Shown one piece after another: positions 1 through 64,000 of a stretch of DNA of 64,000 nt (its first letter is position 1; the number at the start of each line of letters is the position of its first letter). The position numbers were made by a program, and so were the translations under genes. This stretch comes from Sandaracinus amylolyticus (GTDB lineage: Bacteria; Myxococcota_A; Polyangia; Polyangiales; Sandaracinaceae), in assembly GCF_021631985.1 (NCBI RefSeq), contig NZ_CP070225.1, positions 6,510,001-6,574,000 of the forward strand, in the 5' to 3' direction. The notes under the pieces were generated by a model. It was given only the letters and a program-made list of their open reading frames with translations, was not told the DNA's origin and ran no database searches.

Positions 1-304
1 AGGTCACGCTCATGCTGACTTTGAGCACGCCGCCCGGTTCGCCACGATCGCTCCCTGCCTGCGCGATCGCGGCTTGGAGCCCGTCGAGGTGGTCGCCGAT
101 CGCCCTCAGGAAGCGCTCCCCTTCTTCGGTGAGCGTCAGCTTGCGAGTGCTGCGGTGAAAGAGCCGGACCCCGAGATTGCGCTCGAGCGCCGCCACGTTC
201 CGACTCACCGCCGCAGGCGTCAGGCCGAGTCGCCGCGCGGCGGCCGAGAAGCTGCCCGACTCAGCGCTACGCACGAACGATTCCAGGTTTCCGAGGTTCT
301 CCAC
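1..304 (-). CDS. LysR-family transcriptional regulator, N-terminal part (cut by window edge)
   Basis: Reading leftward from a GTG at 302-304, the protein begins with a typical LysR winged helix-turn-helix: LESFVRSAESGSFSAAARRL, then the recognition-helix region TPAAVSRNVAALE, then the wing GVRLFHRSTRKLTLTEEG and the start of the linker helix. The C-terminal effector-binding domain lies beyond base 1. GTG 304 is preferred because GAAGG sits 11 nt upstream; an in-frame GTG at 316 is the alternative. The gene is divergent from the dehydrogenase at 415, the usual layout for a LysR protein controlling its neighbour. Effector unknown. Confidence 0.9.
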   Translation of the reverse strand, partial: MENLGNLESFVRSAESGSFSAAARRLGLTPAAVSRNVAALERNLGVRLFHRSTRKLTLTEEGERFLRAIGDHLDGLQAAIAQAGSDRGEPGGVLKVSMSVT

Positions 305-414
305 GAACGCAATCACCTTCAAGCAGCGGTTCAAACTGTTCCCGTAGACTGCCGACTAATCGTGATGAATCGCGGTCCCACAGTCGAACCGTAGCGAAAG
401 CAAAGGAGGACCCG
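305..414. promoter_or_regulatory. Divergent control region between LysR gene and SDR gene
   Basis: The 110-bp gap separates two divergent starts. It ends with a near-perfect ribosome binding site for the dehydrogenase (AAAGGAGG within 402-409, 5-6 nt before ATG 415). It is AT-richer than its surroundings around 340-370 (ACTAATCGTGATGAAT), where promoters and a LysR site would be expected. No unambiguous T-N11-A palindrome could be picked by eye, so the operator is inferred from layout only. Confidence 0.45.
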
Positions 415-1167
415 ATGTCGAAGTCAGCTCGCCCCCTCGAAGGAAAGGTCGCACTCGTCACTGGCGGCTCGCGGTCGATCGGCGCTGCGATCGCCGAGCG
501 CCTCGCGGCCGATGGCGCCGCGGTCGCGATTACGTACAGCGCATCGCCGGAAAAGGCGCGTGGCGTGGTGCAGTCGATCGAGTCCGCGGGCGGACGCGGG
601 CTCGCGATCTCTGCTGATGCGGGAGACCCGGACGCGGTGCGCGCCGCGGTCGCGAAGACGGTCGAGGTGCTCGGTGGCCTCGACGTCCTCGTGAACAACG
701 CGGGCATCGCGCTCGGCGGACCGATCGACCAGATCTCGTTCGACGACTACCAGCGGATGATCGCCGTGAACGTGACCGGCGTGTTCGTCGCGACCCAGGA
801 GGCCGTGCGCCACATGCACGCGGGCGGTCGCGTGATCCACATCGGCAGCTCGATGGTGAGGTACGCGGCGTTCGGCGGCGCGTCGCTCTACACGCTGACC
901 AAGGGCGCGCTGAGCGGGTTCAACCGCAGCCTCGCGCGCGATCTCGGGCCCCGGCAGATCACGGTGAACACGGTCCATCCGGGACCCACCGACACGGATA
1001 TGAACCCCGACGGCGGCCCGGTCTCGAAGCTCGTCGGCCCCGGCATCGCGGTCGGTCGCTACGGTCGTCGCGAGGAGATTGCGTCGGCAGTGGCGTACCT
1101 CGCGAGCCCCGAGGCGGCGTTCATCACGGGCGCGGATATCGCGGTCGACGGCGGATTGACCGCGTGA
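415..1167 (+). CDS. Short-chain dehydrogenase/reductase (FabG-like SDR), 250 aa
   Basis: Classical SDR of standard length. The Rossmann motif is TGGSRSIG (residues 16-23), with Ser replacing the usual second Gly. NNAG is at 94-97, the catalytic Ser in IGSSM near 145, and the catalytic pair Tyr159-x3-Lys163 in LYTLTKGAL. The C-terminus ends in the usual TGADIAVDGG. It should reduce a carbonyl or oxidise an alcohol with NADP(H); the substrate cannot be told. It starts with ATG behind a strong AAAGGAGG site. The next gene begins 11 nt after its stop, so the two are probably co-transcribed, perhaps under the divergent LysR regulator. Confidence 0.93.
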   Translation: MSKSARPLEGKVALVTGGSRSIGAAIAERLAADGAAVAITYSASPEKARGVVQSIESAGGRGLAISADAGDPDAVRAAVAKTVEVLGGLDVLVNNAGIALGGPIDQISFDDYQRMIAVNVTGVFVATQEAVRHMHAGGRVIHIGSSMVRYAAFGGASLYTLTKGALSGFNRSLARDLGPRQITVNTVHPGPTDTDMNPDGGPVSKLVGPGIAVGRYGRREEIASAVAYLASPEAAFITGADIAVDGGLTA

Positions 1168-1178
1168 AGGAGAGAGTC

Positions 1179-1778
1179 ATGAGCATCGGAATCATCGGGG
1201 CGGGCAACATCGGATCGGCGTTCGCGACTGCGCTCGCACGCGCTCAGATCCGTGCGACGATCGCCAATCGGCGTGGGCCGGAGTCGCTGGGCGATGTGAC
1301 CGCCCCGCTGGCCCCGTTCGTGAGCGCGGGCACGATCGAGGAAGCGGCGCGAGCAGACATGGTCTTCGTCGCCGTGCCGTGGTCGAAGATCCCCGACGCG
1401 CTGGCGAAGGCCGGGCCCTGGAACGGCCGGATCGTGATCGACGCGAACAACCCGATCGAAGCACCGAGGTTCCAGGCAGCCGATCTCGGAAGGCGTCTCT
1501 CGACGGAGGTGTTCGCCGATCTGGTGCCCGGCGCCCGGGTCGTGAAGGCGTTCAATCACCTCCCGCCGCCGCTGCTCGCCGGCGATCCCAGGACGAAGGG
1601 CGGCAGGCGTGTGCTCTTCTTCTCCGGCGATGACGCCTCGGCCAAGCGCGAAGTGGCTGCGCTGATCGATCGACTGGGATTCTTCGGGATCGATCTCGGC
1701 TCGATCGCCGTCGGCGGAAAGCTCGTGCAGTTCCCGGGCGGGCCCCTCCCGACGCTCCACCTCGCGAAGTTCGACTGA
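1179..1778 (+). CDS. NAD(P)-binding oxidoreductase of the F420-dependent NADP reductase-like family (COG2085 type), 199 aa
   Basis: The N-terminus is a Rossmann dinucleotide-binding fold: IGIIGAGNIGSAFATALAR (GxGxxG at residues 7-12), followed by IANRRGP, typical of proteins that bind the 2'-phosphate of NADPH. A second conserved block (VFVAVPWSKIPDAL, then IVIDANNP) and a third (ARVVKAFNHLPP) match small proteins annotated as NADPH-dependent F420 reductase or predicted dinucleotide-binding enzymes. ATG 1179 is chosen over the in-frame GTG at 1164 because GAAGGAGAG precedes it at good spacing. Likely the second gene of an operon with the upstream SDR. Substrate unknown; F420 use is not shown by the sequence. 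Confidence 0.82.
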   Translation: MSIGIIGAGNIGSAFATALARAQIRATIANRRGPESLGDVTAPLAPFVSAGTIEEAARADMVFVAVPWSKIPDALAKAGPWNGRIVIDANNPIEAPRFQAADLGRRLSTEVFADLVPGARVVKAFNHLPPPLLAGDPRTKGGRRVLFFSGDDASAKREVAALIDRLGFFGIDLGSIAVGGKLVQFPGGPLPTLHLAKFD

Positions 1779-1792
1779 AGCCTGGCCAAGAG

Positions 1793-1827
1793 ATCGCCCC
1801 GGCGGACCTAAGGTCCCCCGGGGCGAT
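1793..1827 (+). terminator. Hairpin terminator after the SDR operon
   Basis: ATCGCCCCGG (1793-1802) pairs with CCGGGGCGAT (1818-1827). Inside the loop a second short pairing, GGACC/GGTCC (1804-1808 and 1812-1816), extends the stem. The hairpin lies 15 nt after the stop at 1778 and is followed by only a short T stretch. The long GC stem supports a factor-independent or attenuating terminator. Confidence 0.6.
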
Positions 1828-2341
1828 TTCTGATCGGCGGGTCGAAGCCGGGGTGGTCCGAGCCGGAGCGTCACTAAGGCGATCCGGTTCGAGGTACCCG
1901 AGAACGCGATCGAGGCGCGTTCGCGTCTCGCCGACGCTGTGGACGGACGCGAGCTCTCGTTAGCGCGATCGACAGCGCTCGAGAGATGGATCGCAGGATG
2001 AAGGCCAACCTCGCGTTCTGATGGATCGTGGGAGGCCTGCGCGTGGGGTGCGCGAAGCTCTCTTCGTTTTCGCACGCGCAGGCTTTGATGCTGTTCGCGA
2101 AAGGCTGCTCGAGGCAGGTGTGCTCTCGTTCGAGCTCATCGCGTCCGATGGAACGCGCGCACGCGGGTTCGCGTCGCACTTTCGTTCCTCTGCGTCGCGC
2201 AACTGATGACGACGGCTCACGCGAGCGTCGACGGTTGCTCGGCTGACGCTGGGCGCCCGGCACACGATCGGCGCCGATCTATCGAACAGTCGCTCGACGG
2301 GGGCAGCACGGGCGGCCGAACGACCGTGGTCGCATGCGGGA
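1828..2341. other. Convergent intergenic region, no supported gene
   Basis: About 510 bp between two terminator-like hairpins. Both strands carry short open frames rich in Arg/Ala/Ser with no family resemblance, no good ribosome binding site and no consistent codon bias. I see no gene here. Confidence 0.5.
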
Positions 2342-2381
2342 TGCAGAACCGCTCGCACGTGTGCAGCCGAGCAGTTCTGCA
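2342..2381 (-). terminator. Strong hairpin downstream of the lipase-like gene
   Basis: TGCAGAACCGCTCG (2342-2355) pairs with CGAGCAGTTCTGCA (2368-2381) with one non-Watson-Crick position and a 12-nt loop. It begins 20 nt past the stop of the minus-strand hydrolase gene (2402). No U-tract follows on the minus strand. Position and stem length make it the likely end of that transcript. Confidence 0.55.
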
Positions 2382-2401
2382 CCTTGCGGGCCGCAACGAG
2401 A

Positions 2402-3229
2402 CTACGAGGGCAGGCGCTCGTCGATCCACGAGACGATGTCGGTCAGCACGTCCTCCTTGCCGACGTCGTTGAGGAGATCGTGGAAGTGCCCCTCGTAGAG
2501 GCGGAGCGTCTTGTCGGTCGAGCCGGCCCTCTCGTGGAAGACCTCGCTCCCGTGCGGCATCGTCGCCTTGTCGGCGGTGCCGTGCAGAATGAGCACGGGG
2601 AGCGTGATGTTCCCGAACTCCTTCTTGAGCCGCTCGTCGGCTCGGATCATCTCCGCCACGGTCTGCGTCGCGCCAGGCTCGTGAACGATTCGGGGATCGT
2701 TCTTCATGCGCTCGACGAACGCCGGGTCGCGGGAGAAGTCTTCGTCCTTGAGCTTCAGAACGTGTGCGTGCGGCGCGATGTGGCTGAGCCCCTTCAGGAA
2801 CGCGAGCGCCACGTCGGGCGCGGCGACCTCGTGGGCGAAGCTTTCGCACACGAAGCCGGTGAGCTCGTTCTGGTGCTCGAGCGCGTACAAGCATCCGACC
2901 ACGCCTCCGGCGCTGTGTCCGAGCAGGAACACCGGGAGGCCCCGATGGCGGCGCTTGGCGAGCGTGATCACCTGCTCGAGGTCGGCCACGTAGTCAGAAA
3001 ACTTCTCGACGTAGAAACGCTCGCCGGCGGAGTCTCCGTGTCCGCGCATGTCGTGCGCATACACCGCGAGTCCTCGTGCCACGAACTGCTCTGCGACCCA
3101 CTCGTAGAGGCCGCTGTGGGACTTGAAGCCGTGATTGATGACGACCACTCCGCGCGCGCCCGAGTCGGGTGCCCACGTGCGCAATAGGATCTTGGTGCCG
3201 TCGGCGGCGATCAGGGTCTCGGCGAGCAT
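2402..3229 (-). CDS. Alpha/beta hydrolase, monoacylglycerol lipase / lysophospholipase-like, 275 aa
   Basis: The protein has the serine-hydrolase fold of the monoglyceride lipase group (Hydrolase_4). The oxyanion motif is INHGFKSHSG near residue 35, AHDMRGHGDS follows, the nucleophile elbow is GHSAGG (Ser about 104), the acid is Asp in LHGTADKA (about 217), and the His lies in YEGHFHDLLND (about 247). It would hydrolyse monoacylglycerols or other small esters, probably in the cytoplasm because no signal peptide is seen. ATG 3229 is chosen because AGGAG lies 8 nt before it and the fold starts there; an upstream in-frame extension to 3493 is low-complexity and not supported. Transcribed alone, divergent from the sensor gene at 3394. 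Confidence 0.9.
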   Translation of the reverse strand: MLAETLIAADGTKILLRTWAPDSGARGVVVINHGFKSHSGLYEWVAEQFVARGLAVYAHDMRGHGDSAGERFYVEKFSDYVADLEQVITLAKRRHRGLPVFLLGHSAGGVVGCLYALEHQNELTGFVCESFAHEVAAPDVALAFLKGLSHIAPHAHVLKLKDEDFSRDPAFVERMKNDPRIVHEPGATQTVAEMIRADERLKKEFGNITLPVLILHGTADKATMPHGSEVFHERAGSTDKTLRLYEGHFHDLLNDVGKEDVLTDIVSWIDERLPS

Positions 3230-3393
3230 CGTTCGACTCCTCGGGTTTCGGGGGACGTGGGCGTCGATCGAAGCGCGCCCACCAGCACCGTCGCACCCCC
3301 GCGCGATCTCTCGTCGTACGCGGTTGCGGTGCGCCGCGACGAAAGGGGCTGTGTCTCGCGAACCGTGAGCGCTAGGCTGCTCGTCTCCAACGA

Positions 3394-6300
3394 GTGGCGG
3401 TACACGTGGGGCGGCGGTCATCAGAGACGAGCGAGACGCTCTGGGAGGACGAGGCGCGGACACTCGAGCGCATCCACACACCCGGTGGTCCACCGCGGCT
3501 GGTGTGGATCGCCCGCGCGCCTGACTCGATCGCGAGGATCGAGCACGAGCTCGGGCTGCGCGATCAGCTCGAGCTCGAGTGGGCCGCGCGGCCGCACGCC
3601 ATCGTGCAACGCGATGGACGCCCTACGCTCGAGCTCGACGATCCCGGAGGACGGCTGCTCGCGACCGCGATCGGGCGCGCGTGGGACGTGGAGAGTTTCT
3701 TGCGGGTCGCGATCGGGATCTCGACCGCGGTCGCGAGAATGCACGGGAAGGGGCTGGTACATCGTGCGCTGACGCCCGCGAGCGTGCTGATCGACGCCAC
3801 GACCGGACGAGCGTGGATGATGGGCTTCGGCGTGGCCGACGCGTCGGCGGTGCCGAGCGCGCTCGCGTATGGCTCGCCCGAACAGACGGGGCGGATGGGT
3901 CGCGCCGTCGACGCCCGCAGCGACCTCTACTCGCTCGGCGTGACGCTCTATCAGATGCTCTCGGGACATCTTCCGTTCGTCGCGTCGGAGCCGCTCGAGT
4001 GGATCCACTGTCACCTCGCACGCGCGCCCGCGCCCCTCGATGCCGAACGAGTACCGAAGGGACTCGCGGCGGTCGTGATGAAGCTGCTCGCGAAATCGCC
4101 GGACGATCGGTACCAGACCGCAGCCGGGCTCGAAGCGGATCTGAGGGCGTGCGCGCGTGCGTGGCACGCGACGGGGCGTATCGACTCATTCGCACTCGGA
4201 ACTGACGACGCTCCCGTTCGCCTCGCGATCCCTGATCAACTCTACGGCCGAGAGCACGAGCTCGGCGTGCTCCTCGACGCGTGGGATCGCGTGAGCGCGA
4301 CCGGTCGATCGGAGCTCGTGCTGGTCGCAGGGCACTCCGGCGTCGGCAAGTCATCGCTCGTGTCGGAGCTGCGCAGAACAGCAGGCGATCGACCAGGTCT
4401 CTTCGCCTCGGGAAAACACGACCAGTACAAACGGGACGTTCCCTACGCAACGCTGGCGCAGGCGCTCCGCGCGTTGGTGCGGCCGCTCTTGCAGGAGCGT
4501 GAGGCGGAGCTCGAGACGTGGCGGCGCAGGTTGCTCGACGCGCTCGAGGGCGACGGGGGGCTCGTCGCGCAATTGGCGCCAGAGCTCGAGCACGTCATCG
4601 GGCGGCTACCGTCGATCGACGAGATCCCCGCGCAGCACGTACGCGCGAGGTTCCAGCGCAGGGTGCGGAGTTTCCTCGGCGCGTTCGCGCAGCCGCGCGA
4701 GCCGCTCATGCTCTTTCTTGACGATCTCCAGTGGCTCGACGCGGCCACGCTGGACCTGCTCGAGTCGTTGTTCGTCGATCGTGGAGCATCGCATTTGCTC
4801 GTGATCGGCGCGTACCGCGACAATGAGATCGACCGAGAGCACGATCTCCACGCGGTGCTCGCGCGCATTCGCGCCAGCGAAGCGCGGGTGACGGAGATCG
4901 ATCTCGGACCGCTCTCACTCGACGACACGAACCGGCTCTTCGCCGCGTCGCTGCGTACGACCGTCGACGAGACGCGCCCGCTCGCCGAGGTCGCGCACGC
5001 GCGCACGGAGGGCAATCCGTTCTTCGCGATGCAGTTCCTCGACGACCTCGTGGACTGCAACGAGATCGAGCGGGCGAACGGGCGTTGGTCGTGGAGCCTC
5101 GACCGAATCCGCGCCCGCGAGCTGCCCGACGGCGTCGCGGAGCTGATGGTCTCGCGCGCCTCGCGACTCGAGCCGGCGGCACGTCAGGTGTTGACGAGGC
5201 TCGCTTGCCTGGGCACGAGCGCATCGATCACGGATCTCGCTTGGGTCACCGACACGGCTCCTGGCGCCGTCGCGGCAGCGCTCGATCCGGCCGTCTCGCT
5301 GGGGTTCGTGGCGCGTGACGGTGAGGGCTTCCGGTTCCTCCACGATCGCGTGCAGGAGGCCTGCTACGCGCTGGTGCCGGAGGCGGAGAGGCCGGCGCTC
5401 CATCTCGAGATCGGCCGGCGGCTCGCGCGTGGCGATCGCGCCGACGCCGTGTTCGACATCGCGGGACAGCTCGACCGCGCGCACACCTGCATCGTCGATC
5501 GGGACGAGCGCGACCGCGCCGCGGAGCTGAGCCTGCGCGCGGGCCGGCGCGCGATGGCGGCAGCCGCGTTCGGAGGGGCGCGGGCGCACTTCGCCGCAGG
5601 CGATCGCTTCCTCGACGGCGATGACCGCTGGTCGCGCGCTCCCTCGCTCGCGTTCGCGATTGGGCTGGGCCTCGCAGAGTGCGAGTACCTCACGGGCGAG
5701 AACGCGCGGTCGGATGCGCGGTTCGCCGAGCTCGCGACACGTGCGACCTCGCTCGTCGAGCGGGCCGCTGTCACGTGCCGGCACGTCCACGCGCTCGTGA
5801 CCGTCGGGCAGATCGATCGCGCGATCGATCTCGGGGTCGAGCACCTCCGGGCCGCCGGGCTCGCGTGGACCGAGGATCCCACGGCCGACGAGTGCCGACG
5901 CGCATACGAGAAGGTCTGGGCGACACTCGGCGCGCGCACGATCGAGGATCTCGCCGACCTGCCGGCGATGACCGACGCGACCTGGCGCGGCACGATGGAG
6001 GTTCTGGTCTCGCTCCACGGGCCCGCGCTGTATGCGAACCGCCCGCGCCTCCACAGCATGATCGGGTGCTCGATGGTCAGTGCGACGCTCGAGCACGGCG
6101 TCGCGGACTCCTCGGGTGTCGGATATCTCATCCTCGCCATGCACGCGCGGCAGAGCTTCGGTGATGACGGGATCGCGCTCCGCCTCGGTCAGGCCGCACT
6201 GCGCGTCGTAGAGCGCCCCGGGACCGAGCGGTACGTCCCGCAAGTGCTCGTGGGGTACGCTTCGGTGGTTCACGCGTGGACGAGACCGATGCGCGAGTGC

Positions 6301-8706
6301 CGTGTGAACCTGGTGCGCGGCCTCGCGGAGGCGCATCGCATCGGCGACACGGCGATCGGAGGTTCCGGCTTCCAGCTCGTCTCGAACTACCTCGCGGCCG
6401 GCGATCCGCTCCACGAGACGCGCGCCCGCGCGATCACGCACCTCGAGATCGCGCGCGAGCTCCGCGCGCCCGCCAGCGTTGGGATCGTCGACGCTCAGCT
6501 GCGTCTGGTCGACTCGCTCCGCGGCGCGGATGATCGCTTCCCGCGGCTCTTCGCGGGCGAAGAGGACGAGATCGAGTACGAGGCCGCACTCGCCGAGGGC
6601 AGGGCGATCCCGATCGTCGCGTGCTGGTACTGGATCCGGAAGCTCGTGGCGCGCGTCATCGCGGGGGATCATGCGAGCGCCGTCGACGCCGCGCGCAAGG
6701 CCGACGCGCTCCTCTGGGTGTCGCCGTCGAACGTCGACTTCGGCGAGCACCGCTTCTACGCGGCGCTCGCGTACGCGGGCGCGCTCGACGAGCGCAGTGA
6801 CGCGCGCGAGGATCACGTCGCGACCTTGCGAGCGTACGAGCGCGAGATCGCGGGGTGGGCCGATGACTCGCCCGCGAACCACGGCAGCCGTGCAGCGCTG
6901 GTGAGCGCCGAGCTCGCGCGCCTCGAAGGACGAAGCGCCGACGCGGAGGTGCTCTACGAGCGCGCGATCGCGCTCGCGCAAGAGCACGCGCTGCCCCAGG
7001 TGGAGGCGCTCGCTCACGAGCGCGCGGCGCGGCACTGCGCACGCCGCGCGCTCGGCACGATGGCTCGCGCGTACCTCCGCGAGGCACGCGCGGCGTACGC
7101 GCGATGGGGCGCTGCCGCGAAAGTTGCGGCGATGGACGCGGCGGGGCTCGGCCCCGATCGTCCGGTCGCGGTCGCGACCGCGACGCTCGAGCACCAGCTC
7201 GACCTCACGACGATCCTCGACGCCTCGCGCGCGCTCTCGAGTGAGATCGTGCTCGACGAGCTGATCCGTCGGATCATGACGCTCGCGCTCGAGCAGGCAG
7301 GCGCGACGCGCGGGGTCTTGGTGCTCGCCTCGAGTGGCACTCTCCGGATCCGCGCCGACGCGACGGCGGATCGCACCGGCATTGCCGTGCGGCCGCGCGA
7401 CGCCTCGCCGACCGAGCTCGAGCTTCCCCAGGCGATCCTCCGATTCGTGGCGCGCTCGAAAGAGAGCGTGATCCTCAGCGACACGGCGGTGGTGAACGAG
7501 TTCTCGTCGGATCCGTACCTGCAGCACGGTCGGGTGCGATCGCTGCTGTGCATGCCGCTCCTCAAGCAGGGCGTGCTGACCGGGATCGTGCACCTCGAGA
7601 ACGAGCTGACGCCCGACGCGCTCACGCCGGCCCGCATCGAAGTGCTGCATCTTCTCGGGTCGCAGGCGGCGATCTCACTCGAGAACGCGCGGCTCTACGA
7701 CGAGCTCCAGCAGTCGGACTCCTACCTCACCGAGGCGCAGCGACTGAGCCGCACCGGCAGCTTCGGGTGGAACGCGGCGAACGGCGAGCTCGTGTGGTCG
7801 CCCGAGACGTTCCGGATCTTCGGGGTCGATGCCGCGGTCCGACCGACCCTCGATGTCGCGCTCGAGCGCGTGCACCCCGATGATCGCGCCGCCGTGGCGG
7901 AGAAGCTCGACCGCGTAGCTGGCGAGGGCATCGGCCATTGGGAGCTCGAGCACCGCGTTCGTATGCCCGACGGGGCGGTCAAGCACGTGCGAGTGGTCGC
8001 CAAGACAGCTGGGCCCAGCGACCGCTTCGTCGGCGCGGTGATGGACGTGACGGCCGCTGAAGAGGCCGCGTCGACGCTGCGCACTGCGCTCGAGGAGAAG
8101 GACGCGCTCCTCAAGGAGGTGCACCACCGCGTCAAGAACAACATGCAGCTCGTGAGTAGCCTGCTCAGCCTGCAGGCCTCCCGGTGCGACCCCGCCGTCG
8201 CACGAGCTCTGGCGGAGAGCCAGCATCGCGTGCGCGCGATGGCGCTCGTACACGAGAACCTCTACGTCTCCGGGAATCTCGCGCGCATTCAGATGGGGTC
8301 GCACGTCGCGCGACTCTGCTGGCAGCTCAAGCGCGCGTTCGGGGTCCGTGCCGAGCACGTGACGCTCGACCTCGACGTGAGCGATCTCGAGCTGGAAATG
8401 GACTCCGCGGTGTCGTGTGGCCTGGTCATCAACGAGCTGGTGTCGAACGCGATGAAGTACGCGTTCCCAGCTGGCAGGCGAGGGACGGTTCGGATCGCGC
8501 TCCACGCGCGCGGGCGCGAGCACACTCTGATCGTCGAGGACGACGGAATCGGACTGCCGCCGAGCCTGGAGAACACTGCCGAGACCGGTACGCTGGGCCT
8601 CCAGCTGGTGCACGATCTCGTCGATCAGATGCGGGCGACGATGACGATCGCGCGGCACGAGGGAACGCGCTTCGTCATCGTGTTCGAGCCGCCGAGCGAC
8701 GGGTGA
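3394..8706 (+). CDS. Giant pseudokinase-AAA-GAF-PAS-HisKA_2 sensor histidine kinase, 1,770 aa
   Basis: Modules in order: kinase-like domain (about 1-265), STAND/AAA ATPase (about 280-600) with Walker A GHSGVGKS near 313-320 and Walker B LMLFLDDLQW near 437-446, a long helical TPR-like region (about 650-1260), GAF (about 1270-1430), PAS (about 1445-1555), HisKA_2 with phospho-acceptor in EVHHRVKNN near 1576, and HATPase with N-box NELVSNAMKYA near 1680. In the kinase-like domain the catalytic loop reads HRALTPASV instead of HRDLKPxN and DFG reads GFG, so phosphotransfer by that domain is unlikely. The family is common in myxobacteria (annotated as trifunctional Ser/Thr kinase/ATP-binding protein/sensor kinase). 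Start is GTG, chosen by alignment with the paralogue at 10718. It is paralogous to 10718-16108 over its full length. Input signal unknown. Confidence 0.9.
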   Translation: MAVHVGRRSSETSETLWEDEARTLERIHTPGGPPRLVWIARAPDSIARIEHELGLRDQLELEWAARPHAIVQRDGRPTLELDDPGGRLLATAIGRAWDVESFLRVAIGISTAVARMHGKGLVHRALTPASVLIDATTGRAWMMGFGVADASAVPSALAYGSPEQTGRMGRAVDARSDLYSLGVTLYQMLSGHLPFVASEPLEWIHCHLARAPAPLDAERVPKGLAAVVMKLLAKSPDDRYQTAAGLEADLRACARAWHATGRIDSFALGTDDAPVRLAIPDQLYGREHELGVLLDAWDRVSATGRSELVLVAGHSGVGKSSLVSELRRTAGDRPGLFASGKHDQYKRDVPYATLAQALRALVRPLLQEREAELETWRRRLLDALEGDGGLVAQLAPELEHVIGRLPSIDEIPAQHVRARFQRRVRSFLGAFAQPREPLMLFLDDLQWLDAATLDLLESLFVDRGASHLLVIGAYRDNEIDREHDLHAVLARIRASEARVTEIDLGPLSLDDTNRLFAASLRTTVDETRPLAEVAHARTEGNPFFAMQFLDDLVDCNEIERANGRWSWSLDRIRARELPDGVAELMVSRASRLEPAARQVLTRLACLGTSASITDLAWVTDTAPGAVAAALDPAVSLGFVARDGEGFRFLHDRVQEACYALVPEAERPALHLEIGRRLARGDRADAVFDIAGQLDRAHTCIVDRDERDRAAELSLRAGRRAMAAAAFGGARAHFAAGDRFLDGDDRWSRAPSLAFAIGLGLAECEYLTGENARSDARFAELATRATSLVERAAVTCRHVHALVTVGQIDRAIDLGVEHLRAAGLAWTEDPTADECRRAYEKVWATLGARTIEDLADLPAMTDATWRGTMEVLVSLHGPALYANRPRLHSMIGCSMVSATLEHGVADSSGVGYLILAMHARQSFGDDGIALRLGQAALRVVERPGTERYVPQVLVGYASVVHAWTRPMRECRVNLVRGLAEAHRIGDTAIGGSGFQLVSNYLAAGDPLHETRARAITHLEIARELRAPASVGIVDAQLRLVDSLRGADDRFPRLFAGEEDEIEYEAALAEGRAIPIVACWYWIRKLVARVIAGDHASAVDAARKADALLWVSPSNVDFGEHRFYAALAYAGALDERSDAREDHVATLRAYEREIAGWADDSPANHGSRAALVSAELARLEGRSADAEVLYERAIALAQEHALPQVEALAHERAARHCARRALGTMARAYLREARAAYARWGAAAKVAAMDAAGLGPDRPVAVATATLEHQLDLTTILDASRALSSEIVLDELIRRIMTLALEQAGATRGVLVLASSGTLRIRADATADRTGIAVRPRDASPTELELPQAILRFVARSKESVILSDTAVVNEFSSDPYLQHGRVRSLLCMPLLKQGVLTGIVHLENELTPDALTPARIEVLHLLGSQAAISLENARLYDELQQSDSYLTEAQRLSRTGSFGWNAANGELVWSPETFRIFGVDAAVRPTLDVALERVHPDDRAAVAEKLDRVAGEGIGHWELEHRVRMPDGAVKHVRVVAKTAGPSDRFVGAVMDVTAAEEAASTLRTALEEKDALLKEVHHRVKNNMQLVSSLLSLQASRCDPAVARALAESQHRVRAMALVHENLYVSGNLARIQMGSHVARLCWQLKRAFGVRAEHVTLDLDVSDLELEMDSAVSCGLVINELVSNAMKYAFPAGRRGTVRIALHARGREHTLIVEDDGIGLPPSLENTAETGTLGLQLVHDLVDQMRATMTIARHEGTRFVIVFEPPSDG

Positions 8707-9134
8707 AGGCTCGAGTCGTTCCGCGACGTCGGAGCGAGGCAACGTCGTGCAGGTGGGACGCGGCGGGGCCGCGACAACGACGGTCGCGTGATCGCGCCGG
8801 CATCACTGGCGAACGCATCGAGCTCGTCGGCTCGAGCGAGCTCGCGCTCGCCCTCGCGCGACCAGGAAGGCGCGGCGAGCATGTCGTGCTCGCCACAGGG
8901 TCCATCAACGGTCGCCGAGCATGCGGAGCGGCCCGACCGAGAGGCCGATCGGATCGGCGCCGCGTCGCGCACGGGGCCGATCTCTGGCCACCGTGCTCAA
9001 CACCTGGCCCCGGCGTGCCCAGTAAGTGGGCCGCTCAGCGGAGCGCACCCCGCGAGCGGGCCGAGAGCCGTGCGGTGCGCGTGAAGGAGGATGACGGCGC
9101 AGCCCACATGCCCGCACGTGATGCTCTCCTCCGG
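8707..9134. other. Convergent intergenic region with one small GC hairpin
   Basis: About 430 bp between the converging sensor and sigma54-activator genes. A 6-bp GC stem (CGCGGC/GCCGCG, 8759-8773, loop GGG) lies 52 nt after the sensor stop and could help termination. No open frame here resembles a protein family; the long frame that crosses the region on the plus strand is out of phase with the real gene upstream. Confidence 0.4.
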
Positions 9135-10583
<1,449 letters not shown>

Positions 10584-10631
10584 GCAACCGTCACTCGCAA
10601 CCCGAGGGCCAAGCGCGACACGAACCCATAT

Positions 10632-10647
10632 TGGCATGATACTGGCT
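10632..10647 (+). promoter_or_regulatory. Sigma54 (-24/-12) promoter candidate for the second giant sensor gene
   Basis: The plus strand reads TTGGCATGATACTGGCT (10631-10647). GG and GC are separated by exactly 10 nt, and 12 of 14 informative positions match YTGGCACGRNNNTTGCW. The expected start site is about 12 nt downstream, giving a leader of roughly 60 nt before ATG 10718. The divergent gene encodes a GAFTGA-bearing sigma54 activator. Confidence 0.65.
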
Positions 10648-10717
10648 CGCCGACGCGCCGTGCCAGCTCGATCGCTCGTGCGAGCGCGGACCGAGCGACC
10701 GGCGTAGGCACCCCACG

Positions 10718-13700
10718 ATGGACGAGACACGCGACTGGATCCTCGAAACGCTGTGGAGCGACGACGAGCTTGTTCTCTCACGCGGCGTCGATCGCACGGG
10801 CACGCACCTCGTGGTCGCTGCCGCGTCGCCGGACGTTGCGCCCGCGTTCCGAGCGCGTCTCGAGCGCGCGCTCGCGCTCCGCGAGCACCTCGATCCCGAT
10901 TGGTGCGCACGACCGCGCGAGCTCATGAGGCTCGGGGAACGTCCCGCGCTCCTGATGGACGATCCCGGTGGCGAGGTGTTGTCGCGCTACGTGGGCCGGA
11001 CGTGGGACCTGGGCGACTTCCTCGCGATGGCGGCCGAGCTCGCGCGCGCAATCGCGCGTCTCCATGCAAGTGGGATCGTGCACCGGAGCCTCGAGCCGGC
11101 GACCGTGCTCGTCGACGTGGCCGCGACCCGCGCGTGGCTCACCGGGTTCGGCAGCGCCTCGCGCATTCCGCAGGAACACGCGAGCCCGGAGCCGCCACAG
11201 GTCATCGCGGGAGCGCTCGCTTACATGGCGCCGGAGCAGACCGGTCGTGTGGGCCGATCGATCGATCCGCGGAGCGACCTCTACTCGCTCGGGGTGATGC
11301 TCTACGAGCTGCTCGCGGGTCGCCTGCCGTTCACGGCGAGCGATCCGATGGAGTGGATCCACTGCCACGTCGCGCGCGAGCCGGCGCCGCTCGCGCCCGA
11401 GCTCGCGCCAGCTCCAGTGCTGGAGATCGTGCACAAGCTGCTCGCGAAGACTGCAGAGGACCGTTACCAGACGGCCGGCGGGCTCGCGCGAGATCTGCGG
11501 CACTGCCTCGAGTCCTGGCGAGCGAGGGGCGACATCGATCCGTTCCCCCTCGCGGCGCGCGACGTGCCCGATCGGCTCAGCATTCCGGGGACGCTCTACG
11601 GTCGACAGCGCGAGGTCGCGGAGCTGACCGCCACGCTCACCCGCGCACGCACGCGGGGCGAGAGCGAGCTCGTGCTCGTCTCCGGCTATTCGGGAGTGGG
11701 CAAGTCGTCGGTGGTGCACGAGCTCCACGACGCGCTCGTCGCAGCGCGCGGCGCGTTCGCGTCGGGGAAGTTCGATCAGTACAAGCGCGACGTTCCCTAC
11801 GCGACGTTCGCGCAAGCGCTGCGGACGTTGGTCCGGCAGATCCTCGCGAAGAGCGAGGCGGAGATGACGCGGATCCGCGGCGCGGTGCGCGCCGCCGTAG
11901 GCCCGAACGGCGCCCTGGTCGTGGAGCTCGTGCCCGAGCTCGAGCTCGTGATCGGAGCCCAACCTCCGGTCCCCGAGCTGCCGGCCCACGAGGCGCAACA
12001 CCGCTTCCACCGCGTGGTCCGGCGCCTCCTCGGCGCGCTCGCACAACCGGACCTTCCGATCGCGATCTTCCTCGACGATCTACAGTGGCTCGACGGCGCC
12101 ACGCTCGCGCTTCTCGAGCACCTCGTACTAGATCCGTGCGCGGCCCATCTGCTCCTCATCGGCGCTTACCGCGACAACGAAGTCGGGCCCTCGCATCCGC
12201 TCGCCCGAATGCTCGAGCGGGCAAACGCGCAAGGCGGCGCCGTGCGCGAGATCGTGCTCGGTCCGCTGGACGTCGACGACGTCGCCGGGCTGATTGCCGA
12301 TACGCTGCGCTGGAATCGTGAACGCGCGTACTCACTCGCATCGATCGTTCACGAGAAAACGGCCGGCAACCCTTTCTTCGCGACTCAGTTCCTGCGCACC
12401 CTCGAGGCCGAGCGGCTCGTCGTGTTCGAGGCAGAGCGCGCAGAGTGGACGTGCGACGTCGAGCGAGTGCGCGCGTCGCCGTTGACGGAAAATGTCGTCG
12501 TCCTCATGGTCGCGACGCTCGAGCGCCTCTCGGAGCAGTCGAGGCAGGTGCTCGCGCAGCTCGCGTGCCTCGGGGACTCCGCTGTCGTCGATACGCTCGC
12601 GCTGGCCGCGGGAACGACCCCGAACGCGATCGAAGACGCGATGATCGAGCCCGTGCGCGCCGGCCTCGTCGTCCGTCGCGGCAGCGAGTTCGCGTTCGCG
12701 CACGATCGGGTGCAAGAAGCCGCGTACGCCTCGGTGCCCGAAGCCGCGCGGCCGGCGATGCACCTGCGTCTCGGTCGGCTGCTTCTCGCGGAAGTGCCCG
12801 CCGACGCAATCCGCGAGCGCGTGTTCGATGTCGTTCACCACCTCGACCGCGGCGCCGTGCTCCTGACGAGCACGGACGAGCGCGAGCGTGTCGCGGAGCT
12901 CGATCTCGTCGCGGGACGGCGCGCCAGAGCGGCGGCTGCGTACGCGGCCGCGCGCTCGTATCTCGCGTCGGGCGACGCGCTGCTCCCAGGCGATGCGTGG
13001 CATCGGCGGTACGATCTCGCCCTCGCGATCCGCACCTTGCGTGCGGAGTGCGAGATCTTGTGCGGCAATCTCGACGCGGCCGAGCGGCTGATCGCTGATC
13101 TGCTCGTGCATGCGCGCTCGAACGTGGATCGCGCCCACGCGTATGTGCTGCGCATCGAGCTCGACGTCCTGCGATCACAGAACCAGCGCGCGGTCGAGTC
13201 GGCGCTCGAATGCCTCGCGCTCTTCGGGATCGTGATCCCCGCGCATCCCACCGAGGAGGAGCTCGAGCGCGGCTACGCGCGGGTGTGGACCCAGCTCGAC
13301 GCGCGATCGATCGCCTGTCTCGTCGATCTGCCACGCATGACGAATCCCGACGTCGAGGCAGCGATGCAGGTGCTCGCCGCGCTCTACGCACCTGCAGTGT
13401 TCACCGACGAGCGCCTCGCCGCGCTCACGTTCGGGCACCTCGTCGAGCTCTCCCTCGAGCACGGCGTGACGGGCGCGTCCACTCACGGGTTCGCGTGGTT
13501 CGGCATCATGCTGGGGCACTACTCCGGCAGGCACGCCGATGCATACGAGCTCGGGCGTCTCGCGCACGCGCTCGTGCAACGCCACGGCTTCGCCGCGTAC
13601 TCCGCGAAGACCCTGTTCGCGCTCGAGATCCTCAGCGTGTGGACGCGCCCGATCTCCGAGGCTCTCGAGACGATCCGCGCAGCGTTCTCGGCGGGTGTCG

Positions 13701-16108
13701 AGACCGGCGACGTGACGGTCGCGTGCTACGCCGGCAACCACCTCGTCTCCGATCGGCTGCTGCGCGGAGATCCTCTCGACGCGGTCTGGAACGACACCGA
13801 GCGCGGGATCGAGTTCGCGCGGCGCGCGCGCTTCGGCGACGTCGTCGACATCCTCGTTGCGCAGCAGCGCTTCATCGCCGCGATGCGAGGGCACACCCGC
13901 TCCCTCACGACGTTCGACGGCGAGGGTTTCGACGAGCGCGCGTTCGAGGCCGCGCTGACCCCCGACCGCATGGCCACGATGGTCTTCTGGTACTGGGTGA
14001 TCAAGGGTCAGGCCCGCTTCCTCGCAGGAGACGCCGAGGAGGCCGCCCGCGCACTCGACCGGGCGCGCACTCTCCGCTGGGCCTCACCCGGTCACGTACA
14101 GCTCCTCGACTACCATCTCTTCTCGGCGCTCACCCTCGCGGCGCGCGGGCGGGGCGGAGCCGATGGCGGCGAGAATGCCTGGCGCGCCGAGATCGACGAG
14201 CATCACGAGCAGCTCGCGCGGTGGGCGCGCAGCCGGCCCGAGACGTTCGCCGACAAGCACGCGCTGGTCGGCGCCGAGATCGCGCGCCTGGAGGGACGCG
14301 CGCTGGACGCAATGGACCTCTACGAGCGCGCCGTGTCGCTCGCGCACGAGAACGACTTCGGGCACTACGAAGGGCTCGCGTGCGAGCTCGCGTCGAGCTT
14401 CTATGCCTCGCGCGGGCTCGACGTCGCGGCCCGCGCCCACCGCGCGCGCGCGCGCCGGTGTTATGAGCGCTGGGGCGCGATCGCAAAGGTTCAGCAGCTC
14501 GATGATCTGCAGTCGCGCGAGGCCGCGACACCTACGAGTGCCGCGCCCGCGCGGATCGATCTGCCGGTCGGGCAGCTCGACTTCGGCACCGTCATCGAGA
14601 TCACGCGGGCAGTGTCCGACGAACTGGTGCTCGAGACTCTGGTCGAGAGGCTGATGACGATCGCGCTCGAGCACGCGGGCGCGACGCGGGGGCTCCTCGT
14701 CATGACGCGCGACGGCACTCACCACGTCGAGGCAGAAGCGTCGGTCGAGAACGGTGCGGTGGCGGTGCGGAGGTCTCGGGCCATCAGCGCGGCCGAGCTT
14801 CCCGACTCGGTGATCCGCTACGTCTCGCGCACCCACGAGAGCGTCGTCGTGGGCGATGCGGCGGCGCCAGGCCGGATGCTCGACGATCCCGGGCTACGCG
14901 CGACGGGAGCGCGCTCGGTGATGTGCGTGCCCCTGGTCCGGCGCGGTCGCCTCACGGGTGTCCTCTATCTCGAGAACGCCCTCACCCCGCACGCGTTCAC
15001 CGCGGCGCGCGCGGCGCTCCTCCGCTTGCTCGCGTCTCAGGCCGCGATCTCGCTCGAGAATGCGCGGCTCTACGCAGACCTGCGCGCTGCCGAGGCGTAT
15101 CTCGCGGAGGCTCAGCGCATCAGTCGGACGGGGAGCTTCGGTTGGGACGTCTCGCGAGGAGAGCTCGTGTGGTCCGATCAGACCTACGCGATCTTCGGCA
15201 TCGATCGCGAGACGCAACCAAGCCTCGAGGCGATGCTCGCGCGCGCGCACCCGAGCGATCGCGAGCGGGTGGCGGCGCGGCTCGAGCGCGCTGCGCTCGA
15301 AGGCGTCGACTGGGACCTCGAGCACCGACTGTTGCTGCCCGACGGCACCGTTAAGCACGCGCACGTCGTGGCTCAGGCGAAGCGCGCGAGTGGCGAGCGC
15401 CTGAGGTTCGTCGGCGCGATCACCGATATCACCGAGGCCAAACGCGCTGAGGACCGATTGCAGGCGTCGATCGAAGAGAAGGACGCGCTGCTCAAGGAAG
15501 TGCACCACCGCGTGAAGAACAACCTCCAGCTCATCAGCAGCCTGCTCAGCTTGCAGTCAGCGCACACGCAGTCGCCCGACGTGGCCGAGCTCCTCGCCGA
15601 CAGCCGGAACCGGGTGCGCTCGATGGCCCTGGTGCACGAGAACCTCTATCGCGCGGGGAACTTCTCGAAGATCTCGATGCCGACGCACATCGCGAAGCTC
15701 TGCTCGCATCTTGCGACGGTCTACGACGTGCGGTCGCGACGGATAGCGCTCACGATCGACATCGCGCCTCTCCACCTCGACATGGACCGCGGCATGTCGT
15801 GCGGGCTCGTCGTCAACGAGCTGGTGTCGAACGCGCTCAAGCACGCCTTCCCCGACGGCAGCAGCGGCGAGGTGCACATCGAGCTCGTGCGCGATGCTGC
15901 TGGCCGTTGTGCACTCTCGGTCGCCGACGACGGGGTCGGGATCCCTGACGAGATCGATCCGCTGGGCACCGACACGCTCGGGCTCCAGCTGGTGCGAGAT
16001 CTGACGGAGCAGCTCGGGGGATCGCTGGTGGTCGAGCGGGAGCGCGGGACGCGCTTCGTCGTGTCGTTTGATCCGCGGGAGGCCTCCGAGAGGAACGTGG
16101 TGCGATGA
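10718..16108 (+). CDS. Giant pseudokinase-AAA-GAF-PAS-HisKA_2 sensor histidine kinase, paralogue 2, 1,796 aa
   Basis: Same architecture as 3394-8706. Kinase-like domain (1-270): catalytic loop HRSLEPATV and GFG in place of DFG, so also predicted inactive as a kinase. ATPase: Walker A GYSGVGKSS near 324, Walker B IAIFLDDLQW near 447. Then a helical TPR-like region, GAF (about 1290-1440), PAS (about 1460-1575), HisKA_2 with EVHHRVKNN near 1590 and HATPase with NELVSNALKHA near 1700. HisKA_2 kinases autophosphorylate on His and pass phosphate to separate receivers; here the candidates are the NtrC-type regulator and the receivers of the hybrid kinase. The stop overlaps the next gene's start (ATGA, 16105-16108), so the two are translationally coupled. 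A sigma54-type element lies upstream. ATG 10718 has no strong ribosome binding site. Confidence 0.9.
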   Translation: MDETRDWILETLWSDDELVLSRGVDRTGTHLVVAAASPDVAPAFRARLERALALREHLDPDWCARPRELMRLGERPALLMDDPGGEVLSRYVGRTWDLGDFLAMAAELARAIARLHASGIVHRSLEPATVLVDVAATRAWLTGFGSASRIPQEHASPEPPQVIAGALAYMAPEQTGRVGRSIDPRSDLYSLGVMLYELLAGRLPFTASDPMEWIHCHVAREPAPLAPELAPAPVLEIVHKLLAKTAEDRYQTAGGLARDLRHCLESWRARGDIDPFPLAARDVPDRLSIPGTLYGRQREVAELTATLTRARTRGESELVLVSGYSGVGKSSVVHELHDALVAARGAFASGKFDQYKRDVPYATFAQALRTLVRQILAKSEAEMTRIRGAVRAAVGPNGALVVELVPELELVIGAQPPVPELPAHEAQHRFHRVVRRLLGALAQPDLPIAIFLDDLQWLDGATLALLEHLVLDPCAAHLLLIGAYRDNEVGPSHPLARMLERANAQGGAVREIVLGPLDVDDVAGLIADTLRWNRERAYSLASIVHEKTAGNPFFATQFLRTLEAERLVVFEAERAEWTCDVERVRASPLTENVVVLMVATLERLSEQSRQVLAQLACLGDSAVVDTLALAAGTTPNAIEDAMIEPVRAGLVVRRGSEFAFAHDRVQEAAYASVPEAARPAMHLRLGRLLLAEVPADAIRERVFDVVHHLDRGAVLLTSTDERERVAELDLVAGRRARAAAAYAAARSYLASGDALLPGDAWHRRYDLALAIRTLRAECEILCGNLDAAERLIADLLVHARSNVDRAHAYVLRIELDVLRSQNQRAVESALECLALFGIVIPAHPTEEELERGYARVWTQLDARSIACLVDLPRMTNPDVEAAMQVLAALYAPAVFTDERLAALTFGHLVELSLEHGVTGASTHGFAWFGIMLGHYSGRHADAYELGRLAHALVQRHGFAAYSAKTLFALEILSVWTRPISEALETIRAAFSAGVETGDVTVACYAGNHLVSDRLLRGDPLDAVWNDTERGIEFARRARFGDVVDILVAQQRFIAAMRGHTRSLTTFDGEGFDERAFEAALTPDRMATMVFWYWVIKGQARFLAGDAEEAARALDRARTLRWASPGHVQLLDYHLFSALTLAARGRGGADGGENAWRAEIDEHHEQLARWARSRPETFADKHALVGAEIARLEGRALDAMDLYERAVSLAHENDFGHYEGLACELASSFYASRGLDVAARAHRARARRCYERWGAIAKVQQLDDLQSREAATPTSAAPARIDLPVGQLDFGTVIEITRAVSDELVLETLVERLMTIALEHAGATRGLLVMTRDGTHHVEAEASVENGAVAVRRSRAISAAELPDSVIRYVSRTHESVVVGDAAAPGRMLDDPGLRATGARSVMCVPLVRRGRLTGVLYLENALTPHAFTAARAALLRLLASQAAISLENARLYADLRAAEAYLAEAQRISRTGSFGWDVSRGELVWSDQTYAIFGIDRETQPSLEAMLARAHPSDRERVAARLERAALEGVDWDLEHRLLLPDGTVKHAHVVAQAKRASGERLRFVGAITDITEAKRAEDRLQASIEEKDALLKEVHHRVKNNLQLISSLLSLQSAHTQSPDVAELLADSRNRVRSMALVHENLYRAGNFSKISMPTHIAKLCSHLATVYDVRSRRIALTIDIAPLHLDMDRGMSCGLVVNELVSNALKHAFPDGSSGEVHIELVRDAAGRCALSVADDGVGIPDEIDPLGTDTLGLQLVRDLTEQLGGSLVVERERGTRFVVSFDPREASERNVVR

Positions 16109-19100
16109 CCTCAGTACGCATCCTCATCGTCGAAGACGATCGCGTCGTCGCACGCGATCTCCGCCAGCAGCTCACGCGCATGGGGCACACCGTGGTGGGC
16201 GCGGCGGTGGCCGGCGATCAGGCGGTGGCGCTCGCGGAATCGGCGAAGCCCGAGCTGGTGCTCATGGACATCCGGCTCGAGGGCGAGTGCGACGGGATCG
16301 CAGCGGCGCAGGAGATCCGCGAACGCTTCCAGGTCCCGGTCATCTACCTCACTGCGTACGCCGACGACCACACGCTGCGGCGCGCGAGAGTCACCGAGCC
16401 CTTCGGGTACCTGCTCAAGCCCTTCGAGGACTCTCAGCTACGCACCGTAGTCGAGATGGCGCTCCACAAGCACGCCGCAGAGCGCCGGCTCCGCGAGAGC
16501 GAGCGTCGATACGCCGTCACGCTCTCGAGCATCGGCGACGCGGTGATCGCGACCGACGAACAGGCATGCGTGACGTTCGTGAACGCCGCCGCCGAGGGTG
16601 TGTTGGGGCGCCGTGCCGCCGACGCGCTCGGCCGCCCGATCGCTGACGTGCTCCGCGTCGTGAGTGGAGCCACGCGCGCTGCTCCCCCCGACACCGCGCA
16701 CGAGGTTCTGCGCACGCACCGCATCGTCGAGCTCGCGGACGGTAGCGTGCTCCTCACGCACGACGGCCGAGAAGTGCCGATCGACGGGCGCGGATCTCCG
16801 ATCGTCGACGATCGCGGCGAGACGAGCGGTGTCGTGGTGGTGCTCCGCGACATGACCGAGCGCCGGCGCGCCGAGGAAGCCGAAGCGCTGCGAGAGGCAC
16901 AGCTCCGCATCGATCAGGCTGTGCGTGGCTCGAACATCGGCATCTTCGAGGTCGACCTCACGAGACCCGCCGACGTGCCGAGAGCGGTGCTCACGAACGT
17001 GTTCGAGCAGCTCGGCATGGCGCCTCAGCACGATCCGATCGACCTCGCGAGCGTGATGTCGCTGGTCCACGCGGACGATCGCGATCGCATCGAAGAGGCG
17101 GTCCGAGCATGGGTCCTCGAGGGACGCCGCGAGATCGAGCTCGAGGCCCGCGTGGTGCACCGCGACGGCACGCACCGCTGGCTCCTCGCGCGCGGCGCGA
17201 TGGTCCTCGACGCGAACGGACGCGCGTTGCGCTTCGCGGGGACGACCGTCGACATCACCGATCGCCGGCGCGTCGAGGATGCGCTCCGCGCGAGCGAGCA
17301 GCGTGCGCGCACATTCGTCGATCACGCCGCCGACGCGTTCATGCTGCTGGACTCCGAGCTCGTGCTCCTCGACGTGAACGAGCGCGCGTGCGCGAGCCTC
17401 GGGTACACGCCAACGGAGCTCGTCGGGCTCACGCCCCTCGCGTTCGATCGCGATGTCACGCCGACGGCGTTCGAGGAGATCAAGGCACGCCTGCGCGACG
17501 GAGAGCTGCTCGCGTTCGAGTCGCGCCAGACGCGCAAGGACGGGACCGTCTTCCCGGTCGAGGTGCGAGCCCGCATGTTCGACGATCGCGGCTCGCCGAA
17601 GGTGGTCGCGTACTGCCGCGACATCACGGAGCGCAAGCGCGCCGAGGACGCGCTGCGGGAGAGCGAGCGGCGCTTCCGCACGTTCGTCGACTACGCGTCC
17701 GACGCGTTCATGCTGTTCGACATCGATCTGCGCGTCATCGACGTGAACGCCGCGGCGTGCGCGTACCTCGGTTACGCAGCTCACGAGCTGGTCGGGCTCA
17801 CCCCGCTCGCGTTCGACCCGGCGGTCACGGCCAACGATCTCGCAGCGAACGTCGCGTACCTCTTGGAGCACGAGTTCATCTCGTTCGAGTCGAGGTGGCT
17901 GAGGAAGGACGGCTCGCTCTTCCCGGTCGAAGTGCGCGCCCGGATGTTCGAGGCCGAGGGGCAGAAGCGGGTCATCAGCCTGATCCGCGACGTCACCGAG
18001 CGACGGCGCGCGGAGGACGCCCTGCGCGAGAGCGAGGCGCGCTTCCGGGGAACGTTCGAGAACGCCGCCGTCGGGATCGCTCACGGTGATGCCGAAGGTC
18101 GCTATCTACGCGTCAACCAGACGCTCTGCGACATCGTCGGCAGGACTCGCGAGGAGCTCGGAGCGCTGAGGTTCCAGGACCTCACTCATCCCGACGATCT
18201 CGAGGCGAGCATCGCGCTCCACGCATCGCTCGTCCGAGGCGATGTCGCCAGCTACCGCACGGAGACGCGGATGATCTCGAGCAGCGGTGGGACCGCTTGG
18301 CTCAACCAGACCGTGTCGGGCCAGCGCGATCCCGACGGTAGTCTGCTCCATACGATCGCGATCCTCGAGGACGTCTCGCAACGCAAGGCGCTCGAGGCAG
18401 AGCTGCGCCACGCGAAGACGGTCGCGGAGAGCGCCAACCGGGCCAAGGACGAGTTCCTCGCGAACGTGAGCCACGAGATCCGCACGCCGATGAACGCGAT
18501 CCTCGGAATGACGGAGCTCGTGCTCGACACCGCGCTCACCGACGCACAACGACAGTCGTTGCGCAGCGTGAGTGCGGCGGCGGGAAACCTCCTCGGAATG
18601 ATCAATGACCTCCTCGACTTCTCGAAGATCGAGGCTGGCAAGCTCGAGCTGGACATCGGCGACTTCGCGCTCCGCCCCGCGATCGCGGAGACGCTTCGCG
18701 CGCTCGCGGTGCGCGCGCACCGGAAGGGCCTCGAGCTCGTCTGCACGGTCGAGCCGGACGTGCCCGACGCGCTCTCGGGTGACGCGGCGCGCCTGCGCCA
18801 AGTGCTCATCAACCTCGTCGGAAACGCGATCAAGTTCACTGACCGCGGCGAGGTCGTGGTGGAGGTACGCGCGGTCCACAGTGCCGCGCCCGACAGCGAA
18901 GCAACGCTGCGCTTCTCGGTGCGCGACACCGGCATCGGCATCCCACTCGACAAGCAGGCCTCGATCTTCCGGGCGTTCGAGCAGGAGGATTCGTCCACCA
19001 CGCGCCGCTATGGCGGCACCGGCCTCGGGCTCACGATCGCAGCGCAGCTCATCGCACTGATGGATGGTCAGCTCACCGTCGAGAGCGCACCGGGCCGTGG

Positions 19101-20403
19101 GAGCACGTTCACCTTCGATGCGCGCTTCCGCCGGTCGCAGCAGGCGATTCCCCCGGGTCCCACGGTGCCCGAGCTCTCGCTGCGCGGGCTCCGGGTACTG
19201 ATCGTCGACGACAACGCGGTCAACCGGCAGATCCTCGAGACGTGGCTCAACGGATGGCGGATGGAGGCGCACGCCGTCGGTGACGCGATGGCTGCGATGG
19301 ACGCGCTGTGGCACGGCGTTGCGTCGGGCCGTCCGTATCACCTCGTGCTTCTCGACGCGCGCATGCCCGACACCGACGGGCTGGTGCTCGCGACGAGGAT
19401 CCGAGAGCGCACCGAGCTCGCCGCGACTCGCATCGTGTTGCTCACTTCCGGCGATCGCCCAGGCGATCAGGAGCGGTTCCGCGAGCTGCGGGTCGACGGA
19501 TACCTGCTGAAGCCCGTGCCGCAGGAAGAGCTGCTCGAGACGATCCACGCCGTCGCGAGCCGCTCGGGAGGCGACGGTGCCGCGCATTGGCCCGTCACCG
19601 CGACCACGTATGAACGCGCCGCGACCGCAGTCACGTCCGCACCGCGGGCACTTCGAGTACTGGTCGTGGAGGACGACGAGTTCAGCGCGCAGCTACTCCG
19701 GAGCCTGCTCATCTCGAGAGGCCACGCGTTCGTGCTGGCGGGCACCGGCACGGAGGCGCTCGCGTGCTATGCGCGGACGCGCTTCGATCTCATGCTCCTC
19801 GATCTGCACATGCCGGAGATGGACGGCTTCGATGTGATTCGAGAGATCCGATCGCTCGAGCGGGAAGCCGGAGGCCACCTGCCGGTCATCGCGGTGACCG
19901 CCCGCTCGCGCCAAGAGGATCGCAAACGCTGTCTCGACGCGGGCATGGACGCGTTCCTCTCGAAGCCGATCGTCGCCGCCGAGCTGTGGACCACGATCGA
20001 CCGTGTGATCACCGCGGGCCTGCCCGGCGATCCCACGCCGGGACTGATCTCGGCATCCGTGCTCCTCTCGGCCTGTGGCGGCAACGGGCTGATCCTCGAC
20101 ACGATCGTCGCGGCGCTCCGCGCGCGAGTCCCCGGCGAGCTCGCGAAAGCGCGCATCGCGCTCGAACAGCGCGAGCCGCCCGCGCTCCGTGATGTCGCGC
20201 ACCGGCTCGCGTCGACGCTCGGTACGTTCTCGGTCGTCGCGGGCGCGGTCGCGTCGGAGCTCGAGGATGTGGCCTCGATGGGCCGCATCGACGAGGCGGG
20301 ACCGCTGCTCACGCGACTCCGGGCGCTCGCTCACGAGCTGCTGCGCACCGTGGGCGCGATCACGATCGAAGAGCTCGAAGCCGCGGCCCGCGACCCCGGA
20401 TGA
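16105..20403 (+). CDS. Hybrid histidine kinase REC-PAS(x5)-HisKA-HATPase-REC-REC-HPt, 1,432 aa
   Basis: Starts with a receiver (1-125; Asp in LVLMDIRLEG, Lys in YLLKPFE). Five PAS-type segments follow (about 140-765); the third and fourth are near-copies (RTFVDHAADAFML versus RTFVDYASDAFML, both followed by ELVGLTPLAFD), a tandem duplication. HisKA H-box is VSHEIRTPMNAILGMTE near 790, HATPase carries NAIKFT, DTGIGIP and GTGLGL, then two receivers (about 1029-1150 with LLDARMPD; about 1182-1300 with LLDLHMPE), and a C-terminal HPt with AHRLASTLG near 1366. No transmembrane segment, so it is cytoplasmic. The ATGA overlap with the upstream sensor means they are made together, suggesting a relay in which the N-terminal receiver is fed by the HisKA_2 kinases (inference). 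No separate DNA-binding output is fused. Confidence 0.93.
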   Translation: MTSVRILIVEDDRVVARDLRQQLTRMGHTVVGAAVAGDQAVALAESAKPELVLMDIRLEGECDGIAAAQEIRERFQVPVIYLTAYADDHTLRRARVTEPFGYLLKPFEDSQLRTVVEMALHKHAAERRLRESERRYAVTLSSIGDAVIATDEQACVTFVNAAAEGVLGRRAADALGRPIADVLRVVSGATRAAPPDTAHEVLRTHRIVELADGSVLLTHDGREVPIDGRGSPIVDDRGETSGVVVVLRDMTERRRAEEAEALREAQLRIDQAVRGSNIGIFEVDLTRPADVPRAVLTNVFEQLGMAPQHDPIDLASVMSLVHADDRDRIEEAVRAWVLEGRREIELEARVVHRDGTHRWLLARGAMVLDANGRALRFAGTTVDITDRRRVEDALRASEQRARTFVDHAADAFMLLDSELVLLDVNERACASLGYTPTELVGLTPLAFDRDVTPTAFEEIKARLRDGELLAFESRQTRKDGTVFPVEVRARMFDDRGSPKVVAYCRDITERKRAEDALRESERRFRTFVDYASDAFMLFDIDLRVIDVNAAACAYLGYAAHELVGLTPLAFDPAVTANDLAANVAYLLEHEFISFESRWLRKDGSLFPVEVRARMFEAEGQKRVISLIRDVTERRRAEDALRESEARFRGTFENAAVGIAHGDAEGRYLRVNQTLCDIVGRTREELGALRFQDLTHPDDLEASIALHASLVRGDVASYRTETRMISSSGGTAWLNQTVSGQRDPDGSLLHTIAILEDVSQRKALEAELRHAKTVAESANRAKDEFLANVSHEIRTPMNAILGMTELVLDTALTDAQRQSLRSVSAAAGNLLGMINDLLDFSKIEAGKLELDIGDFALRPAIAETLRALAVRAHRKGLELVCTVEPDVPDALSGDAARLRQVLINLVGNAIKFTDRGEVVVEVRAVHSAAPDSEATLRFSVRDTGIGIPLDKQASIFRAFEQEDSSTTRRYGGTGLGLTIAAQLIALMDGQLTVESAPGRGSTFTFDARFRRSQQAIPPGPTVPELSLRGLRVLIVDDNAVNRQILETWLNGWRMEAHAVGDAMAAMDALWHGVASGRPYHLVLLDARMPDTDGLVLATRIRERTELAATRIVLLTSGDRPGDQERFRELRVDGYLLKPVPQEELLETIHAVASRSGGDGAAHWPVTATTYERAATAVTSAPRALRVLVVEDDEFSAQLLRSLLISRGHAFVLAGTGTEALACYARTRFDLMLLDLHMPEMDGFDVIREIRSLEREAGGHLPVIAVTARSRQEDRKRCLDAGMDAFLSKPIVAAELWTTIDRVITAGLPGDPTPGLISASVLLSACGGNGLILDTIVAALRARVPGELAKARIALEQREPPALRDVAHRLASTLGTFSVVAGAVASELEDVASMGRIDEAGPLLTRLRALAHELLRTVGAITIEELEAAARDPG

Positions 20404-21228
20404 TCAGCGGTGCGCGGCTGCGCGCGCGTATGCGCTCGGCGTGACCCCGACCACTCGCACGAACCACCGGTGGAGGTGGCTCGAATCGTAGAACCCGGCC
20501 TCGCGTGCGGCCTGCGCTGGCGCGACCCGCCGGGCCAGGCGGGCGCGCGCCTGCGAAACCCTCACATGCATCAGATACTGATGCGGCGGCAAACCGAACT
20601 GCCGGTGGAACGAGCGCAGCATGTGCTCGCGGCTGAGGCCGCTCGCGTCGGCGAGCTCGCGCACCGTGAGGTCCTCGGAGAAGCGATCGTGGATGAGGTC
20701 GCGGACGCGCTGGAGCCCAGCGGGAGCGTGCAGGGTGCGAGGTGCCGACGCCCCCGGGTGATCGTGGCGCACGAGAAGCGCGAGCGCGCGCCGGACGAGC
20801 GTCTCGGACGCGAGCGCCGGCGCACCTTCGGCGAGGGCGCGGTGCACCAACCGGAACGCATCGTAGGCCTCGCGGTCATCGTAGAGGTGCGAGGCGAATG
20901 CACTCTTGCCTGCGTGCGCTTCGGGCGCGAGCGAGGCGAACGCCGCGGGCGTCAGCTGGACGATTTGCCAATCACAGCGCGCGTGCGGGACCGCTTGGAA
21001 CGTCTCGCCCGGCGACATCGCACTCAGAAAGCCGCCGTCGTGCTTGCCTCGGCGATAGAAGCTGCTGCAGTTGTTCTTCGAGCGATCCGTCGCGAGCGTC
21101 ACGACGAACGTCTCGACGAGGCCGTCCCACGGCCGCACGGTGCCCGCGATGCGGAGGAGCTCGATACCCTCGCAAGTCGCGGGGCGGACGAGCTCCACGT
21201 ACTCGTCTCCCTCGTCGGCGTCGGCCAT
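20404..21228 (-). CDS. AraC-family transcriptional regulator, 274 aa
   Basis: The C-terminal ~100 residues are a double helix-turn-helix of the AraC/XylS type: RVRDLIHDRFSEDLTVRELA, LSREHMLRSFHRQFG, then the signature PHQYLMHVRVSQARARL and DSSHLHRWFVRVVGVTPSAY. The N-terminal part is an effector-sensing beta domain (residues 1-160; GETFQAVPHARCDWQIVQL). ATG 21228 is taken as start with GAGGA just upstream. The stop codon abuts the stop of the hybrid kinase (converging genes). It is divergent from the truncated kinase-like gene at 21394 with 165 bp between them, so it may control that gene. Effector unknown. Confidence 0.9.
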   Translation of the reverse strand: MADADEGDEYVELVRPATCEGIELLRIAGTVRPWDGLVETFVVTLATDRSKNNCSSFYRRGKHDGGFLSAMSPGETFQAVPHARCDWQIVQLTPAAFASLAPEAHAGKSAFASHLYDDREAYDAFRLVHRALAEGAPALASETLVRRALALLVRHDHPGASAPRTLHAPAGLQRVRDLIHDRFSEDLTVRELADASGLSREHMLRSFHRQFGLPPHQYLMHVRVSQARARLARRVAPAQAAREAGFYDSSHLHRWFVRVVGVTPSAYARAAAHR

Positions 21229-21393
21229 CAGGTCCTCGAGGATATCCGCGCCGCGAGACGACGACACGGTCGATGTTCGTTGTACGAAAGTGCGGTGGAC
21301 GGGTTCGGCACGCTCTTGCAACCTCGTCGACGACTCGCGCGACCAGACCGCCCGCGTCGGCGGGCGGAGGTCGGACACCCGACCCCACGCGGC

Positions 21394-22896
21394 ATGGCGA
21401 TTGATCTCTCCGACTTCGTCCTCCACGAGATCCGCGACGACGGCGAGATCGCCCTCTATCGCGGCCTCCGGAAACACGACGGACGACCGGTCTTCGTGGC
21501 GACGACTTCGAGCCCGCGGCCGAGCGACCGAGCTCGCGCATGGCTCCGGCGGAGCTACGCGCTCCGGAGCACGATCGATCCAGCGATCTCGCTGCGCGTG
21601 CTGGAGCTCGACGACACGCCCCATCAAGCGTCGCTGGTGCTCGAAGATCCCGGAGGAGATCCGCTCTCGACCGTGCTGCGCCGCGGGAGGCTCGCGACAG
21701 GGCCGTTCCTCTCCATCGCGATCGAGCTCGCGGCGGCGGTTGCACGGTTCCACGCGAGCGGGCTCGTGCACGGCGCGATCCGATCCGCGAACGTGCTCGT
21801 GGATCGTGATCGCGGCGATCGGGTGCGGCTCGACGGCATCGGTGGCGCGCTCTCGATGGGCCAGACGCTCGCTGCAGGCGACGACGCGACGCCTCATACC
21901 GCGCCCGAGCAGATCGGGTCGGGACTTCCCATCGACGCGCGTACTGATCTCTACGCGCTCGGCGCGACGCTCTACGAGATGCTCACCGGCGATCTGCCGT
22001 TCCGCACGCGGGACGTTGTGCGGCTCGCGTGGTGCCACCTCGCGGCCGCTCCCGAGCCGCCGCGCGATCGCGTGGGGACGATCCCGAGCACGCTCTCCGA
22101 GATCGTCCTCGCGCTGCTGGCGAAGCACCCAGACGATCGCTACCAGACCGCCTCCGGGGTCGAGGCCGATCTGCGACGCTGCCGCGCCGAGTGGGAGGCG
22201 CAGCGGAAGATTCCTCCGTTCGCGCTCGGCACGCGCGACGTGCCGTCGCACTGGGTCGCGCCGACCCGACTGCGAGGCCGCGAGCGAGCGCTCGCCTCGT
22301 TGCGCGTGGCGCTCGACCATGCGGTCGACCTCGAGGCGCCGGCGCTGGCACTGATTTCCGGCGATCGCGGCACGGGTCGATCGTCCCTCGCTCGCGCAGT
22401 CGCCGCGTTGCTGCCGGTCGAAGGGCGCGCCGCGATCGCGCCCGCCGTCGACGTCCGCGGCGGGCGTCCTGGCGTGATCGTCGTGGATGATCTCGAGCTC
22501 GCGCCTCCCGAGACGATCGAAGCGCTCGCACGCATCCTCACCGACGCCGCGGTCGGGCCGATCGTCGTCGTCGCCACGCACCGGCGCGCCGCGATCGAGA
22601 GCCCTGCGACGCGACTGCGGGATCTCGCCGAGCGAGGTGGGTACGTCATCGAGATCGACCTTGGTCCGCTTTCGCTCGACGACACCGTCGGGATCGCCGC
22701 CGATGCGCTTCGCTGCGGGCGCGAGGCCGCGTCCGAGCTCGGGGTGCTCGTGCACGGACGCGCGGGCGGTCATCCGCGAAGCACCGTCGAGCTCCTCGGA
22801 TCATTGGTCGCGCGCGGGCTCGTCACGTTCGATCCGACCGGGCCTCGGTGGACGTGGGATCGCGCGCGGATCGCGCAGGAGCTCCGGATCACGTGA
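21394..22896 (+). CDS. Truncated pseudokinase/pseudo-AAA paralogue of the giant sensors, 500 aa
   Basis: Residues 1-285 align with the kinase-like domain of the two giant sensors; shared landmarks include DLYALGATLYEMLTGDLPF and LLAKHPDDRYQTASGVEADL. The catalytic loop is HGAIRSANV (no Asp, no Lys) and DFG is DGIG. The AAA part is short. Walker A is GDRGTGRSS with Arg replacing the invariant Lys, and only about 40 residues separate it from the Walker B strand VIVVDDLEL, against about 125 in the paralogues, so the block holding the QYKRDVPYAT motif is gone. The protein stops after the winged-helix part of the ATPase; GAF, PAS and histidine-kinase modules are absent. The frame is clean, suggesting a retained decoy or scaffold rather than a dying gene. 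ATG 21394 chosen at the start of homology. Confidence 0.85.
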   Translation: MAIDLSDFVLHEIRDDGEIALYRGLRKHDGRPVFVATTSSPRPSDRARAWLRRSYALRSTIDPAISLRVLELDDTPHQASLVLEDPGGDPLSTVLRRGRLATGPFLSIAIELAAAVARFHASGLVHGAIRSANVLVDRDRGDRVRLDGIGGALSMGQTLAAGDDATPHTAPEQIGSGLPIDARTDLYALGATLYEMLTGDLPFRTRDVVRLAWCHLAAAPEPPRDRVGTIPSTLSEIVLALLAKHPDDRYQTASGVEADLRRCRAEWEAQRKIPPFALGTRDVPSHWVAPTRLRGRERALASLRVALDHAVDLEAPALALISGDRGTGRSSLARAVAALLPVEGRAAIAPAVDVRGGRPGVIVVDDLELAPPETIEALARILTDAAVGPIVVVATHRRAAIESPATRLRDLAERGGYVIEIDLGPLSLDDTVGIAADALRCGREAASELGVLVHGRAGGHPRSTVELLGSLVARGLVTFDPTGPRWTWDRARIAQELRIT

Positions 22897-23128
22897 AGGG
22901 CGGATTGTGCGCGAGATCTCGTTCATCGCAGTCATCCCGCAGGACGGCGCGGCCGCGGAGCAAGACCGTTCCAAGGACGCACGCGGCAGCGGGCAAGAAC
23001 GTTCCAAACGCAGGCGAAGGCACGCCTCTGCCGACACGATCCAGGTGGTCGAGAGCGCGGCGCGCGAAGCTCGAGACCCGTGACGCGGATCGCCAACAGG
23101 TGCGCGACTACATCCAGCGAGAATGAGC

Positions 23129-24280
23129 TCAGCGGATCGATCGGAATGCGGCGCGTAGCTCGCTGACGAAGATCGCGGGCTGCTCGAATGCCGCGAAGTG
23201 CCCGCCGCGCTCCGCCTCGTTGAAGTACACGAGGTCGCGGTAGCAGCGCTCGGCCCATCGGCGCGGCGCACGATAGATCTCGCCGGGGAACACCGTCACG
23301 GCGACGGGGATGTCGATCTCCACCGCGTCGAACGCGAGGTCGGCATTCTCCCAGTAGAGACGGGCCGACGACGTGCCGCTATTCGTGAGCCAATAGAGCG
23401 TGATGTCGTCGAGCATCGCGTCGCGCGCCAGCACGCGCTCCGGCACTCCGCCGCTGTCGGTCCACGCTGCGAGCTTCTCGTAGATCCACGCCGCCTGGCC
23501 GACCGGCGAGTCGGCGAGCGCATAGCCCAGCGTCTGGGGCCGCGTCGCCTGCACGTGCGCGTACCCCGAGCCCTTCGTGAAGAAGGTCTGGAGCGCGTCG
23601 AGCGCGCGGCGCTCGTCCTCGTCGAGCTCGTCGGGTACGGGCCGCGGCACGACAGCCGGCATGTTCACGTGAATCGCCGCGAGGCCCTTCGGCGCCTGGC
23701 TCCCCATCGCCTGAGTGACGACTGCGCCCCAGTCTCCGCCTTGCGCGACATAGCGTGAGTATCCGAGGCGCTGCATCAGCGCGTGCCAGGCACGCGCGAC
23801 GCGGTGCCGATCCCATCCAGGCTCTCGCGGTTTGCCCGAGAAGCCGTAGCCCGGAAGCGAGGGAAGCACGAGGTGGAACGCGTCGCGGGCCTCGCCGCCG
23901 TGCGCGGTGGGATCGGTGAGCGGACCGATCACGTCCAGGAGCTCGATCACCGAGCCCGGCCACCCATGCGTCATGATCAGCGGCAGCGCCTCAGGATGCG
24001 GCGATCGCACGTGCACGAAGTGCACGTCGACGCCATCGATCTCGGTGATCCACTGTGGCAGTCGGCCCAGCCGGTTCTCGATGCGACGGAAGTCGTACCG
24101 ATCACGCCAGTGCTCCACGAGCGCCCGCATCGCTGCGAGGGGCACCCCCTGCGAGGCGTCATCCACGGTCTCGCGCTCGGGCCATCGCGTGGCCGCGAGG
24201 CGTGCGCGAAGGTCGTCGATGGACGACTGCTTGATTTCGATCCGAAAGGGCCGCAGCGCGGCGCGGTCGTTGGTCTGCAT
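23129..24280 (-). CDS. Epoxide hydrolase with EHN domain, 383 aa
   Basis: N-terminal EHN region (about 1-110; PFRIEIKQSSIDDLRARLAA) followed by an alpha/beta hydrolase core. Oxyanion motif HGWPGS near 112, nucleophile Asp in GGDWGAVV near 180, lid segment, and catalytic His in ERGGHFAAFEQP near 358. The Asp nucleophile is diagnostic of epoxide hydrolases, which add water to epoxides through an ester intermediate. ATG 24280 is preferred because the EHN domain begins there and a purine-rich AGAGAG precedes it. No signal peptide. It is first in a spaced minus-strand group of small-molecule enzymes that continues to 26486, but gaps suggest separate transcripts. About 230 bp downstream (22897-23128) hold nothing recognisable. 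Confidence 0.92.
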   Translation of the reverse strand: MQTNDRAALRPFRIEIKQSSIDDLRARLAATRWPERETVDDASQGVPLAAMRALVEHWRDRYDFRRIENRLGRLPQWITEIDGVDVHFVHVRSPHPEALPLIMTHGWPGSVIELLDVIGPLTDPTAHGGEARDAFHLVLPSLPGYGFSGKPREPGWDRHRVARAWHALMQRLGYSRYVAQGGDWGAVVTQAMGSQAPKGLAAIHVNMPAVVPRPVPDELDEDERRALDALQTFFTKGSGYAHVQATRPQTLGYALADSPVGQAAWIYEKLAAWTDSGGVPERVLARDAMLDDITLYWLTNSGTSSARLYWENADLAFDAVEIDIPVAVTVFPGEIYRAPRRWAERCYRDLVYFNEAERGGHFAAFEQPAIFVSELRAAFRSIR

Positions 24281-24451
24281 TGAATGCTCTCTTTCTGCTA
24301 TCGCGCGGGGCAGTGCGACGCGGTGAAGGCCTGCCTTCCAGAAGCGCGAGGACCCGGCTGACGATGCGATGACAACCGGACACACACGCCCCAACGTCCG
24401 GCTGCGCACTGCCGCGGTGAGGCCAGCGGTCCTGTCCACGCGGGCGTGCGC

Positions 24452-25312
24452 TCAGAACGGGCGGCCCGGCGCGAGGCCGAGGAACTGGAGGCGCGCGTGA
24501 TCGAGCTCGGCGTCGGATCGCTCGCGCACCATGCGCAGCACCTTCGCGGCCTCCACACCGATCGGCGCGCGGATCGGAGAGGGGTTCTCCTCTGCGCGAT
24601 CGACGATGAGGGACGCCGCCACGGCGGGATCCATGCCCGAGCCCTGCGCCGCGTTGAACGCGCGCTCGAATGACGCGAATGCGCTGCCATAGAGCGCGCG
24701 CTGTTCCTCCGTCATCGCGTCGCGCATTCGCTGGATCGCCGCCGCGGACTTGGCCGGTGCATCGGTGCGCATGTTGCCGGGGAGCACCGTGATGAAATCC
24801 ACCCCCTGCTGCGCGAGCTCACCCCGGTACGCGTCGGCGAGCGCCTCGAGCGCCGCTTTGCACGCGCTCGAAGGACCGCTGAACGGCAGCGGGAACCGAG
24901 CGGACCACGAGCTCACCTGTACGATGCGCCCGCGGGCCCTTCGCAGCGCGGGCAGGAACGCTTGGACCACCCGCAGCGCGCCGAACACATCGACCTCGAA
25001 CTCGTGCCGCACCTGCTCGATCGAGAGGAGCTCGAGCGGACCGGGCGTGAGGATCCCGACGTTGCTGACGAGCACGTCGACCCCGCGGTCACCGAACGAC
25101 GCCTCCTTCGCGAACCGCGCGACGTCATCATCTTTCGTGATGTCGCAGGGCGTCAGCACGGCGCGCGCGCCGGACGCCGCAGCGAGCGACTCGGTCTCTT
25201 CGTCCGACCGGGACGTGCCGCGCACGTCGTAGCCACGCGACACGAGCTCGAGCGCGATCGCGCGACCCAAGCCGGCACCGGCGCCAGTGATCACCGCCGT
25301 CCGAGAAGTCAT
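24452..25312 (-). CDS. SDR-family protein lacking the catalytic tyrosine, 286 aa
   Basis: Rossmann motif ITGAGAGLGRA (residues 8-18), SNVG at 83-86 in place of NNAG, and the catalytic Ser region VQVSSWS (131-137). The segment expected to read PYSASK reads PSSACK: Lys152 is present but the Tyr four residues before it is Ser148 (codon TCG). The rest of the fold follows the family, including LPGNMRTDA. Either the enzyme is inactive as a dehydrogenase, or it uses another residue, or binds a cofactor in a regulatory role. The start overlaps the stop of the SnoaL-like gene by 4 nt (ATGA, 25309-25312), so the two are translationally coupled. Confidence 0.88.
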   Translation of the reverse strand: MTSRTAVITGAGAGLGRAIALELVSRGYDVRGTSRSDEETESLAAASGARAVLTPCDITKDDDVARFAKEASFGDRGVDVLVSNVGILTPGPLELLSIEQVRHEFEVDVFGALRVVQAFLPALRRARGRIVQVSSWSARFPLPFSGPSSACKAALEALADAYRGELAQQGVDFITVLPGNMRTDAPAKSAAAIQRMRDAMTEEQRALYGSAFASFERAFNAAQGSGMDPAVAASLIVDRAEENPSPIRAPIGVEAAKVLRMVRERSDAELDHARLQFLGLAPGRPF

Positions 25313-25755
25313 CGTGCGGTCTCCTCGAGCTCGTCGAACGAGCGCACGCCGAGCTGCTGCACGAGGGACCACACGTGGGGCACGCCCCAGTGCTCCACGA
25401 TCCGCCCGTCTCTGACTCCGACGATATCCATGATGGGAAATGCGACGGTGCGTCCGGTCGGCGAAAGGCCCATGAAGCGACCGAGGTGCGTGCCTTCGTA
25501 CGTCTTGAACGACGTGACCCGCCCGCCCTCGATCACCTGCAGGTGCACCGCTGCACGGAAGTCGGGGAACGCGGCGCGGAACGTCTGATAGATGCGCCGC
25601 GCCCCCTCCTTCGTGGGCTCGTATCCGGGGAACGGAGTGTGGTCCACGAAATCGGGATGGAAGAGCTCGTCGAAGACCCGGAAGTCGCCTCCGGACTGCA
25701 CCTCTTCGATCAACCGACGCACCACCGCACGGGCCGACTCGTCTTCACGATTCAT
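25309..25755 (-). CDS. SnoaL-like / ester cyclase family protein, 148 aa
   Basis: Short single-domain protein with the SnoaL-like (NTF2 fold) pattern: an N-terminal helix AVVRRLIEEVQSGGDF, then FHPDFVDHTPFPG, a central RIYQTFRAAFPDF, the strand pair FKTYEGTHLGRFMG and SPTGRTVAFPIMDI, and VRDGRIVEHWGV near the C-terminus. Such proteins isomerise, cyclise or hydrolyse small molecules, but many have unknown substrates. GGAG sits 8 nt before ATG 25755. Coupled to the downstream SDR through a 4-nt overlap. Confidence 0.85.
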   Translation of the reverse strand: MNREDESARAVVRRLIEEVQSGGDFRVFDELFHPDFVDHTPFPGYEPTKEGARRIYQTFRAAFPDFRAAVHLQVIEGGRVTSFKTYEGTHLGRFMGLSPTGRTVAFPIMDIVGVRDGRIVEHWGVPHVWSLVQQLGVRSFDELEETAR

Positions 25756-25841
25756 GTCCAGAACTCCGTTCTTGTGTCGAGACTCGAGCCGAGAGCGCGA
25801 GGACGCGCGCTCCGAAGAGCACGCATCCTCGCGCGGGCGGG

Positions 25842-26486
25842 TCAGGTGTTTCGCGCGCTCTGGCGGAGCAGCTGGAACTCCCACGCGATGCTGGTGCCGA
25901 CGCTCCCGCCGTGTGCTGCCTGGATGTCGACGACCGCGGGAATCGTCTCCTCGCGCGCCCAGTCGCGCTGCAGCTCGCCCAGGAACGCCATCCACGTGAT
26001 GGGCACGGCGCCCGCCTGGACCATCCGATCCACGGCGCGCTCGTGTGCCTCGGCGCTGACGCCCGCCGACGCGTCGGTCACGGCGTAGACCTCGTACCCC
26101 TCACCCAGCGCGTGGATGACGGGGAACGCGAGGCAGATCTCCGTGTAGAGCGCGGCGATGACGAGCTTCTTGCGGCCGGTCTTCTTGACGGCCTCCACGA
26201 TCCGCGGGTCCTCCCACGAGTTCGTGTTCGTGCGGTCGATCGGCTTCTGATCGGGGAAGACGTCCAGGAGCGCCTTCGGCAGGTACCCGCCGCGGTCCTG
26301 CACGACCGTCGTGAGGATCGCGGGCACGCCGTACGCCTTCGCAGTCTTCGCGAGCGCGACGACGTTGTTGAGCACCATCGCGGGATCGTGGCTCTGGATG
26401 GTTGCGAACTGCATCGGCTGATGGTCGATCAGCAGCAGCACGCAGTTGTCGGGAGTGAGGAGGGCTTGGATTCCGGTCTTGGACAT
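25842..26486 (-). CDS. Isochorismatase-family cysteine hydrolase (YcaC-like), 214 aa
   Basis: Single isochorismatase-like domain. The catalytic Asp is in LLLIDHQPMQF near residue 21, and the catalytic Cys lies in AALYTEICLAF near 118. The sequence NTNSWEDPRIVEAVKKTGRKKL and the C-terminal WAREETIPAVVD match the YcaC group of putative hydrolases. Substrate unknown. ATG 26486 begins at the start of homology. The 86-bp gap to the SnoaL gene leaves open whether it is in the same transcript. Confidence 0.9.
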   Translation of the reverse strand: MSKTGIQALLTPDNCVLLLIDHQPMQFATIQSHDPAMVLNNVVALAKTAKAYGVPAILTTVVQDRGGYLPKALLDVFPDQKPIDRTNTNSWEDPRIVEAVKKTGRKKLVIAALYTEICLAFPVIHALGEGYEVYAVTDASAGVSAEAHERAVDRMVQAGAVPITWMAFLGELQRDWAREETIPAVVDIQAAHGGSVGTSIAWEFQLLRQSARNT

Positions 26487-26907
26487 GCCCCCAGCATGAA
26501 GAACAAGCCGAATCGCGACTTGAAAGGTATTTGCGATATCAGCACGGCGCTCCGTAGCTCACTCGTGGACAGGAATCTTCGCCTTCCCGTACTCACGCCC
26601 GTGAACGTCGCGGGACGTGTGCCGCCGGTGCGCGTCGGGGCAAGCTTCGGTTTCCACGGCTCGAGGTCGTGCACGCGCCCGGAGCGCGAGGCTCACTACA
26701 ACGAGCTCGAGGCCCCGGGCCTGGGGAGCGCCGCACGCGCGACGAGCGACTCCGCCAACAGGCGCGCGAAAGCATCGCGCGATGGCGCGATCCCGAGCGT
26801 CCGCGGCGGCGCTAGCCCCGTCAGATCTTCGCGATGTGATGCCGCGCAAGTGCGCGGCTTTGTCGGAGGCACGTTCTCGATCACCGCTGGACGAGAGCGG
26901 GTGCACG

Positions 26908-27240
26908 ATGTCGACGAACCGCGCGAACCTGGTCGTACGTAGCAGCCTGGCGGTGCTGGCGACCGGTGCAGGAGGGCTGATCTTGTGGTCACACGGTCGG
27001 CAACGCTCGAGGCCCCGATCCCCGCTCGCGCCTGGCTACCGGTGCGAGGGGCCGTCGTACGCCGCTGCGGCGCCGTCTCACGAGTACGAACCGGTCCCCG
27101 TTGGGTTCGACTTCCGGCGAGCGCGGATCGATCCGAGCCTCATTGGGCAGGTCGAGACTTGCGTACTGGGCGCGGGGACCCCGCGATGTACCCCGCAGAG
27201 CTCGACGGCTTCGCGGGACCCATGCTGCTCAGTTCCGTGA
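26908..27240 (+). CDS. Possible small membrane-anchored protein, probably a broken gene
   Basis: The frame from ATG 26908 begins with an N-terminal hydrophobic segment (VVRSSLAVLATGAGGLILW, residues 8-26) followed by a polar region (FDFRRARIDPSLIGQVETCV). Near 27180 the plausible coding signal seems to move to another frame (MYPAELDGFAGPMLLSSVSD) and then to a third (HVWVHFRDEDRERVEAEF, about 27268-27322), as expected from small indels. I do not recognise a family. The remaining sequence between 26487 and 27374 shows nothing I can support as a gene. Confidence 0.3.
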   Translation: MSTNRANLVVRSSLAVLATGAGGLILWSHGRQRSRPRSPLAPGYRCEGPSYAAAAPSHEYEPVPVGFDFRRARIDPSLIGQVETCVLGAGTPRCTPQSSTASRDPCCSVP

Positions 27241-27374
27241 GCGACGCGTCTCCGACGCGGCGAGCACGTTTGGGTGCACTTCCGAGACGAGGACCGCGAG
27301 AGGGTGGAGGCCGAGTTCGTTGACCGACTGACCCCCCGGAGGCTGCGACGTGATCGCGGCGTCGGATTCTCGCA

Positions 27375-28535
27375 TCACTCTTCGGGCGGAACACCAAACA
27401 GCAGTGCTCCCGGCGGCTGCGAGGGATCCCCATCTACCGTGGTCCCCGTAGTGGCCAGGATCATTCCCCAGCAGCGCACGCGGTTCTCGCGATCAACAGT
27501 GCACACGCTGTCAGTTCCGAGGTCGAACGCCGCAGTGTCTTCTGCAACGAGCGTCGGCCGGATGAAGCTTGGATTCGGTGCACCGAGCGGCACACCGAAC
27601 TCGCGGCCCCAGCACAACAACGCTCCGGCGTTGCTGAGGGCGCACGTTCTGCCCTCCCCAGCGGCGATGCTCGTCAGCTCCAGCGCGGCGGGAAACTCGG
27701 CACCCTGCGCTCCAGCCCCGAAACACACGATGCCGCCGGACTGTAGGACACACGTGTGATCCCAACCCGTCGCGACACTCGTGACCGTGGTGCCCTGCGG
27801 AAGAGGCGGCACCACCATACCGTCGACGATCGCCCCTTCTGACAGCTGACTGCGTCTATCGCTGCCCCAGCAATGGATGCTTCGCGTCGTGGCGACGCAC
27901 GCGTGCGCGTTCGCCAACGAGAGCTGGGTCGCGCCTGGAACAACTCCGATCAGCATGGGCTCGTCGTGCCATCCAGCAGTCCTCGGGCCGATCAGCGGAA
28001 GCTCTGCGGCAGGGCGCTCACCCAGGCTGACTTCGGCCTCGGTCCCCGCGCGACCCCAACACTGCACCGCGCCATCGCGAGTCAGCGCGCACGCCGCATG
28101 CCTCCCCACGCCGACAGCAAGGCATCGTCCAACCCCAACTCGACGACCACCAGAGCGGTCAGGCGAGCCCTCCCCGTGGTAGCCCCAGCACCATGTCTCG
28201 CCCGCTTCGTCGCACAGGCAAGTCATCCCTGGACCGACGTCTATCGCAATCGCTCTGACCGAGTGCGGCAGGCGATTGAGTGACACCGCATCGGGCGATC
28301 CCAACTCACCCGCCAGGTTGTTGCCCCAGCACCAAACAGAGCCATCGGCTCCTCGCACGCAAGCGTGCGTATCGGAGATGGCGATCGCGACGGCGAGTTC
28401 GGGAGGTGCTACCGCCGCGGGCACGTGCTGCTCGGATTCCGATGGCGCGGGCTGTGCGCTGCCACAGCCCACACACACCGCAATTCCGAGGAGCAGCCGG
28501 GCGTGTGCGATGCGATGCAGTCGCGCGCGGTTCAC
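27375..28535 (-). CDS. RCC1-repeat lipoprotein, 386 aa
   Basis: N-terminal signal peptide with a lipobox-like end (LLLGIAVCVGC), so probably a lipoprotein anchored outside the inner membrane. The body is a series of about six to seven RCC1/BNR-type blades with Cys and Trp in fixed places: ACVRGADGSVWCWGNN, CLCDEAGETWCWGYH, ACALTRDGAVQCWGR, CVATTRSIHCWGSD, CVLQSGGIVCFGAG, CALSNAGALLCWGRE, CTVDRENRVRCWGM. Such propellers usually bind proteins. Start is GTG; the stop of the upstream HEGFH protein gene is 9 nt away, so the pair is co-transcribed. A related RCC1 lipoprotein lies at 62181-63599. Confidence 0.85.
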   Translation of the reverse strand: MNRARLHRIAHARLLLGIAVCVGCGSAQPAPSESEQHVPAAVAPPELAVAIAISDTHACVRGADGSVWCWGNNLAGELGSPDAVSLNRLPHSVRAIAIDVGPGMTCLCDEAGETWCWGYHGEGSPDRSGGRRVGVGRCLAVGVGRHAACALTRDGAVQCWGRAGTEAEVSLGERPAAELPLIGPRTAGWHDEPMLIGVVPGATQLSLANAHACVATTRSIHCWGSDRRSQLSEGAIVDGMVVPPLPQGTTVTSVATGWDHTCVLQSGGIVCFGAGAQGAEFPAALELTSIAAGEGRTCALSNAGALLCWGREFGVPLGAPNPSFIRPTLVAEDTAAFDLGTDSVCTVDRENRVRCWGMILATTGTTVDGDPSQPPGALLFGVPPEE

Positions 28536-28544
28536 TTCGCCATG

Positions 28545-29300
28545 CTAACCCAGTCGCGCGCATGCCGCAGCCTCCGGCGCCGTCATCGTCACCCACTCAC
28601 GGTTGTAGGGCAGGCCAGTGAGCTGGCTGACAAGGCCCTGCAGCCGGAAAGCATTGTAGAGCCCACTGTGAGCCACTCGGTACCGCGCGTCGGCGAGATG
28701 GAATCCCTCATGCGCGATCGCCGTAGCGCCGTATGCAGGCGTCTCCGCCCACATCGGGTAGACCCTGATTTCACTCAGGTCATCCAGAGTTCTGGCCGGG
28801 CCAGCCCGGTCCACAATTACTTGCAGGTCGCGATCATACTCCAAGTCGACTGCGCCGAGCGACGTTGCCGTGGCCCGGTCGACGTACCGAATCGGAACAC
28901 TCCGAAGCGCCGCATCGGCGCGCTCCAGGACCATCCTCAGATCGCGAATCTGAGGGTCGGTAATTCGAGGATACCAACACGCCAGCGCGTTGAGCTGCTC
29001 TCGCGTCATTGAGAGCCGGCCTGCGCTCAGTATCGCCAACGCCTGCTGAATAGCCTGTCGGGCGCGGTTTCGCGCCCACTCAATCCGATCTTCGATGGCG
29101 ACGTTGGCGATCGGCGGGGAGCCTTCGAGCTGCCGGAACACCGCTTCCCACGGCTGTCGATGGCGCAGGAGCTCCGGGTTGCGGCGCAGTCGAACGTCGA
29201 TGTTTGTGTAACAGAACGGGCAAGGCCCGAGTACGTCGCGGCGTCCGCCACGCCCGAGCGAGCCACGGACGACGCCCAGGACCGGCAAGACGCCGAGCAC
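28545..29300 (-). CDS. Hypothetical protein with HExxH metal-site motif, about 251 aa
   Basis: The C-terminal half contains YGATAIAHEGFHLADARY, an HExxH zinc-peptidase signature (about residues 191-195), preceded by a domain with no family I recognise (EDRIEWARNRARQAIQQALA, EYDRDLQVIVDRAG). The N-terminus is hydrophobic (VLGVLPVLGVVRG), suggesting a signal anchor. The start is uncertain: GTG 29300 is the only conventional start in frame after an upstream stop, yet the best ribosome site (GGGAGG) lies a little further upstream. It could be a secreted peptidase or a toxin-like domain; the third zinc ligand cannot be placed. Next to and co-directional with the RCC1 lipoprotein. Confidence 0.65.
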   Translation of the reverse strand: MLGVLPVLGVVRGSLGRGGRRDVLGPCPFCYTNIDVRLRRNPELLRHRQPWEAVFRQLEGSPPIANVAIEDRIEWARNRARQAIQQALAILSAGRLSMTREQLNALACWYPRITDPQIRDLRMVLERADAALRSVPIRYVDRATATSLGAVDLEYDRDLQVIVDRAGPARTLDDLSEIRVYPMWAETPAYGATAIAHEGFHLADARYRVAHSGLYNAFRLQGLVSQLTGLPYNREWVTMTAPEAAACARLG

Positions 29301-29352
29301 GCACGCGAGCCCAACGATGAGTTCGCCTCCCGATGTTCATGATCGCCTCCGA

Positions 29353-29845
29353 TCACGCATCGACGGGCTTGGACCCGAGGAGATCCTCTTCGACGACCTC
29401 GCACATCGCCTCGTGGACGCTGTAGAGGTTCTGCGATCTACGCCGAGCTGCGCTGCGAGTCCGAGCACGAGCTCGCGCGGGTCCTCGTCGCGCTGCGGGC
29501 GCTGCATCATCATCCACTCGACGTACGGCTGCACGGGAGCGTTGGTCTCACGCAGAAGCCCGGCCGTCAGGAATTCGACTCCATTGTCCATCCCACTTCT
29601 GAGGGAACGCGGGCGCGACCATCGTGCGGTGACCGGCGGCAGAGATCGCGCAGCAGCAGGATGAAGCAGACCTTCAGGACATCGGGATGGAGCGCCGTGA
29701 CCTGCCCGTCGACAGCGCGGGATTCATCAATCTCGAAGACGGCGCGCTTCAGCGCGCGATCGAAGTAGTACGCGAGCACGTCGAACCGCACGCCGGTGAA
29801 CTCGCCTGAATCGCGCAGCCGATGATCGCGTCCTCGACCGCGCAC
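29353..29845 (-). pseudogene. Decayed hypothetical gene in at least three frames
   Basis: Coding-like blocks run in order on the minus strand in different frames: GVRFDVLAYYFDRALKRAVF and HPDVLKVCFILLLRDLCRRS (from about 29820), then MDNGVEFLTAGLLRETNAPV and YVEWMMMQRPQRDEDPRELV (after a shift near 29590), then NLYSVHEAMCEVVEEDLLGS ending at 29353 (after a shift near 29433). Joined, they give one protein of about 160 residues, so this is a frameshifted remnant. Family not recognised. Confidence 0.5.
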
Positions 29846-29923
29846 GCCGGTGGGTAAGCACGAGTTCGCGGCGCCGTGCCGTGCGGCGCGCGTCTGGCGG
29901 CGATAGCCGCGCTGTCACCGCGG

Positions 29924-30394
29924 TCACTCGTCGGAAGCGGTTGCTTCGGCGCGCGCGATCTGGAGCGCAGCGACTACTCGACGTACGCTCTCCTCGACGG
30001 ATTCGTGCTCCCAGACGCGAACCACTCGCCAGCCTGCGGCTACGAGGTCCGCGTCGACACGCGCATCGCGTGCCTGATTAGCGCCCAGCTTCGCGCGCCA
30101 CCAGTCCGCGTTGGTCTTCGGCCAGGTACCGTGCTCCGGGCAACCGTGCCAGAAGCATCCGTCGACGAAGATCGCGACGCGTTCGCGCGCAAAGAGCAGG
30201 TCTGCGCGACTGCGGACACTCGGAACGGGCGATCTGTCGACCCTGAAGCGATAGCCGGCGCGGTGAAGCGCGGAACGAAGCGCACGCTCGGGCCCAGTGT
30301 CACGGCGCGCGGTGTTCTCGAAACGACGGCGGATCGTGTCGTTCTTCGGCGTCGGGTTCCGGTTCTCCACCGGCGGGCGCGCGAGTTCCTTCAC
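29924..30394 (-). CDS. vsr: Very short patch repair endonuclease Vsr, 156 aa
   Basis: Family features are clear: TARRDTGPERALRSALHRAG at about 28-47, the catalytic-core strand RADLLFARERVAIFVDGCFW (Asp of RAD, then DGCFWHGCP), the downstream zinc/active-site segment CPEHGTWPKTNADWWRAKL, and RVVRVWEHE near the end. Vsr nicks next to T:G mismatches left by deamination of 5-methylcytosine, so it protects against mutation caused by a cytosine methylase, here the one encoded at 38522-39739. The GTG start overlaps the stop of the preceding motor gene (GTGA, 30391-30394), making this the last gene of the five-gene operon. Confidence 0.93.
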   Translation of the reverse strand: MKELARPPVENRNPTPKNDTIRRRFENTARRDTGPERALRSALHRAGYRFRVDRSPVPSVRSRADLLFARERVAIFVDGCFWHGCPEHGTWPKTNADWWRAKLGANQARDARVDADLVAAGWRVVRVWEHESVEESVRRVVAALQIARAEATASDE

Positions 30395-33300
30395 GGTGAC
30401 CGGACCTTAGCGCATTGCACACGCACGATCCGCTGTGCGTTCTTAAAGAAGGCATCGCCCTTGCCGGCGAGCGCCTCTGCACCAGCTTCGGCCATCACGA
30501 TGTTGCTCTCCACAGCCGAGCGGACGCGAAGCGCGAGTTGTGCGACGAGGTTCGACCGCACAACGGTACTGATGACATCCGCCGACGGTCGCTGCGTCGC
30601 GACGACGACGTGGATGCCGCTGGCCCGCGCCTTCGCGGAGAGCCTCTGCAGCGACTCTTCGATCCGCCGCTTATCGTTCTTGTCGGAGGTCAGATCCGCG
30701 TACTCATCGAGCACGACGACCCACCACGGAAGAACCTCGTCGGGCCGGTCCGCGACGCGCGCATTGTACTCCGGTAGCGAGCGTGTGCGCTGGGCGCGGA
30801 AAATGTCGCGACGGCGCTCCATCTCGGCGACCGCGCCTTCCAGGAGATCGATCGCGTCCTTCGGATCCCAGCCGATCGGCCGTAGCAGATGCGGAGAGTT
30901 CTCGAACGCGACCAGCTCGGTGGTCTTCGGATCGACGAGCCCGAGTCTCAGGCGCGACGGGTTACGGTGCCGCGTGAGACCGAGCAGGATGGTCTCGAGC
31001 GCAATCGACTTGCCAGCACCGGTCTGGCCGGCGATCAGCAGGTGCGGCGAAACATCGGACGAGAAATCGATCTCGACGACATCGCCCTTGATGTCTTCAC
31101 CGATGGGCGCATTCAGTCGCGAGTCGTCGAAAGTGCTCCTCTGCCAAAGCGTCTCCGCATCGACGAAGTAGCGCTCGTGATCGGGCTTGGGCACCTCGAA
31201 CACCACGCAGCCGCGATCGATGTAGCTCCGAGGAACGGCGTCGGCCTGGAGCTCAAGCTTGAGCTTCACCTCGTCGGCGTAGCCGCGCACCGTGTCGGGG
31301 CGAACGCCGGGGGCAGGCTGGACGCGGAACACGTAGAAGCCCGGACCCTCGCGATAGGCCTCGGCCGCGGGACGCGTGACGCCGATCCGGAACTCGCCAA
31401 AAACGTCGAGCACGCGCTGATAGCGAGACTCCAACTCCGCCGTCGACCGACCCCTAGTGCGCGGGGTCGATCGTATAGCATCGGGCGCGGGCGGGCTGGG
31501 CGCGTCACGAGATATGGCTGGCTCGACGGCTACGATCGGAGAAGACGCGGACGGCGACGCGCCGCCCTCGGGAACCGGGGGGGCCCCCGACGGCGTGCCA
31601 GTCGGCATGGCGGGGCCGGCCGTCGCCGGTGTAGATCCGCCAATCGCGCCAATGATGCGAGCGAGCTCTTCGCGACCGACGCGGTACCACAGATGGCCGC
31701 CAGGCGTACGCTGGATGGGGTCGGTCACAGACTCCGACGGGGAGGTGGTGCACACGATGCACGCGACCTCCTCGAAGTCATAGTCGCCGCGGATCCAATC
31801 CTCGCGAGCGAGGACCGGGACGACGCCGCCGGCATCGCTCCCGTCGGCACTCCAGCTGGAGATCGATCGCGTCGTTCTCTCGCCGCCCTTCGGAAGCTGC
31901 TCGATCGCCCCGAGGATCTCACGGCGCCAGAAGTCGAGGTCGACGATCCTGGGATCCGCCGTTCTCTGCGGCATGAGCGCGTGCTGGAGGAGCTCCCGCG
32001 TGTTCTTGACCTGATCGTCCGCGGTGGACACCGCCGCCTGGTCCCTGAATTTCGCCTCGACGACCAGGACCTGGAGTCGAATCCGTCCGTCGGGTCCCCG
32101 CAAAAACGCTATGCGCGCGAGGTCAGCTCGCGAGCGCCGACCTGCTCCGAACCAGTGCGAGTGTTCGTCGAGGCTCACCCACGCAAGAAAGCCCTCGGCG
32201 GCAAGCACCGGGATGCGCTCGTCGACGAGACGCCGGGCGATCGCCAGGCCCACCAGTTCCTGTACCGCCCAACCGAGTCCGAGTGCTCGCAGGAGGATGC
32301 CCGGTGCGAGGAAGCGCGAACTCTCGTAGAGCTTCTCCGCGACAGGACGGGCGCGCGGTCGGAGCTCGTGCGGTAGATCTGCCTCGAGGCGGTGCTGCAG
32401 CCGGTCGACCACGAACGCACGGCCACTCGAGGAGCTGACGATCAGTGTGTACGCCTGGCTCTTTCCGACGTCGGGCCGGACGGTGATCACATCCGGCTGG
32501 CGGGGCAGCGCTTCGATCTGATCGCGTCCGATGAACGCGTCGAGAGTGACAACCCACCGCGCGACGCGGTGCAGTTCATCGAAGAGCTGCCGACTCCGGT
32601 CGAAGCGCACCTGGAGCATGACGTAATCGATATCGGACCCGACCACGTTGTGACGAAACCCGCGCACCGAGAGCGTCGACCAGTGCTCGAGCACCGCATC
32701 GGGTCGACGCGGCAGCAATACTCGCGAGACGTTCTCAGCGCGGCCGGTGGCGGTGTTGTCGATGTGAGTCGGAGCGTCGAACCACGGGTCGAACCGGCTT
32801 CCGATGTCGTCACCGCCCTTGCGCGTCGTCTCCTGTGCACGGGTATGGCTCCCGAACAGGTTCGGCACGAGCGCGAGGTCCACGTTGTCTCCGAAATCGG
32901 CGAGCGACGGCACGACCGCGTGCCCATCGGGCCACACGTGGACAACAACATCGAGAAGGGGCGAGTTCGACTCGCTTCGCTGGTCGGGGTCGTCGAACTC
33001 GGCCAGCGATCGCTCGATCGCGGCCGCCTCCTCACGCGGCGCGTACACGTGCAGGTGCACCCGCTTCGGTGCGGTGTTCGTGCGGAAGGCCCGGCGCGCC
33101 AGCCGCCGGAGTACGCGCGCCCCTCCACTCCTCACGAGGAGGAGGATCGAGATCCCATCGGCCTTATGCGGGTGCGCGACGACGTACTCTTCCACCACCC
33201 GCGCCAGTTCGTCGATCGACGCATCGTCGAGCTCGCTCAGCCAGTCGTCATCCGCGCGATCGGGCCGACGCAGCGTCGCGTAGTGCTCGTGCCAAGACTC

Positions 33301-35415
33301 TTCGCGTACCGAGACGAAGAGCTTCTCGTCAGCCGTCAGGATGGGCGGTTGCTCGTGCGGGGACAGCTGCGCCAGCGACTCGAAGTAGAAACCGTCGTTG
33401 ATCGGATTGAGCACGACGCCGTCGTCGAGCAGGCGCTGCAACCGCTTGCCCGTCTCCCCCAGGTGGCAGGCCACCCACCGAGCGCGGAGCGGGTGCGTCG
33501 CGAGTAGCGTGACGCGGCCGCTTGCGTCGCGGAACGTGTCGCAAGTCAGGAACGAGGACAGCGCCTGCAAGGGCGCTCCGCTTGGAACGAGCACCGTGAG
33601 CGCTTGACCGAGTACTTGGTCGCGCCACTGATCGACATACTCCGAGAGTGCCTCCGCGGATATCCCGGTGTTGCGCAGCCGCTGCAGATGCTCGGCGCGT
33701 ATTCCGCGCCAGACCTCGAGAACGGGATCTCCGGCGAGGACCTCCTGACCGCCATCCAACAGCGGCGGCTCCGGGTCGTTCTCTGCGTCCGAAGGAGCCG
33801 AGAGGACTTCCAGGATGTGGCGGCACCAGGCCTCGAAAGACTCGTGACTGGAAATCCACGCCTCATGATCGCTCTCGACGATCGCGGCGAGCGCGATTAG
33901 GCCGGTCTGGTCGAGCGGGCGCCACTCGACTCGACGAAGGGGCGACGCCGCGCCTCGATGGAGGAGCTCGAGGACGAGCGGTGACCATCCGGCTTCGATC
34001 TCGCCGCTCTCCTCTCTCGAGGCGCGCAGGCGATCTGCATCGATGCGAACGAGCTCCGGATCGATGGCCAGTGAGACGCGCGCGCCCGGTCCACCGTGCA
34101 CCAGCCCCTCAAGGGTCCTTCCGAAAACAAACGCGAACAGGCGTGCGCTGCGCCGGTCGTCAGCGTTCTTCACGGCGACACGCCGGAGTACCAGCTCCAT
34201 CGTGCCAGCCGGCGAGTCCTGGACGGCCGCATGGATCTCTCGAAAGAGCCAGCCGAGTGGATCCTCGATGGATCCGCGTCGAGGCTCGGCGAGCCGTTCG
34301 ACTGCGCGTCGGAGCGGTCGCGGCAAGGCGTCGACGATGATTCTCTCCCCGTCATCAAGCAGTTTCTGTGCAGCCGACAGATCGCCCGCGTCCAGGCCCA
34401 CCGCTACGTCCAGCTGATCGAAGAGGTCCAGGTGCTCTGAATGGGTCTCGATGAGATGATCGCGGATCCTCTGCCCGAGGCCGCGATGCGGCGCACCTTC
34501 GGGGAACAGCTGCAGCCAGATTGACAGCTCCAGGTCCCGAACGACACGAGCAGTCGTCCGATACAGGAGCTCACGGATCCGCTTACGGATTTTCGTCAGA
34601 GCAGCTTTGTCGAGTGGCGAGCCGTCAGGGCCGACGAACAGCGTCTCTCCTGCCCGAGCGGCGAGCTCGTCGTGATCGATCGGCTTCCCTCGCGGGTCGA
34701 GTTCCTCCGTGCATGCGATATTCAACTCGATCCGCGGCGCGCGTTCTGCGTCGCGCCGGTTGTGCAACTCACTGTCGGCGAACAAACCAAGCACCGGCAA
34801 CGCAGCACCCACGGCACGACCGACGGCCGTCTCGTCCTGGGCTTGTCCCGAGCTGGCCAGCGGACGTACAGATGCGAGGACGAACTCTACCCAACGGCGC
34901 AGGGCGACATCGGACCGTCGTACGTAGATCTCCTCCGTGAACTGATGCAGTGCCTGGGGCAGGAGATCGTCGGTTCCACCAACCACTTCCCACGCCGCAC
35001 GAATCACGCGTCGGCGGGTCTCCTCGGCTGCGTCAGATCCGCGCAGCACCGACTGATCGTCGATACACGGAATTCGGCCGAGCCCCTGCGCGTCCGTGTA
35101 CGCCGCGTCCTCGAGCAGCACATAGCCAGAGAGCTCGCCTTTGAGCGTCTCGTTCCTCAAGGTCGTTGCGCTCTTGTCGGCGGGCAGAAGCAGTCCGGCG
35201 TCGAGACCAGGCCAGCCGTCGTGCGACCCGACAGCGACACAGATCGGCGGCGCGCTGCCGTCGTAGTCGAACCCCCGGAGCCGCCGCGCGATCTCCACGA
35301 TCTCGTCGTGTCCGAAGTCCTTGACGCGGAGCATGCCCCCACGGCCACCCGCCAGCAGTCGCGATTCCGCGAGCCAACCTACGACCGTCCCGATCACTTT
35401 CGCGGTTTCGTTCAC
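30391..35415 (-). CDS. Large FtsK/HerA-type DNA motor with nuclease-like motif (DptH-like), 1,674 aa
   Basis: The C-terminal ~330 residues are an FtsK/SpoIIIE-type motor: Walker A LIAGQTGAGKS near 1461-1470, DPKTTEL, Walker B WWVVVLDEYADL near 1568, then VVATQRPSADVI and a C-terminal SNIVMAEAGAEALAGKGDAF. Near residue 1120 the strand VLVVEAKFRD preceded by RADLARIAFLRG looks like a PD-(D/E)XK nuclease core (E-x-K). Pro/Ala-rich linkers join this to the motor (about 1255-1340). The first ~1,050 residues are not recognised. Length, order and motor placement match DptH of phosphorothioate-dependent restriction (DptFGH), but similarity outside the motor was judged only from architecture. GTG start overlaps the previous stop (GTGA). 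Predicted role: DNA translocation and cleavage of unmodified DNA. Confidence 0.8.
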   Translation of the reverse strand: MNETAKVIGTVVGWLAESRLLAGGRGGMLRVKDFGHDEIVEIARRLRGFDYDGSAPPICVAVGSHDGWPGLDAGLLLPADKSATTLRNETLKGELSGYVLLEDAAYTDAQGLGRIPCIDDQSVLRGSDAAEETRRRVIRAAWEVVGGTDDLLPQALHQFTEEIYVRRSDVALRRWVEFVLASVRPLASSGQAQDETAVGRAVGAALPVLGLFADSELHNRRDAERAPRIELNIACTEELDPRGKPIDHDELAARAGETLFVGPDGSPLDKAALTKIRKRIRELLYRTTARVVRDLELSIWLQLFPEGAPHRGLGQRIRDHLIETHSEHLDLFDQLDVAVGLDAGDLSAAQKLLDDGERIIVDALPRPLRRAVERLAEPRRGSIEDPLGWLFREIHAAVQDSPAGTMELVLRRVAVKNADDRRSARLFAFVFGRTLEGLVHGGPGARVSLAIDPELVRIDADRLRASREESGEIEAGWSPLVLELLHRGAASPLRRVEWRPLDQTGLIALAAIVESDHEAWISSHESFEAWCRHILEVLSAPSDAENDPEPPLLDGGQEVLAGDPVLEVWRGIRAEHLQRLRNTGISAEALSEYVDQWRDQVLGQALTVLVPSGAPLQALSSFLTCDTFRDASGRVTLLATHPLRARWVACHLGETGKRLQRLLDDGVVLNPINDGFYFESLAQLSPHEQPPILTADEKLFVSVREESWHEHYATLRRPDRADDDWLSELDDASIDELARVVEEYVVAHPHKADGISILLLVRSGGARVLRRLARRAFRTNTAPKRVHLHVYAPREEAAAIERSLAEFDDPDQRSESNSPLLDVVVHVWPDGHAVVPSLADFGDNVDLALVPNLFGSHTRAQETTRKGGDDIGSRFDPWFDAPTHIDNTATGRAENVSRVLLPRRPDAVLEHWSTLSVRGFRHNVVGSDIDYVMLQVRFDRSRQLFDELHRVARWVVTLDAFIGRDQIEALPRQPDVITVRPDVGKSQAYTLIVSSSSGRAFVVDRLQHRLEADLPHELRPRARPVAEKLYESSRFLAPGILLRALGLGWAVQELVGLAIARRLVDERIPVLAAEGFLAWVSLDEHSHWFGAGRRSRADLARIAFLRGPDGRIRLQVLVVEAKFRDQAAVSTADDQVKNTRELLQHALMPQRTADPRIVDLDFWRREILGAIEQLPKGGERTTRSISSWSADGSDAGGVVPVLAREDWIRGDYDFEEVACIVCTTSPSESVTDPIQRTPGGHLWYRVGREELARIIGAIGGSTPATAGPAMPTGTPSGAPPVPEGGASPSASSPIVAVEPAISRDAPSPPAPDAIRSTPRTRGRSTAELESRYQRVLDVFGEFRIGVTRPAAEAYREGPGFYVFRVQPAPGVRPDTVRGYADEVKLKLELQADAVPRSYIDRGCVVFEVPKPDHERYFVDAETLWQRSTFDDSRLNAPIGEDIKGDVVEIDFSSDVSPHLLIAGQTGAGKSIALETILLGLTRHRNPSRLRLGLVDPKTTELVAFENSPHLLRPIGWDPKDAIDLLEGAVAEMERRRDIFRAQRTRSLPEYNARVADRPDEVLPWWVVVLDEYADLTSDKNDKRRIEESLQRLSAKARASGIHVVVATQRPSADVISTVVRSNLVAQLALRVRSAVESNIVMAEAGAEALAGKGDAFFKNAQRIVRVQCAKVRSP

Positions 35416-36731
35416 AGCGCCCTCGTGCCCACCATGCGAGTCGCATCGGAGTACTCCCGGAGGAGCCCGAGCTCGCGCAGGGTGGTTGCTAGCCCGGCGG
35501 CGTTCTGGTCGAAGGCCCCGCGATCGACATCGCCGACGCGACCTGCGCGATCAGCGGTTCGGCCGTCGACGACGAACTGGAGACGCTCGAAGAGCACGTA
35601 CTCGACAAACGACTCAAGCGTCTGCTCACCGGGTACGAGCGCCAATACGATCGCTTCGAGCAGGGGAGGAGCCAATCTGAAGTGACGCTGGCCGACCATC
35701 GCGTTCAACGCACCGATAGCGCCGAGCGTCGTCGTGAAGAACGTGCGCGGGCCCTCACGCCAGGCCTGCGACTGCTGCAACAACAGCTCGTTCCCGTTCT
35801 TGCGCGCGAGGACTCCGAGCGATTCGTACACGACGCCGACCGCTGCCGCGAGATCCTCGCGCGAAAGCCGACGGATCGGGGTCGGACCAGGGCTCGTGTC
35901 GACTACGATGGTGCGAGCGTCTCGCGACTCAAGCACACGGTCGGCACAAGCCAGTTCGTGCATGGCGATGCAGAGGGGGACGAAGTGCATGAGGGCGTCG
36001 ATACGACGTGAACTCGTGAGCGACGTGCGGCGCACGATGCCGGCCACGCCATCGCGCAGGATCTCAGCCCATACCGTGTCGATCGCCTTCGTCTCCGCGG
36101 CGACGGAATCCTCGAACAGATCTGGCTGGCGCTTGTCGGCCGGCTCGGCGTCGAGCTTCGAAAACTCCCGCGCGAGTCGCGCCAACTGTGTGTCCGAGGG
36201 GGCGACGAGCGCTCTGAGCCCGTCGCGCACAGTCCCGAGCCGCACGGTGTCGTGATCGTCACGGAGCAGTCGATACGCGAGTGCGCCGCCGCCTCGATAA
36301 GTGTAGCGCTCGATCGACACCCGCCGCGTGCCGCGGCCTCTGAAAACCGCGTCGTAGTGCGCGAGCTCGCCGACATAGGGAAAGAAGTGTCGATTCCACC
36401 ACGCAGGTTCGGCACGCATTCCGGGGATCGGCACGGTCAGCCCGGCGAGGAGGGAGCGCAATGTCGACTCGGCGTCCGAACCAAGGTGGCTTCGCTGTTC
36501 CGCACTGAGCTCGGCGGGATCAGCGAGAAGGCGGCGCGCGAAATCGTGGCTCCGGCGCCGGTACCTGATGGGCTGACCCTTTTCCTCGGCGAGCAGCGGC
36601 AGATCGGCTTCGTGCATGCCGCGCAACATCGCAAAGAGCTCTAGGGAGACGTAGAATCCGCGGCCCTGCTGGTACAGTGCGCCGCCGAACGCTTCCTTGA
36701 CCGTCCGCTCGCCCGCTTCCTTCCGGTTCAC
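35412..36731 (-). CDS. Unknown operon protein in DptG position, 439 aa
   Basis: I recognise no catalytic motif. The protein is largely helical with scattered hydrophobic stretches (AWWNRHFFPYVGELAHYDAV near 107, LMHFVPLCIAMHELACADRV near 245, TTLGAIGALNAMVGQRHFRL near 340) and a C-terminal winged-helix-like end (LATTLRELGLLREYSDATRM). Size (439 aa) and position between an N-terminal-P-loop ATPase and an FtsK-like motor match DptG. It overlaps both neighbours by 4 nt (GTGA), which suggests fixed stoichiometry and a common complex. GTG start at 36731. Confidence 0.65.
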   Translation of the reverse strand: MNRKEAGERTVKEAFGGALYQQGRGFYVSLELFAMLRGMHEADLPLLAEEKGQPIRYRRRSHDFARRLLADPAELSAEQRSHLGSDAESTLRSLLAGLTVPIPGMRAEPAWWNRHFFPYVGELAHYDAVFRGRGTRRVSIERYTYRGGGALAYRLLRDDHDTVRLGTVRDGLRALVAPSDTQLARLAREFSKLDAEPADKRQPDLFEDSVAAETKAIDTVWAEILRDGVAGIVRRTSLTSSRRIDALMHFVPLCIAMHELACADRVLESRDARTIVVDTSPGPTPIRRLSREDLAAAVGVVYESLGVLARKNGNELLLQQSQAWREGPRTFFTTTLGAIGALNAMVGQRHFRLAPPLLEAIVLALVPGEQTLESFVEYVLFERLQFVVDGRTADRAGRVGDVDRGAFDQNAAGLATTLRELGLLREYSDATRMVGTRAL

Positions 36732-38515
36732 GGATCCCCCACCACGAACACGTCGTTGTCAATCTCGATGAGCCGCAGGCGATCGCCGTCCATCACCTGG
36801 ATTCCCGTCGTGTCGGAACGGGCCGTTCCGGCGATCGCAGCGAGCCGCGCGAGGATACGGCGTGACTCCGCAGCATAGAAGCGTCGCGCGACGACCCCAC
36901 CGGCCGCGCGCGCGACGAGTTCGAACTGCAGCAGATCGAGCTCCAAACGGGTTGCTTCGTCTCCGAACTGGATCGCCACACGCCGTGGCGTCCAGTCGAC
37001 CGCCTTCGGCAGCTCGCTGTCACTCCAGCACGCCTCAAGCGGAACGAGCCGGACAGCGGACCGCTGGAACCGTCTCGCGATGATGGGTGCGCGTCCCTCG
37101 GCGCGGGCGAACGCAGGATCGGCGATGTTGAAGTGAAGCCCGGGCGCAGGTCGGAGTCCCTGAAGTACGTGCAGCCCGTCGAGCAGTCGGTTACGGATGT
37201 CCTTCGTGTCAGTTCGATCAGCAAACACTGCGACGAACTCGGCGTAGTGTCGGAGCCCGATGCGTAGCGCACGCTCGCCGGCATCGCGGACGGGATCACT
37301 CGTGTATCGTTCGCTCGCCGCACCATCGAAGAAGTCGAGGCGGCGGCGACGCCGAACTCGCACGCGGTATCGCTCTGCGAAATTCCGCGCGTCGCGGACC
37401 GTGCGCGGGGGTGTCTCGGAACGGCTCGTCTCCTGCTGCACGTCTTCTCGATCGAGAACCCGCACTAGGGCTTCGTCGATCGACGGGAGCGCATAGATGC
37501 CGGGATCGAGGCGACGGATCCGCTCGAGCACGGGAAGCTGTCGCTTCTCGATCGCACTCAACTGCCGCTCATAGAGCGCCCAAACGAAATCTCTATGTCC
37601 CCAATGCCGTAGTCCCGAACGTCCATCCTCTCGGGCCACTGCCACGCAGTCCATCATCCCGGTCGTCACATACGCGATGAACATCAATGTCTCGCGGATG
37701 GTCAGGACGTAGCCGGACTGCTCCAACGTTCGGAGGATCTGCTCAAGGGCATCTCGGCGTCGACGCGGGAGCACGTCTCGCGGGTCGGCGCCACCGAGAG
37801 CGGCCTGGTTCGCTGCAATCGGGCACCTCGACGCCGCGTCGCAGGTCTTGCACGCAGCCCAACGACGGCGGTCAGCCACCCAGTCGCGGAGCAGGTGCGC
37901 GACGAACGAGTTCGTCGGAGCCGTTACGCTCTGCCAGTTGAGGTTGATGACGTGGACATCGGGTCGAATCGACGTGGTGCCCTCGGAGATGCTTCGTTCA
38001 AGCGTCTCAAGCACGATCTCCAGCTCGGGGTGTCCGCCCTGCGAGATCGCATCGCGGAGCCGTCCTTCGTTCGCGCAGACGATGGCAACGCTCCCGCGAT
38101 CTGCGAGGAGCTCTGCCATCCGATCGGCGCCGCGCGACGCCGGTTCGATCTCGCTGAGGTCGCGCAGGATGCGGAGAGGCCGAAGCGGTGACCGGCCGGC
38201 GTTCGGGTTGATCCGAACACTCCCCTCGGCGTCTGCCTTGATCAGTGCGAGAGCTGCGGCTCCGTCGTAGCCATAACTCTCCTGGACCACGCGCCGGCAG
38301 AGGTGCGTCTTGCCGTGTCCGGCGTCACCCGTCAGCACGATCAACGATGTGTCAGAGCTGTCCACGAGGCGGCGAACATAGCCCAGGGCCATCGTCGGGA
38401 TTGCCGGGCGGCCTTCCCCGGGATCGATGCTCTCCTCGTATAATTCGCCAGAGTTGGTCGCGAACGGGAGGTGGCGCGCAAGGCGCTGGACGTGCGGGTT
38501 CACCTGATATGCCAT
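36728..38515 (-). CDS. P-loop ATPase of the restriction operon (DptF-like), 595 aa
   Basis: P-loop near residue 62-70: LIVLTGDAGHGKTHLCRR, preceded by YVRRLVDSSD. A second conserved strand SVAIVCANEGRLRDAISQGG (about 136-155) fits the acidic/sensor element of DptF-like NTPases. A Cys cluster, CKTCDAASRCPIAANQ near 222-237 (C-x2-C-x5-C), suggests a small zinc site. The C-terminal third is unassigned and ends in a beta-rich stretch (GIQVMDGDRLRLIEIDNDV). It begins 6 nt after the methylase stop with TGAGGACCG before ATG 38515. Likely an ATP-driven regulator of the nuclease complex; the DptF assignment rests on size, motif layout and gene order. Confidence 0.7.
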   Translation of the reverse strand: MAYQVNPHVQRLARHLPFATNSGELYEESIDPGEGRPAIPTMALGYVRRLVDSSDTSLIVLTGDAGHGKTHLCRRVVQESYGYDGAAALALIKADAEGSVRINPNAGRSPLRPLRILRDLSEIEPASRGADRMAELLADRGSVAIVCANEGRLRDAISQGGHPELEIVLETLERSISEGTTSIRPDVHVINLNWQSVTAPTNSFVAHLLRDWVADRRRWAACKTCDAASRCPIAANQAALGGADPRDVLPRRRRDALEQILRTLEQSGYVLTIRETLMFIAYVTTGMMDCVAVAREDGRSGLRHWGHRDFVWALYERQLSAIEKRQLPVLERIRRLDPGIYALPSIDEALVRVLDREDVQQETSRSETPPRTVRDARNFAERYRVRVRRRRRLDFFDGAASERYTSDPVRDAGERALRIGLRHYAEFVAVFADRTDTKDIRNRLLDGLHVLQGLRPAPGLHFNIADPAFARAEGRAPIIARRFQRSAVRLVPLEACWSDSELPKAVDWTPRRVAIQFGDEATRLELDLLQFELVARAAGGVVARRFYAAESRRILARLAAIAGTARSDTTGIQVMDGDRLRLIEIDNDVFVVGDP

Positions 38516-38521
38516 CGGTCC

Positions 38522-39739
38522 TCACACTGCGAGGCGCGATGCACTTTCGGCATCACGCGGAGCCGATGCCGCGCGGGCGATTCGCGGGCACCCGTGATCC
38601 GTGCAGTACTGCGCGAGTGCCACGCGGAACTCGGTTGGACCGACGGACAGTGTCGATCGCTGAAGACGGTCGAGGAACCCAGCAGCAGCTCCGACTGACA
38701 GCGGCGTCGCGGACTGCAGGAACCCTCGGAGCGGCTTTCGAAGCTCGCTCACGGGCCAGGTGGTCACATCGACGGCAACGGGCTCGATGCCGGGCCCGCC
38801 GCGCGCCGCGATCGGCCACTTGCCTCGCTGGAACGGCCGCTGCGGGCGCGATTCGTACAACGCCCGGTTCTTCAGGCCTTTGCCGATCCACTCCGCGACC
38901 GGGACGGCGACCGCATTCCCCACGAGCCGCCAGCGTCGGCGGTCGCCGCGAACGTCGTCGACCGCCCCGCGCGTCCAGCCGGGCTCGAATCCCTGCAGTC
39001 GTTCAGCGTCTTCGATGCCCGGGACGACGAACGCTCGAGCTGGCGCGCGTTGGGGAAGCCACACAGCGGGCGCAGACGGAATGCCGATACCCGACCCGCC
39101 CTTCAGCGTCGGAACCGCTTCGCGTGCCCACCCGACGCCGCGGTTGCCCTCGGTCCAGTAGAAGCCGTAGCCGAACGCCGCGCGATCGAACTCCCGGTCC
39201 GCAGGCCACGTCGGCTCTTCGTCGCTCGCGAACAAGACGCAGCTGGGATCGCGCTCACGGCTCGCCACCACGAAAACGCGCTGGCGCCGCTGCGGTAGCC
39301 CGAACGCGCGCGTGTCGACGACGCGGTAGGCCCACGAGTAGCCGAGCCGCTCTAGACGCCGCGTGATGTGCCGGATCCCATGTCCCCCGTGGAGCCGCAG
39401 GATATTCGGGACGTTCTCAAGGACTACCCACGGAACGCGCGGGCCGTGCTCGATGAGTTCGAACACCACATCGATCAAGCCGGACTGTTCGCCACGAATC
39501 CCGGCCGTGCGACCTGCCTGGCTGAGATCGGTGCACGGAAAGCCCGCCGCCACGATCTCCGTCCCCCGAGGCAGCCGTCGTAGCCGTCTGATGTCGCCGA
39601 CGACCGGGGAACCGAACTCGCGGTCGAGGATCGTCTTCGCCTGCTCGTCCAGCTCGGAGAGCAAGATCGTCTCGTGCCCGGCGTTCTCGAGACCGACCTC
39701 GAACCCGCCGATGCCGGCGAACAGCCCCACGACCCTCAT
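38522..39739 (-). CDS. DNA (cytosine-5) methyltransferase, Dcm/HaeIII-like, 405 aa
   Basis: Motif I VVGLFAGIGGFEVGLENAG at residues 3-21, motif IV with the catalytic Cys GFPCTDLSQAG (Cys about 71), motif VI VVLENVPN, motif VIII QRRQRVFVVASR, and motifs IX/X RLQGFEPGWT and RLVGNAVAVPVAEWIGKGL. This is the full C5-methylase set. The C-terminal ~90 residues after motif X are extra and unassigned. It would methylate cytosine at C5 in a target that the sequence does not reveal. ATG 39739 is preceded by AGGAGG at ideal spacing; an upstream in-frame extension is low-complexity. First gene of the operon that ends with vsr. Confidence 0.95.
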   Translation of the reverse strand: MRVVGLFAGIGGFEVGLENAGHETILLSELDEQAKTILDREFGSPVVGDIRRLRRLPRGTEIVAAGFPCTDLSQAGRTAGIRGEQSGLIDVVFELIEHGPRVPWVVLENVPNILRLHGGHGIRHITRRLERLGYSWAYRVVDTRAFGLPQRRQRVFVVASRERDPSCVLFASDEEPTWPADREFDRAAFGYGFYWTEGNRGVGWAREAVPTLKGGSGIGIPSAPAVWLPQRAPARAFVVPGIEDAERLQGFEPGWTRGAVDDVRGDRRRWRLVGNAVAVPVAEWIGKGLKNRALYESRPQRPFQRGKWPIAARGGPGIEPVAVDVTTWPVSELRKPLRGFLQSATPLSVGAAAGFLDRLQRSTLSVGPTEFRVALAQYCTDHGCPRIARAASAPRDAESASRLAV

Positions 39740-39986
39740 GGTGCCCTCCTCATCGCGCGCGAGGCTACTACAACTGGACGAGGCGGGCCGACGGGAACTG
39801 ACCGCGGGACGCAGGTGTTCGCCGGCGGCTTCGCCCGCCGGGCGGGAACCGACTGGCAAGCGCGTCGGAACGTTGTCCGACGTAGCTCATCAAGCGCGCG
39901 CGGTTGCAGTTGCGCGCAGGTTGCCGCGCATGCGGCGGCCTCCCTCGCGAGCGTCGAGCAGTGCTACCGATCGCCGCCGACCGAAC

Positions 39987-40313
39987 CGTGTTCGAGCGCG
40001 CATCAATCGATCGCCTCGCCCAGGAGCACGGAGGCGTGTGCCTCTCCGACGACGACGAGCGCGCGCGTGGGACGACCGCGCTCGCGTTCGTGTGCGCGAG
40101 GGGCATCGCTGGGAAGCGCTCGCGGGGACGATCCTCGCGGGCGCGTGGTGTCCCGAGTGCTCGTGCAAGCGCGTCCGCTACTCGATCGGTGCGATGCAGC
40201 GCCTGGCCGCCGAGCACGGTGCGAGTGCTTGTCGAAGCGCTGGGCGGGGTCCGCCACGCCGCTCACGTGGCGATGCGAGCGCGGGCCGACCGCCGCCTTC
40301 GAGCATGGCGGCG
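39987..40313 (+). pseudogene. Frameshifted Zn-ribbon repeat protein (CxxC / GHxW type)
   Basis: Three coding blocks in three frames on the plus strand: FERASIDRLAQEHGGVCLSD and LAFVCARG (39990-40110), then GHRWEALAGTILAGAWCPEC with VRYSIGAMQRLAAEHG (about 40104-40225), then CLSKRWAGSATPLTWRCERG (about 40226-40285). Joined, they repeat the unit (I/M)xxLAxEHGGxCLSxxxxxxxxxLxWxCxxGHxWEAxxxxIxxGxWCPxC, known from proteins with treble-clef-like zinc modules. Single-base changes near 40106 and 40224 break it. No intact start or end was found. Confidence 0.6.
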
Positions 40314-40658
40314 TCGCGAGATCGACTGCGCGCTCGACGATGCTCCGCCGTGCCCTCGCTCGTTCCCAAACCGCCTCACGTGCGACGAGCCGCTCCGCCA
40401 TCCGCGATCTCGCTCGAGCGCCACCGTCACCTCAGCTCCAGGTCGCGCAGCTCATGATCGTGGGGATGGACGACCCGACCGGCGCAGCGCCGCGACGGCG
40501 CCAGCTACGCCGAGCGATGCGGGTCGCACGCTTCTGGACTGCCGCGAGGTCGCGGTCCTCGACAGCCGCAGCGCGGTCCTACCGGGCGCAGTGCGCCGCT
40601 TCGATGTCGGCAAGCGCATGCGCGGTGCACGACATCGCGCGCAAGCGAACGCGCGCCT
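40314..40658. other. Intergenic stretch between pseudogenes, nothing recognised
   Basis: The sequence continues with high GC and several open but unconvincing frames on both strands. It may be further debris of the zinc-ribbon gene, but no motif supports this. Confidence 0.3.
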
Positions 40659-41426
40659 CTACCTGGCGTACGGTGATCCGAGGGACCGGACGAGCAGGCG
40701 CTCGCCGTCCGGCTCTTCCGGCCGGTGAACCCGCAGCGCGTACTCGACGAGGTCGAAGGCCACGCGGTCGCGTGGCCCGGCGAACATCGCGCGGAAATCT
40801 TCCTCATCGAAGCTTCGATCGCGTGCAGCGACGCCCGCGGCGTGCGCGAGGCAGTCCGCGATCTCGATCCCCGGTTCGCGCGCGAGCTTCGGCATGAAGG
40901 CGAACTTCATCGGGATCGGGTTTCCGTCGACCGCGGGCCGAAGGTTGCCGAACGTCAGTCCCAGGTTCGACGCCCACTGCCCGCCGCTCTCGATTACTAT
41001 CACAACCCGGCGGAACCGTAGCGGTTCGAGCAGGTCCGCGATCTGGCGCGAGACGACGGGCCCGATTATGCGACGGCCGTTGAGCACGCGCGGGGAGCAT
41101 CGGGCCCGGGTACGTCCTCGCATGTCCTCGCATTGTCTCGACGCATCACCGCAGCGAACCTGCCGAAGGGTTGCTCGCGGATGAGCTGCACGAACATGCC
41201 GCGATCGCGGAGCTCGGAGGCATGAACGCCATCGAGCCGGGGATATCGGTCACGCTTCAACGCGCGCCACGCAAGCGAGACGACGTCACGGTACTGCGCG
41301 ACCGTCATCACGCAGCCGGCGAGGCCGAACACGGGATGCGCGGGATCGCGCAATTTGTGATGACCCGTTTCGTCCACGAAGACGATCGCGTCGGACGGGT
41401 AGACGTCCAGGGTCGCCACTTGCATC
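40659..41426 (-). pseudogene. DUF3800-type protein gene with a two-base frameshift
   Basis: The first part (from ATG 41426) reads MQVATLDVYPSDAIVFVDET followed by HPVFGLAGCVMTVAQYRDVV and WRALKRDRYPRL, the N-terminal acidic-strand and second block of DUF3800 (RNase H-like) proteins. After DVPGPDAPR the frame breaks in a CGCGCG run (41087-41092) and the rest continues in another frame: VLNGRRIIGPVVSRQIADLL, RRVVIVIESGGQWASNLGLT, then PGIEIADCLAHAAG, the C-terminal signature. Removing one CG restores a single protein of about 255 residues. DUF3800 proteins are frequent in defence islands. It lies between the ubiquitin-like operon and the methylase operon and is transcribed in the same direction. 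Confidence 0.75.
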
Positions 41427-41462
41427 GTCCAAGTGTAGTGCGAGGACGTCAGCTCGCGGCGG

Positions 41463-41487
41463 CCTGCGCGCCTACCGGACGCGCAGG
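41463..41487 (-). terminator. Hairpin across the E1 stop codon
   Basis: CCTGCGCG (41463-41470) and CGCGCAGG (41480-41487) form an 8-bp GC stem with a 9-nt loop that contains the stop of the E1 gene. No U-tract follows, so termination strength is doubtful. Confidence 0.3.
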
Positions 41488-42827
41488 TACCCAGGGTTGA
41501 GGCTGGAGAAATCGCGGGGCTGCGCGACGACGAGGCGGTGCTCGACGCTCTGGAGATCGAGATCGACGAGCCCATCGAGCGGGGCGCCGTGGAGCAGCCG
41601 CAGCACCTGCGAGATCACGAGCGTCGCGGCGACGGCGCCGACGAACGGCGCGCCGACCGCCTTGCCCGCGAGCAGCGTGACGCCGCAGCGGTCGAGCGCG
41701 CCGTCCGCGAGCAGACGCTGGTAGGCGGGGCGGGTGGTCACGTCCTCTCCTGTCGGCGCGATCGTCCACATCTCCGCGCTGCGGCGCGATGCGGGCAGAG
41801 AGTGCAGCCGCATCGTGCGGAAGTCGCGGTGACCGCGGCCGAGGCCGGCCTCGACGACCAGCGAGAACCCGGCGTCGTCGAGTGCCTGGCGGCCGATCGC
41901 GTTGTCGATGCCGCACAGGGCGATCGCGGGCTCCGCCGATTGACGTCGGAAGTTGGTGTCGAAGGCCCGCTCGTAGATCGCGGTCCGGAACCCGCGGCGC
42001 TCCGCCCAGGCCGTCATCGCGCGCGTCTTCCGCGTCCCGACCATCGACGCGTCGGTCAGGATCGACGTGCTCTCGGTCGACCGGGAGATGACGTCGGTGT
42101 CCTGGAGCACGAGCTCGAGACCGCCATCCGCCGGCACCGGCAGCACCCCCAACGCCCAGAGGTACGCCTGGCCGAGGTGGCCGAGGCCGAGGATCCACAG
42201 GCGCGAGGGCACCAGCTCGAGCTCGGGCGCGCCGTCGGGCGCGAGCCAGTCGCTGGTCAGGTCCCACAGCGATAGGCCGACGCGTCGCCGGCCAGCCGCA
42301 GCGTTGCGGTCGGCGACGCGTGCGAACGCCTCGTTGACGGCAAGCGCCGCGCTGAGCATCGGCGCGAGCGCCATCACCGGCCGCTCGGGGATGGGCGCCG
42401 CGTCCGCCGGCAAGACGCCACCGCGCCAGCCGGCGAACGCAGTTCGGACGTGGAACTCCGCCGCTGGCGGCAGCGGCTTGTCGTCGATCGCGATCGTGGG
42501 GCGCTCGTCGTGCGGCCCGATCAGCGGTGCGCCTCCGAGCGCGACCACCGCGTCGGCGAGCGTTGCACCGAGCGGTAGCGGCGCCATCAGCGGCACGCCC
42601 AGCGGGCCCGCGATCTGGACACCACCGTGGAACACCCGGCGACCGAGGGCGACGGCGGTGAGCAGCGCGATCTGGTGAGGCAGCTGGCGCGCCTCGTCCG
42701 CGCCGATCGTCACGGCCAAGCGGTAGCCGCGGAACCGCGCCTCCGCCTCCGCCACCGTCGCCGCGGCTCCGCTGTCGAGCGCCTGCTTCACCAGCCGGTG
42801 AAGATCCTGTTCATCGACCTTGCTCAT
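41472..42827 (-). CDS. bilD: E1-like (ThiF-family) ubiquitin-activating protein, BilD-like, 451 aa
   Basis: An N-terminal region of about 200 residues precedes a ThiF/E1 adenylation domain. The nucleotide-binding motif is LWILGLGHLGQAYLWALG near 210-227, the substrate-acid region LVLQDTDVISRSTESTSIL follows, and the crossover segment contains DRCGVTLLAGKAVGAPFVGA with the candidate catalytic Cys near 378. It would adenylate the C-terminal Gly of the ubiquitin-like protein and carry it as a thioester before transfer to the E2. Last gene of the operon, 8 nt after the JAB gene. Order Ubl-E2-JAB-E1 and sizes match Bil (bacterial ISG15-like) antiphage operons. Confidence 0.85.
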   Translation of the reverse strand: MSKVDEQDLHRLVKQALDSGAAATVAEAEARFRGYRLAVTIGADEARQLPHQIALLTAVALGRRVFHGGVQIAGPLGVPLMAPLPLGATLADAVVALGGAPLIGPHDERPTIAIDDKPLPPAAEFHVRTAFAGWRGGVLPADAAPIPERPVMALAPMLSAALAVNEAFARVADRNAAAGRRRVGLSLWDLTSDWLAPDGAPELELVPSRLWILGLGHLGQAYLWALGVLPVPADGGLELVLQDTDVISRSTESTSILTDASMVGTRKTRAMTAWAERRGFRTAIYERAFDTNFRRQSAEPAIALCGIDNAIGRQALDDAGFSLVVEAGLGRGHRDFRTMRLHSLPASRRSAEMWTIAPTGEDVTTRPAYQRLLADGALDRCGVTLLAGKAVGAPFVGAVAATLVISQVLRLLHGAPLDGLVDLDLQSVEHRLVVAQPRDFSSLNPGYLRVR

Positions 42828-42835
42828 GCCGAACC

Positions 42836-43315
42836 TCAGAGTCCGATGCGGAAGTGCCGCGACGGCACCGTCGCCCAGCGCTTCGCGCCGAGGTACCGGT
42901 AGATCCCGACGTCGCGGACACGGACCGGCGGTAGCGCGAACCGCGGCACGATGAGCGCCAGGTGCCCTGCGCAGGCGATCATGGGGTGCGCGCGATCGGA
43001 TCCGCTCTGCCGCGCGCCGCCGGGGTGGGTGTGGACGTCGGCGACGACGGCGAGGCCGGTCGCCTTGCAGAGGTCCCACAGCCGGCCGAAGTAGCGGCCG
43101 TCGAAGTGGACGATGCCAGTGTCTAGGCAATGCGGGTCAAGGTCGTCGTAGAGGACGAACATCGAGATCCGCGCGCGTCCATCGTCGCGGTGGCCGAGGA
43201 GGAACGCGCCGCTCTCGTGCATGCCGCCGCCGCGAGCGCGCAGTCCGGCGAGCAGGCGCCACCAGAGGAACCACGAGCACGAGAGCTCGTGATCAGCGCT
43301 GAGCAGGCGGCGCAT
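42836..43315 (-). CDS. bilC: JAB/JAMM metallopeptidase, BilC-like deubiquitinase, 159 aa
   Basis: JAMM motif is complete: Glu in HESGAFLLG near residue 32, then [18 protein letters not shown] (H-x-H near 93-95, Ser and Asp about 8-11 residues on). Such enzymes cut after the terminal Gly of ubiquitin-like proteins, either to mature the precursor or to remove it from targets. The candidate substrate, encoded two genes upstream, ends in a Gly-Gly followed by three extra residues. ATG 43315 is chosen; it lies inside the end of the E2 gene (23-nt overlap). An ATG at 43339 is the alternative. Confidence 0.87.
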
Positions 43316-43757
43316 AGTCCCGAGAGTTGAGAAGCTCATGGACGAGCTCCAGGTACTGGGCGATCCCGTCGGCGGGCCGCCAGATCTTCGAAGGCATCTG
43401 GGTGCGCCAGTGGTCGTGTCCCTGGATGGACTCGCGATCGCACGGCAGGTACAACGCCGAGCCGCCCTTCCAATCGGTGCGGAACACCGCACCGACGCGG
43501 CCGCCGTGGCTCTTCGGAAAGAGGTGGTGCGCGAGCGGGCCGTTGCGGTCGACATCCCAGAGGCCGGCGGTCGGCGGCGCCGCGGGGAACCCGGACAGCT
43601 CGAAGCGCAGCGTGAACATCCGGTCGTCCCTGGCCCTCACCGCGATGAGCGCGCGCGGCCAGGTGATCGTCGACAAGTGCCACCGGCCCTCGACCTCCGC
43701 GAGCTTGAACGCGGGCCGGGCGACGTCGGCGCGGAACGCTCGCTCGTCGGGCAGCAT
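43293..43757 (-). CDS. bilB: E2-like ubiquitin-conjugating protein, BilB-like, 154 aa
   Basis: Short protein with the E2-like order of elements: [20 protein letters not shown] (N-terminal helix and first strand), [20 protein letters not shown] (the P-rich loop typical of E2 folds), [18 protein letters not shown] near 80-97, and the candidate catalytic Cys in [20 protein letters not shown] near 105. It would accept the ubiquitin-like protein from the E1. The assignment rests on this layout and on lying between Ubl and JAB genes, because prokaryotic E2s are divergent. Its ATG shares one base with the stop of the Ubl gene (TGATG). Confidence 0.78.
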
Positions 43758-44257
43758 CAGATTGCCGAGCCGCCGTTGACGCGCTCGTCGGGCACCAGGT
43801 CGAAGGCGACGCGACACGCGGGGCACTTCGCGAGCGTCCCGATGTGCGTCGACGGCGTCGGCCGGTCGTGGGTGCCGGAGATCTGAAGGACGTGCTCGCC
43901 GGCGTCCTCCTTGGACATACCGAGCTGCTGCGCCGCCCAGCGCTTGACCCGCGCCACGGTCGCGCCCGGCCCGAACTTGTGCTCGATCATTCGCCCGGCG
44001 AACGCGACGGTGACGCAGACGCGGCGGCAGCGGTGCAGGTGCACCTTGACTCCGGCTGGCGTCGCGATCGCGCCGACCGTCTTGGTCTCGTCGACGTCGC
44101 CGTCGTCGTCCTCGGCGAAGAGCGAGGCATCGTCACTGATGCCGTGCTTGGCCGTGATCCGCGCCTTCAGCGCGCCGAGCGTCTCGTCAGGGGGGGCCGA
44201 GATGTGCTGGATCTCGGGGACGCCCTCGACCTGGTAGAAGATGTCGATGTCGTTCAT
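43757..44257 (-). CDS. bilA: Tandem ubiquitin-like protein, BilA-like, 166 aa
   Basis: Two beta-grasp units in a row. Unit 1, about 1-78: [20 protein letters not shown], then [14 protein letters not shown] and a closing strand VKVHLHR. Unit 2, about 80-155: [20 protein letters not shown], then [20 protein letters not shown], then [13 protein letters not shown] pair near 144-147 may bind a metal. The C-terminus is VNGGSAI, i.e. Gly-Gly plus three residues that the neighbouring JAB peptidase could remove. Two ubiquitin folds in one chain is the ISG15-like arrangement of BilA. ATG 44257 has GAGG upstream. A 28-nt element identical in its core to the one before the sigma gene lies 55 nt upstream. 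Confidence 0.85.
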
Positions 44258-44312
44258 GTCGTGCCTCGGTGTTGGTCGCCAGCCGCGTGCTGGTTCGTCC
44301 CTCACCAAGGCA

Positions 44313-44340
44313 ATCGCCATGACGACGCCAACCCGGAAAC
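44313..44340 (-). promoter_or_regulatory. Bipartite promoter-like element upstream of the ubiquitin-like gene
   Basis: Minus strand reads GTTTCCGGGTTGG, nine other bases, then GGCGAT, ending 55 nt before ATG 44257. Exactly the same two blocks with the same 9-nt spacer occur at 49151-49178 upstream of the sigma-factor gene. This looks like a -35/-10 pair for an alternative sigma factor, plausibly the one encoded in this locus. It gives the conjugation genes their own promoter apart from the helicase transcript. Confidence 0.65.
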
Positions 44341-44358
44341 GCGCGGATCGTTTTTTCT

Positions 44359-47300
44359 TCAGCCCACCGACAGCTTGCCGGGCGGCACGGTCGGACAGAT
44401 GAAGAAGTGCGGGCACTGCGGGCAGCTGTACGCGTCGGACGCGGGCGGGAGGTCGCCGGCGCGGATCGCGGCAAGCGCGGCGGTCGAATCAGTCGCCGCC
44501 CTGTCGATCGTCTTCGCGGGTAGCTCGATCGGCTGCCGCTTGTCGTCGGTCAGGTGGACGGCCTCGACGACGTAGCTTGGCCCGCCCCGCGCGCGTCCGG
44601 CGAGGTGATAGAGCTGGTAGTCGAGCTGCTGCTTCTCGCTCGTGCGCTGGTATCCGGTTCGGACCCGTCGGAGCACGAGGCCGCCGTCGGGGCGCCGCGC
44701 CAGCTCATCCGGCTCGACGATCAGCCGCTCACCATCGAGGTCGACCGCGATCGCCTCCGGTGAGTCGAAGCGTAGATCGTCGGCGGAGGTGCACAGCGCC
44801 CGAATCAAGCGCACGGCGAGTGCGCGGTAGTCGGCCTCGAACGCGTGACCGACGGGGCCGCGCTCGGGCCACACCCGGTCGAGTTCCCGCAACGCCTCAG
44901 ACTCGCCGACCGCGGGATCGACGCGCGCGGACGCATACCAGCGGACGATCTCGTAGATGCAGTCCTCGGTGCGGCTGTACGCCGTCGGTACCCGCTTCGT
45001 CCCGACCTCGAGGACGTGCGAGTAGAAGAACCGACGAGGACAGCGGTGGTACGAGCGCAGCTTGGAGTCGGAGACGCTCCAGTCGTCGCTCCAGGCGATC
45101 TCCAGTCTCGTCGAGGTTGCGTCCGAGGCCGCCGCTGACTCCGCGATCGACAGGTCCTCGGCGATGCTTTCGAGCCAGGGAAGAAACCGCGACTGGTTGC
45201 GCTTGTTGCCGTTCGCCTGCTTGCGCGCGGCGTAGAGCCTCAGGTGGGTACGCGCGCGGGAGGCCGCGACGAAGAACAGGCACTCCTCCTCCTCGTCCGC
45301 CTGCGCGGGCGTCGCGCCTTCGATCAAGCCCGGCGGCGGCGGGCACGGCGACGTCCGGTTCCTGGCGGGGAAGCTGTCGACCGTCATGCCCGGGATGTGG
45401 ACCGCCTCGAACTCGAGACCTTTGCTGGCGTGGACCGTCATCAGCCGGACGGCGTCGATGTGCAAGGCTGCGTCGGGCACCTGCCGAAGATCGCGCTCCT
45501 CCGCGAGCAGCACCATCTGCCGCACGCGCGTGAGGGCTCGCCAGATCGGTGGGCCGTGCGACGCCGGGATGCCCTGGCGCAGGAAGTTGAGCAGCTGCCA
45601 GATCGCGATCGCCCTCATGCGATCGGCCGGCGCCGAGCTCACGGCGAGTTCAACGAGCATGCGCGTCCGATCGAGCAGGTAAGTCGTGAGGACCTGCCAC
45701 GGCTTGTCGCTCGTCCCGAACCCGTCGAGATCCGACGCGACTCTGGCGAGGGCGGCGCGGCCAGGCTCCGACAGCGACGCCTTCGCTGCGGCGGCGGCGA
45801 GGCGCGGCGCGACTGGCTCCGGCGCCTCGCGCAACCAGTGCAGCGTCGCGCGCAGGTCCTCGATCGAGAGACGGTACCGCGACATAGCGCCGACCCGAAC
45901 CAGCCCATCGCCCATGCGATCCGTCACGAGCGTGAGGAGGCTGAGGAGATCGCGGACCTCGGGTCGCTCGAAGATGCTGCCGAGATAGAGGACCGGGATT
46001 CCGGCCGCCTCGAGCGTCGCCGAGACCTCATTGAGCCGGCGGTTCGTACGACACAGCACCGCCTGATCGCGCAGCCGGATCCCCTGCGCCTCAAGCTCGC
46101 GCACGCTCGCGACGATCCCGGCAAGCTCGTCCGTCGGTGTTTCGTACCGCCGGATCTGCGGCTGCACCCCCTGTGGGCCGCGCACGGCGTCGAACGCGAG
46201 CTCGAGCATGCCTTGCGACGCCCCCATGTTCCGGGCGACAGCCATCAGCGTTTTCACGAGCTCGTCGGACGAGCGGTAGTTGATTCCGAGCTGGTCTGTT
46301 TTCGCGCTCGGGTAGTCGCTGGAGAACCGGGACATGTTCGCCGACGATGCGCCCCGGAACCGGTAGATCGACTGCCGAGAGTCCCCGACGACCCACAGCG
46401 CCTGTCCGGAGCCCGCCACCATCCGCAGGAGCAGCGCGCTCGCGCGGTTCATGTCTTGGTACTCGTCGACGAGCACGTGTCGATGTCGCTGCGCCACCGC
46501 GGCTGCGATCGCGGGTTCGCTCTCGAGAAGCAGGGCCGGCCGCATCACCAGGTCGGCGAAGTCCAGCGCGCCGTGTTTCGCGAGCGTCCGCTGGTAGAGC
46601 TCGTAGACGCGTGCGACCTCGAGTGCCTTCTCGCCGGCTTCGCGCGCGTCGTCGTCGGTCGCGGTGTCGACCATCAGCTGCGCCAGCTCGCGGTATCGCT
46701 CCGGGCCGGCGAGTTCGTCCTTGGCCCGCGAGATCGCGCCGAGCATCTCCCGCAGCTCGCGTGCGGGATTCCAGAGGTCGCGGTAGTGGCTCAGGCCGAG
46801 GATCGGCAGTAGCTCCTCCAGCAAACGGATCCCATCGCTGCGATCGAACAGCACCGGGTTCTGCGGCAAGCCGAGCCGGTCGTGATAACGGCGCACGAGA
46901 TCCAGGCCGAACGCGTGAAACGTGCCGATCCACAGGAGCGCCGACGCATCGCCCGCCTGCGCTGCGACCCGGTCGGCGACCTCCCCGGCGGCGCGGTTTG
47001 AGAAGGTGAGGATCGTGATCGTGGCGGGATCGACGCCCTCGGTGAGCAGGCCGAGCACGCGATTGACGAGTGTCCGGGTCTTTCCAGTCCCCGGGCCGGC
47101 CTGCAGCAGAAACGGCGATCCGCGGTGTGCCGCGGCGCGATCTTGCGACGTGTCTTCGCGCCGCGGACTCACCTTTTTCGGCGCCTCAGCGGCGACGGCC
47201 GGGAGAAGCAGCGCATCGAGCAACTGCTGACGGACGAGGTCGACCGGGAGGTCGAGCTTTTCCGCGATCGTGAACGCCGAGAGACCCCCGTCGATATGCA

Positions 47301-47745
47301 GACGCCGGGCGTGCGCTCGCGGCAGGAGCAGCTCACGGGCGAACACGTTGGCTTGCAATTCGCGGCGTTCGCGGCCGCCGTAGTCCTCGACGCGCTGCAG
47401 GCCGATCGGAGCCGCTTCCGTCGACAGCGAGGCGTCGATGTCGGAGGGTGCGCAGGCCGTCGTGCTCGCGTGCACCCGGACGTGCCCGATCTCGTGCGCG
47501 ACGCGCATCGCGCGACCGGAGTCGTCTGCGTCCGTCGCGCAGAGGATCAGGCCGCTCTGCTGATCGAAGCAAGCGCGCGCGCCCTTGAGCTGCGGTTCGT
47601 CGGGATCGACCCACACGACTTCCAGCTCGAGGTGTCGGGCCGCGGCCTCGACGACATCCATCGATCGTGTGGCGTCACAACTCGCTTCGCGCAGCTCCGC
47701 GCGAAGCGCCACCGCAGCCGCCCGTATGGTCTCGAAGGCGTCCAT
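44359..47745 (-). CDS. ImmA/IrrE metallopeptidase fused to UvrD-type helicase with degenerate AddB-like nuclease, 1,128 aa
   Basis: Residues 1-190 are an M78 (ImmA/IrrE) peptidase: HExxH in RVAHEIGHVRVH near 85-89 and the downstream ligand block ERRELQANVFARELLLP near 130. Residues about 205-870 are a superfamily 1 helicase: Walker A LQAGPGTGKTRTLVNRV near 216, TFSNRAAGEV, motif II VLVDEYQDMN near 428, QSIYRFRGA, and LFFVAASRARTHLRLY near 825. The C-terminus has the PDDEXK_1/AddB layout: SKLRSYHRCPRRFFYSHVL near 895-913 and CPQCPHFFICP near 1110, four cysteines able to hold a 4Fe-4S cluster. The nuclease active site expected as D-Y-K-T-G reads RVRTG, so cleavage by it is doubtful. Start shares one base with the upstream stop (TGATG). 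Likely couples sensing of DNA damage or invasion to proteolysis (inference). Confidence 0.88.
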   Translation of the reverse strand: MDAFETIRAAAVALRAELREASCDATRSMDVVEAAARHLELEVVWVDPDEPQLKGARACFDQQSGLILCATDADDSGRAMRVAHEIGHVRVHASTTACAPSDIDASLSTEAAPIGLQRVEDYGGRERRELQANVFARELLLPRAHARRLHIDGGLSAFTIAEKLDLPVDLVRQQLLDALLLPAVAAEAPKKVSPRREDTSQDRAAAHRGSPFLLQAGPGTGKTRTLVNRVLGLLTEGVDPATITILTFSNRAAGEVADRVAAQAGDASALLWIGTFHAFGLDLVRRYHDRLGLPQNPVLFDRSDGIRLLEELLPILGLSHYRDLWNPARELREMLGAISRAKDELAGPERYRELAQLMVDTATDDDAREAGEKALEVARVYELYQRTLAKHGALDFADLVMRPALLLESEPAIAAAVAQRHRHVLVDEYQDMNRASALLLRMVAGSGQALWVVGDSRQSIYRFRGASSANMSRFSSDYPSAKTDQLGINYRSSDELVKTLMAVARNMGASQGMLELAFDAVRGPQGVQPQIRRYETPTDELAGIVASVRELEAQGIRLRDQAVLCRTNRRLNEVSATLEAAGIPVLYLGSIFERPEVRDLLSLLTLVTDRMGDGLVRVGAMSRYRLSIEDLRATLHWLREAPEPVAPRLAAAAAKASLSEPGRAALARVASDLDGFGTSDKPWQVLTTYLLDRTRMLVELAVSSAPADRMRAIAIWQLLNFLRQGIPASHGPPIWRALTRVRQMVLLAEERDLRQVPDAALHIDAVRLMTVHASKGLEFEAVHIPGMTVDSFPARNRTSPCPPPPGLIEGATPAQADEEEECLFFVAASRARTHLRLYAARKQANGNKRNQSRFLPWLESIAEDLSIAESAAASDATSTRLEIAWSDDWSVSDSKLRSYHRCPRRFFYSHVLEVGTKRVPTAYSRTEDCIYEIVRWYASARVDPAVGESEALRELDRVWPERGPVGHAFEADYRALAVRLIRALCTSADDLRFDSPEAIAVDLDGERLIVEPDELARRPDGGLVLRRVRTGYQRTSEKQQLDYQLYHLAGRARGGPSYVVEAVHLTDDKRQPIELPAKTIDRAATDSTAALAAIRAGDLPPASDAYSCPQCPHFFICPTVPPGKLSVG

Positions 47746-48368
47746 CAGAGCGACAGAAGGTGGCGTTGCTGCTCTTCGGTGAGCTTCGAGCTCTTCACTG
47801 CGTCCGCGAACGACTGCCGGCGCGACGCCTCCGGCTTCTGCTCCGACAGGAAGCGCATCTGATCGGGGATCGTGGCCTGGCCTGCCAGGTACGCCGCGAT
47901 CACCGGCTCGGAGACCTTCATCGCGTCGGCCATCTTCACGCGGAACGCATGCGGGATCGTCTCGGGCTCGATAGTCCGGTCGCGGACCTTGCTCAGAAAG
48001 AAGGCGTTCACGCCGAGCTCGGAGGCGAGCGCGCGGAACTGACCTGGGCTGAATGGCGCGAACAGATCCGGGCCCGACCCGTCGCGCGCCGGCTGCTCCT
48101 GCTTCACCTCGTACAGCCGGTTGTGCAGCTGGCTCAGCGCCCTCGAAATCGCGGGGCTCGTTCCGGTCGTAGAAGGTTCGATTCCGTCGTCGACATCCGC
48201 GGCGATTGCCATGGCGGCGAGCTCGGCGGCGAAGTCAGTGATCTCCTCCGCGTACTGCGGGTACCGGCGAAGGTACTCGCCGACGACCTTGGCGTCGGGT
48301 TTCTCGCTGGTCAACGCCATCTCGTGCAGCACGTCATCCAGCGAAACATCGTGCTTCGTTTTCGTCAT
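47745..48368 (-). CDS. Operon regulator candidate (possible anti-sigma / ImmA substrate), 207 aa
   Basis: No family recognised with confidence. The N-terminal part has EYLRRYPQYAEEITDFAAEL (about 29-48), the middle PGQFRALASELGVNAFFLSK and FRVKMADAMKVSEPVIAAYL (about 105-165), which have the helix spacing of an XRE-like DNA- or protein-binding unit, and the C-terminus DAVKSSKLTEEQQRHLL is polar. It lies between a sigma factor and an ImmA/IrrE-type peptidase and overlaps both (ATGA and TGATG). In ImmR/ImmA and DdrO/IrrE pairs the adjacent peptidase cuts the repressor, so this protein is the natural candidate for a cleavable anti-sigma or repressor. That role is inference. Confidence 0.6.
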   Translation of the reverse strand: MTKTKHDVSLDDVLHEMALTSEKPDAKVVGEYLRRYPQYAEEITDFAAELAAMAIAADVDDGIEPSTTGTSPAISRALSQLHNRLYEVKQEQPARDGSGPDLFAPFSPGQFRALASELGVNAFFLSKVRDRTIEPETIPHAFRVKMADAMKVSEPVIAAYLAGQATIPDQMRFLSEQKPEASRRQSFADAVKSSKLTEEQQRHLLSL

Positions 48369-49120
48369 GGCTTCGTCTCCAGCGTGGCGAGCCGCGCGAG
48401 CGCGGCATTGATGCGGTTGCGGATGGTGCGGCCCTCGACTCTGTAGATCTTCGCGAGCGTGACCTCTGCTGGGTCGTTGGACTCGACCTTGACCTCGTTG
48501 CCGAAGCGGAGGAAGAGCAGCTTGCGGTCGTCGGGTGCCAGCCGGTTGAACAGCACCATCTGCTCCTTCCGCAGCACGGTCGGTTCCTGCTCCCCATCGA
48601 CCTCGAGCGCGCCTTCGACCGGCTTGCGCACCGGGTTGTCGGGATCGGCGGCGACGACCTCTCGCTCTCGGCGACGCAGGCACTTGCGAGCGATCGTCGT
48701 CCAGAGCCGCAGGAACGCGCTCTCGAAGCGGCTCTCGAAGAAGTCGAGCCGGTAGCCATCGGTGCCGGTCTCGTCCTCCGCGACGAGGTTGCCGAGCTCC
48801 GAAAGCGCATCGGCGCGGATATCGACGGCATTCGGATAGGTATCCGGGACCTGATGCGCGAGAACCTCTTCGCAACGGCGCGCGAGGATCGTGAACAGCT
48901 TCGAGAGAGTCGTCTGGTCGTCGACGCGCTTGGCGTCGCGGATCAGGTACACGAGCGCCTCCTTCGGGAGGAACCCCGGGGCCTTCCGGTCGAGGATCTC
49001 GGCGCGTGCGAGCCGCGTTGTGGCGTCGAGCGCGAGCGCCTCGTCGATCGCGGCCTCGATCTCGGGCGGCCTCGTATAGGCGCTGCCGTCCGTCGTACAT
49101 TTTCGAAGGGGGCGAGCCAC
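48365..49120 (-). CDS. Sigma-70-family-like RNA polymerase sigma factor, 251 aa
   Basis: The C-terminal block FNRLAPDDRKLLFLRFGNEV, then LAKIYRVEGRTIRNRINAAL, has the sigma region 4 helix-turn-helix pattern. The middle, RFESAFLRLWTTIARKCLRR, resembles a reduced region 2. The N-terminal ~100 residues are an extension (YTRPPEIEAAIDEALALDAT, LPKEALVYLIRDAKRVDDQT). GTG 49120 is chosen because CGGAGG lies just upstream. A bipartite element (49151-49178) sits 30 nt before the start and recurs before the ubiquitin-like gene, suggesting autoregulation. First gene of the sigma-regulator-helicase-Ubl locus; overlaps the next gene by 4 nt (ATGA). A divergent ECF-type factor is likeliest. Confidence 0.75.
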   Translation of the reverse strand: MARPLRKCTTDGSAYTRPPEIEAAIDEALALDATTRLARAEILDRKAPGFLPKEALVYLIRDAKRVDDQTTLSKLFTILARRCEEVLAHQVPDTYPNAVDIRADALSELGNLVAEDETGTDGYRLDFFESRFESAFLRLWTTIARKCLRRREREVVAADPDNPVRKPVEGALEVDGEQEPTVLRKEQMVLFNRLAPDDRKLLFLRFGNEVKVESNDPAEVTLAKIYRVEGRTIRNRINAALARLATLETKP

Positions 49121-49150
49121 GGAACCTCCGGGGTGTCTCCATCTTCGTTG

Positions 49151-49178
49151 ATCGCCGCGGCGCGCCCAACCCGGAAAC
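49151..49178 (-). promoter_or_regulatory. Bipartite promoter-like element upstream of the sigma gene
   Basis: Minus strand GTTTCCGGGTTGG-N9-GGCGAT, ending 30 nt before GTG 49120. The two blocks and their spacing are repeated exactly at 44313-44340. The N9 spacers differ (GCGCGCCGC here, CGTCGTCAT there), as expected for conserved -35 and -10 elements with a free spacer. Confidence 0.65.
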
Positions 49179-49390
49179 AGAAAGAGCAGCAACCGACGAG
49201 GATGGCGGCCTTCGAGACATAGGGCGCCATGATTGACTGTAACCCAGCACACAGGGATGGCCGTCGTTCGACGGTTCGCTCACGCTGGTGCCGCACCTGC
49301 GAGCTCGAGGATCGGCACGCCGGACTCGCCGAGCTCGTGCGCAATCGCGGCGGCGAACTCCTCGCGCGCGGCGGGATCGCCGTCGCGTGA

Positions 49391-49924
49391 ATGCTCGCTG
49401 CGCTGCGCCGACGCAACGGGCGCGCTGTGCGAACAGGTCCGCGGCAAACGGCTCGTCTCGCGCTCCCGGGAGCCTACGCCGTGCTGGGGGTTGTTGGGAT
49501 GACCTTCTCCGGGTTCTGCGGCGCTGCCGCAGTGCTCGCCTCCACCCCGTGGAGACCGGCGTGGATTGCCCCACTCCATAACCCCGTTCCGGTCGTGGCT
49601 GGGCTCGCGGCGTTCGTCGCGCTGTCGCTCGTCCTGGTCGTCGGCTGGGCGCGGATCCGAATCGACGTCGATGAGAAGGGCGCACGCGGAGTCGACTCCA
49701 TGTTCCGCGCGTTCTCCTTCGAGTGGACCGACGTTCGCGCGGTGCGCGCGAGCCCGACGGTTCGCTGCTGGGTCCTCGAGCTCGCCCGAGGCACGGTCGT
49801 CCGGATCTCGTTCGACATGATCGATGCGCCGGTCTTCGCGGCGTTGTTGCTGCGTCATGCCCGCCGGGCCGCGACCGCTGCGGTGCGTGCGACGCTAGAG
49901 CGAGCCACGGACGCGAAGCTCTGA
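49391..49924 (+). CDS. Small membrane protein with PH-like domain, about 177 aa
   Basis: Two hydrophobic segments, AYAVLGVVGMTFSGFCGAAA (about 28-47) and VVAGLAAFVALSLVLVVGWA (about 67-86), are followed by a beta-rich domain: IRIDVDEKGARGVDSM, FSFEWTDVRAVRAS, RCWVLELARGTVVRISFD. This is the layout of bacterial PH-like membrane proteins. The N-terminal start is uncertain; the first ~25 residues are Arg-rich and may not be translated. The protein at 54779-55324 has the same plan (two membrane segments then a W-T-D-V beta domain) and sits in the immunity position of the RHS toxin, so this one may be a stray immunity-type protein. Confidence 0.6.
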   Translation: MLAALRRRNGRAVRTGPRQTARLALPGAYAVLGVVGMTFSGFCGAAAVLASTPWRPAWIAPLHNPVPVVAGLAAFVALSLVLVVGWARIRIDVDEKGARGVDSMFRAFSFEWTDVRAVRASPTVRCWVLELARGTVVRISFDMIDAPVFAALLLRHARRAATAAVRATLERATDAKL

Positions 49925-49927
49925 TCC

Positions 49928-50305
49928 TCAGCTCGGCGCGAGATCTTTCGTCAGCTCGAACGACGCCGCGTCGCACGTGATCTCGACGACGGGTTAGTAC
50001 TCCCACGCGCTGGTGAACGCGAACGCGACACGCGCACCGTCGGAGCGCGGAGCGTCGCGATCGACCCCGGCGGGCGCGTCGCCCTCGCCGATCTGCAGGA
50101 GCCCCGCGACCTCCGCCGGCGATCGGTCGACTACGCCGATCACCCCGCCGAAGCGGAGTACTACGTGCTCCTCGCGCCAAGTCGTCGTCACCACCTCGGC
50201 GATGTCGTCGTGTCGCCGTACCGCCAGCAGGTGCGCGTCGGCGAGATCGAGCCATCGATCCTCGCGCGGCGTGGCGGGCACCGATCTCTCGGCGATGGCA
50301 CTCAC
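49928..50305 (-). pseudogene. Hypothetical gene with an in-frame stop near its 3' end
   Basis: From GTG 50305 the frame reads MSAIAERSVPATPREDRWLD, then HDDIAEVVTTTWREEHVVLR, then VAFAFTSAWEY and a TAA stop (49994-49996). The same frame continues directly with PVVEITCDAASFELTKDLAP and a TGA at 49928. The continuation looks coding, so a TAC-to-TAA type change probably removed the last 22 residues. It may still be made as a 103-residue protein. No family recognised. Confidence 0.5.
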
Positions 50306-50427
50306 CGCGTTCGGTCCTTCCCGAGCGCGATGCGCAGCTGGCGCAGGCGCGCCGACGCTTTCCCGGGCCTGACCTATTGAGCCCTTCTCTCGCGCGCGGG
50401 GCGCTACGCTCCGCGCTCGAGATCACG

Positions 50428-50888
50428 ATGATCCACAACGACGTCCTACGCAGCGTTCGGCACATGCTGAACGTCAGCGAGTTAACCATCGCCACGATCA
50501 TCGAGCTCGGCGGGCTCGAGGTCCCGCTCAGCGAGGTCGCCGGTTACCTCTCAAGGAGGACGAGGTCGGCTATCGCGCGTGTCCCGACGCCGTCATGGCG
50601 CACTTCCTCGATGGGCTGATCATCTATCGACGCGGCAGGAACGAGATGATCGCAGCCAAGCCGATCGAGACCCCGGTCACCAAACAACACGTGCTGAAGA
50701 AGCCGCGCGTCGCCTTCGAGCTCAAGGACAGCGACATGCTCGCGATCATGCAGGACGCGCAGCTCCCGGTCTCGAAGCACGAGCTGAGCGCGCTTTTCCG
50801 CAGCCCCGGGCTGGGGAACTACCGCCCGTGCGGTGATCAGTTCCTGCGGAGATTCCTCAGGTCGTTGACGAACCGCGTCCGCGGGTGA
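50428..50888 (+). pseudogene. DUF1456 (YehS-like) protein gene with a one-base frameshift
   Basis: MIHNDVLRSVRHMLNVSELT at the start matches the YehS N-terminus. The frame runs to VPLSEVAGYL, then a base is missing near 50550-50553, and the rest continues in another frame: KEDEVGYRACPDAVMAHFLD, GLIIYRRGRNE, VLKKPRVAFELKDSDMLAIM and YRPCGDQFLRRFLRSL, the second half of the double DUF1456 domain. Restoring one base gives a normal-length protein of about 153 residues. Function of DUF1456 is unknown. Confidence 0.8.
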
Positions 50889-51020
50889 TCTACGCGATCA
50901 CGATCGGTGACTCGTCAGCGAGCTCGCGCTCGCCGTGCTCACGGAGCCGCGCACGTTAACCCCAGAGTGCGTCTCGGTTGATCCGTTGCGCGACATCGAT
51001 CGCGGTGATCTGCTTGGCCG

Positions 51021-51976
51021 ATGGCTGAGGCTTATCCGATCGAGCTCCGAGAACGGGTCGTTCGCGCGTACGAGGCGGGCGAGGGCAGCGCGGCGGCGAT
51101 CGCGCAGTGGTTTCAAGTGGGAGAAGCCACCGTCAAACGGTGGCTGTGGCGAAAGCGCGACGAAGGCCACGTCCGACCGACGAAGAAAGCGGGCGGCACG
51201 CGATCGGCGATTGCGCGCGAGGAGATCGACGCGATCGTGGAAGAGCTGAAGGACGCGAATGCGGTGGAGATCGCGGCGGCATACAACCGAGGTCGCCGCG
51301 GCTCCGCGCGCGTCCATGTCTCGACGATCAAGCGCGCGCTGCACCGGTTCGGCTACGTGGTGAAAAAAAGCGCAGACGGCCGCTCGAGGTTCGTCGCCCC
51401 GACGTCGTCGAGAAGCGCGCCGCGTTCCTGAAGCGCGTTCGACGCATCCCCACCGAGCGGCTCGTCTTCCTCGACGAATCCGGGATGAACCTGTCGATGA
51501 GTCGCAGCCACGCGTGGGTGAAGCGAGGCGAGGAAGCAATCGACCGCGTGCCGATGAATTGGGGGAAGAATCTCACGCTGCTCGGAGCGATTCGTTGGGA
51601 CGGCTGGGTCGTGCTGACCACGATGTTCGCGTCGACGAACGCGGACCGGTTCGTGGAGTGGGTCGCGAAGAAACTTCTTCCGAAGCTCCGACGCGGCGAC
51701 GTGATGGTGATGGATAACCTCAGCGCGCATCACGATCCGCGCGTCGTGCCTCTGTGCCGTGAGCGCGGCGTTCGGGTGCTCTATCAGCCGCCTTACTCTC
51801 CTGACCTCAATCCGATCGAACCGGCCTGGGCGCTTCAGAAGCAGCACGTCCGACGCCACGCACCCCGTACCGCTGATCACCTCCGGCGAGTCGCGCGCCG
51901 CGCCAGATACCGCGTAACGCCGCGCCACTGCCGAAGCTGGTTCACTCACGCCGGATATCCGGCTCCCATCAGGTGA
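51021..51976 (+). CDS. IS630-family transposase made by -1 frameshifting (about 318 aa)
   Basis: OrfA (ATG 51021, stop 51431) holds the helix-turn-helix part: AEAYPIELRERVVRAYEAGE, AIAQWFQVGEATVKRWLWRK, then a winged helix VHVSTIKRALHRFGYVVKK. At the A7 run (51363-51369) a -1 slip joins it to the DDE part in the other frame: VFLDESGMNLS (first Asp), RRGDVMVMDNLSAHH (second Asp), PPYSPDLNPIEPAWA (Glu). The order and the typical PYSPDLNPIE motif define IS630. Both halves lack other interruptions, so copy 1 is probably active. Confidence 0.85.
51363..51370 (+). other. Programmed -1 frameshift site in the IS630 transposase
   Basis: AAAAAAAG. In the orfA frame the codons are GTG AAA AAA AGC; a one-base backward slip on AAA AAA gives AAG CGC AGA, entering the DDE frame. 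Poly-A slippage between orfA and orfB is known for IS630-family elements. Confidence 0.7.
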
Positions 51977-51985
51977 TCGGTGGGG

Positions 51986-52238
51986 TTAGGGCTCGCCGGC
52001 GCCAGAGCCACCATCGCCTGGCGCCGTCGACGGCGTGATAAGGGGAGCGTATGAGATCGCTCGTTCCACGATCTCCTCTACGGACATCTCGCGTTCGGGC
52101 CAATAGATGAGATCGAATATAGCCGGATGAGCAACAGCGCGCGTCAGCCAATCCTGGAGCGACTGCAGTTCTTCCTCGGTCCCACGAGCCTCCTGAAGCC
52201 GGCGTACGACATCAGCGATCTCAGCCTTGCTGGGGCAT
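51986..52238 (-). pseudogene. Colicin/pyocin DNase immunity protein gene (E-type), frameshifted by one base
   Basis: The frame ending at TAA 51986-51988 reads KAEIADVVRRLQEARGTEEE, then LQDWLTRAVAHPAIFDLIYW, then PEREMSVEEIVERAISYA. This is the colicin E/pyocin S immunity pattern, including the HPAxxDLIxxPE core. No start codon exists in that frame. ATG 52236-52238 becomes in-frame (M-P-S-K-A-E) if one C is removed from the CCCC run at 52232-52235, giving an 83-residue protein of normal length. It lies 40 nt after the HNH DNase remnant, as immunity genes do. IS630 copy 1 is inserted in the TA of its stop codon and leaves a TAA. Confidence 0.8.
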
Positions 52239-52278
52239 TCAGTACACCGTCATTACGTCAAACCGGGAGAAGGGCACG

Positions 52279-52485
52279 TCAGTAGTGACACGTGGGATCG
52301 AGCACTTCGCGATGGTATCGCGGCGTCACAACCAGGATGTTGTCGCGATCGTAGACGCCATCGCCATGCTGGATCGGATCCGAGATGATGAAGAACATAC
52401 GTGCGCTGCCCCGCCCAACTGCTGGGCCGTGGCGGCGATGGGAGCTGCGCCATCGCGCATCAGGGACCGGTTAGCTGCGCCTGAC
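52279..52485 (-). pseudogene. Colicin E/pyocin-type HNH DNase tip, broken by frameshifts
   Basis: Blocks in order on the minus strand: NRSLMRDGAAPIAATAQQLG (matches the SxGLAPxxxxxQxVGG part of colicin DNases), then YVLHHL (the first His pair of the H-N-H motif), then DPIQHGDGVYDRDNILVVTP and RYHREVLDPTCHY ending at TGA 52279. The ELHH-xxPIxxGGxVYDxDNIxVxTPxxHxxxH signature is nearly complete. The blocks lie in three frames, so at least two small indels (near 52400 and in the GGATCC near 52375) break it. It follows the repeat segment at 52480-52725 and precedes its immunity gene. Confidence 0.78.
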
Positions 52486-52725
52486 GAGGCGTACGTCGGG
52501 CGCGAGCTCGACCTTCGATCTCGCCTCGCCTCCGCACATGCTGACGCGCGACGAGCGCGTCTCTCCGCGAACCGCGCCGTCTCGTGCGCGACCTGCGCGC
52601 TGCCACCATCGGCCGTCGATAGCGCTCCATGACATCCTCGCGGCGCTCGTCCTCGTCGGCATTTCGAGCGCCGTTCAACTGCAACGCCGGAGCACGGGCA
52701 AGCTCTCGCACGGAGCACCGCTTGA
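52480..52725 (-). repeat. Diverged direct repeat A, upstream of the HNH DNase tip
   Basis: About 245 bp that align almost throughout with 54511-54750 in the same orientation (shared stretches include GCCTCGCCTCCGCACA and AACCG-GCCGTCTCGTGCGCG). In transcription order the segment precedes a toxin tip here and a different tip in copy B, as a shared trunk or pre-toxin linker would. Reading frames are broken, so the encoded protein cannot be named. Confidence 0.65.
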
Positions 52726-53012
52726 TTGCTTTGCCGTCGCTCCGAGACTGAATCGCTCAGGAACCACTCCGGACGAGCATTTCGCCTTTCGCCGGGAACA
52801 GCCCGAGCCATCCGACCGGCAAGCCGCCGGCGCGATACACTTGCGCAATACGGGCAAGGTAGGCGGCACCGCCCTCAACGTCCGCGACCGCTCTGTCCGC
52901 GGAAAGCGCGTGGAGCAACAGCATTTGAAAATCGCAGTACACCTCTCCGGCAATGCCCGGCTCGCCGCCTTCTTCCTCCACACGCCGATGCACGAACGTA
53001 TCGAGCTTTCTA

Positions 53013-54040
53013 ACCCCACCGATCACCTGAGTGGAGCCGAGTATCCGGCGTGGGTGAACCAGCTTCGGCAGTGGCGCGGCGTTACGCGATATCTGGCGCG
53101 GCGCGCGACTCGCCGGAGGTGATCAGCGGTACGTGGCGCGTGACGTCGGACGTGCTGCTTCTGAAGCGCCCACGCGGGCTCGATTGGATTGAGGTCAAGA
53201 GAGTAAGGCGGCTGATACAGCACGCGAACGCCGCGTTCGCGGCACAGCGGCACGACGCGCGGATCGTGATGCGCGCTGAGGTTGTCCATCACGATCACGT
53301 CACCGCGTCGGAGCTTCGGCAGCAGCTTCTTTGCGACCCAGTCCACGAACCGGTCCGCCTTCGTCGATGCGAACATCGTGGTCAGCACGACCCACCCGTC
53401 CCATCGAATCGCACCGAGCAGAGTGAGATTCTTCCCCCAGTTCATCGGCAATCGGTCGATCGCCTCCATGCCTCGCTTCACCCAAGCGTGGCTGCGACTC
53501 ATCGACAGATTCATCCCGACTCGTCGAGGAAGACGAGCCGCTCGGTCGGGATGCGTCGCACGCGCTTTAGGAACGCGGCGCGCTTCTCGACGACGTCGGG
53601 GCGACGAACCTCGAGCGGCCGTCTGCGCTTTTTTTCACCACGTAGCCGAACCGGTGCAGCGCGCGCTTGATCGTGGAGACATGGACGCGCGCGGAGCCGC
53701 GGCGACCTCGGTTGTACGCCGCCGCGATCTCCACCGCATTTGCGTCCTTCAGCTCTTCCACGATCGCGTCGGATCTCCTCGCGCTCGATCGCCGATCGCG
53801 TACCGCCCGCTTTCCGTGTCGGTCGGACGTGCCCTTCGTCGCGCTTCCGCCACAGCCACCGTTTGACCGTGGCTTCTCCGATTTGAAACCGCCGCGCGAT
53901 CACCGCCGCGCTGCCCTCGCCAGCCTCGTACGCGCGAACGACCCGCTCTCGGAGTTCGATCGGATAAGCCTCAGCCATCCGCGAAGCAGATCACCTCGAT
54001 CTACGTGGAGCAACGGATCAACCGAGACGCACTCTGGGGT
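53013..54040 (-). mobile_element. IS630-family insertion sequence, copy 2 (1,028 bp), inactive
   Basis: Ends ACCCCA (53013-53018) and TGGGGT (54035-54040), flanked by TA at 53011-53012 and 54041-54042. It is the same element as copy 1 in inverted orientation and nearly identical in sequence, but its transposase carries two frameshifts that cancel in length. Its insertion split the gene at 52757-54358. Confidence 0.88.
53023..53978 (-). pseudogene. IS630 transposase of copy 2, frameshifted
   Basis: ATG 53978 begins MAEAYPIELRERVVRAYEAG as in copy 1. After SAIEREEI an extra C (GAGATCCGACGCG versus GAGATCGACGCG) shifts the frame. Near 53520, GACGAGTCGGGATG lacks one base relative to GACGAATCCGGGATG, so the frame that carries FLDESG stops. 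The DDE block from MNLSMSRSHAWVKRGMEAID onward is otherwise complete, with PYSLDLNPIE in place of PYSPDLNPIE. Not expected to make active transposase. Confidence 0.85.
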
Positions 54041-54383
54041 TAAGCTCCGAAAAATGCACTCGCGCCATGCAGCTGAATCCTCCGCGGAGTACTGCGCCCG
54101 CTTGCATTTACTCAGCAGCCGCGACTTGTTGTCGGAAAACGACATCTCCGGCCCAAACAGAGATGCATGGCGATCGTCCGAGTACTCCGTCATTTCGGCT
54201 CGCGCGCTGTCCAGCGTCATGACGCGCGGCGTGACCCCGGGCAGTGCTGCCAGCGCGCGGACGTCTCCACGAAGGAAGTTGTTGGACCGCACGAGGGTCT
54301 CCAACTCACGGCAACGCTCATCGAAGAGAGTGGTGGTGTTCACGCCCCGTGGCTCCACGTTGGACGCGAGAGGGGCGGGTCAC

Positions 54384-54510
54384 CGCCGACGATCGCTCAC
54401 AGGCCTGAGATAGCACATTGAACCAGGCCTCGGCGGCGCCAGGACCGTCGTACATGTCGAGCTCGGCCGCAAACCCGATGTGCGCATTCTCTTGGATCGG
54501 TGGCCGAACG
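54384..54510 (-). other. C-terminal coding tip following repeat B (fragment)
   Basis: Directly after the repeat, the minus strand encodes RPPIQENAHIGFAAELDMYD followed by GPGAAEAWFNVLSQACERSS in one frame, with coding-like composition. It differs entirely from the HNH tip that follows repeat A, and it runs into the gene split by IS copy 2. Family not recognised. Confidence 0.4.
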
Positions 54511-54750
54511 CCAGACGAGGCGTATGCAGGGCGCGAGCTCGACGTTCGAGCACGCCTCGCCTCCGCACACGCTGACGCCCGACGAGCGCGCGTCGCCGCG
54601 AACCGTGCCGTCTCGTGCGCGGCCTGCGCGACTCCCCCACTGCCCGCAGTAGCGGGCCACAAGCTCTCCGCGGCGCTCGTCTCGTCGGCATTCCGAGCGC
54701 CGTTCACTTGCAACGCCGAAGCATGGGCAAGCTCTCGCAGGAAGCAGCGC
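54511..54750 (-). repeat. Diverged direct repeat B, partner of 52480-52725
   Basis: Aligns with copy A over nearly its whole length; the plus strand shares GACGAGGCGTA, GGGCGCGAGCTCGAC and GCCTCGCCTCCGCACA. Followed in transcription order by a different coding tip. Located just downstream of the candidate immunity gene of the RHS toxin. Confidence 0.65.
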
Positions 54751-54778
54751 CATGACTCAAACCACTACGGGCGTGGTT

Positions 54779-55324
54779 TCATAAGCCTATTGTCGGGGCC
54801 GCGCGCCGGCCCAGCGTGGGCAGCGGCAGGACTAGCACGCGCGTCACAAGCGGAGACGCGTCACCCAGATCCAGCCAGTACACGACGGTCCCGAAGCTCT
54901 CGGCACGCGCCCAGCGCGCGACGTCAGTCCACGCGACGCGATGAAGCCCCTCCGAGCGCGAGCCGAGCTCGAAGCCATCGGGCCGGCGAATGACAACCGG
55001 ACCACACGCGGCGCGAACATAGAATGCGCTGGCAACGAGCGTCGGCACGCCGACGAGCACGAGCAGCACGAGCGCGATCACCGGGACGGTGAGCGCGGAC
55101 GCGAGGCTCCCGAACACGTAGCCGAAGAGTGCAATGGGGAGGAGGCCCGCGATCTTGCGCCACGGAGGGATCGGGCCGCACAACCAGTAGTTGTCGCGGA
55201 ACCCATCACGCTCGAGCGCGATCCCGAGTTCGCGAGAGTCGGCCCGCCACTGCTTCGGCCGCTCCCACGAGACGGGATGCGCACAACGACAGAACGCCAG
55301 GAGCCGTTTCCAGCTCACGGACAC
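54779..55324 (-). CDS. Membrane protein overlapping the RHS gene, candidate immunity protein, 181 aa
   Basis: Starts 10 nt inside the end of the RHS gene (ATG 55324; RHS stop at 55315), the usual place of the cognate immunity gene in RHS loci. Two hydrophobic segments, KIAGLLPIALFGYVFGSLAS and VPVIALVLLVLVGVPTLVAS (about 58-100), lead to a beta-rich cytoplasmic-type domain: FELGSRSEGLHRVAWTDVAR, then TVVYWLDLGDASPLVTRVLV. The plan matches the protein at 49391-49924. A membrane immunity protein would suit a toxin acting on or entering through the membrane. Function is inferred from position. Confidence 0.65.
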   Translation of the reverse strand: MSVSWKRLLAFCRCAHPVSWERPKQWRADSRELGIALERDGFRDNYWLCGPIPPWRKIAGLLPIALFGYVFGSLASALTVPVIALVLLVLVGVPTLVASAFYVRAACGPVVIRRPDGFELGSRSEGLHRVAWTDVARWARAESFGTVVYWLDLGDASPLVTRVLVLPLPTLGRRAAPTIGL

Positions 55325-58300
55325 GGCCTAGAGTGTGCCGCGGAAGTCGCCCGGCCCCGAACGGGCACGGGACCTCCGTCGAAGTCGATATGTCCGTGGG
55401 GAAACGCCCACGTCTTTCCAATGGCCCCGTGAAAGTCGATCTCACCGCCCCCCTGCCATCCCACCGAGATAGTCGGAGGACGATCGAACTGAATGTCTCC
55501 ATATCCGCCCGAGCCGATCGGCCAGCTCACGTCTACGGTAAACCCCGCCTGACGAGCAGCGAACCCGACGCCGAATCCTTGCGCCACACCCTCGAAGTCA
55601 CTGCGTCGCCCGGGATTGATCGACACGGCGACCCCGGCTCCAGCACCGATGGAGACTCCGTTGGAATAGCTCCCGCTGAAGTATACACCGTATTCCATGT
55701 GCCAACTGTTGTTTTCCCTGTAGATGTCGACGTACACGCCGGTGCCTCCTGCAACGCCGTGGCCGAGGGCGGCTCCGAAGGTTCCACCGACTGCCACAAC
55801 GAACAGCCCCGACGGATCGGCGCGATTCACGGGATCGCTACCAGCGTACTCGTAAAGGTTCAGTCCGCCCCGGAATAGGATTGGGTCCTTCGTAGTCCAG
55901 CGACCTAGCGCGGAATCATAGTCCCTCGCTCCGAAATGCCACAGCTGTGGCGCCGGGAGGTAGATGCCGCCTGCGAATCCGAAGGGCTGTGCCCGCACGG
56001 CGCCGCCGAACGTCGGCACGCCCCAAGGATCGTAGTCGATCGACTGCACGACACTTCCAGTCGCGAGATCGACGATGCGCCGAACGCTGCCTCGCTCGTC
56101 GAGTACGATTCGATACGTGAAGTCGATGGTACCGTCGCCTCCGCGATCGATCCACATCGCATCGGGCGCGTGCGGGCGGCTTGCGTACCCGAAGTACGCG
56201 TAGTCGTCGATCCACGTGCTCCCGCTCAGCCAGTGACGGCGCCAGCCGATCGGTTCGAGCGCGTCTCGATAAAGGAACTCCTCGAACGCCCCGCTCGGCT
56301 CCTCGACCCCCACCAGACGTCCTGCCCCATCATACACGTACGTGTGGGCCGTGCTTCCGAGGGTGAATCGCCGCAGGTGACCGAAGCGGTCGTGGGCGAA
56401 GGTCCCAGTGCCCGACGCGCCGTAGGAGCGAGACGAGAGTTGCCCGATGGCATTGTAAGTACGACCTCCAACCGTAGGTTGGTCTTCTGCGTTGGGTGCG
56501 TGCGTCAGGCGATTTCCCGCGTCGTCGTACGCGTAGGTCGTCCAAGGTCCACTGCAGGTCGCACCGCAGGTCGAGCACCCCGGGATCTGACGCCAACCCT
56601 CCAGCCGACCGGCGGCGTCGTAGTCGTACTCCTCGCGCCGCGTGCCACTGGAGGTCGTCTCGAGTACAGCCTCGATCCTTCCGTTCGCGTCGCGACGGCA
56701 GACCTCGCGGCGCATCAGCGTCGTGCCCGTGGAGGCGTCCGTGTAGTCGAGTAGTGCGATCTCACCGAATGCACTGACGCTCTCGTCCGATTCGATGTCG
56801 CCCGTCACCACCGCGCGCGCGTTCGTCGAGTATGACAGCACTACGCTCGGCAGCGCGGGAGAGATCGAGACGCCGCTCGGCCACATATCGTCGTCGAGCT
56901 CGTGGGACACGACCTGCTCGGGCGACGCGTCGAACGAGACGGTTTCCGTGGCCAAGACGGATCCGGTCCAGTTCGGCGCAGACCAGTGCTCTACGACACC
57001 ATTGATCAGACCGCTCCAGGTCTCCGACTGCAGGAGATCGCCGTCGTATTCGCGGTTCAGCGCCTGAGTGCCGCGGGCTACCGAGGCCAGGCGCCCGCCT
57101 GCGTCGAGCTGCACGGCAATCGCATCGTCCGGGAAGGTGCTGGTTCCTCCGACCGACGAGACGCGGCCATCGGGTTCGTAGCCGTAGTCGACCACGCGGC
57201 CGTCCCGCAACGTGATTTGATCCGGCTGGCCATCGAGCATGTAGGTCGTGCTCACGATCTGCGCGCCCGAGTAGGTCGCGGCAGGTGGCGTGTAGGTGTC
57301 TGGAAGATCGCGTCCGGTGTACGCGAACTCATGCCGCTGGGACGATGAATGGCCCGGCGTCTCGATCCACCTGAGGTTTGCCTCGGCGTCGCGCTCGATA
57401 TCGACAACGTCGCTTCTGCCCGGCAGCAGCGCGGAGGTCGTCCACCCGCGATCGTCGGGCGTCAGGGTCGTCGTCTCTCCTTGCTGGGTCACGCCAACTA
57501 GCCAGCGACGCGTCGGATGATAGTCGAAATGCGTGTGACGCCGCGGCGTCGCGCTCGCGTTGCACGTCCCGCCGCTCAGCGGGGCCTGAATGACGTCTGA
57601 CGGGCGGTCGGAGGTCGCGCTCGCGTAGCTGACGCAGATCGGATGCTGGCCCGGTATCGAGATCTGCGTCACGCGGCCTCTCGAATCGAGGACCGTGGTG
57701 ACCCGACGGCTCGGGTCCGCGCTCTCGCTGTTTGAGACCACTGTGTACTCGTCGATGGCGTCGTCGAACGCGGTCGTCTGCGCAAACGTCCGGTCGCCGT
57801 TCGTCATGGAGTCGGTCTGAGTCCACGAGGCCGAGTTCGTGCGGGTGCGCGCGAACGTAGTCTCGCTCGCGCCGGCCTCGGGGCGCGAGATCGTCAGCCG
57901 CGCCAGTCGGCTCGCGCCCGCGAGCACCGGGTCCGGCGCGGTCGTGGTAGTGACGGTCGTTCCCGTCCAGTCCGTCGATGTCGAAGCACGCCCGTCGGAA
58001 CTCCGCGTCGAATCGCGGAATGCACCGGTCGCTGTCTCGATCCGCTGGCGTCGGGGGTCTCCCGCATAGCCGAAGCGGTACGTGGTCGTGTGCTCGGCCG
58101 CGTCGTCACGCTCGACCCGCTGATGGTCCGTCATGCGCGTGTACAGCAGCTCCTGCTCGGTCGTCGGACCACCCGGGTCGTCGGGCGCGTCGCGATCGAT
58201 GCGCAGACGACCGTCCGCCTGGTAGGTGAACAAGTGCTCGCGTCCCAGGGCGTCGGTGAAGCGCGTGAGCAGGCCCGTGAGCGACGCGTGATACAGGAAC

Positions 58301-61300
58301 GGGCTGGCGCCTCCGCCGCGTACGTCGCCTGCGGGATTCGCGATCGAGGTGACGTAGCCGCTCGATGCGCCGGTCCCGAGCGTCAGCGTCGTCGCGAGCG
58401 AGCCTGGAGCGGTGATCACGATGCGGTTTGGGCTGGTGAGGTACGCGATTGAGGTGTAAGCGCCCTCGCGATCCCAGAATCCAGCGAGCCGCCCGTCGGT
58501 TCGGTAGTCGAACTCGACGAGTTCGGTGTGAGTCACCCCGTCGAGCGTACGGAGATGGCGCCCGCCCTCGGAGAACTCGTAGAGGATGCTGCCGTCCTCC
58601 GACGCGATCAGATGTGGCGCGATGAGGCTCGCATCGAGCAGCGGCCGCACGACCCTGAGCCGGCCTTGGTCCGCGTAGAACAGCCGGCCATCGGGCGACC
58701 ACGCGACCGATCCGATCTCGGCGATCGTAGTACGTGTGGAAGCATATCCCGATTCGTTGGCTGTCCAGCAATCGCCGGTCGACAGCGAGCATGCCGCGTC
58801 GTTGAGCCCCGCGATCGTGTACACGCGTCCATCGCTCCGAACGCACCGCACGCGATGCCCAGTCTGAGTCGGGAGCCCGACGTCCAGGGGGCGTTGCGCG
58901 AAACACAGGTCCCCGCTGCGATCGAGGGCGAGCGCATAGATGTTGGGACTCGCCGAGATTCGAGCGCAGTTGCTGTCATTCGTGGTCGTGCACGCCGCAA
59001 TGGCGCCGTCTGCGACGTCCGCGTTCGCTGCGCCGCCGCCGACGTGCACGCGAGCGAGTCCGTCAGGCGTGACGCGGACGATCGCAGGCTGGTAGCCAGA
59101 TCCGCTCCCACGATTGAAGTAGACGGAACCGTCAGGACCGACAGCGACGGCGTAGACACCAGGGGCAGGAGTGCACAGCGCGCGGGTGTCGCCGGCGGTG
59201 CACGTCGCGCCCGCGAAGATCTCTAGGAGGGACTCGCTATCGTCGCGCGCACCTCCGATCACGTCCCGGGGCCCCGGGACGTAGCGCAGGACGCGGTTGT
59301 TTCCGCTCGCCGCGATGTAGATCGAGCCGTCGAGGCCGACCGCGACTCCGCGCGGATTCGAGAGCTGGACGCTCGCAGGCCCCACCGTCGGAACGTCCGC
59401 GGTGGGCAACGCGTCCGTCCCGTCACCCACGAGTTCGTCGAACGCTCCGGTTTCGACGTCGACGCGGTACACACGGTCGTTGTTGGGATCCGCGGCGTAC
59501 AGCACACGCCCATCGCGCGACAACGCGAGCCCCGGCGCCGAGGAGATGGTGCCCGTTGCTGGACCGAACGCCTCGTTCGCCGTCGCAGCGCGCCTCCTGC
59601 GGTGCAGTCGACCGTTCCAGTAGAAGTACGCGGTGCCGTCGGGACCGACGGCGAGACCCTGGATGGTGCTGGGCAGCACGGGCGCGAGCGTGTCGGTGAC
59701 GCCTGACGTGCTCTGGGCGGTCCGCTGGGTTCCGTTACTGTAGAAGAGCGTTCCGGTCGCGGGATCGTACGCGTGGTGCCCTTCGAGTCTCCAGCCGCCC
59801 AGCCCCGACTCGCGGTCATCCAGAACGCCGAGTGGCACGCGCGTCGTCACCCAGAACGTCGCGGAACCGGTGTCCGAGACATCGCCGGCAGTGACTGAAT
59901 AAGCGCGGCCAAAACTCCGCTCGCTGCCCGCTGCAGGTCGGACATAGCCGGAGTCGTACTCGTAGCCGATCCGCAGGTACGCGAGCTGGACACCGATCAT
60001 TCGCCGCCCGTAGGCATCGAGGCCGTCCCACATCGCGTACTGCTCGTTCCGCGCCTCCGTCGCGGTGAACGGACTCCCACTCGCGGGGATCCGACGTCCT
60101 GCGACCAGCAACTCGACCCGGACGCGGTCCGGATCGACGGCCAACGTAGCGTCCGTGATCGGGGTGAACCTTGCCGTGAATGCGTCGGCGCGCCCCGTCT
60201 GGTGCGTCGAAACGTAGCTCAAGTTGCCACCAGTGCCGACGAGCGGGACACGCTCTCCGAGCGCTTGATTCTCGCAGTGGATGACCGAGCCTGGGTTCTC
60301 CGTGAGGCAATCCGGAGACTTGGCACCTTCAGTATCGCTGGGACGCGGGAGCAATCCCAGTAGGCGCAGGAGATAATTGAGGTCCAGCGGGGAGAAGTGC
60401 CGGACTGGAGCTCGCCAGAATCGCTCTCCGTCTCCAAACCGATCAGGTTGTCCGCAGATCGCAGTTTCCTCATCAACGGGGAGCGACGGCGTAATCGAGC
60501 AGCCGCCAGCCCGGTTGACGGTAATAATCACGCCGTCGTCGCCCGCGAGCCACGCACCCCGAGTAGCGTCGTACGTACCAACCGGCACCTGGCCTTGTTT
60601 GAAGCTGGCGAGCTCGTCGCCGCGCACGTACGCGAAGACGCGATGGCCGGCGCTGGGCCCAACGAACTCGTACCCTTCGGGTACCGGAATGCCGCCGACC
60701 CGCACCTCGTAATCCGCGGCGAACGTGTAGCTCGTCGTGGCAGGGAGTTCGCCCGGCATGTCCGCGTCGAGCGGCGGCCGACATGCACCACTACGGCAGA
60801 TGCCAGTCTCGCACTCCGCATCGTTCGTGCACGGATCGCCACTCGCAGTTCCGACCGTCATCTCGACCATGCAGATATCGAACTCGTCGTAGTCGCCCAC
60901 GCCGTCGCGATCGACATCGATCTCCGTCCCGGCGGGCACGTACGCGCCGGTCCAGCGTTTCCCGCGTCCGTCGGGGTTACTGAGCTCTGCGCCGAATGCA
61001 AATCCCCCCGAGGCCCCGACACTTGCGCAGACCATCGCATCGCGAGGCGTGAGCACGATTTCGGGAACGCTGATCCAGTCGTTCCACGGGACATCGACGG
61101 TGCGCTGGACCGGGAGGTAGTCTGGGTGGCGAAACTCAATGGTCATCGGCCCGCCGCCATTGACCAGGAGTTCGAAGGTACCCGTCGCTTCCACCCCATC
61201 CTTGTTGAGTCTGGTTCTCGTCGCGCCGCGCTCCGGACGCCCTGCGATCGAAACTCGGACACCGGAGACGGGCATCGCGTCTCGACCGAGGACTCGTCCG

Positions 61301-62154
61301 CGGATTAGTGATGCGCGGTCGGGGTCCAGCGGATCGGTCACGCCCCACTGGAGGCCGTAGTCGGGGTCCACTAACCAGGACATCGCGGCGTACACGTGCG
61401 TTGGCGTGCCGCGGTCGAGCGCGGGCGCGGTCGGCTCCGTCGGCGCGAACTCGGGATCGCTTTCGTACTTGAGGACCAAGCGCGGCGCGAGTGCGGTGCC
61501 AGCTTCGCGCGAGCGAGGCTTGCACGCATTCCCACCCGACGGACCGCGGACCGCCCAGCCGTGCGCCGTGGACGGATCGGCGAGCAGTCGAAACACGTCG
61601 TTGGTCACGTCGAACACGAGCGGATCGCCGAGTTGCTCGAGCGTGTCCTCGGACGTTGCCGCGGTTGCGTGCGGACCCGACGCGCTTCCCCATCCGGTGC
61701 CCCACGGTGTCGTGCAACTGATGGAGCCATCGCCTGGGTTGCTCTCGACACGGCACGCCCACGTGGAGGTCGCCTCGTCGAACGGCTCGAGCATCCGGTG
61801 GACGGAGTAGGTCTGGAGTGAGCAGTTGTTCGTCGCGAGGACCAGCGAAGCTTCGCGCAGAACTCGGCCGTCGAGCAGAGCTGCGATCTCATTGGCGTCG
61901 AACCGGACGAGCCCGATCGCACTTGGGCCCACATCGAGGTTCGATGAGCTGCCTTCGTTCGCATCAGGAACCGCCGAGCGAACCGACGTGTCTGCGTAGC
62001 TCGGCCCGCCTGTCATTACGATCTCAGTCGAATCGAGAATGCTCTCCGATAGGACCGAGGCGTCACCATCCGAGCCGTGGGAGCTTCCCTCGCAGCTCAC
62101 GGCGAGTGCGAGGAACCAGCAAACGACCCAGAGGCGACTCGCTGTGCGTCTCAT
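55315..62154 (-). CDS. RHS/YD-repeat lipoprotein, polymorphic toxin candidate, 2,279 aa
   Basis: Signal peptide with lipobox (LWVVCWFLALAVSC). Then a beta domain of the DNRLRE/CBM96-like type (about 35-210; LVLATNNCSLQTYSVHRMLE), a carboxypeptidase-regulatory-like fold (GRVLGRDAMPVSGVRVSIAG), a Cys motif (CTNDAECETGICRSGACRPP), an NHL-type propeller (about 820-1,150; LSNPRGVAVGLDGSIYIAAS), and a long series of YD repeats (about 1,200-2,050) such as DYGYEPDGRVSSVGG and YDDAGNRLTH. The RHS core ends with YDPWGVPTF, QLWHFGARDYDSALGRWTTK and DPSGLF. The last ~165 residues form a Gly-rich tip (SIGAGAGVAVSINPG, GWQGGGEIDFHGAIG) of unknown fold. Such proteins cage a toxin released at the DPxGL region. 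ATG 62154 has GAGGAG upstream; the preceding lipoprotein gene ends 26 nt away. Confidence 0.9.
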   Translation of the reverse strand: MRRTASRLWVVCWFLALAVSCEGSSHGSDGDASVLSESILDSTEIVMTGGPSYADTSVRSAVPDANEGSSSNLDVGPSAIGLVRFDANEIAALLDGRVLREASLVLATNNCSLQTYSVHRMLEPFDEATSTWACRVESNPGDGSISCTTPWGTGWGSASGPHATAATSEDTLEQLGDPLVFDVTNDVFRLLADPSTAHGWAVRGPSGGNACKPRSREAGTALAPRLVLKYESDPEFAPTEPTAPALDRGTPTHVYAAMSWLVDPDYGLQWGVTDPLDPDRASLIRGRVLGRDAMPVSGVRVSIAGRPERGATRTRLNKDGVEATGTFELLVNGGGPMTIEFRHPDYLPVQRTVDVPWNDWISVPEIVLTPRDAMVCASVGASGGFAFGAELSNPDGRGKRWTGAYVPAGTEIDVDRDGVGDYDEFDICMVEMTVGTASGDPCTNDAECETGICRSGACRPPLDADMPGELPATTSYTFAADYEVRVGGIPVPEGYEFVGPSAGHRVFAYVRGDELASFKQGQVPVGTYDATRGAWLAGDDGVIITVNRAGGCSITPSLPVDEETAICGQPDRFGDGERFWRAPVRHFSPLDLNYLLRLLGLLPRPSDTEGAKSPDCLTENPGSVIHCENQALGERVPLVGTGGNLSYVSTHQTGRADAFTARFTPITDATLAVDPDRVRVELLVAGRRIPASGSPFTATEARNEQYAMWDGLDAYGRRMIGVQLAYLRIGYEYDSGYVRPAAGSERSFGRAYSVTAGDVSDTGSATFWVTTRVPLGVLDDRESGLGGWRLEGHHAYDPATGTLFYSNGTQRTAQSTSGVTDTLAPVLPSTIQGLAVGPDGTAYFYWNGRLHRRRRAATANEAFGPATGTISSAPGLALSRDGRVLYAADPNNDRVYRVDVETGAFDELVGDGTDALPTADVPTVGPASVQLSNPRGVAVGLDGSIYIAASGNNRVLRYVPGPRDVIGGARDDSESLLEIFAGATCTAGDTRALCTPAPGVYAVAVGPDGSVYFNRGSGSGYQPAIVRVTPDGLARVHVGGGAANADVADGAIAACTTTNDSNCARISASPNIYALALDRSGDLCFAQRPLDVGLPTQTGHRVRCVRSDGRVYTIAGLNDAACSLSTGDCWTANESGYASTRTTIAEIGSVAWSPDGRLFYADQGRLRVVRPLLDASLIAPHLIASEDGSILYEFSEGGRHLRTLDGVTHTELVEFDYRTDGRLAGFWDREGAYTSIAYLTSPNRIVITAPGSLATTLTLGTGASSGYVTSIANPAGDVRGGGASPFLYHASLTGLLTRFTDALGREHLFTYQADGRLRIDRDAPDDPGGPTTEQELLYTRMTDHQRVERDDAAEHTTTYRFGYAGDPRRQRIETATGAFRDSTRSSDGRASTSTDWTGTTVTTTTAPDPVLAGASRLARLTISRPEAGASETTFARTRTNSASWTQTDSMTNGDRTFAQTTAFDDAIDEYTVVSNSESADPSRRVTTVLDSRGRVTQISIPGQHPICVSYASATSDRPSDVIQAPLSGGTCNASATPRRHTHFDYHPTRRWLVGVTQQGETTTLTPDDRGWTTSALLPGRSDVVDIERDAEANLRWIETPGHSSSQRHEFAYTGRDLPDTYTPPAATYSGAQIVSTTYMLDGQPDQITLRDGRVVDYGYEPDGRVSSVGGTSTFPDDAIAVQLDAGGRLASVARGTQALNREYDGDLLQSETWSGLINGVVEHWSAPNWTGSVLATETVSFDASPEQVVSHELDDDMWPSGVSISPALPSVVLSYSTNARAVVTGDIESDESVSAFGEIALLDYTDASTGTTLMRREVCRRDANGRIEAVLETTSSGTRREEYDYDAAGRLEGWRQIPGCSTCGATCSGPWTTYAYDDAGNRLTHAPNAEDQPTVGGRTYNAIGQLSSRSYGASGTGTFAHDRFGHLRRFTLGSTAHTYVYDGAGRLVGVEEPSGAFEEFLYRDALEPIGWRRHWLSGSTWIDDYAYFGYASRPHAPDAMWIDRGGDGTIDFTYRIVLDERGSVRRIVDLATGSVVQSIDYDPWGVPTFGGAVRAQPFGFAGGIYLPAPQLWHFGARDYDSALGRWTTKDPILFRGGLNLYEYAGSDPVNRADPSGLFVVAVGGTFGAALGHGVAGGTGVYVDIYRENNSWHMEYGVYFSGSYSNGVSIGAGAGVAVSINPGRRSDFEGVAQGFGVGFAARQAGFTVDVSWPIGSGGYGDIQFDRPPTISVGWQGGGEIDFHGAIGKTWAFPHGHIDFDGGPVPVRGRATSAAHSRPCP

Positions 62155-62180
62155 CGAGGTTCTCCTCTCTAAATTGATGA

Positions 62181-63599
62181 TCACTCGAACCCGACGACAG
62201 GCGTCGGCGTTTCCGCGGCCTCGGCAGTTCCACCGCCGAGCTGCCCATACTCGTTGTCGCCCCAGCAGCGGAGCCGGTTGGCGTCGATCACGACGCAGCG
62301 GCTCACGTCGCCGGTGCCAATCAGCCGCGCCGGCCCATCGAGATCGACGAGTGACATCCGCCCGGGCCAGCAGCGAAGCGCTGCGGGCGATTCGATCACA
62401 CACCCGCCTGCCATCGCGACGACGGGGGCGCTCGCGATGAAGGCCTGCCGATGTTCCCAGCGGAGGAGGACGACGTCGCTGACGAGGGCGGTGGCGTCAT
62501 CTTGTGTGCAACTCACCGCGCGCGCCGTTTGATCAGGAAAGATCGGCCGAGGCGCCGGGACCTCCTGGTAGTCGTCCATGTCGAAGAAGCGCGCTCTACC
62601 CCACGCCAGGGCCGTGCCGGACCCGGAGAGCGCGCACATCGTGCCTGGCCGACCGGACAGCGCTCCGATGTCGCTTAGCCCGGCGACGGGCTCCGGCGGC
62701 CGGGCAGGACCCTCTCCAAGGACGCTCGGACCCCAGCACCATACCGATCTGTCGTCGAGGATTGCGCAGACGTGAGCGTCCGCCGGCTCGACCTGTCGCG
62801 CCGTCCGCGGCAGCGGCACATGCACCGGTGTGCCGACAACAGCGGGCGCGCTCTCCTCGGGGACCCCCAACCTGCCTCCACTCGGATCGCCCCAGCACCA
62901 CACCGACCCGCCGCGATCGACGCCGCAGACGTGAGAACCCGAGATCGCGACCTGCGCCATCGGCGGAAGACCGACCACTTGGGTCGGGAGCAGGCGCTCG
63001 TTCAGGTGATCGCGATGGATCACGCCGTGCTCGTTTGTGCCCCAACAGATGACCCGACCAGATTCGGTCAGGACGCAGGAGTGCGTACGATCTGCCGGTG
63101 CTAGACCGATAATGGAATCGGCTGTGCAGACAGCCGCTGCGCAGCGCTCTCGCAACGCACACGAGTTGCCGCAGGCGCCGCAGTGATGACGATCCGTCGC
63201 GAGCAGTGTTTCGCATCCGTCCGCCGCGTCTCCGTTGCAGTCCGCCGACTGTGCATCGCAGACGAGCTGACATACTCCTTCGACGCAGGTGCCCACGCCT
63301 CCTCGTCGCGCACATTCGGCGTTTGCGCTCTCGTCGATCGCGCCGTCGCAATCATCGTCTAGGCCGTTGCAGCGCTCGATGTCGCACCCCACATCGAGCG
63401 GGACGAGGGCGTCATGAGAAACGGCCGCATCGCGTTCCGGAAGCGCCGCGTCAAGCCCGCTCACCGCCGAATCGCCAATCTCTCCGTCGAAGACCGCCGC
63501 GTCGACGAACGATCCATCACCGACGTGCGAGCTATGACAAGCCCACAACAGTGAGCCGTACGCCCAAACTGGAATCCTCGCGCGCGGCACATTCGACAA
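62181..63599 (-). CDS. Cys-rich and RCC1-repeat lipoprotein, 472 aa
   Basis: Signal peptide ends in a lipobox-like SLLWAC near residue 21. A low-complexity Asp/Ala linker follows. A MopE-type motif CNGLDDDCDGAIDE (about 77-90) and Cys modules CVEGVCQLVCDAQSADCNGD and HHCGACGNSCALRERC precede RCC1 blades: CVLTESGRVICWGTNEHG, CGVDRGGSVWCWGD, CAILDDRSVWCWG, CALSGSGTALAWGR, CVIESPAALRCW, CVVIDANRLRCWGDNEYG. Probably surface-anchored and protein-binding. Followed by the RHS gene after 26 nt, so likely co-transcribed and possibly helping its display. Related in design to 27375-28535. Confidence 0.88.
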   Translation of the reverse strand: MSNVPRARIPVWAYGSLLWACHSSHVGDGSFVDAAVFDGEIGDSAVSGLDAALPERDAAVSHDALVPLDVGCDIERCNGLDDDCDGAIDESANAECARRGGVGTCVEGVCQLVCDAQSADCNGDAADGCETLLATDRHHCGACGNSCALRERCAAAVCTADSIIGLAPADRTHSCVLTESGRVICWGTNEHGVIHRDHLNERLLPTQVVGLPPMAQVAISGSHVCGVDRGGSVWCWGDPSGGRLGVPEESAPAVVGTPVHVPLPRTARQVEPADAHVCAILDDRSVWCWGPSVLGEGPARPPEPVAGLSDIGALSGRPGTMCALSGSGTALAWGRARFFDMDDYQEVPAPRPIFPDQTARAVSCTQDDATALVSDVVLLRWEHRQAFIASAPVVAMAGGCVIESPAALRCWPGRMSLVDLDGPARLIGTGDVSRCVVIDANRLRCWGDNEYGQLGGGTAEAAETPTPVVGFE

Positions 63600-64000
63600 A
63601 GTACCCGAAGCGCGGACGCTCGGTCAATCCCTCCGCTCACCCAGAGGCGCTGACCAGGGGCGCGAACAGTGTGGAGTGTTCGATCCCGCGTCCGGCGAAC
63701 CTTGTTCGGGCCGCACAACTCGGTTGCGATAGGTATCTCGCCCGATCTCGAGATTCTCTTCTCGTGGAGCGTGGACAAGCGCGAAGGGGCTTCTGGAATC
63801 GGCCATCGTGACGTCGACTGGTGGTTACGCCCAACCAAGATGCCGTCTCCTGAACTCCACAACCTGCGGACGCTTCGTGGAGTACGGAGCGCCGCCCTCA
63901 GTTGTTCGCAACCGTGAAGCGCCGCACACGCGAACGTCGTATCGCGACCCGCCGCCGCGTGTACGAGATCGCTGTCGGCCACGCACCGTTCTTCGGGCCA
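63600..64000. other. Right-edge region, no supported gene
   Basis: Several open frames exist, none convincing. On the plus strand ISPDLEILFSWSVDKREG and, in another frame near the edge, RRIATRRRVYEIAVGHAPFF look mildly coding, which could mean a gene entering from the right or a decayed one. The upstream promoter of the lipoprotein/RHS operon should lie here. Confidence 0.3.

Follow-up and report, generated by a model that had tools for sequence, protein, structure and literature searches.

A 64,000-nt stretch of the Sandaracinus amylolyticus chromosome, hereafter the window, contains a five-gene operon on the minus strand (29,924–39,739) that joins a DNA cytosine-5 methyltransferase (M), three full-length homologues of SspF, SspG and SspH (F, G and H) and a Vsr endonuclease (V). 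From the identities of these genes and their conservation in other bacteria, we infer that the operon probably encodes a restriction-modification system on an SspFGH-type effector, with 5-methylcytosine (5mC) instead of phosphorothioate as the self mark. The marking, reading and cutting steps are proposed by analogy with SspFGH, which has been found experimentally to damage DNA lacking its mark and to be toxic when unrestrained (Wang et al., 2021; PMC8092258).

All five open reading frames agree in coordinates and size with the first-pass annotation of this DNA, and every feature given below lies on the minus strand. M (405 aa; 38,522–39,739) and F (595 aa; 36,728–38,515) are separated by 6 nt, and the junctions of F with G (439 aa; 35,412–36,731), G with H (1,674 aa; 30,391–35,415) and H with V (156 aa; 29,924–30,394) each overlap by 4 nt. 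The five genes are therefore almost certainly a single translation-coupled operon. M starts at the ATG at 39,739, preceded by the ribosome-binding site AGGAGGG (39,744–39,750). It matches PF00145 (3e-41) and the PADLOC model MTase_II (5.8e-119), and motifs I (FAGIGG), IV (GFPCT), VI (ENV) and VIII (QRRQR) are all present, which confirms the earlier description of a C5-methylase with all motifs. The nearest solved enzymes are M.HhaI and M.HaeIII, and because the match is confined to the catalytic half, we offer no prediction of the target site.

The middle genes match the PADLOC models of SspF (3.4e-36), SspG (1.8e-18) and SspH (1.7e-92), and H also that of mad8 (1.2e-23). We compared their profiles by hhalign with reference sets from Ssp operons (L012, L080 and L082, with SspC; L081, with SspC and SspD by tblastn; L012 also with SspD by family search), MADS operons (L014 and L083–L085) and Dnd operons, the last being two only (L117 and L118). 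The Ssp comparison gave 100% for SspF (515 columns), 99.5% for SspG (414 columns) and 100% for SspH (1572 columns), near full length in each case. The MADS comparison gave 99.9% for Mad6, 95.7% for Mad7 (C-terminal 90 columns only) and 99.7% for Mad8. By profile, F-G-H are full-length homologues of SspFGH in the same gene order, and less fully of Mad6-7-8.

The trio had previously been labeled DptF/G/H-like, and the profiles contradict this label. Scores against the two Dnd operons were 0.2% for DndG, 2.5% for DndH and 95% for DndF over the ATPase part only, and the NCBIfam DptF, DptG and DptH models gave no match to the trio at E-values up to 1. This contrast between Ssp and Dnd agrees with the report that SspFGH and DndFGH have no sequence homology (Wang et al., 2021; PMC8092258). 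It is thus extremely improbable that the trio is a genuine DptF-DptG-DptH (DndFGH) set without its sulfur genes, despite similar protein sizes and order, an analogous function, and the series of dead methyltransferase, nuclease and FtsK/HerA domains shared by H and DndH in their C-terminal halves (PMC10853773). The identity is refuted at the sequence level, and a shared ancient origin could still emerge from structure. Of the Ssp sulfur genes, SspB, SspC and SspD were not found in the window or in 52 related loci by searches whose positive controls worked.

The 1,674-aa protein had been described as carrying an E-A-K nuclease-like motif and an FtsK motor, and both are supported. In 17 diverse H homologues, E1053, D1098, E1120-x-K1122 and Q1135 are invariant, and in the AlphaFold2 model of H (mean pLDDT 81) the order of helices and strands in this region matches the PD-(D/E)xK fold. 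On these grounds the E-A-K motif is a true, intact PD-(D/E)xK site, within a predicted nuclease domain at residues 1040–1175 (31,891–32,298). It is followed by an FtsK alpha domain (residues 1317–1409; 31,189–31,467; PF17854, 3.8e-05) and an FtsK/HerA translocase motor (residues 1430–1611; 30,583–31,128; PF01580 FtsK_SpoIIIE, 3.4e-37). Upstream of the nuclease, residues 722–998 (32,422–33,252) adopt a SAM-methyltransferase (Rossmann) fold in the model, nearly all of the best 50 VIA-align rows being methyltransferases (Z 12.4–14.2). As the homologue rows shown contain no conserved GxG or NPPY at the positions of motifs I and IV, the domain is probably inactive. Since an inactive methyltransferase, a nuclease and a HerA/FtsK motor also succeed one another in the C-terminal part of DndH (PMC10853773), SspH-type proteins and DndH may go back to a common old architecture even though their sequences do not match.

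F is an unfused protein with the Walker A motif GDAGHGKT (38,306–38,329) which no fewer than 92% of 49 homologues retain, and a CxxC...C cluster (C222, C225 and C231) is conserved in the 49 sequences. The earlier assignment of F as a P-loop ATPase stands. G, listed earlier as unknown, has no Pfam family but is SspG-like. The AlphaFold2 model of G is mostly helical (pLDDT 90.5) and found no PDB match at E ≤ 0.001, the best VIA Z-score being 2.9; we make no claim of a novel fold from this model, as structure searches may miss relatives. V, correctly named earlier as a Vsr at the end of the operon, scores 122 bits against TIGR00632 (1.4e-35; cut-off 97.85 bits) and can be aligned to the V.EcoDcm structure 1cw0, and its core residues, including GCFWH, are conserved among 33 homologues. 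Most likely, V repairs deaminated 5mC. Because loss of the solitary C5-methylase ScmA in Caulobacter leads to DNA damage that depends on VsrA (PMC12907096), an additional role of V as an addiction nuclease is possible by analogy.

A scan with F of 84,980 species retrieved 51 related loci, 47 of them with F-G-H, from at least six phyla (Pseudomonadota, Actinomycetota, Myxococcota, Planctomycetota, Verrucomicrobiota and Thermodesulfobacteriota). Gene contents were counted by hand from locus maps, 37 of which had full flanks. A C5-methyltransferase lies beside F-G-H in 35 of these 37 loci and a Vsr gene in 26, the latter being missing near F-G-H in about a third. The recurrence of the gene set in dozens of genomes is beyond chance, and since the orientation of M relative to F-G-H varies among loci, the linkage of M and Vsr to F-G-H is more than one inherited operon. 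In a quick phylogeny with long branches, F proteins of the C5-type loci formed one clade (SH-aLRT 100) apart from those of Ssp (99) and MADS. The linkage to a cytosine methylase across phyla, together with the absence of the Ssp sulfur genes from these loci, sustains the part of the first-pass annotation that proposed a restriction complex associated with 5mC rather than sulfur; its further claim that F-G-H reads 5mC is retained here as a conditional step.

M is exchanged for unrelated C5-methylases while H keeps 83–91% identity. Between a Streptomyces and an Actinomadura locus, for example, H is 91% identical while the adjacent M proteins share only 30% identity and fall on different branches, and one strain (L043) carries both M types together. 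Given unrelated methylases beside such similar H proteins, either the M families share one target site or F-G-H is independent of a fixed motif and senses something else. The target-recognition regions of the M families showed weak similarity, which ends in a PSxTIT sequence common to many C5-methylases, motif IX not having been cleanly trimmed from these regions. M of the window type and Vsr also occur on plasmids that give no match to C5-type G and only FtsK-like or partial matches to H. M and V therefore form a mobile pair that also has other partners.

At the genome level, a C5-methylase was present in 48 of 50 genomes with F-G-H, and the two genomes devoid of it hold truncated loci (L064 and L065). 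Such enzymes are common, being found in 10 of 14 control genomes, so their mere presence is weak evidence. Vsr was encoded in 45 of the 50 genomes; its background frequency in phylum samples, which were not matched for genome size, was 48 of 198 and 49 of 200. Two Nocardia loci (L048 and L049) have no local M, and each genome has exactly one PF00145 gene, located elsewhere. This lone methylase is of the window type (53% identical to M) and adjoins a Vsr gene amid ABC-transporter genes. The arrangement is consistent with a methylase serving F-G-H in trans, and could be mere coincidence because the window-type M and Vsr are mobile and have other partners on plasmids.

The system resembles several described ones in part. 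It has the F ATPase, G and the PD-(D/E)xK and FtsK domains of H in common with SspABCD-SspFGH, in the same order, but a C5-methyltransferase replaces SspA, SspB, SspC and SspD, Vsr is added, and F belongs to its own clade. MADS (mad1-mad8; Maestri et al., 2024, cited in PMC12904381) is likewise coupled to methylation, and F is homologous to the C-terminal part of Mad6, G to the C-terminus of Mad7 and H to Mad8. MADS operons such as L014, however, encode a type I-like Mad2 methylase with Mad5 as its specificity subunit, and their Mad6 carries fused kinase-like domains, whereas the window has a single C5-methylase, lacks a specificity subunit, leaves F unfused and adds Vsr. Machines of the SspFGH type thus occur with phosphorothioation in Ssp, with type I-like methylation in MADS and, in the loci described here, with C5-methylases of several unrelated families. 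M and V belong to the same enzyme families as Dcm-Vsr and ScmA-VsrA (PMC12907096), and are here joined in an operon to the motor-nuclease trio. Systems with CxC/DndE and cytosine methylases provide a precedent for cytosine methylation in place of phosphorothioation, but are built on an ABC-ATPase and DndE, not on SspFGH, and the text describing them contains no Vsr or SspF/G/H (PMC10853773). Each part of the operon is known by itself, and a precedent for coupling methylation to SspFGH-like proteins exists in MADS; in the literature searched, which leaves out many subscription journals, we found no description of the combination of C5-methylase, SspFGH and Vsr.

If the operon acts as a restriction-modification system, M would mark the host chromosome with 5mC at a specific site. 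F-G-H would assemble on DNA and check these sites, perhaps via the dead methyltransferase domain of H together with G. At unmarked sites, F would move the DNA together with the FtsK motor and the PD-(D/E)xK domain would cut or nick it, so that phages and plasmids entering unmarked would be damaged. Vsr would mend the T:G mismatches arising from deamination of 5mC, which might otherwise erase the marked sites or raise the mutation load. Going further, F-G-H may be a general destroyer of unmarked DNA with a separable reader of the self mark, in which the eroded methyltransferase domain of H inspects sites and the methylase is exchangeable while the engine is kept; we put this forward tentatively.

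Two other accounts would detach F-G-H from a protective 5mC mark. M and V might be an independent, self-stabilizing methylase-repair pair comparable to ScmA-VsrA, with F-G-H a stand-alone defense that acts independently of 5mC and merely shares an island. The plasmids carrying window-type M and Vsr without F-G-H would fit such a pair, as would the Vsr-dependent damage in Caulobacter (PMC12907096), and DndFGH, which is unrelated, has been argued to act on its own (PMC10853773). However, the association of M with F-G-H at nearly all complete loci, in several unrelated M families and orientations, the translational coupling of the window operon and the fact that related F-G-H modules elsewhere also adjoin a modification module make this account unlikely. 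Alternatively, F-G-H might be type IV-like and attack wrongly modified DNA, with M as antagonist or regulator. Enzymes of the AspBHI family act on 5mC, and one related locus (L021) has such an enzyme between H and M, showing that modification-dependent enzymes occur in these islands. A host methylase producing the targeted mark would nevertheless be suicidal unless the sites differ, and it is unmodified DNA that SspFGH, the nearest relative studied experimentally, attacks (PMC8092258), so we regard a type IV-like mode as very unlikely.

A rival that bears on V only casts it as part of the restriction effector, or as an addiction nuclease nicking unmethylated or mismatched sites, and not as a repair enzyme. 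V is translation-coupled to H, VsrA damages DNA after methylase loss (PMC12907096), and Vsr-type nuclease domains serve as C-terminal effector domains in ARMADA (PMC12458937). But the loci with intact F-G-H and no Vsr gene, and the fact that neither SspFGH nor MADS is defined by one, leave this reading unlikely. With a restriction-modification system as the preferred reading, the operon suggests that one effector family is coupled to chemically different self marks and raises the question of how the same kind of motor-nuclease tells self by a sulfur in the backbone or a methyl group on the base. It also suggests that Vsr helps to preserve self marks, and its single methylase, with natural swaps among relatives, makes it a simple system for studying self-recognition.

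The C5-type system is rare: leaving aside the deeply diverged L086, the phylum samples yielded one case among about 397 further Pseudomonadota genomes and none among about 395 genomes of Actinomycetota. F had no match in the genomes drawn from the same genus (one) and family (three), which suggests that the window operon was gained horizontally. The order M-F-G-H-V is identical in a second Myxococcota genome and is the same in L086.

The operon encoding the C5-methyltransferase, the SspF-, SspG- and SspH-like trio (FGH) and Vsr is adjoined by a Bil (ISG15-like ubiquitination) defence system detected by PADLOC at window 41472-44416 (-), which contains BilD (3.2e-164), BilC (7.6e-66) and BilB (6.1e-57). 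The small ubiquitin-like protein encoded at 43757-44416 (-) is a candidate BilA and probably represents that component of the system. Two genes overlapping each other are located at 44359-50501 (-). One product, of 1128 aa, combines IrrE-like peptidase, UvrD helicase and PD-(D/E)xK domains, and a family search with its 918-aa partner returned no match. The two proteins may correspond to an AddAB-like pair to which a protease domain has been added, and the gene pair is a candidate defence module. Elsewhere in the window, a 2362-aa protein (55315-62403, -) harbors teneurin-type YD-shell/RHS domains.

Among the FGH relatives in other genomes, the trio of locus L086 (5915-16099) is deeply diverged and has the gene order M-F-G-H-V of the window operon. 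Its FtsK part is similar to the models of both DndH and mad8, the DndFGH and MADS counterparts of H, which suggests a motor exchange. The F of L018 (9194-11782) carries an N-terminal extension of ~270 aa without a PADLOC match, and that of L013 (2161-18383) is a 1352-aa fusion. The proteins encoded downstream in L013 weakly resemble the sulfur proteins SspB and SspC, and this locus is possibly an additional coupling type.

In L021, an AspBHI-type restriction endonuclease (18220-19380) is flanked by H on one side and the M-V pair on the other. Enzymes of this type are as a rule 5mC-dependent, and a C5-methylase is odd company for one. In Streptomyces carminius, the FGH-M locus is present on each of two contigs (L034 and L035), between which F and M are each identical.
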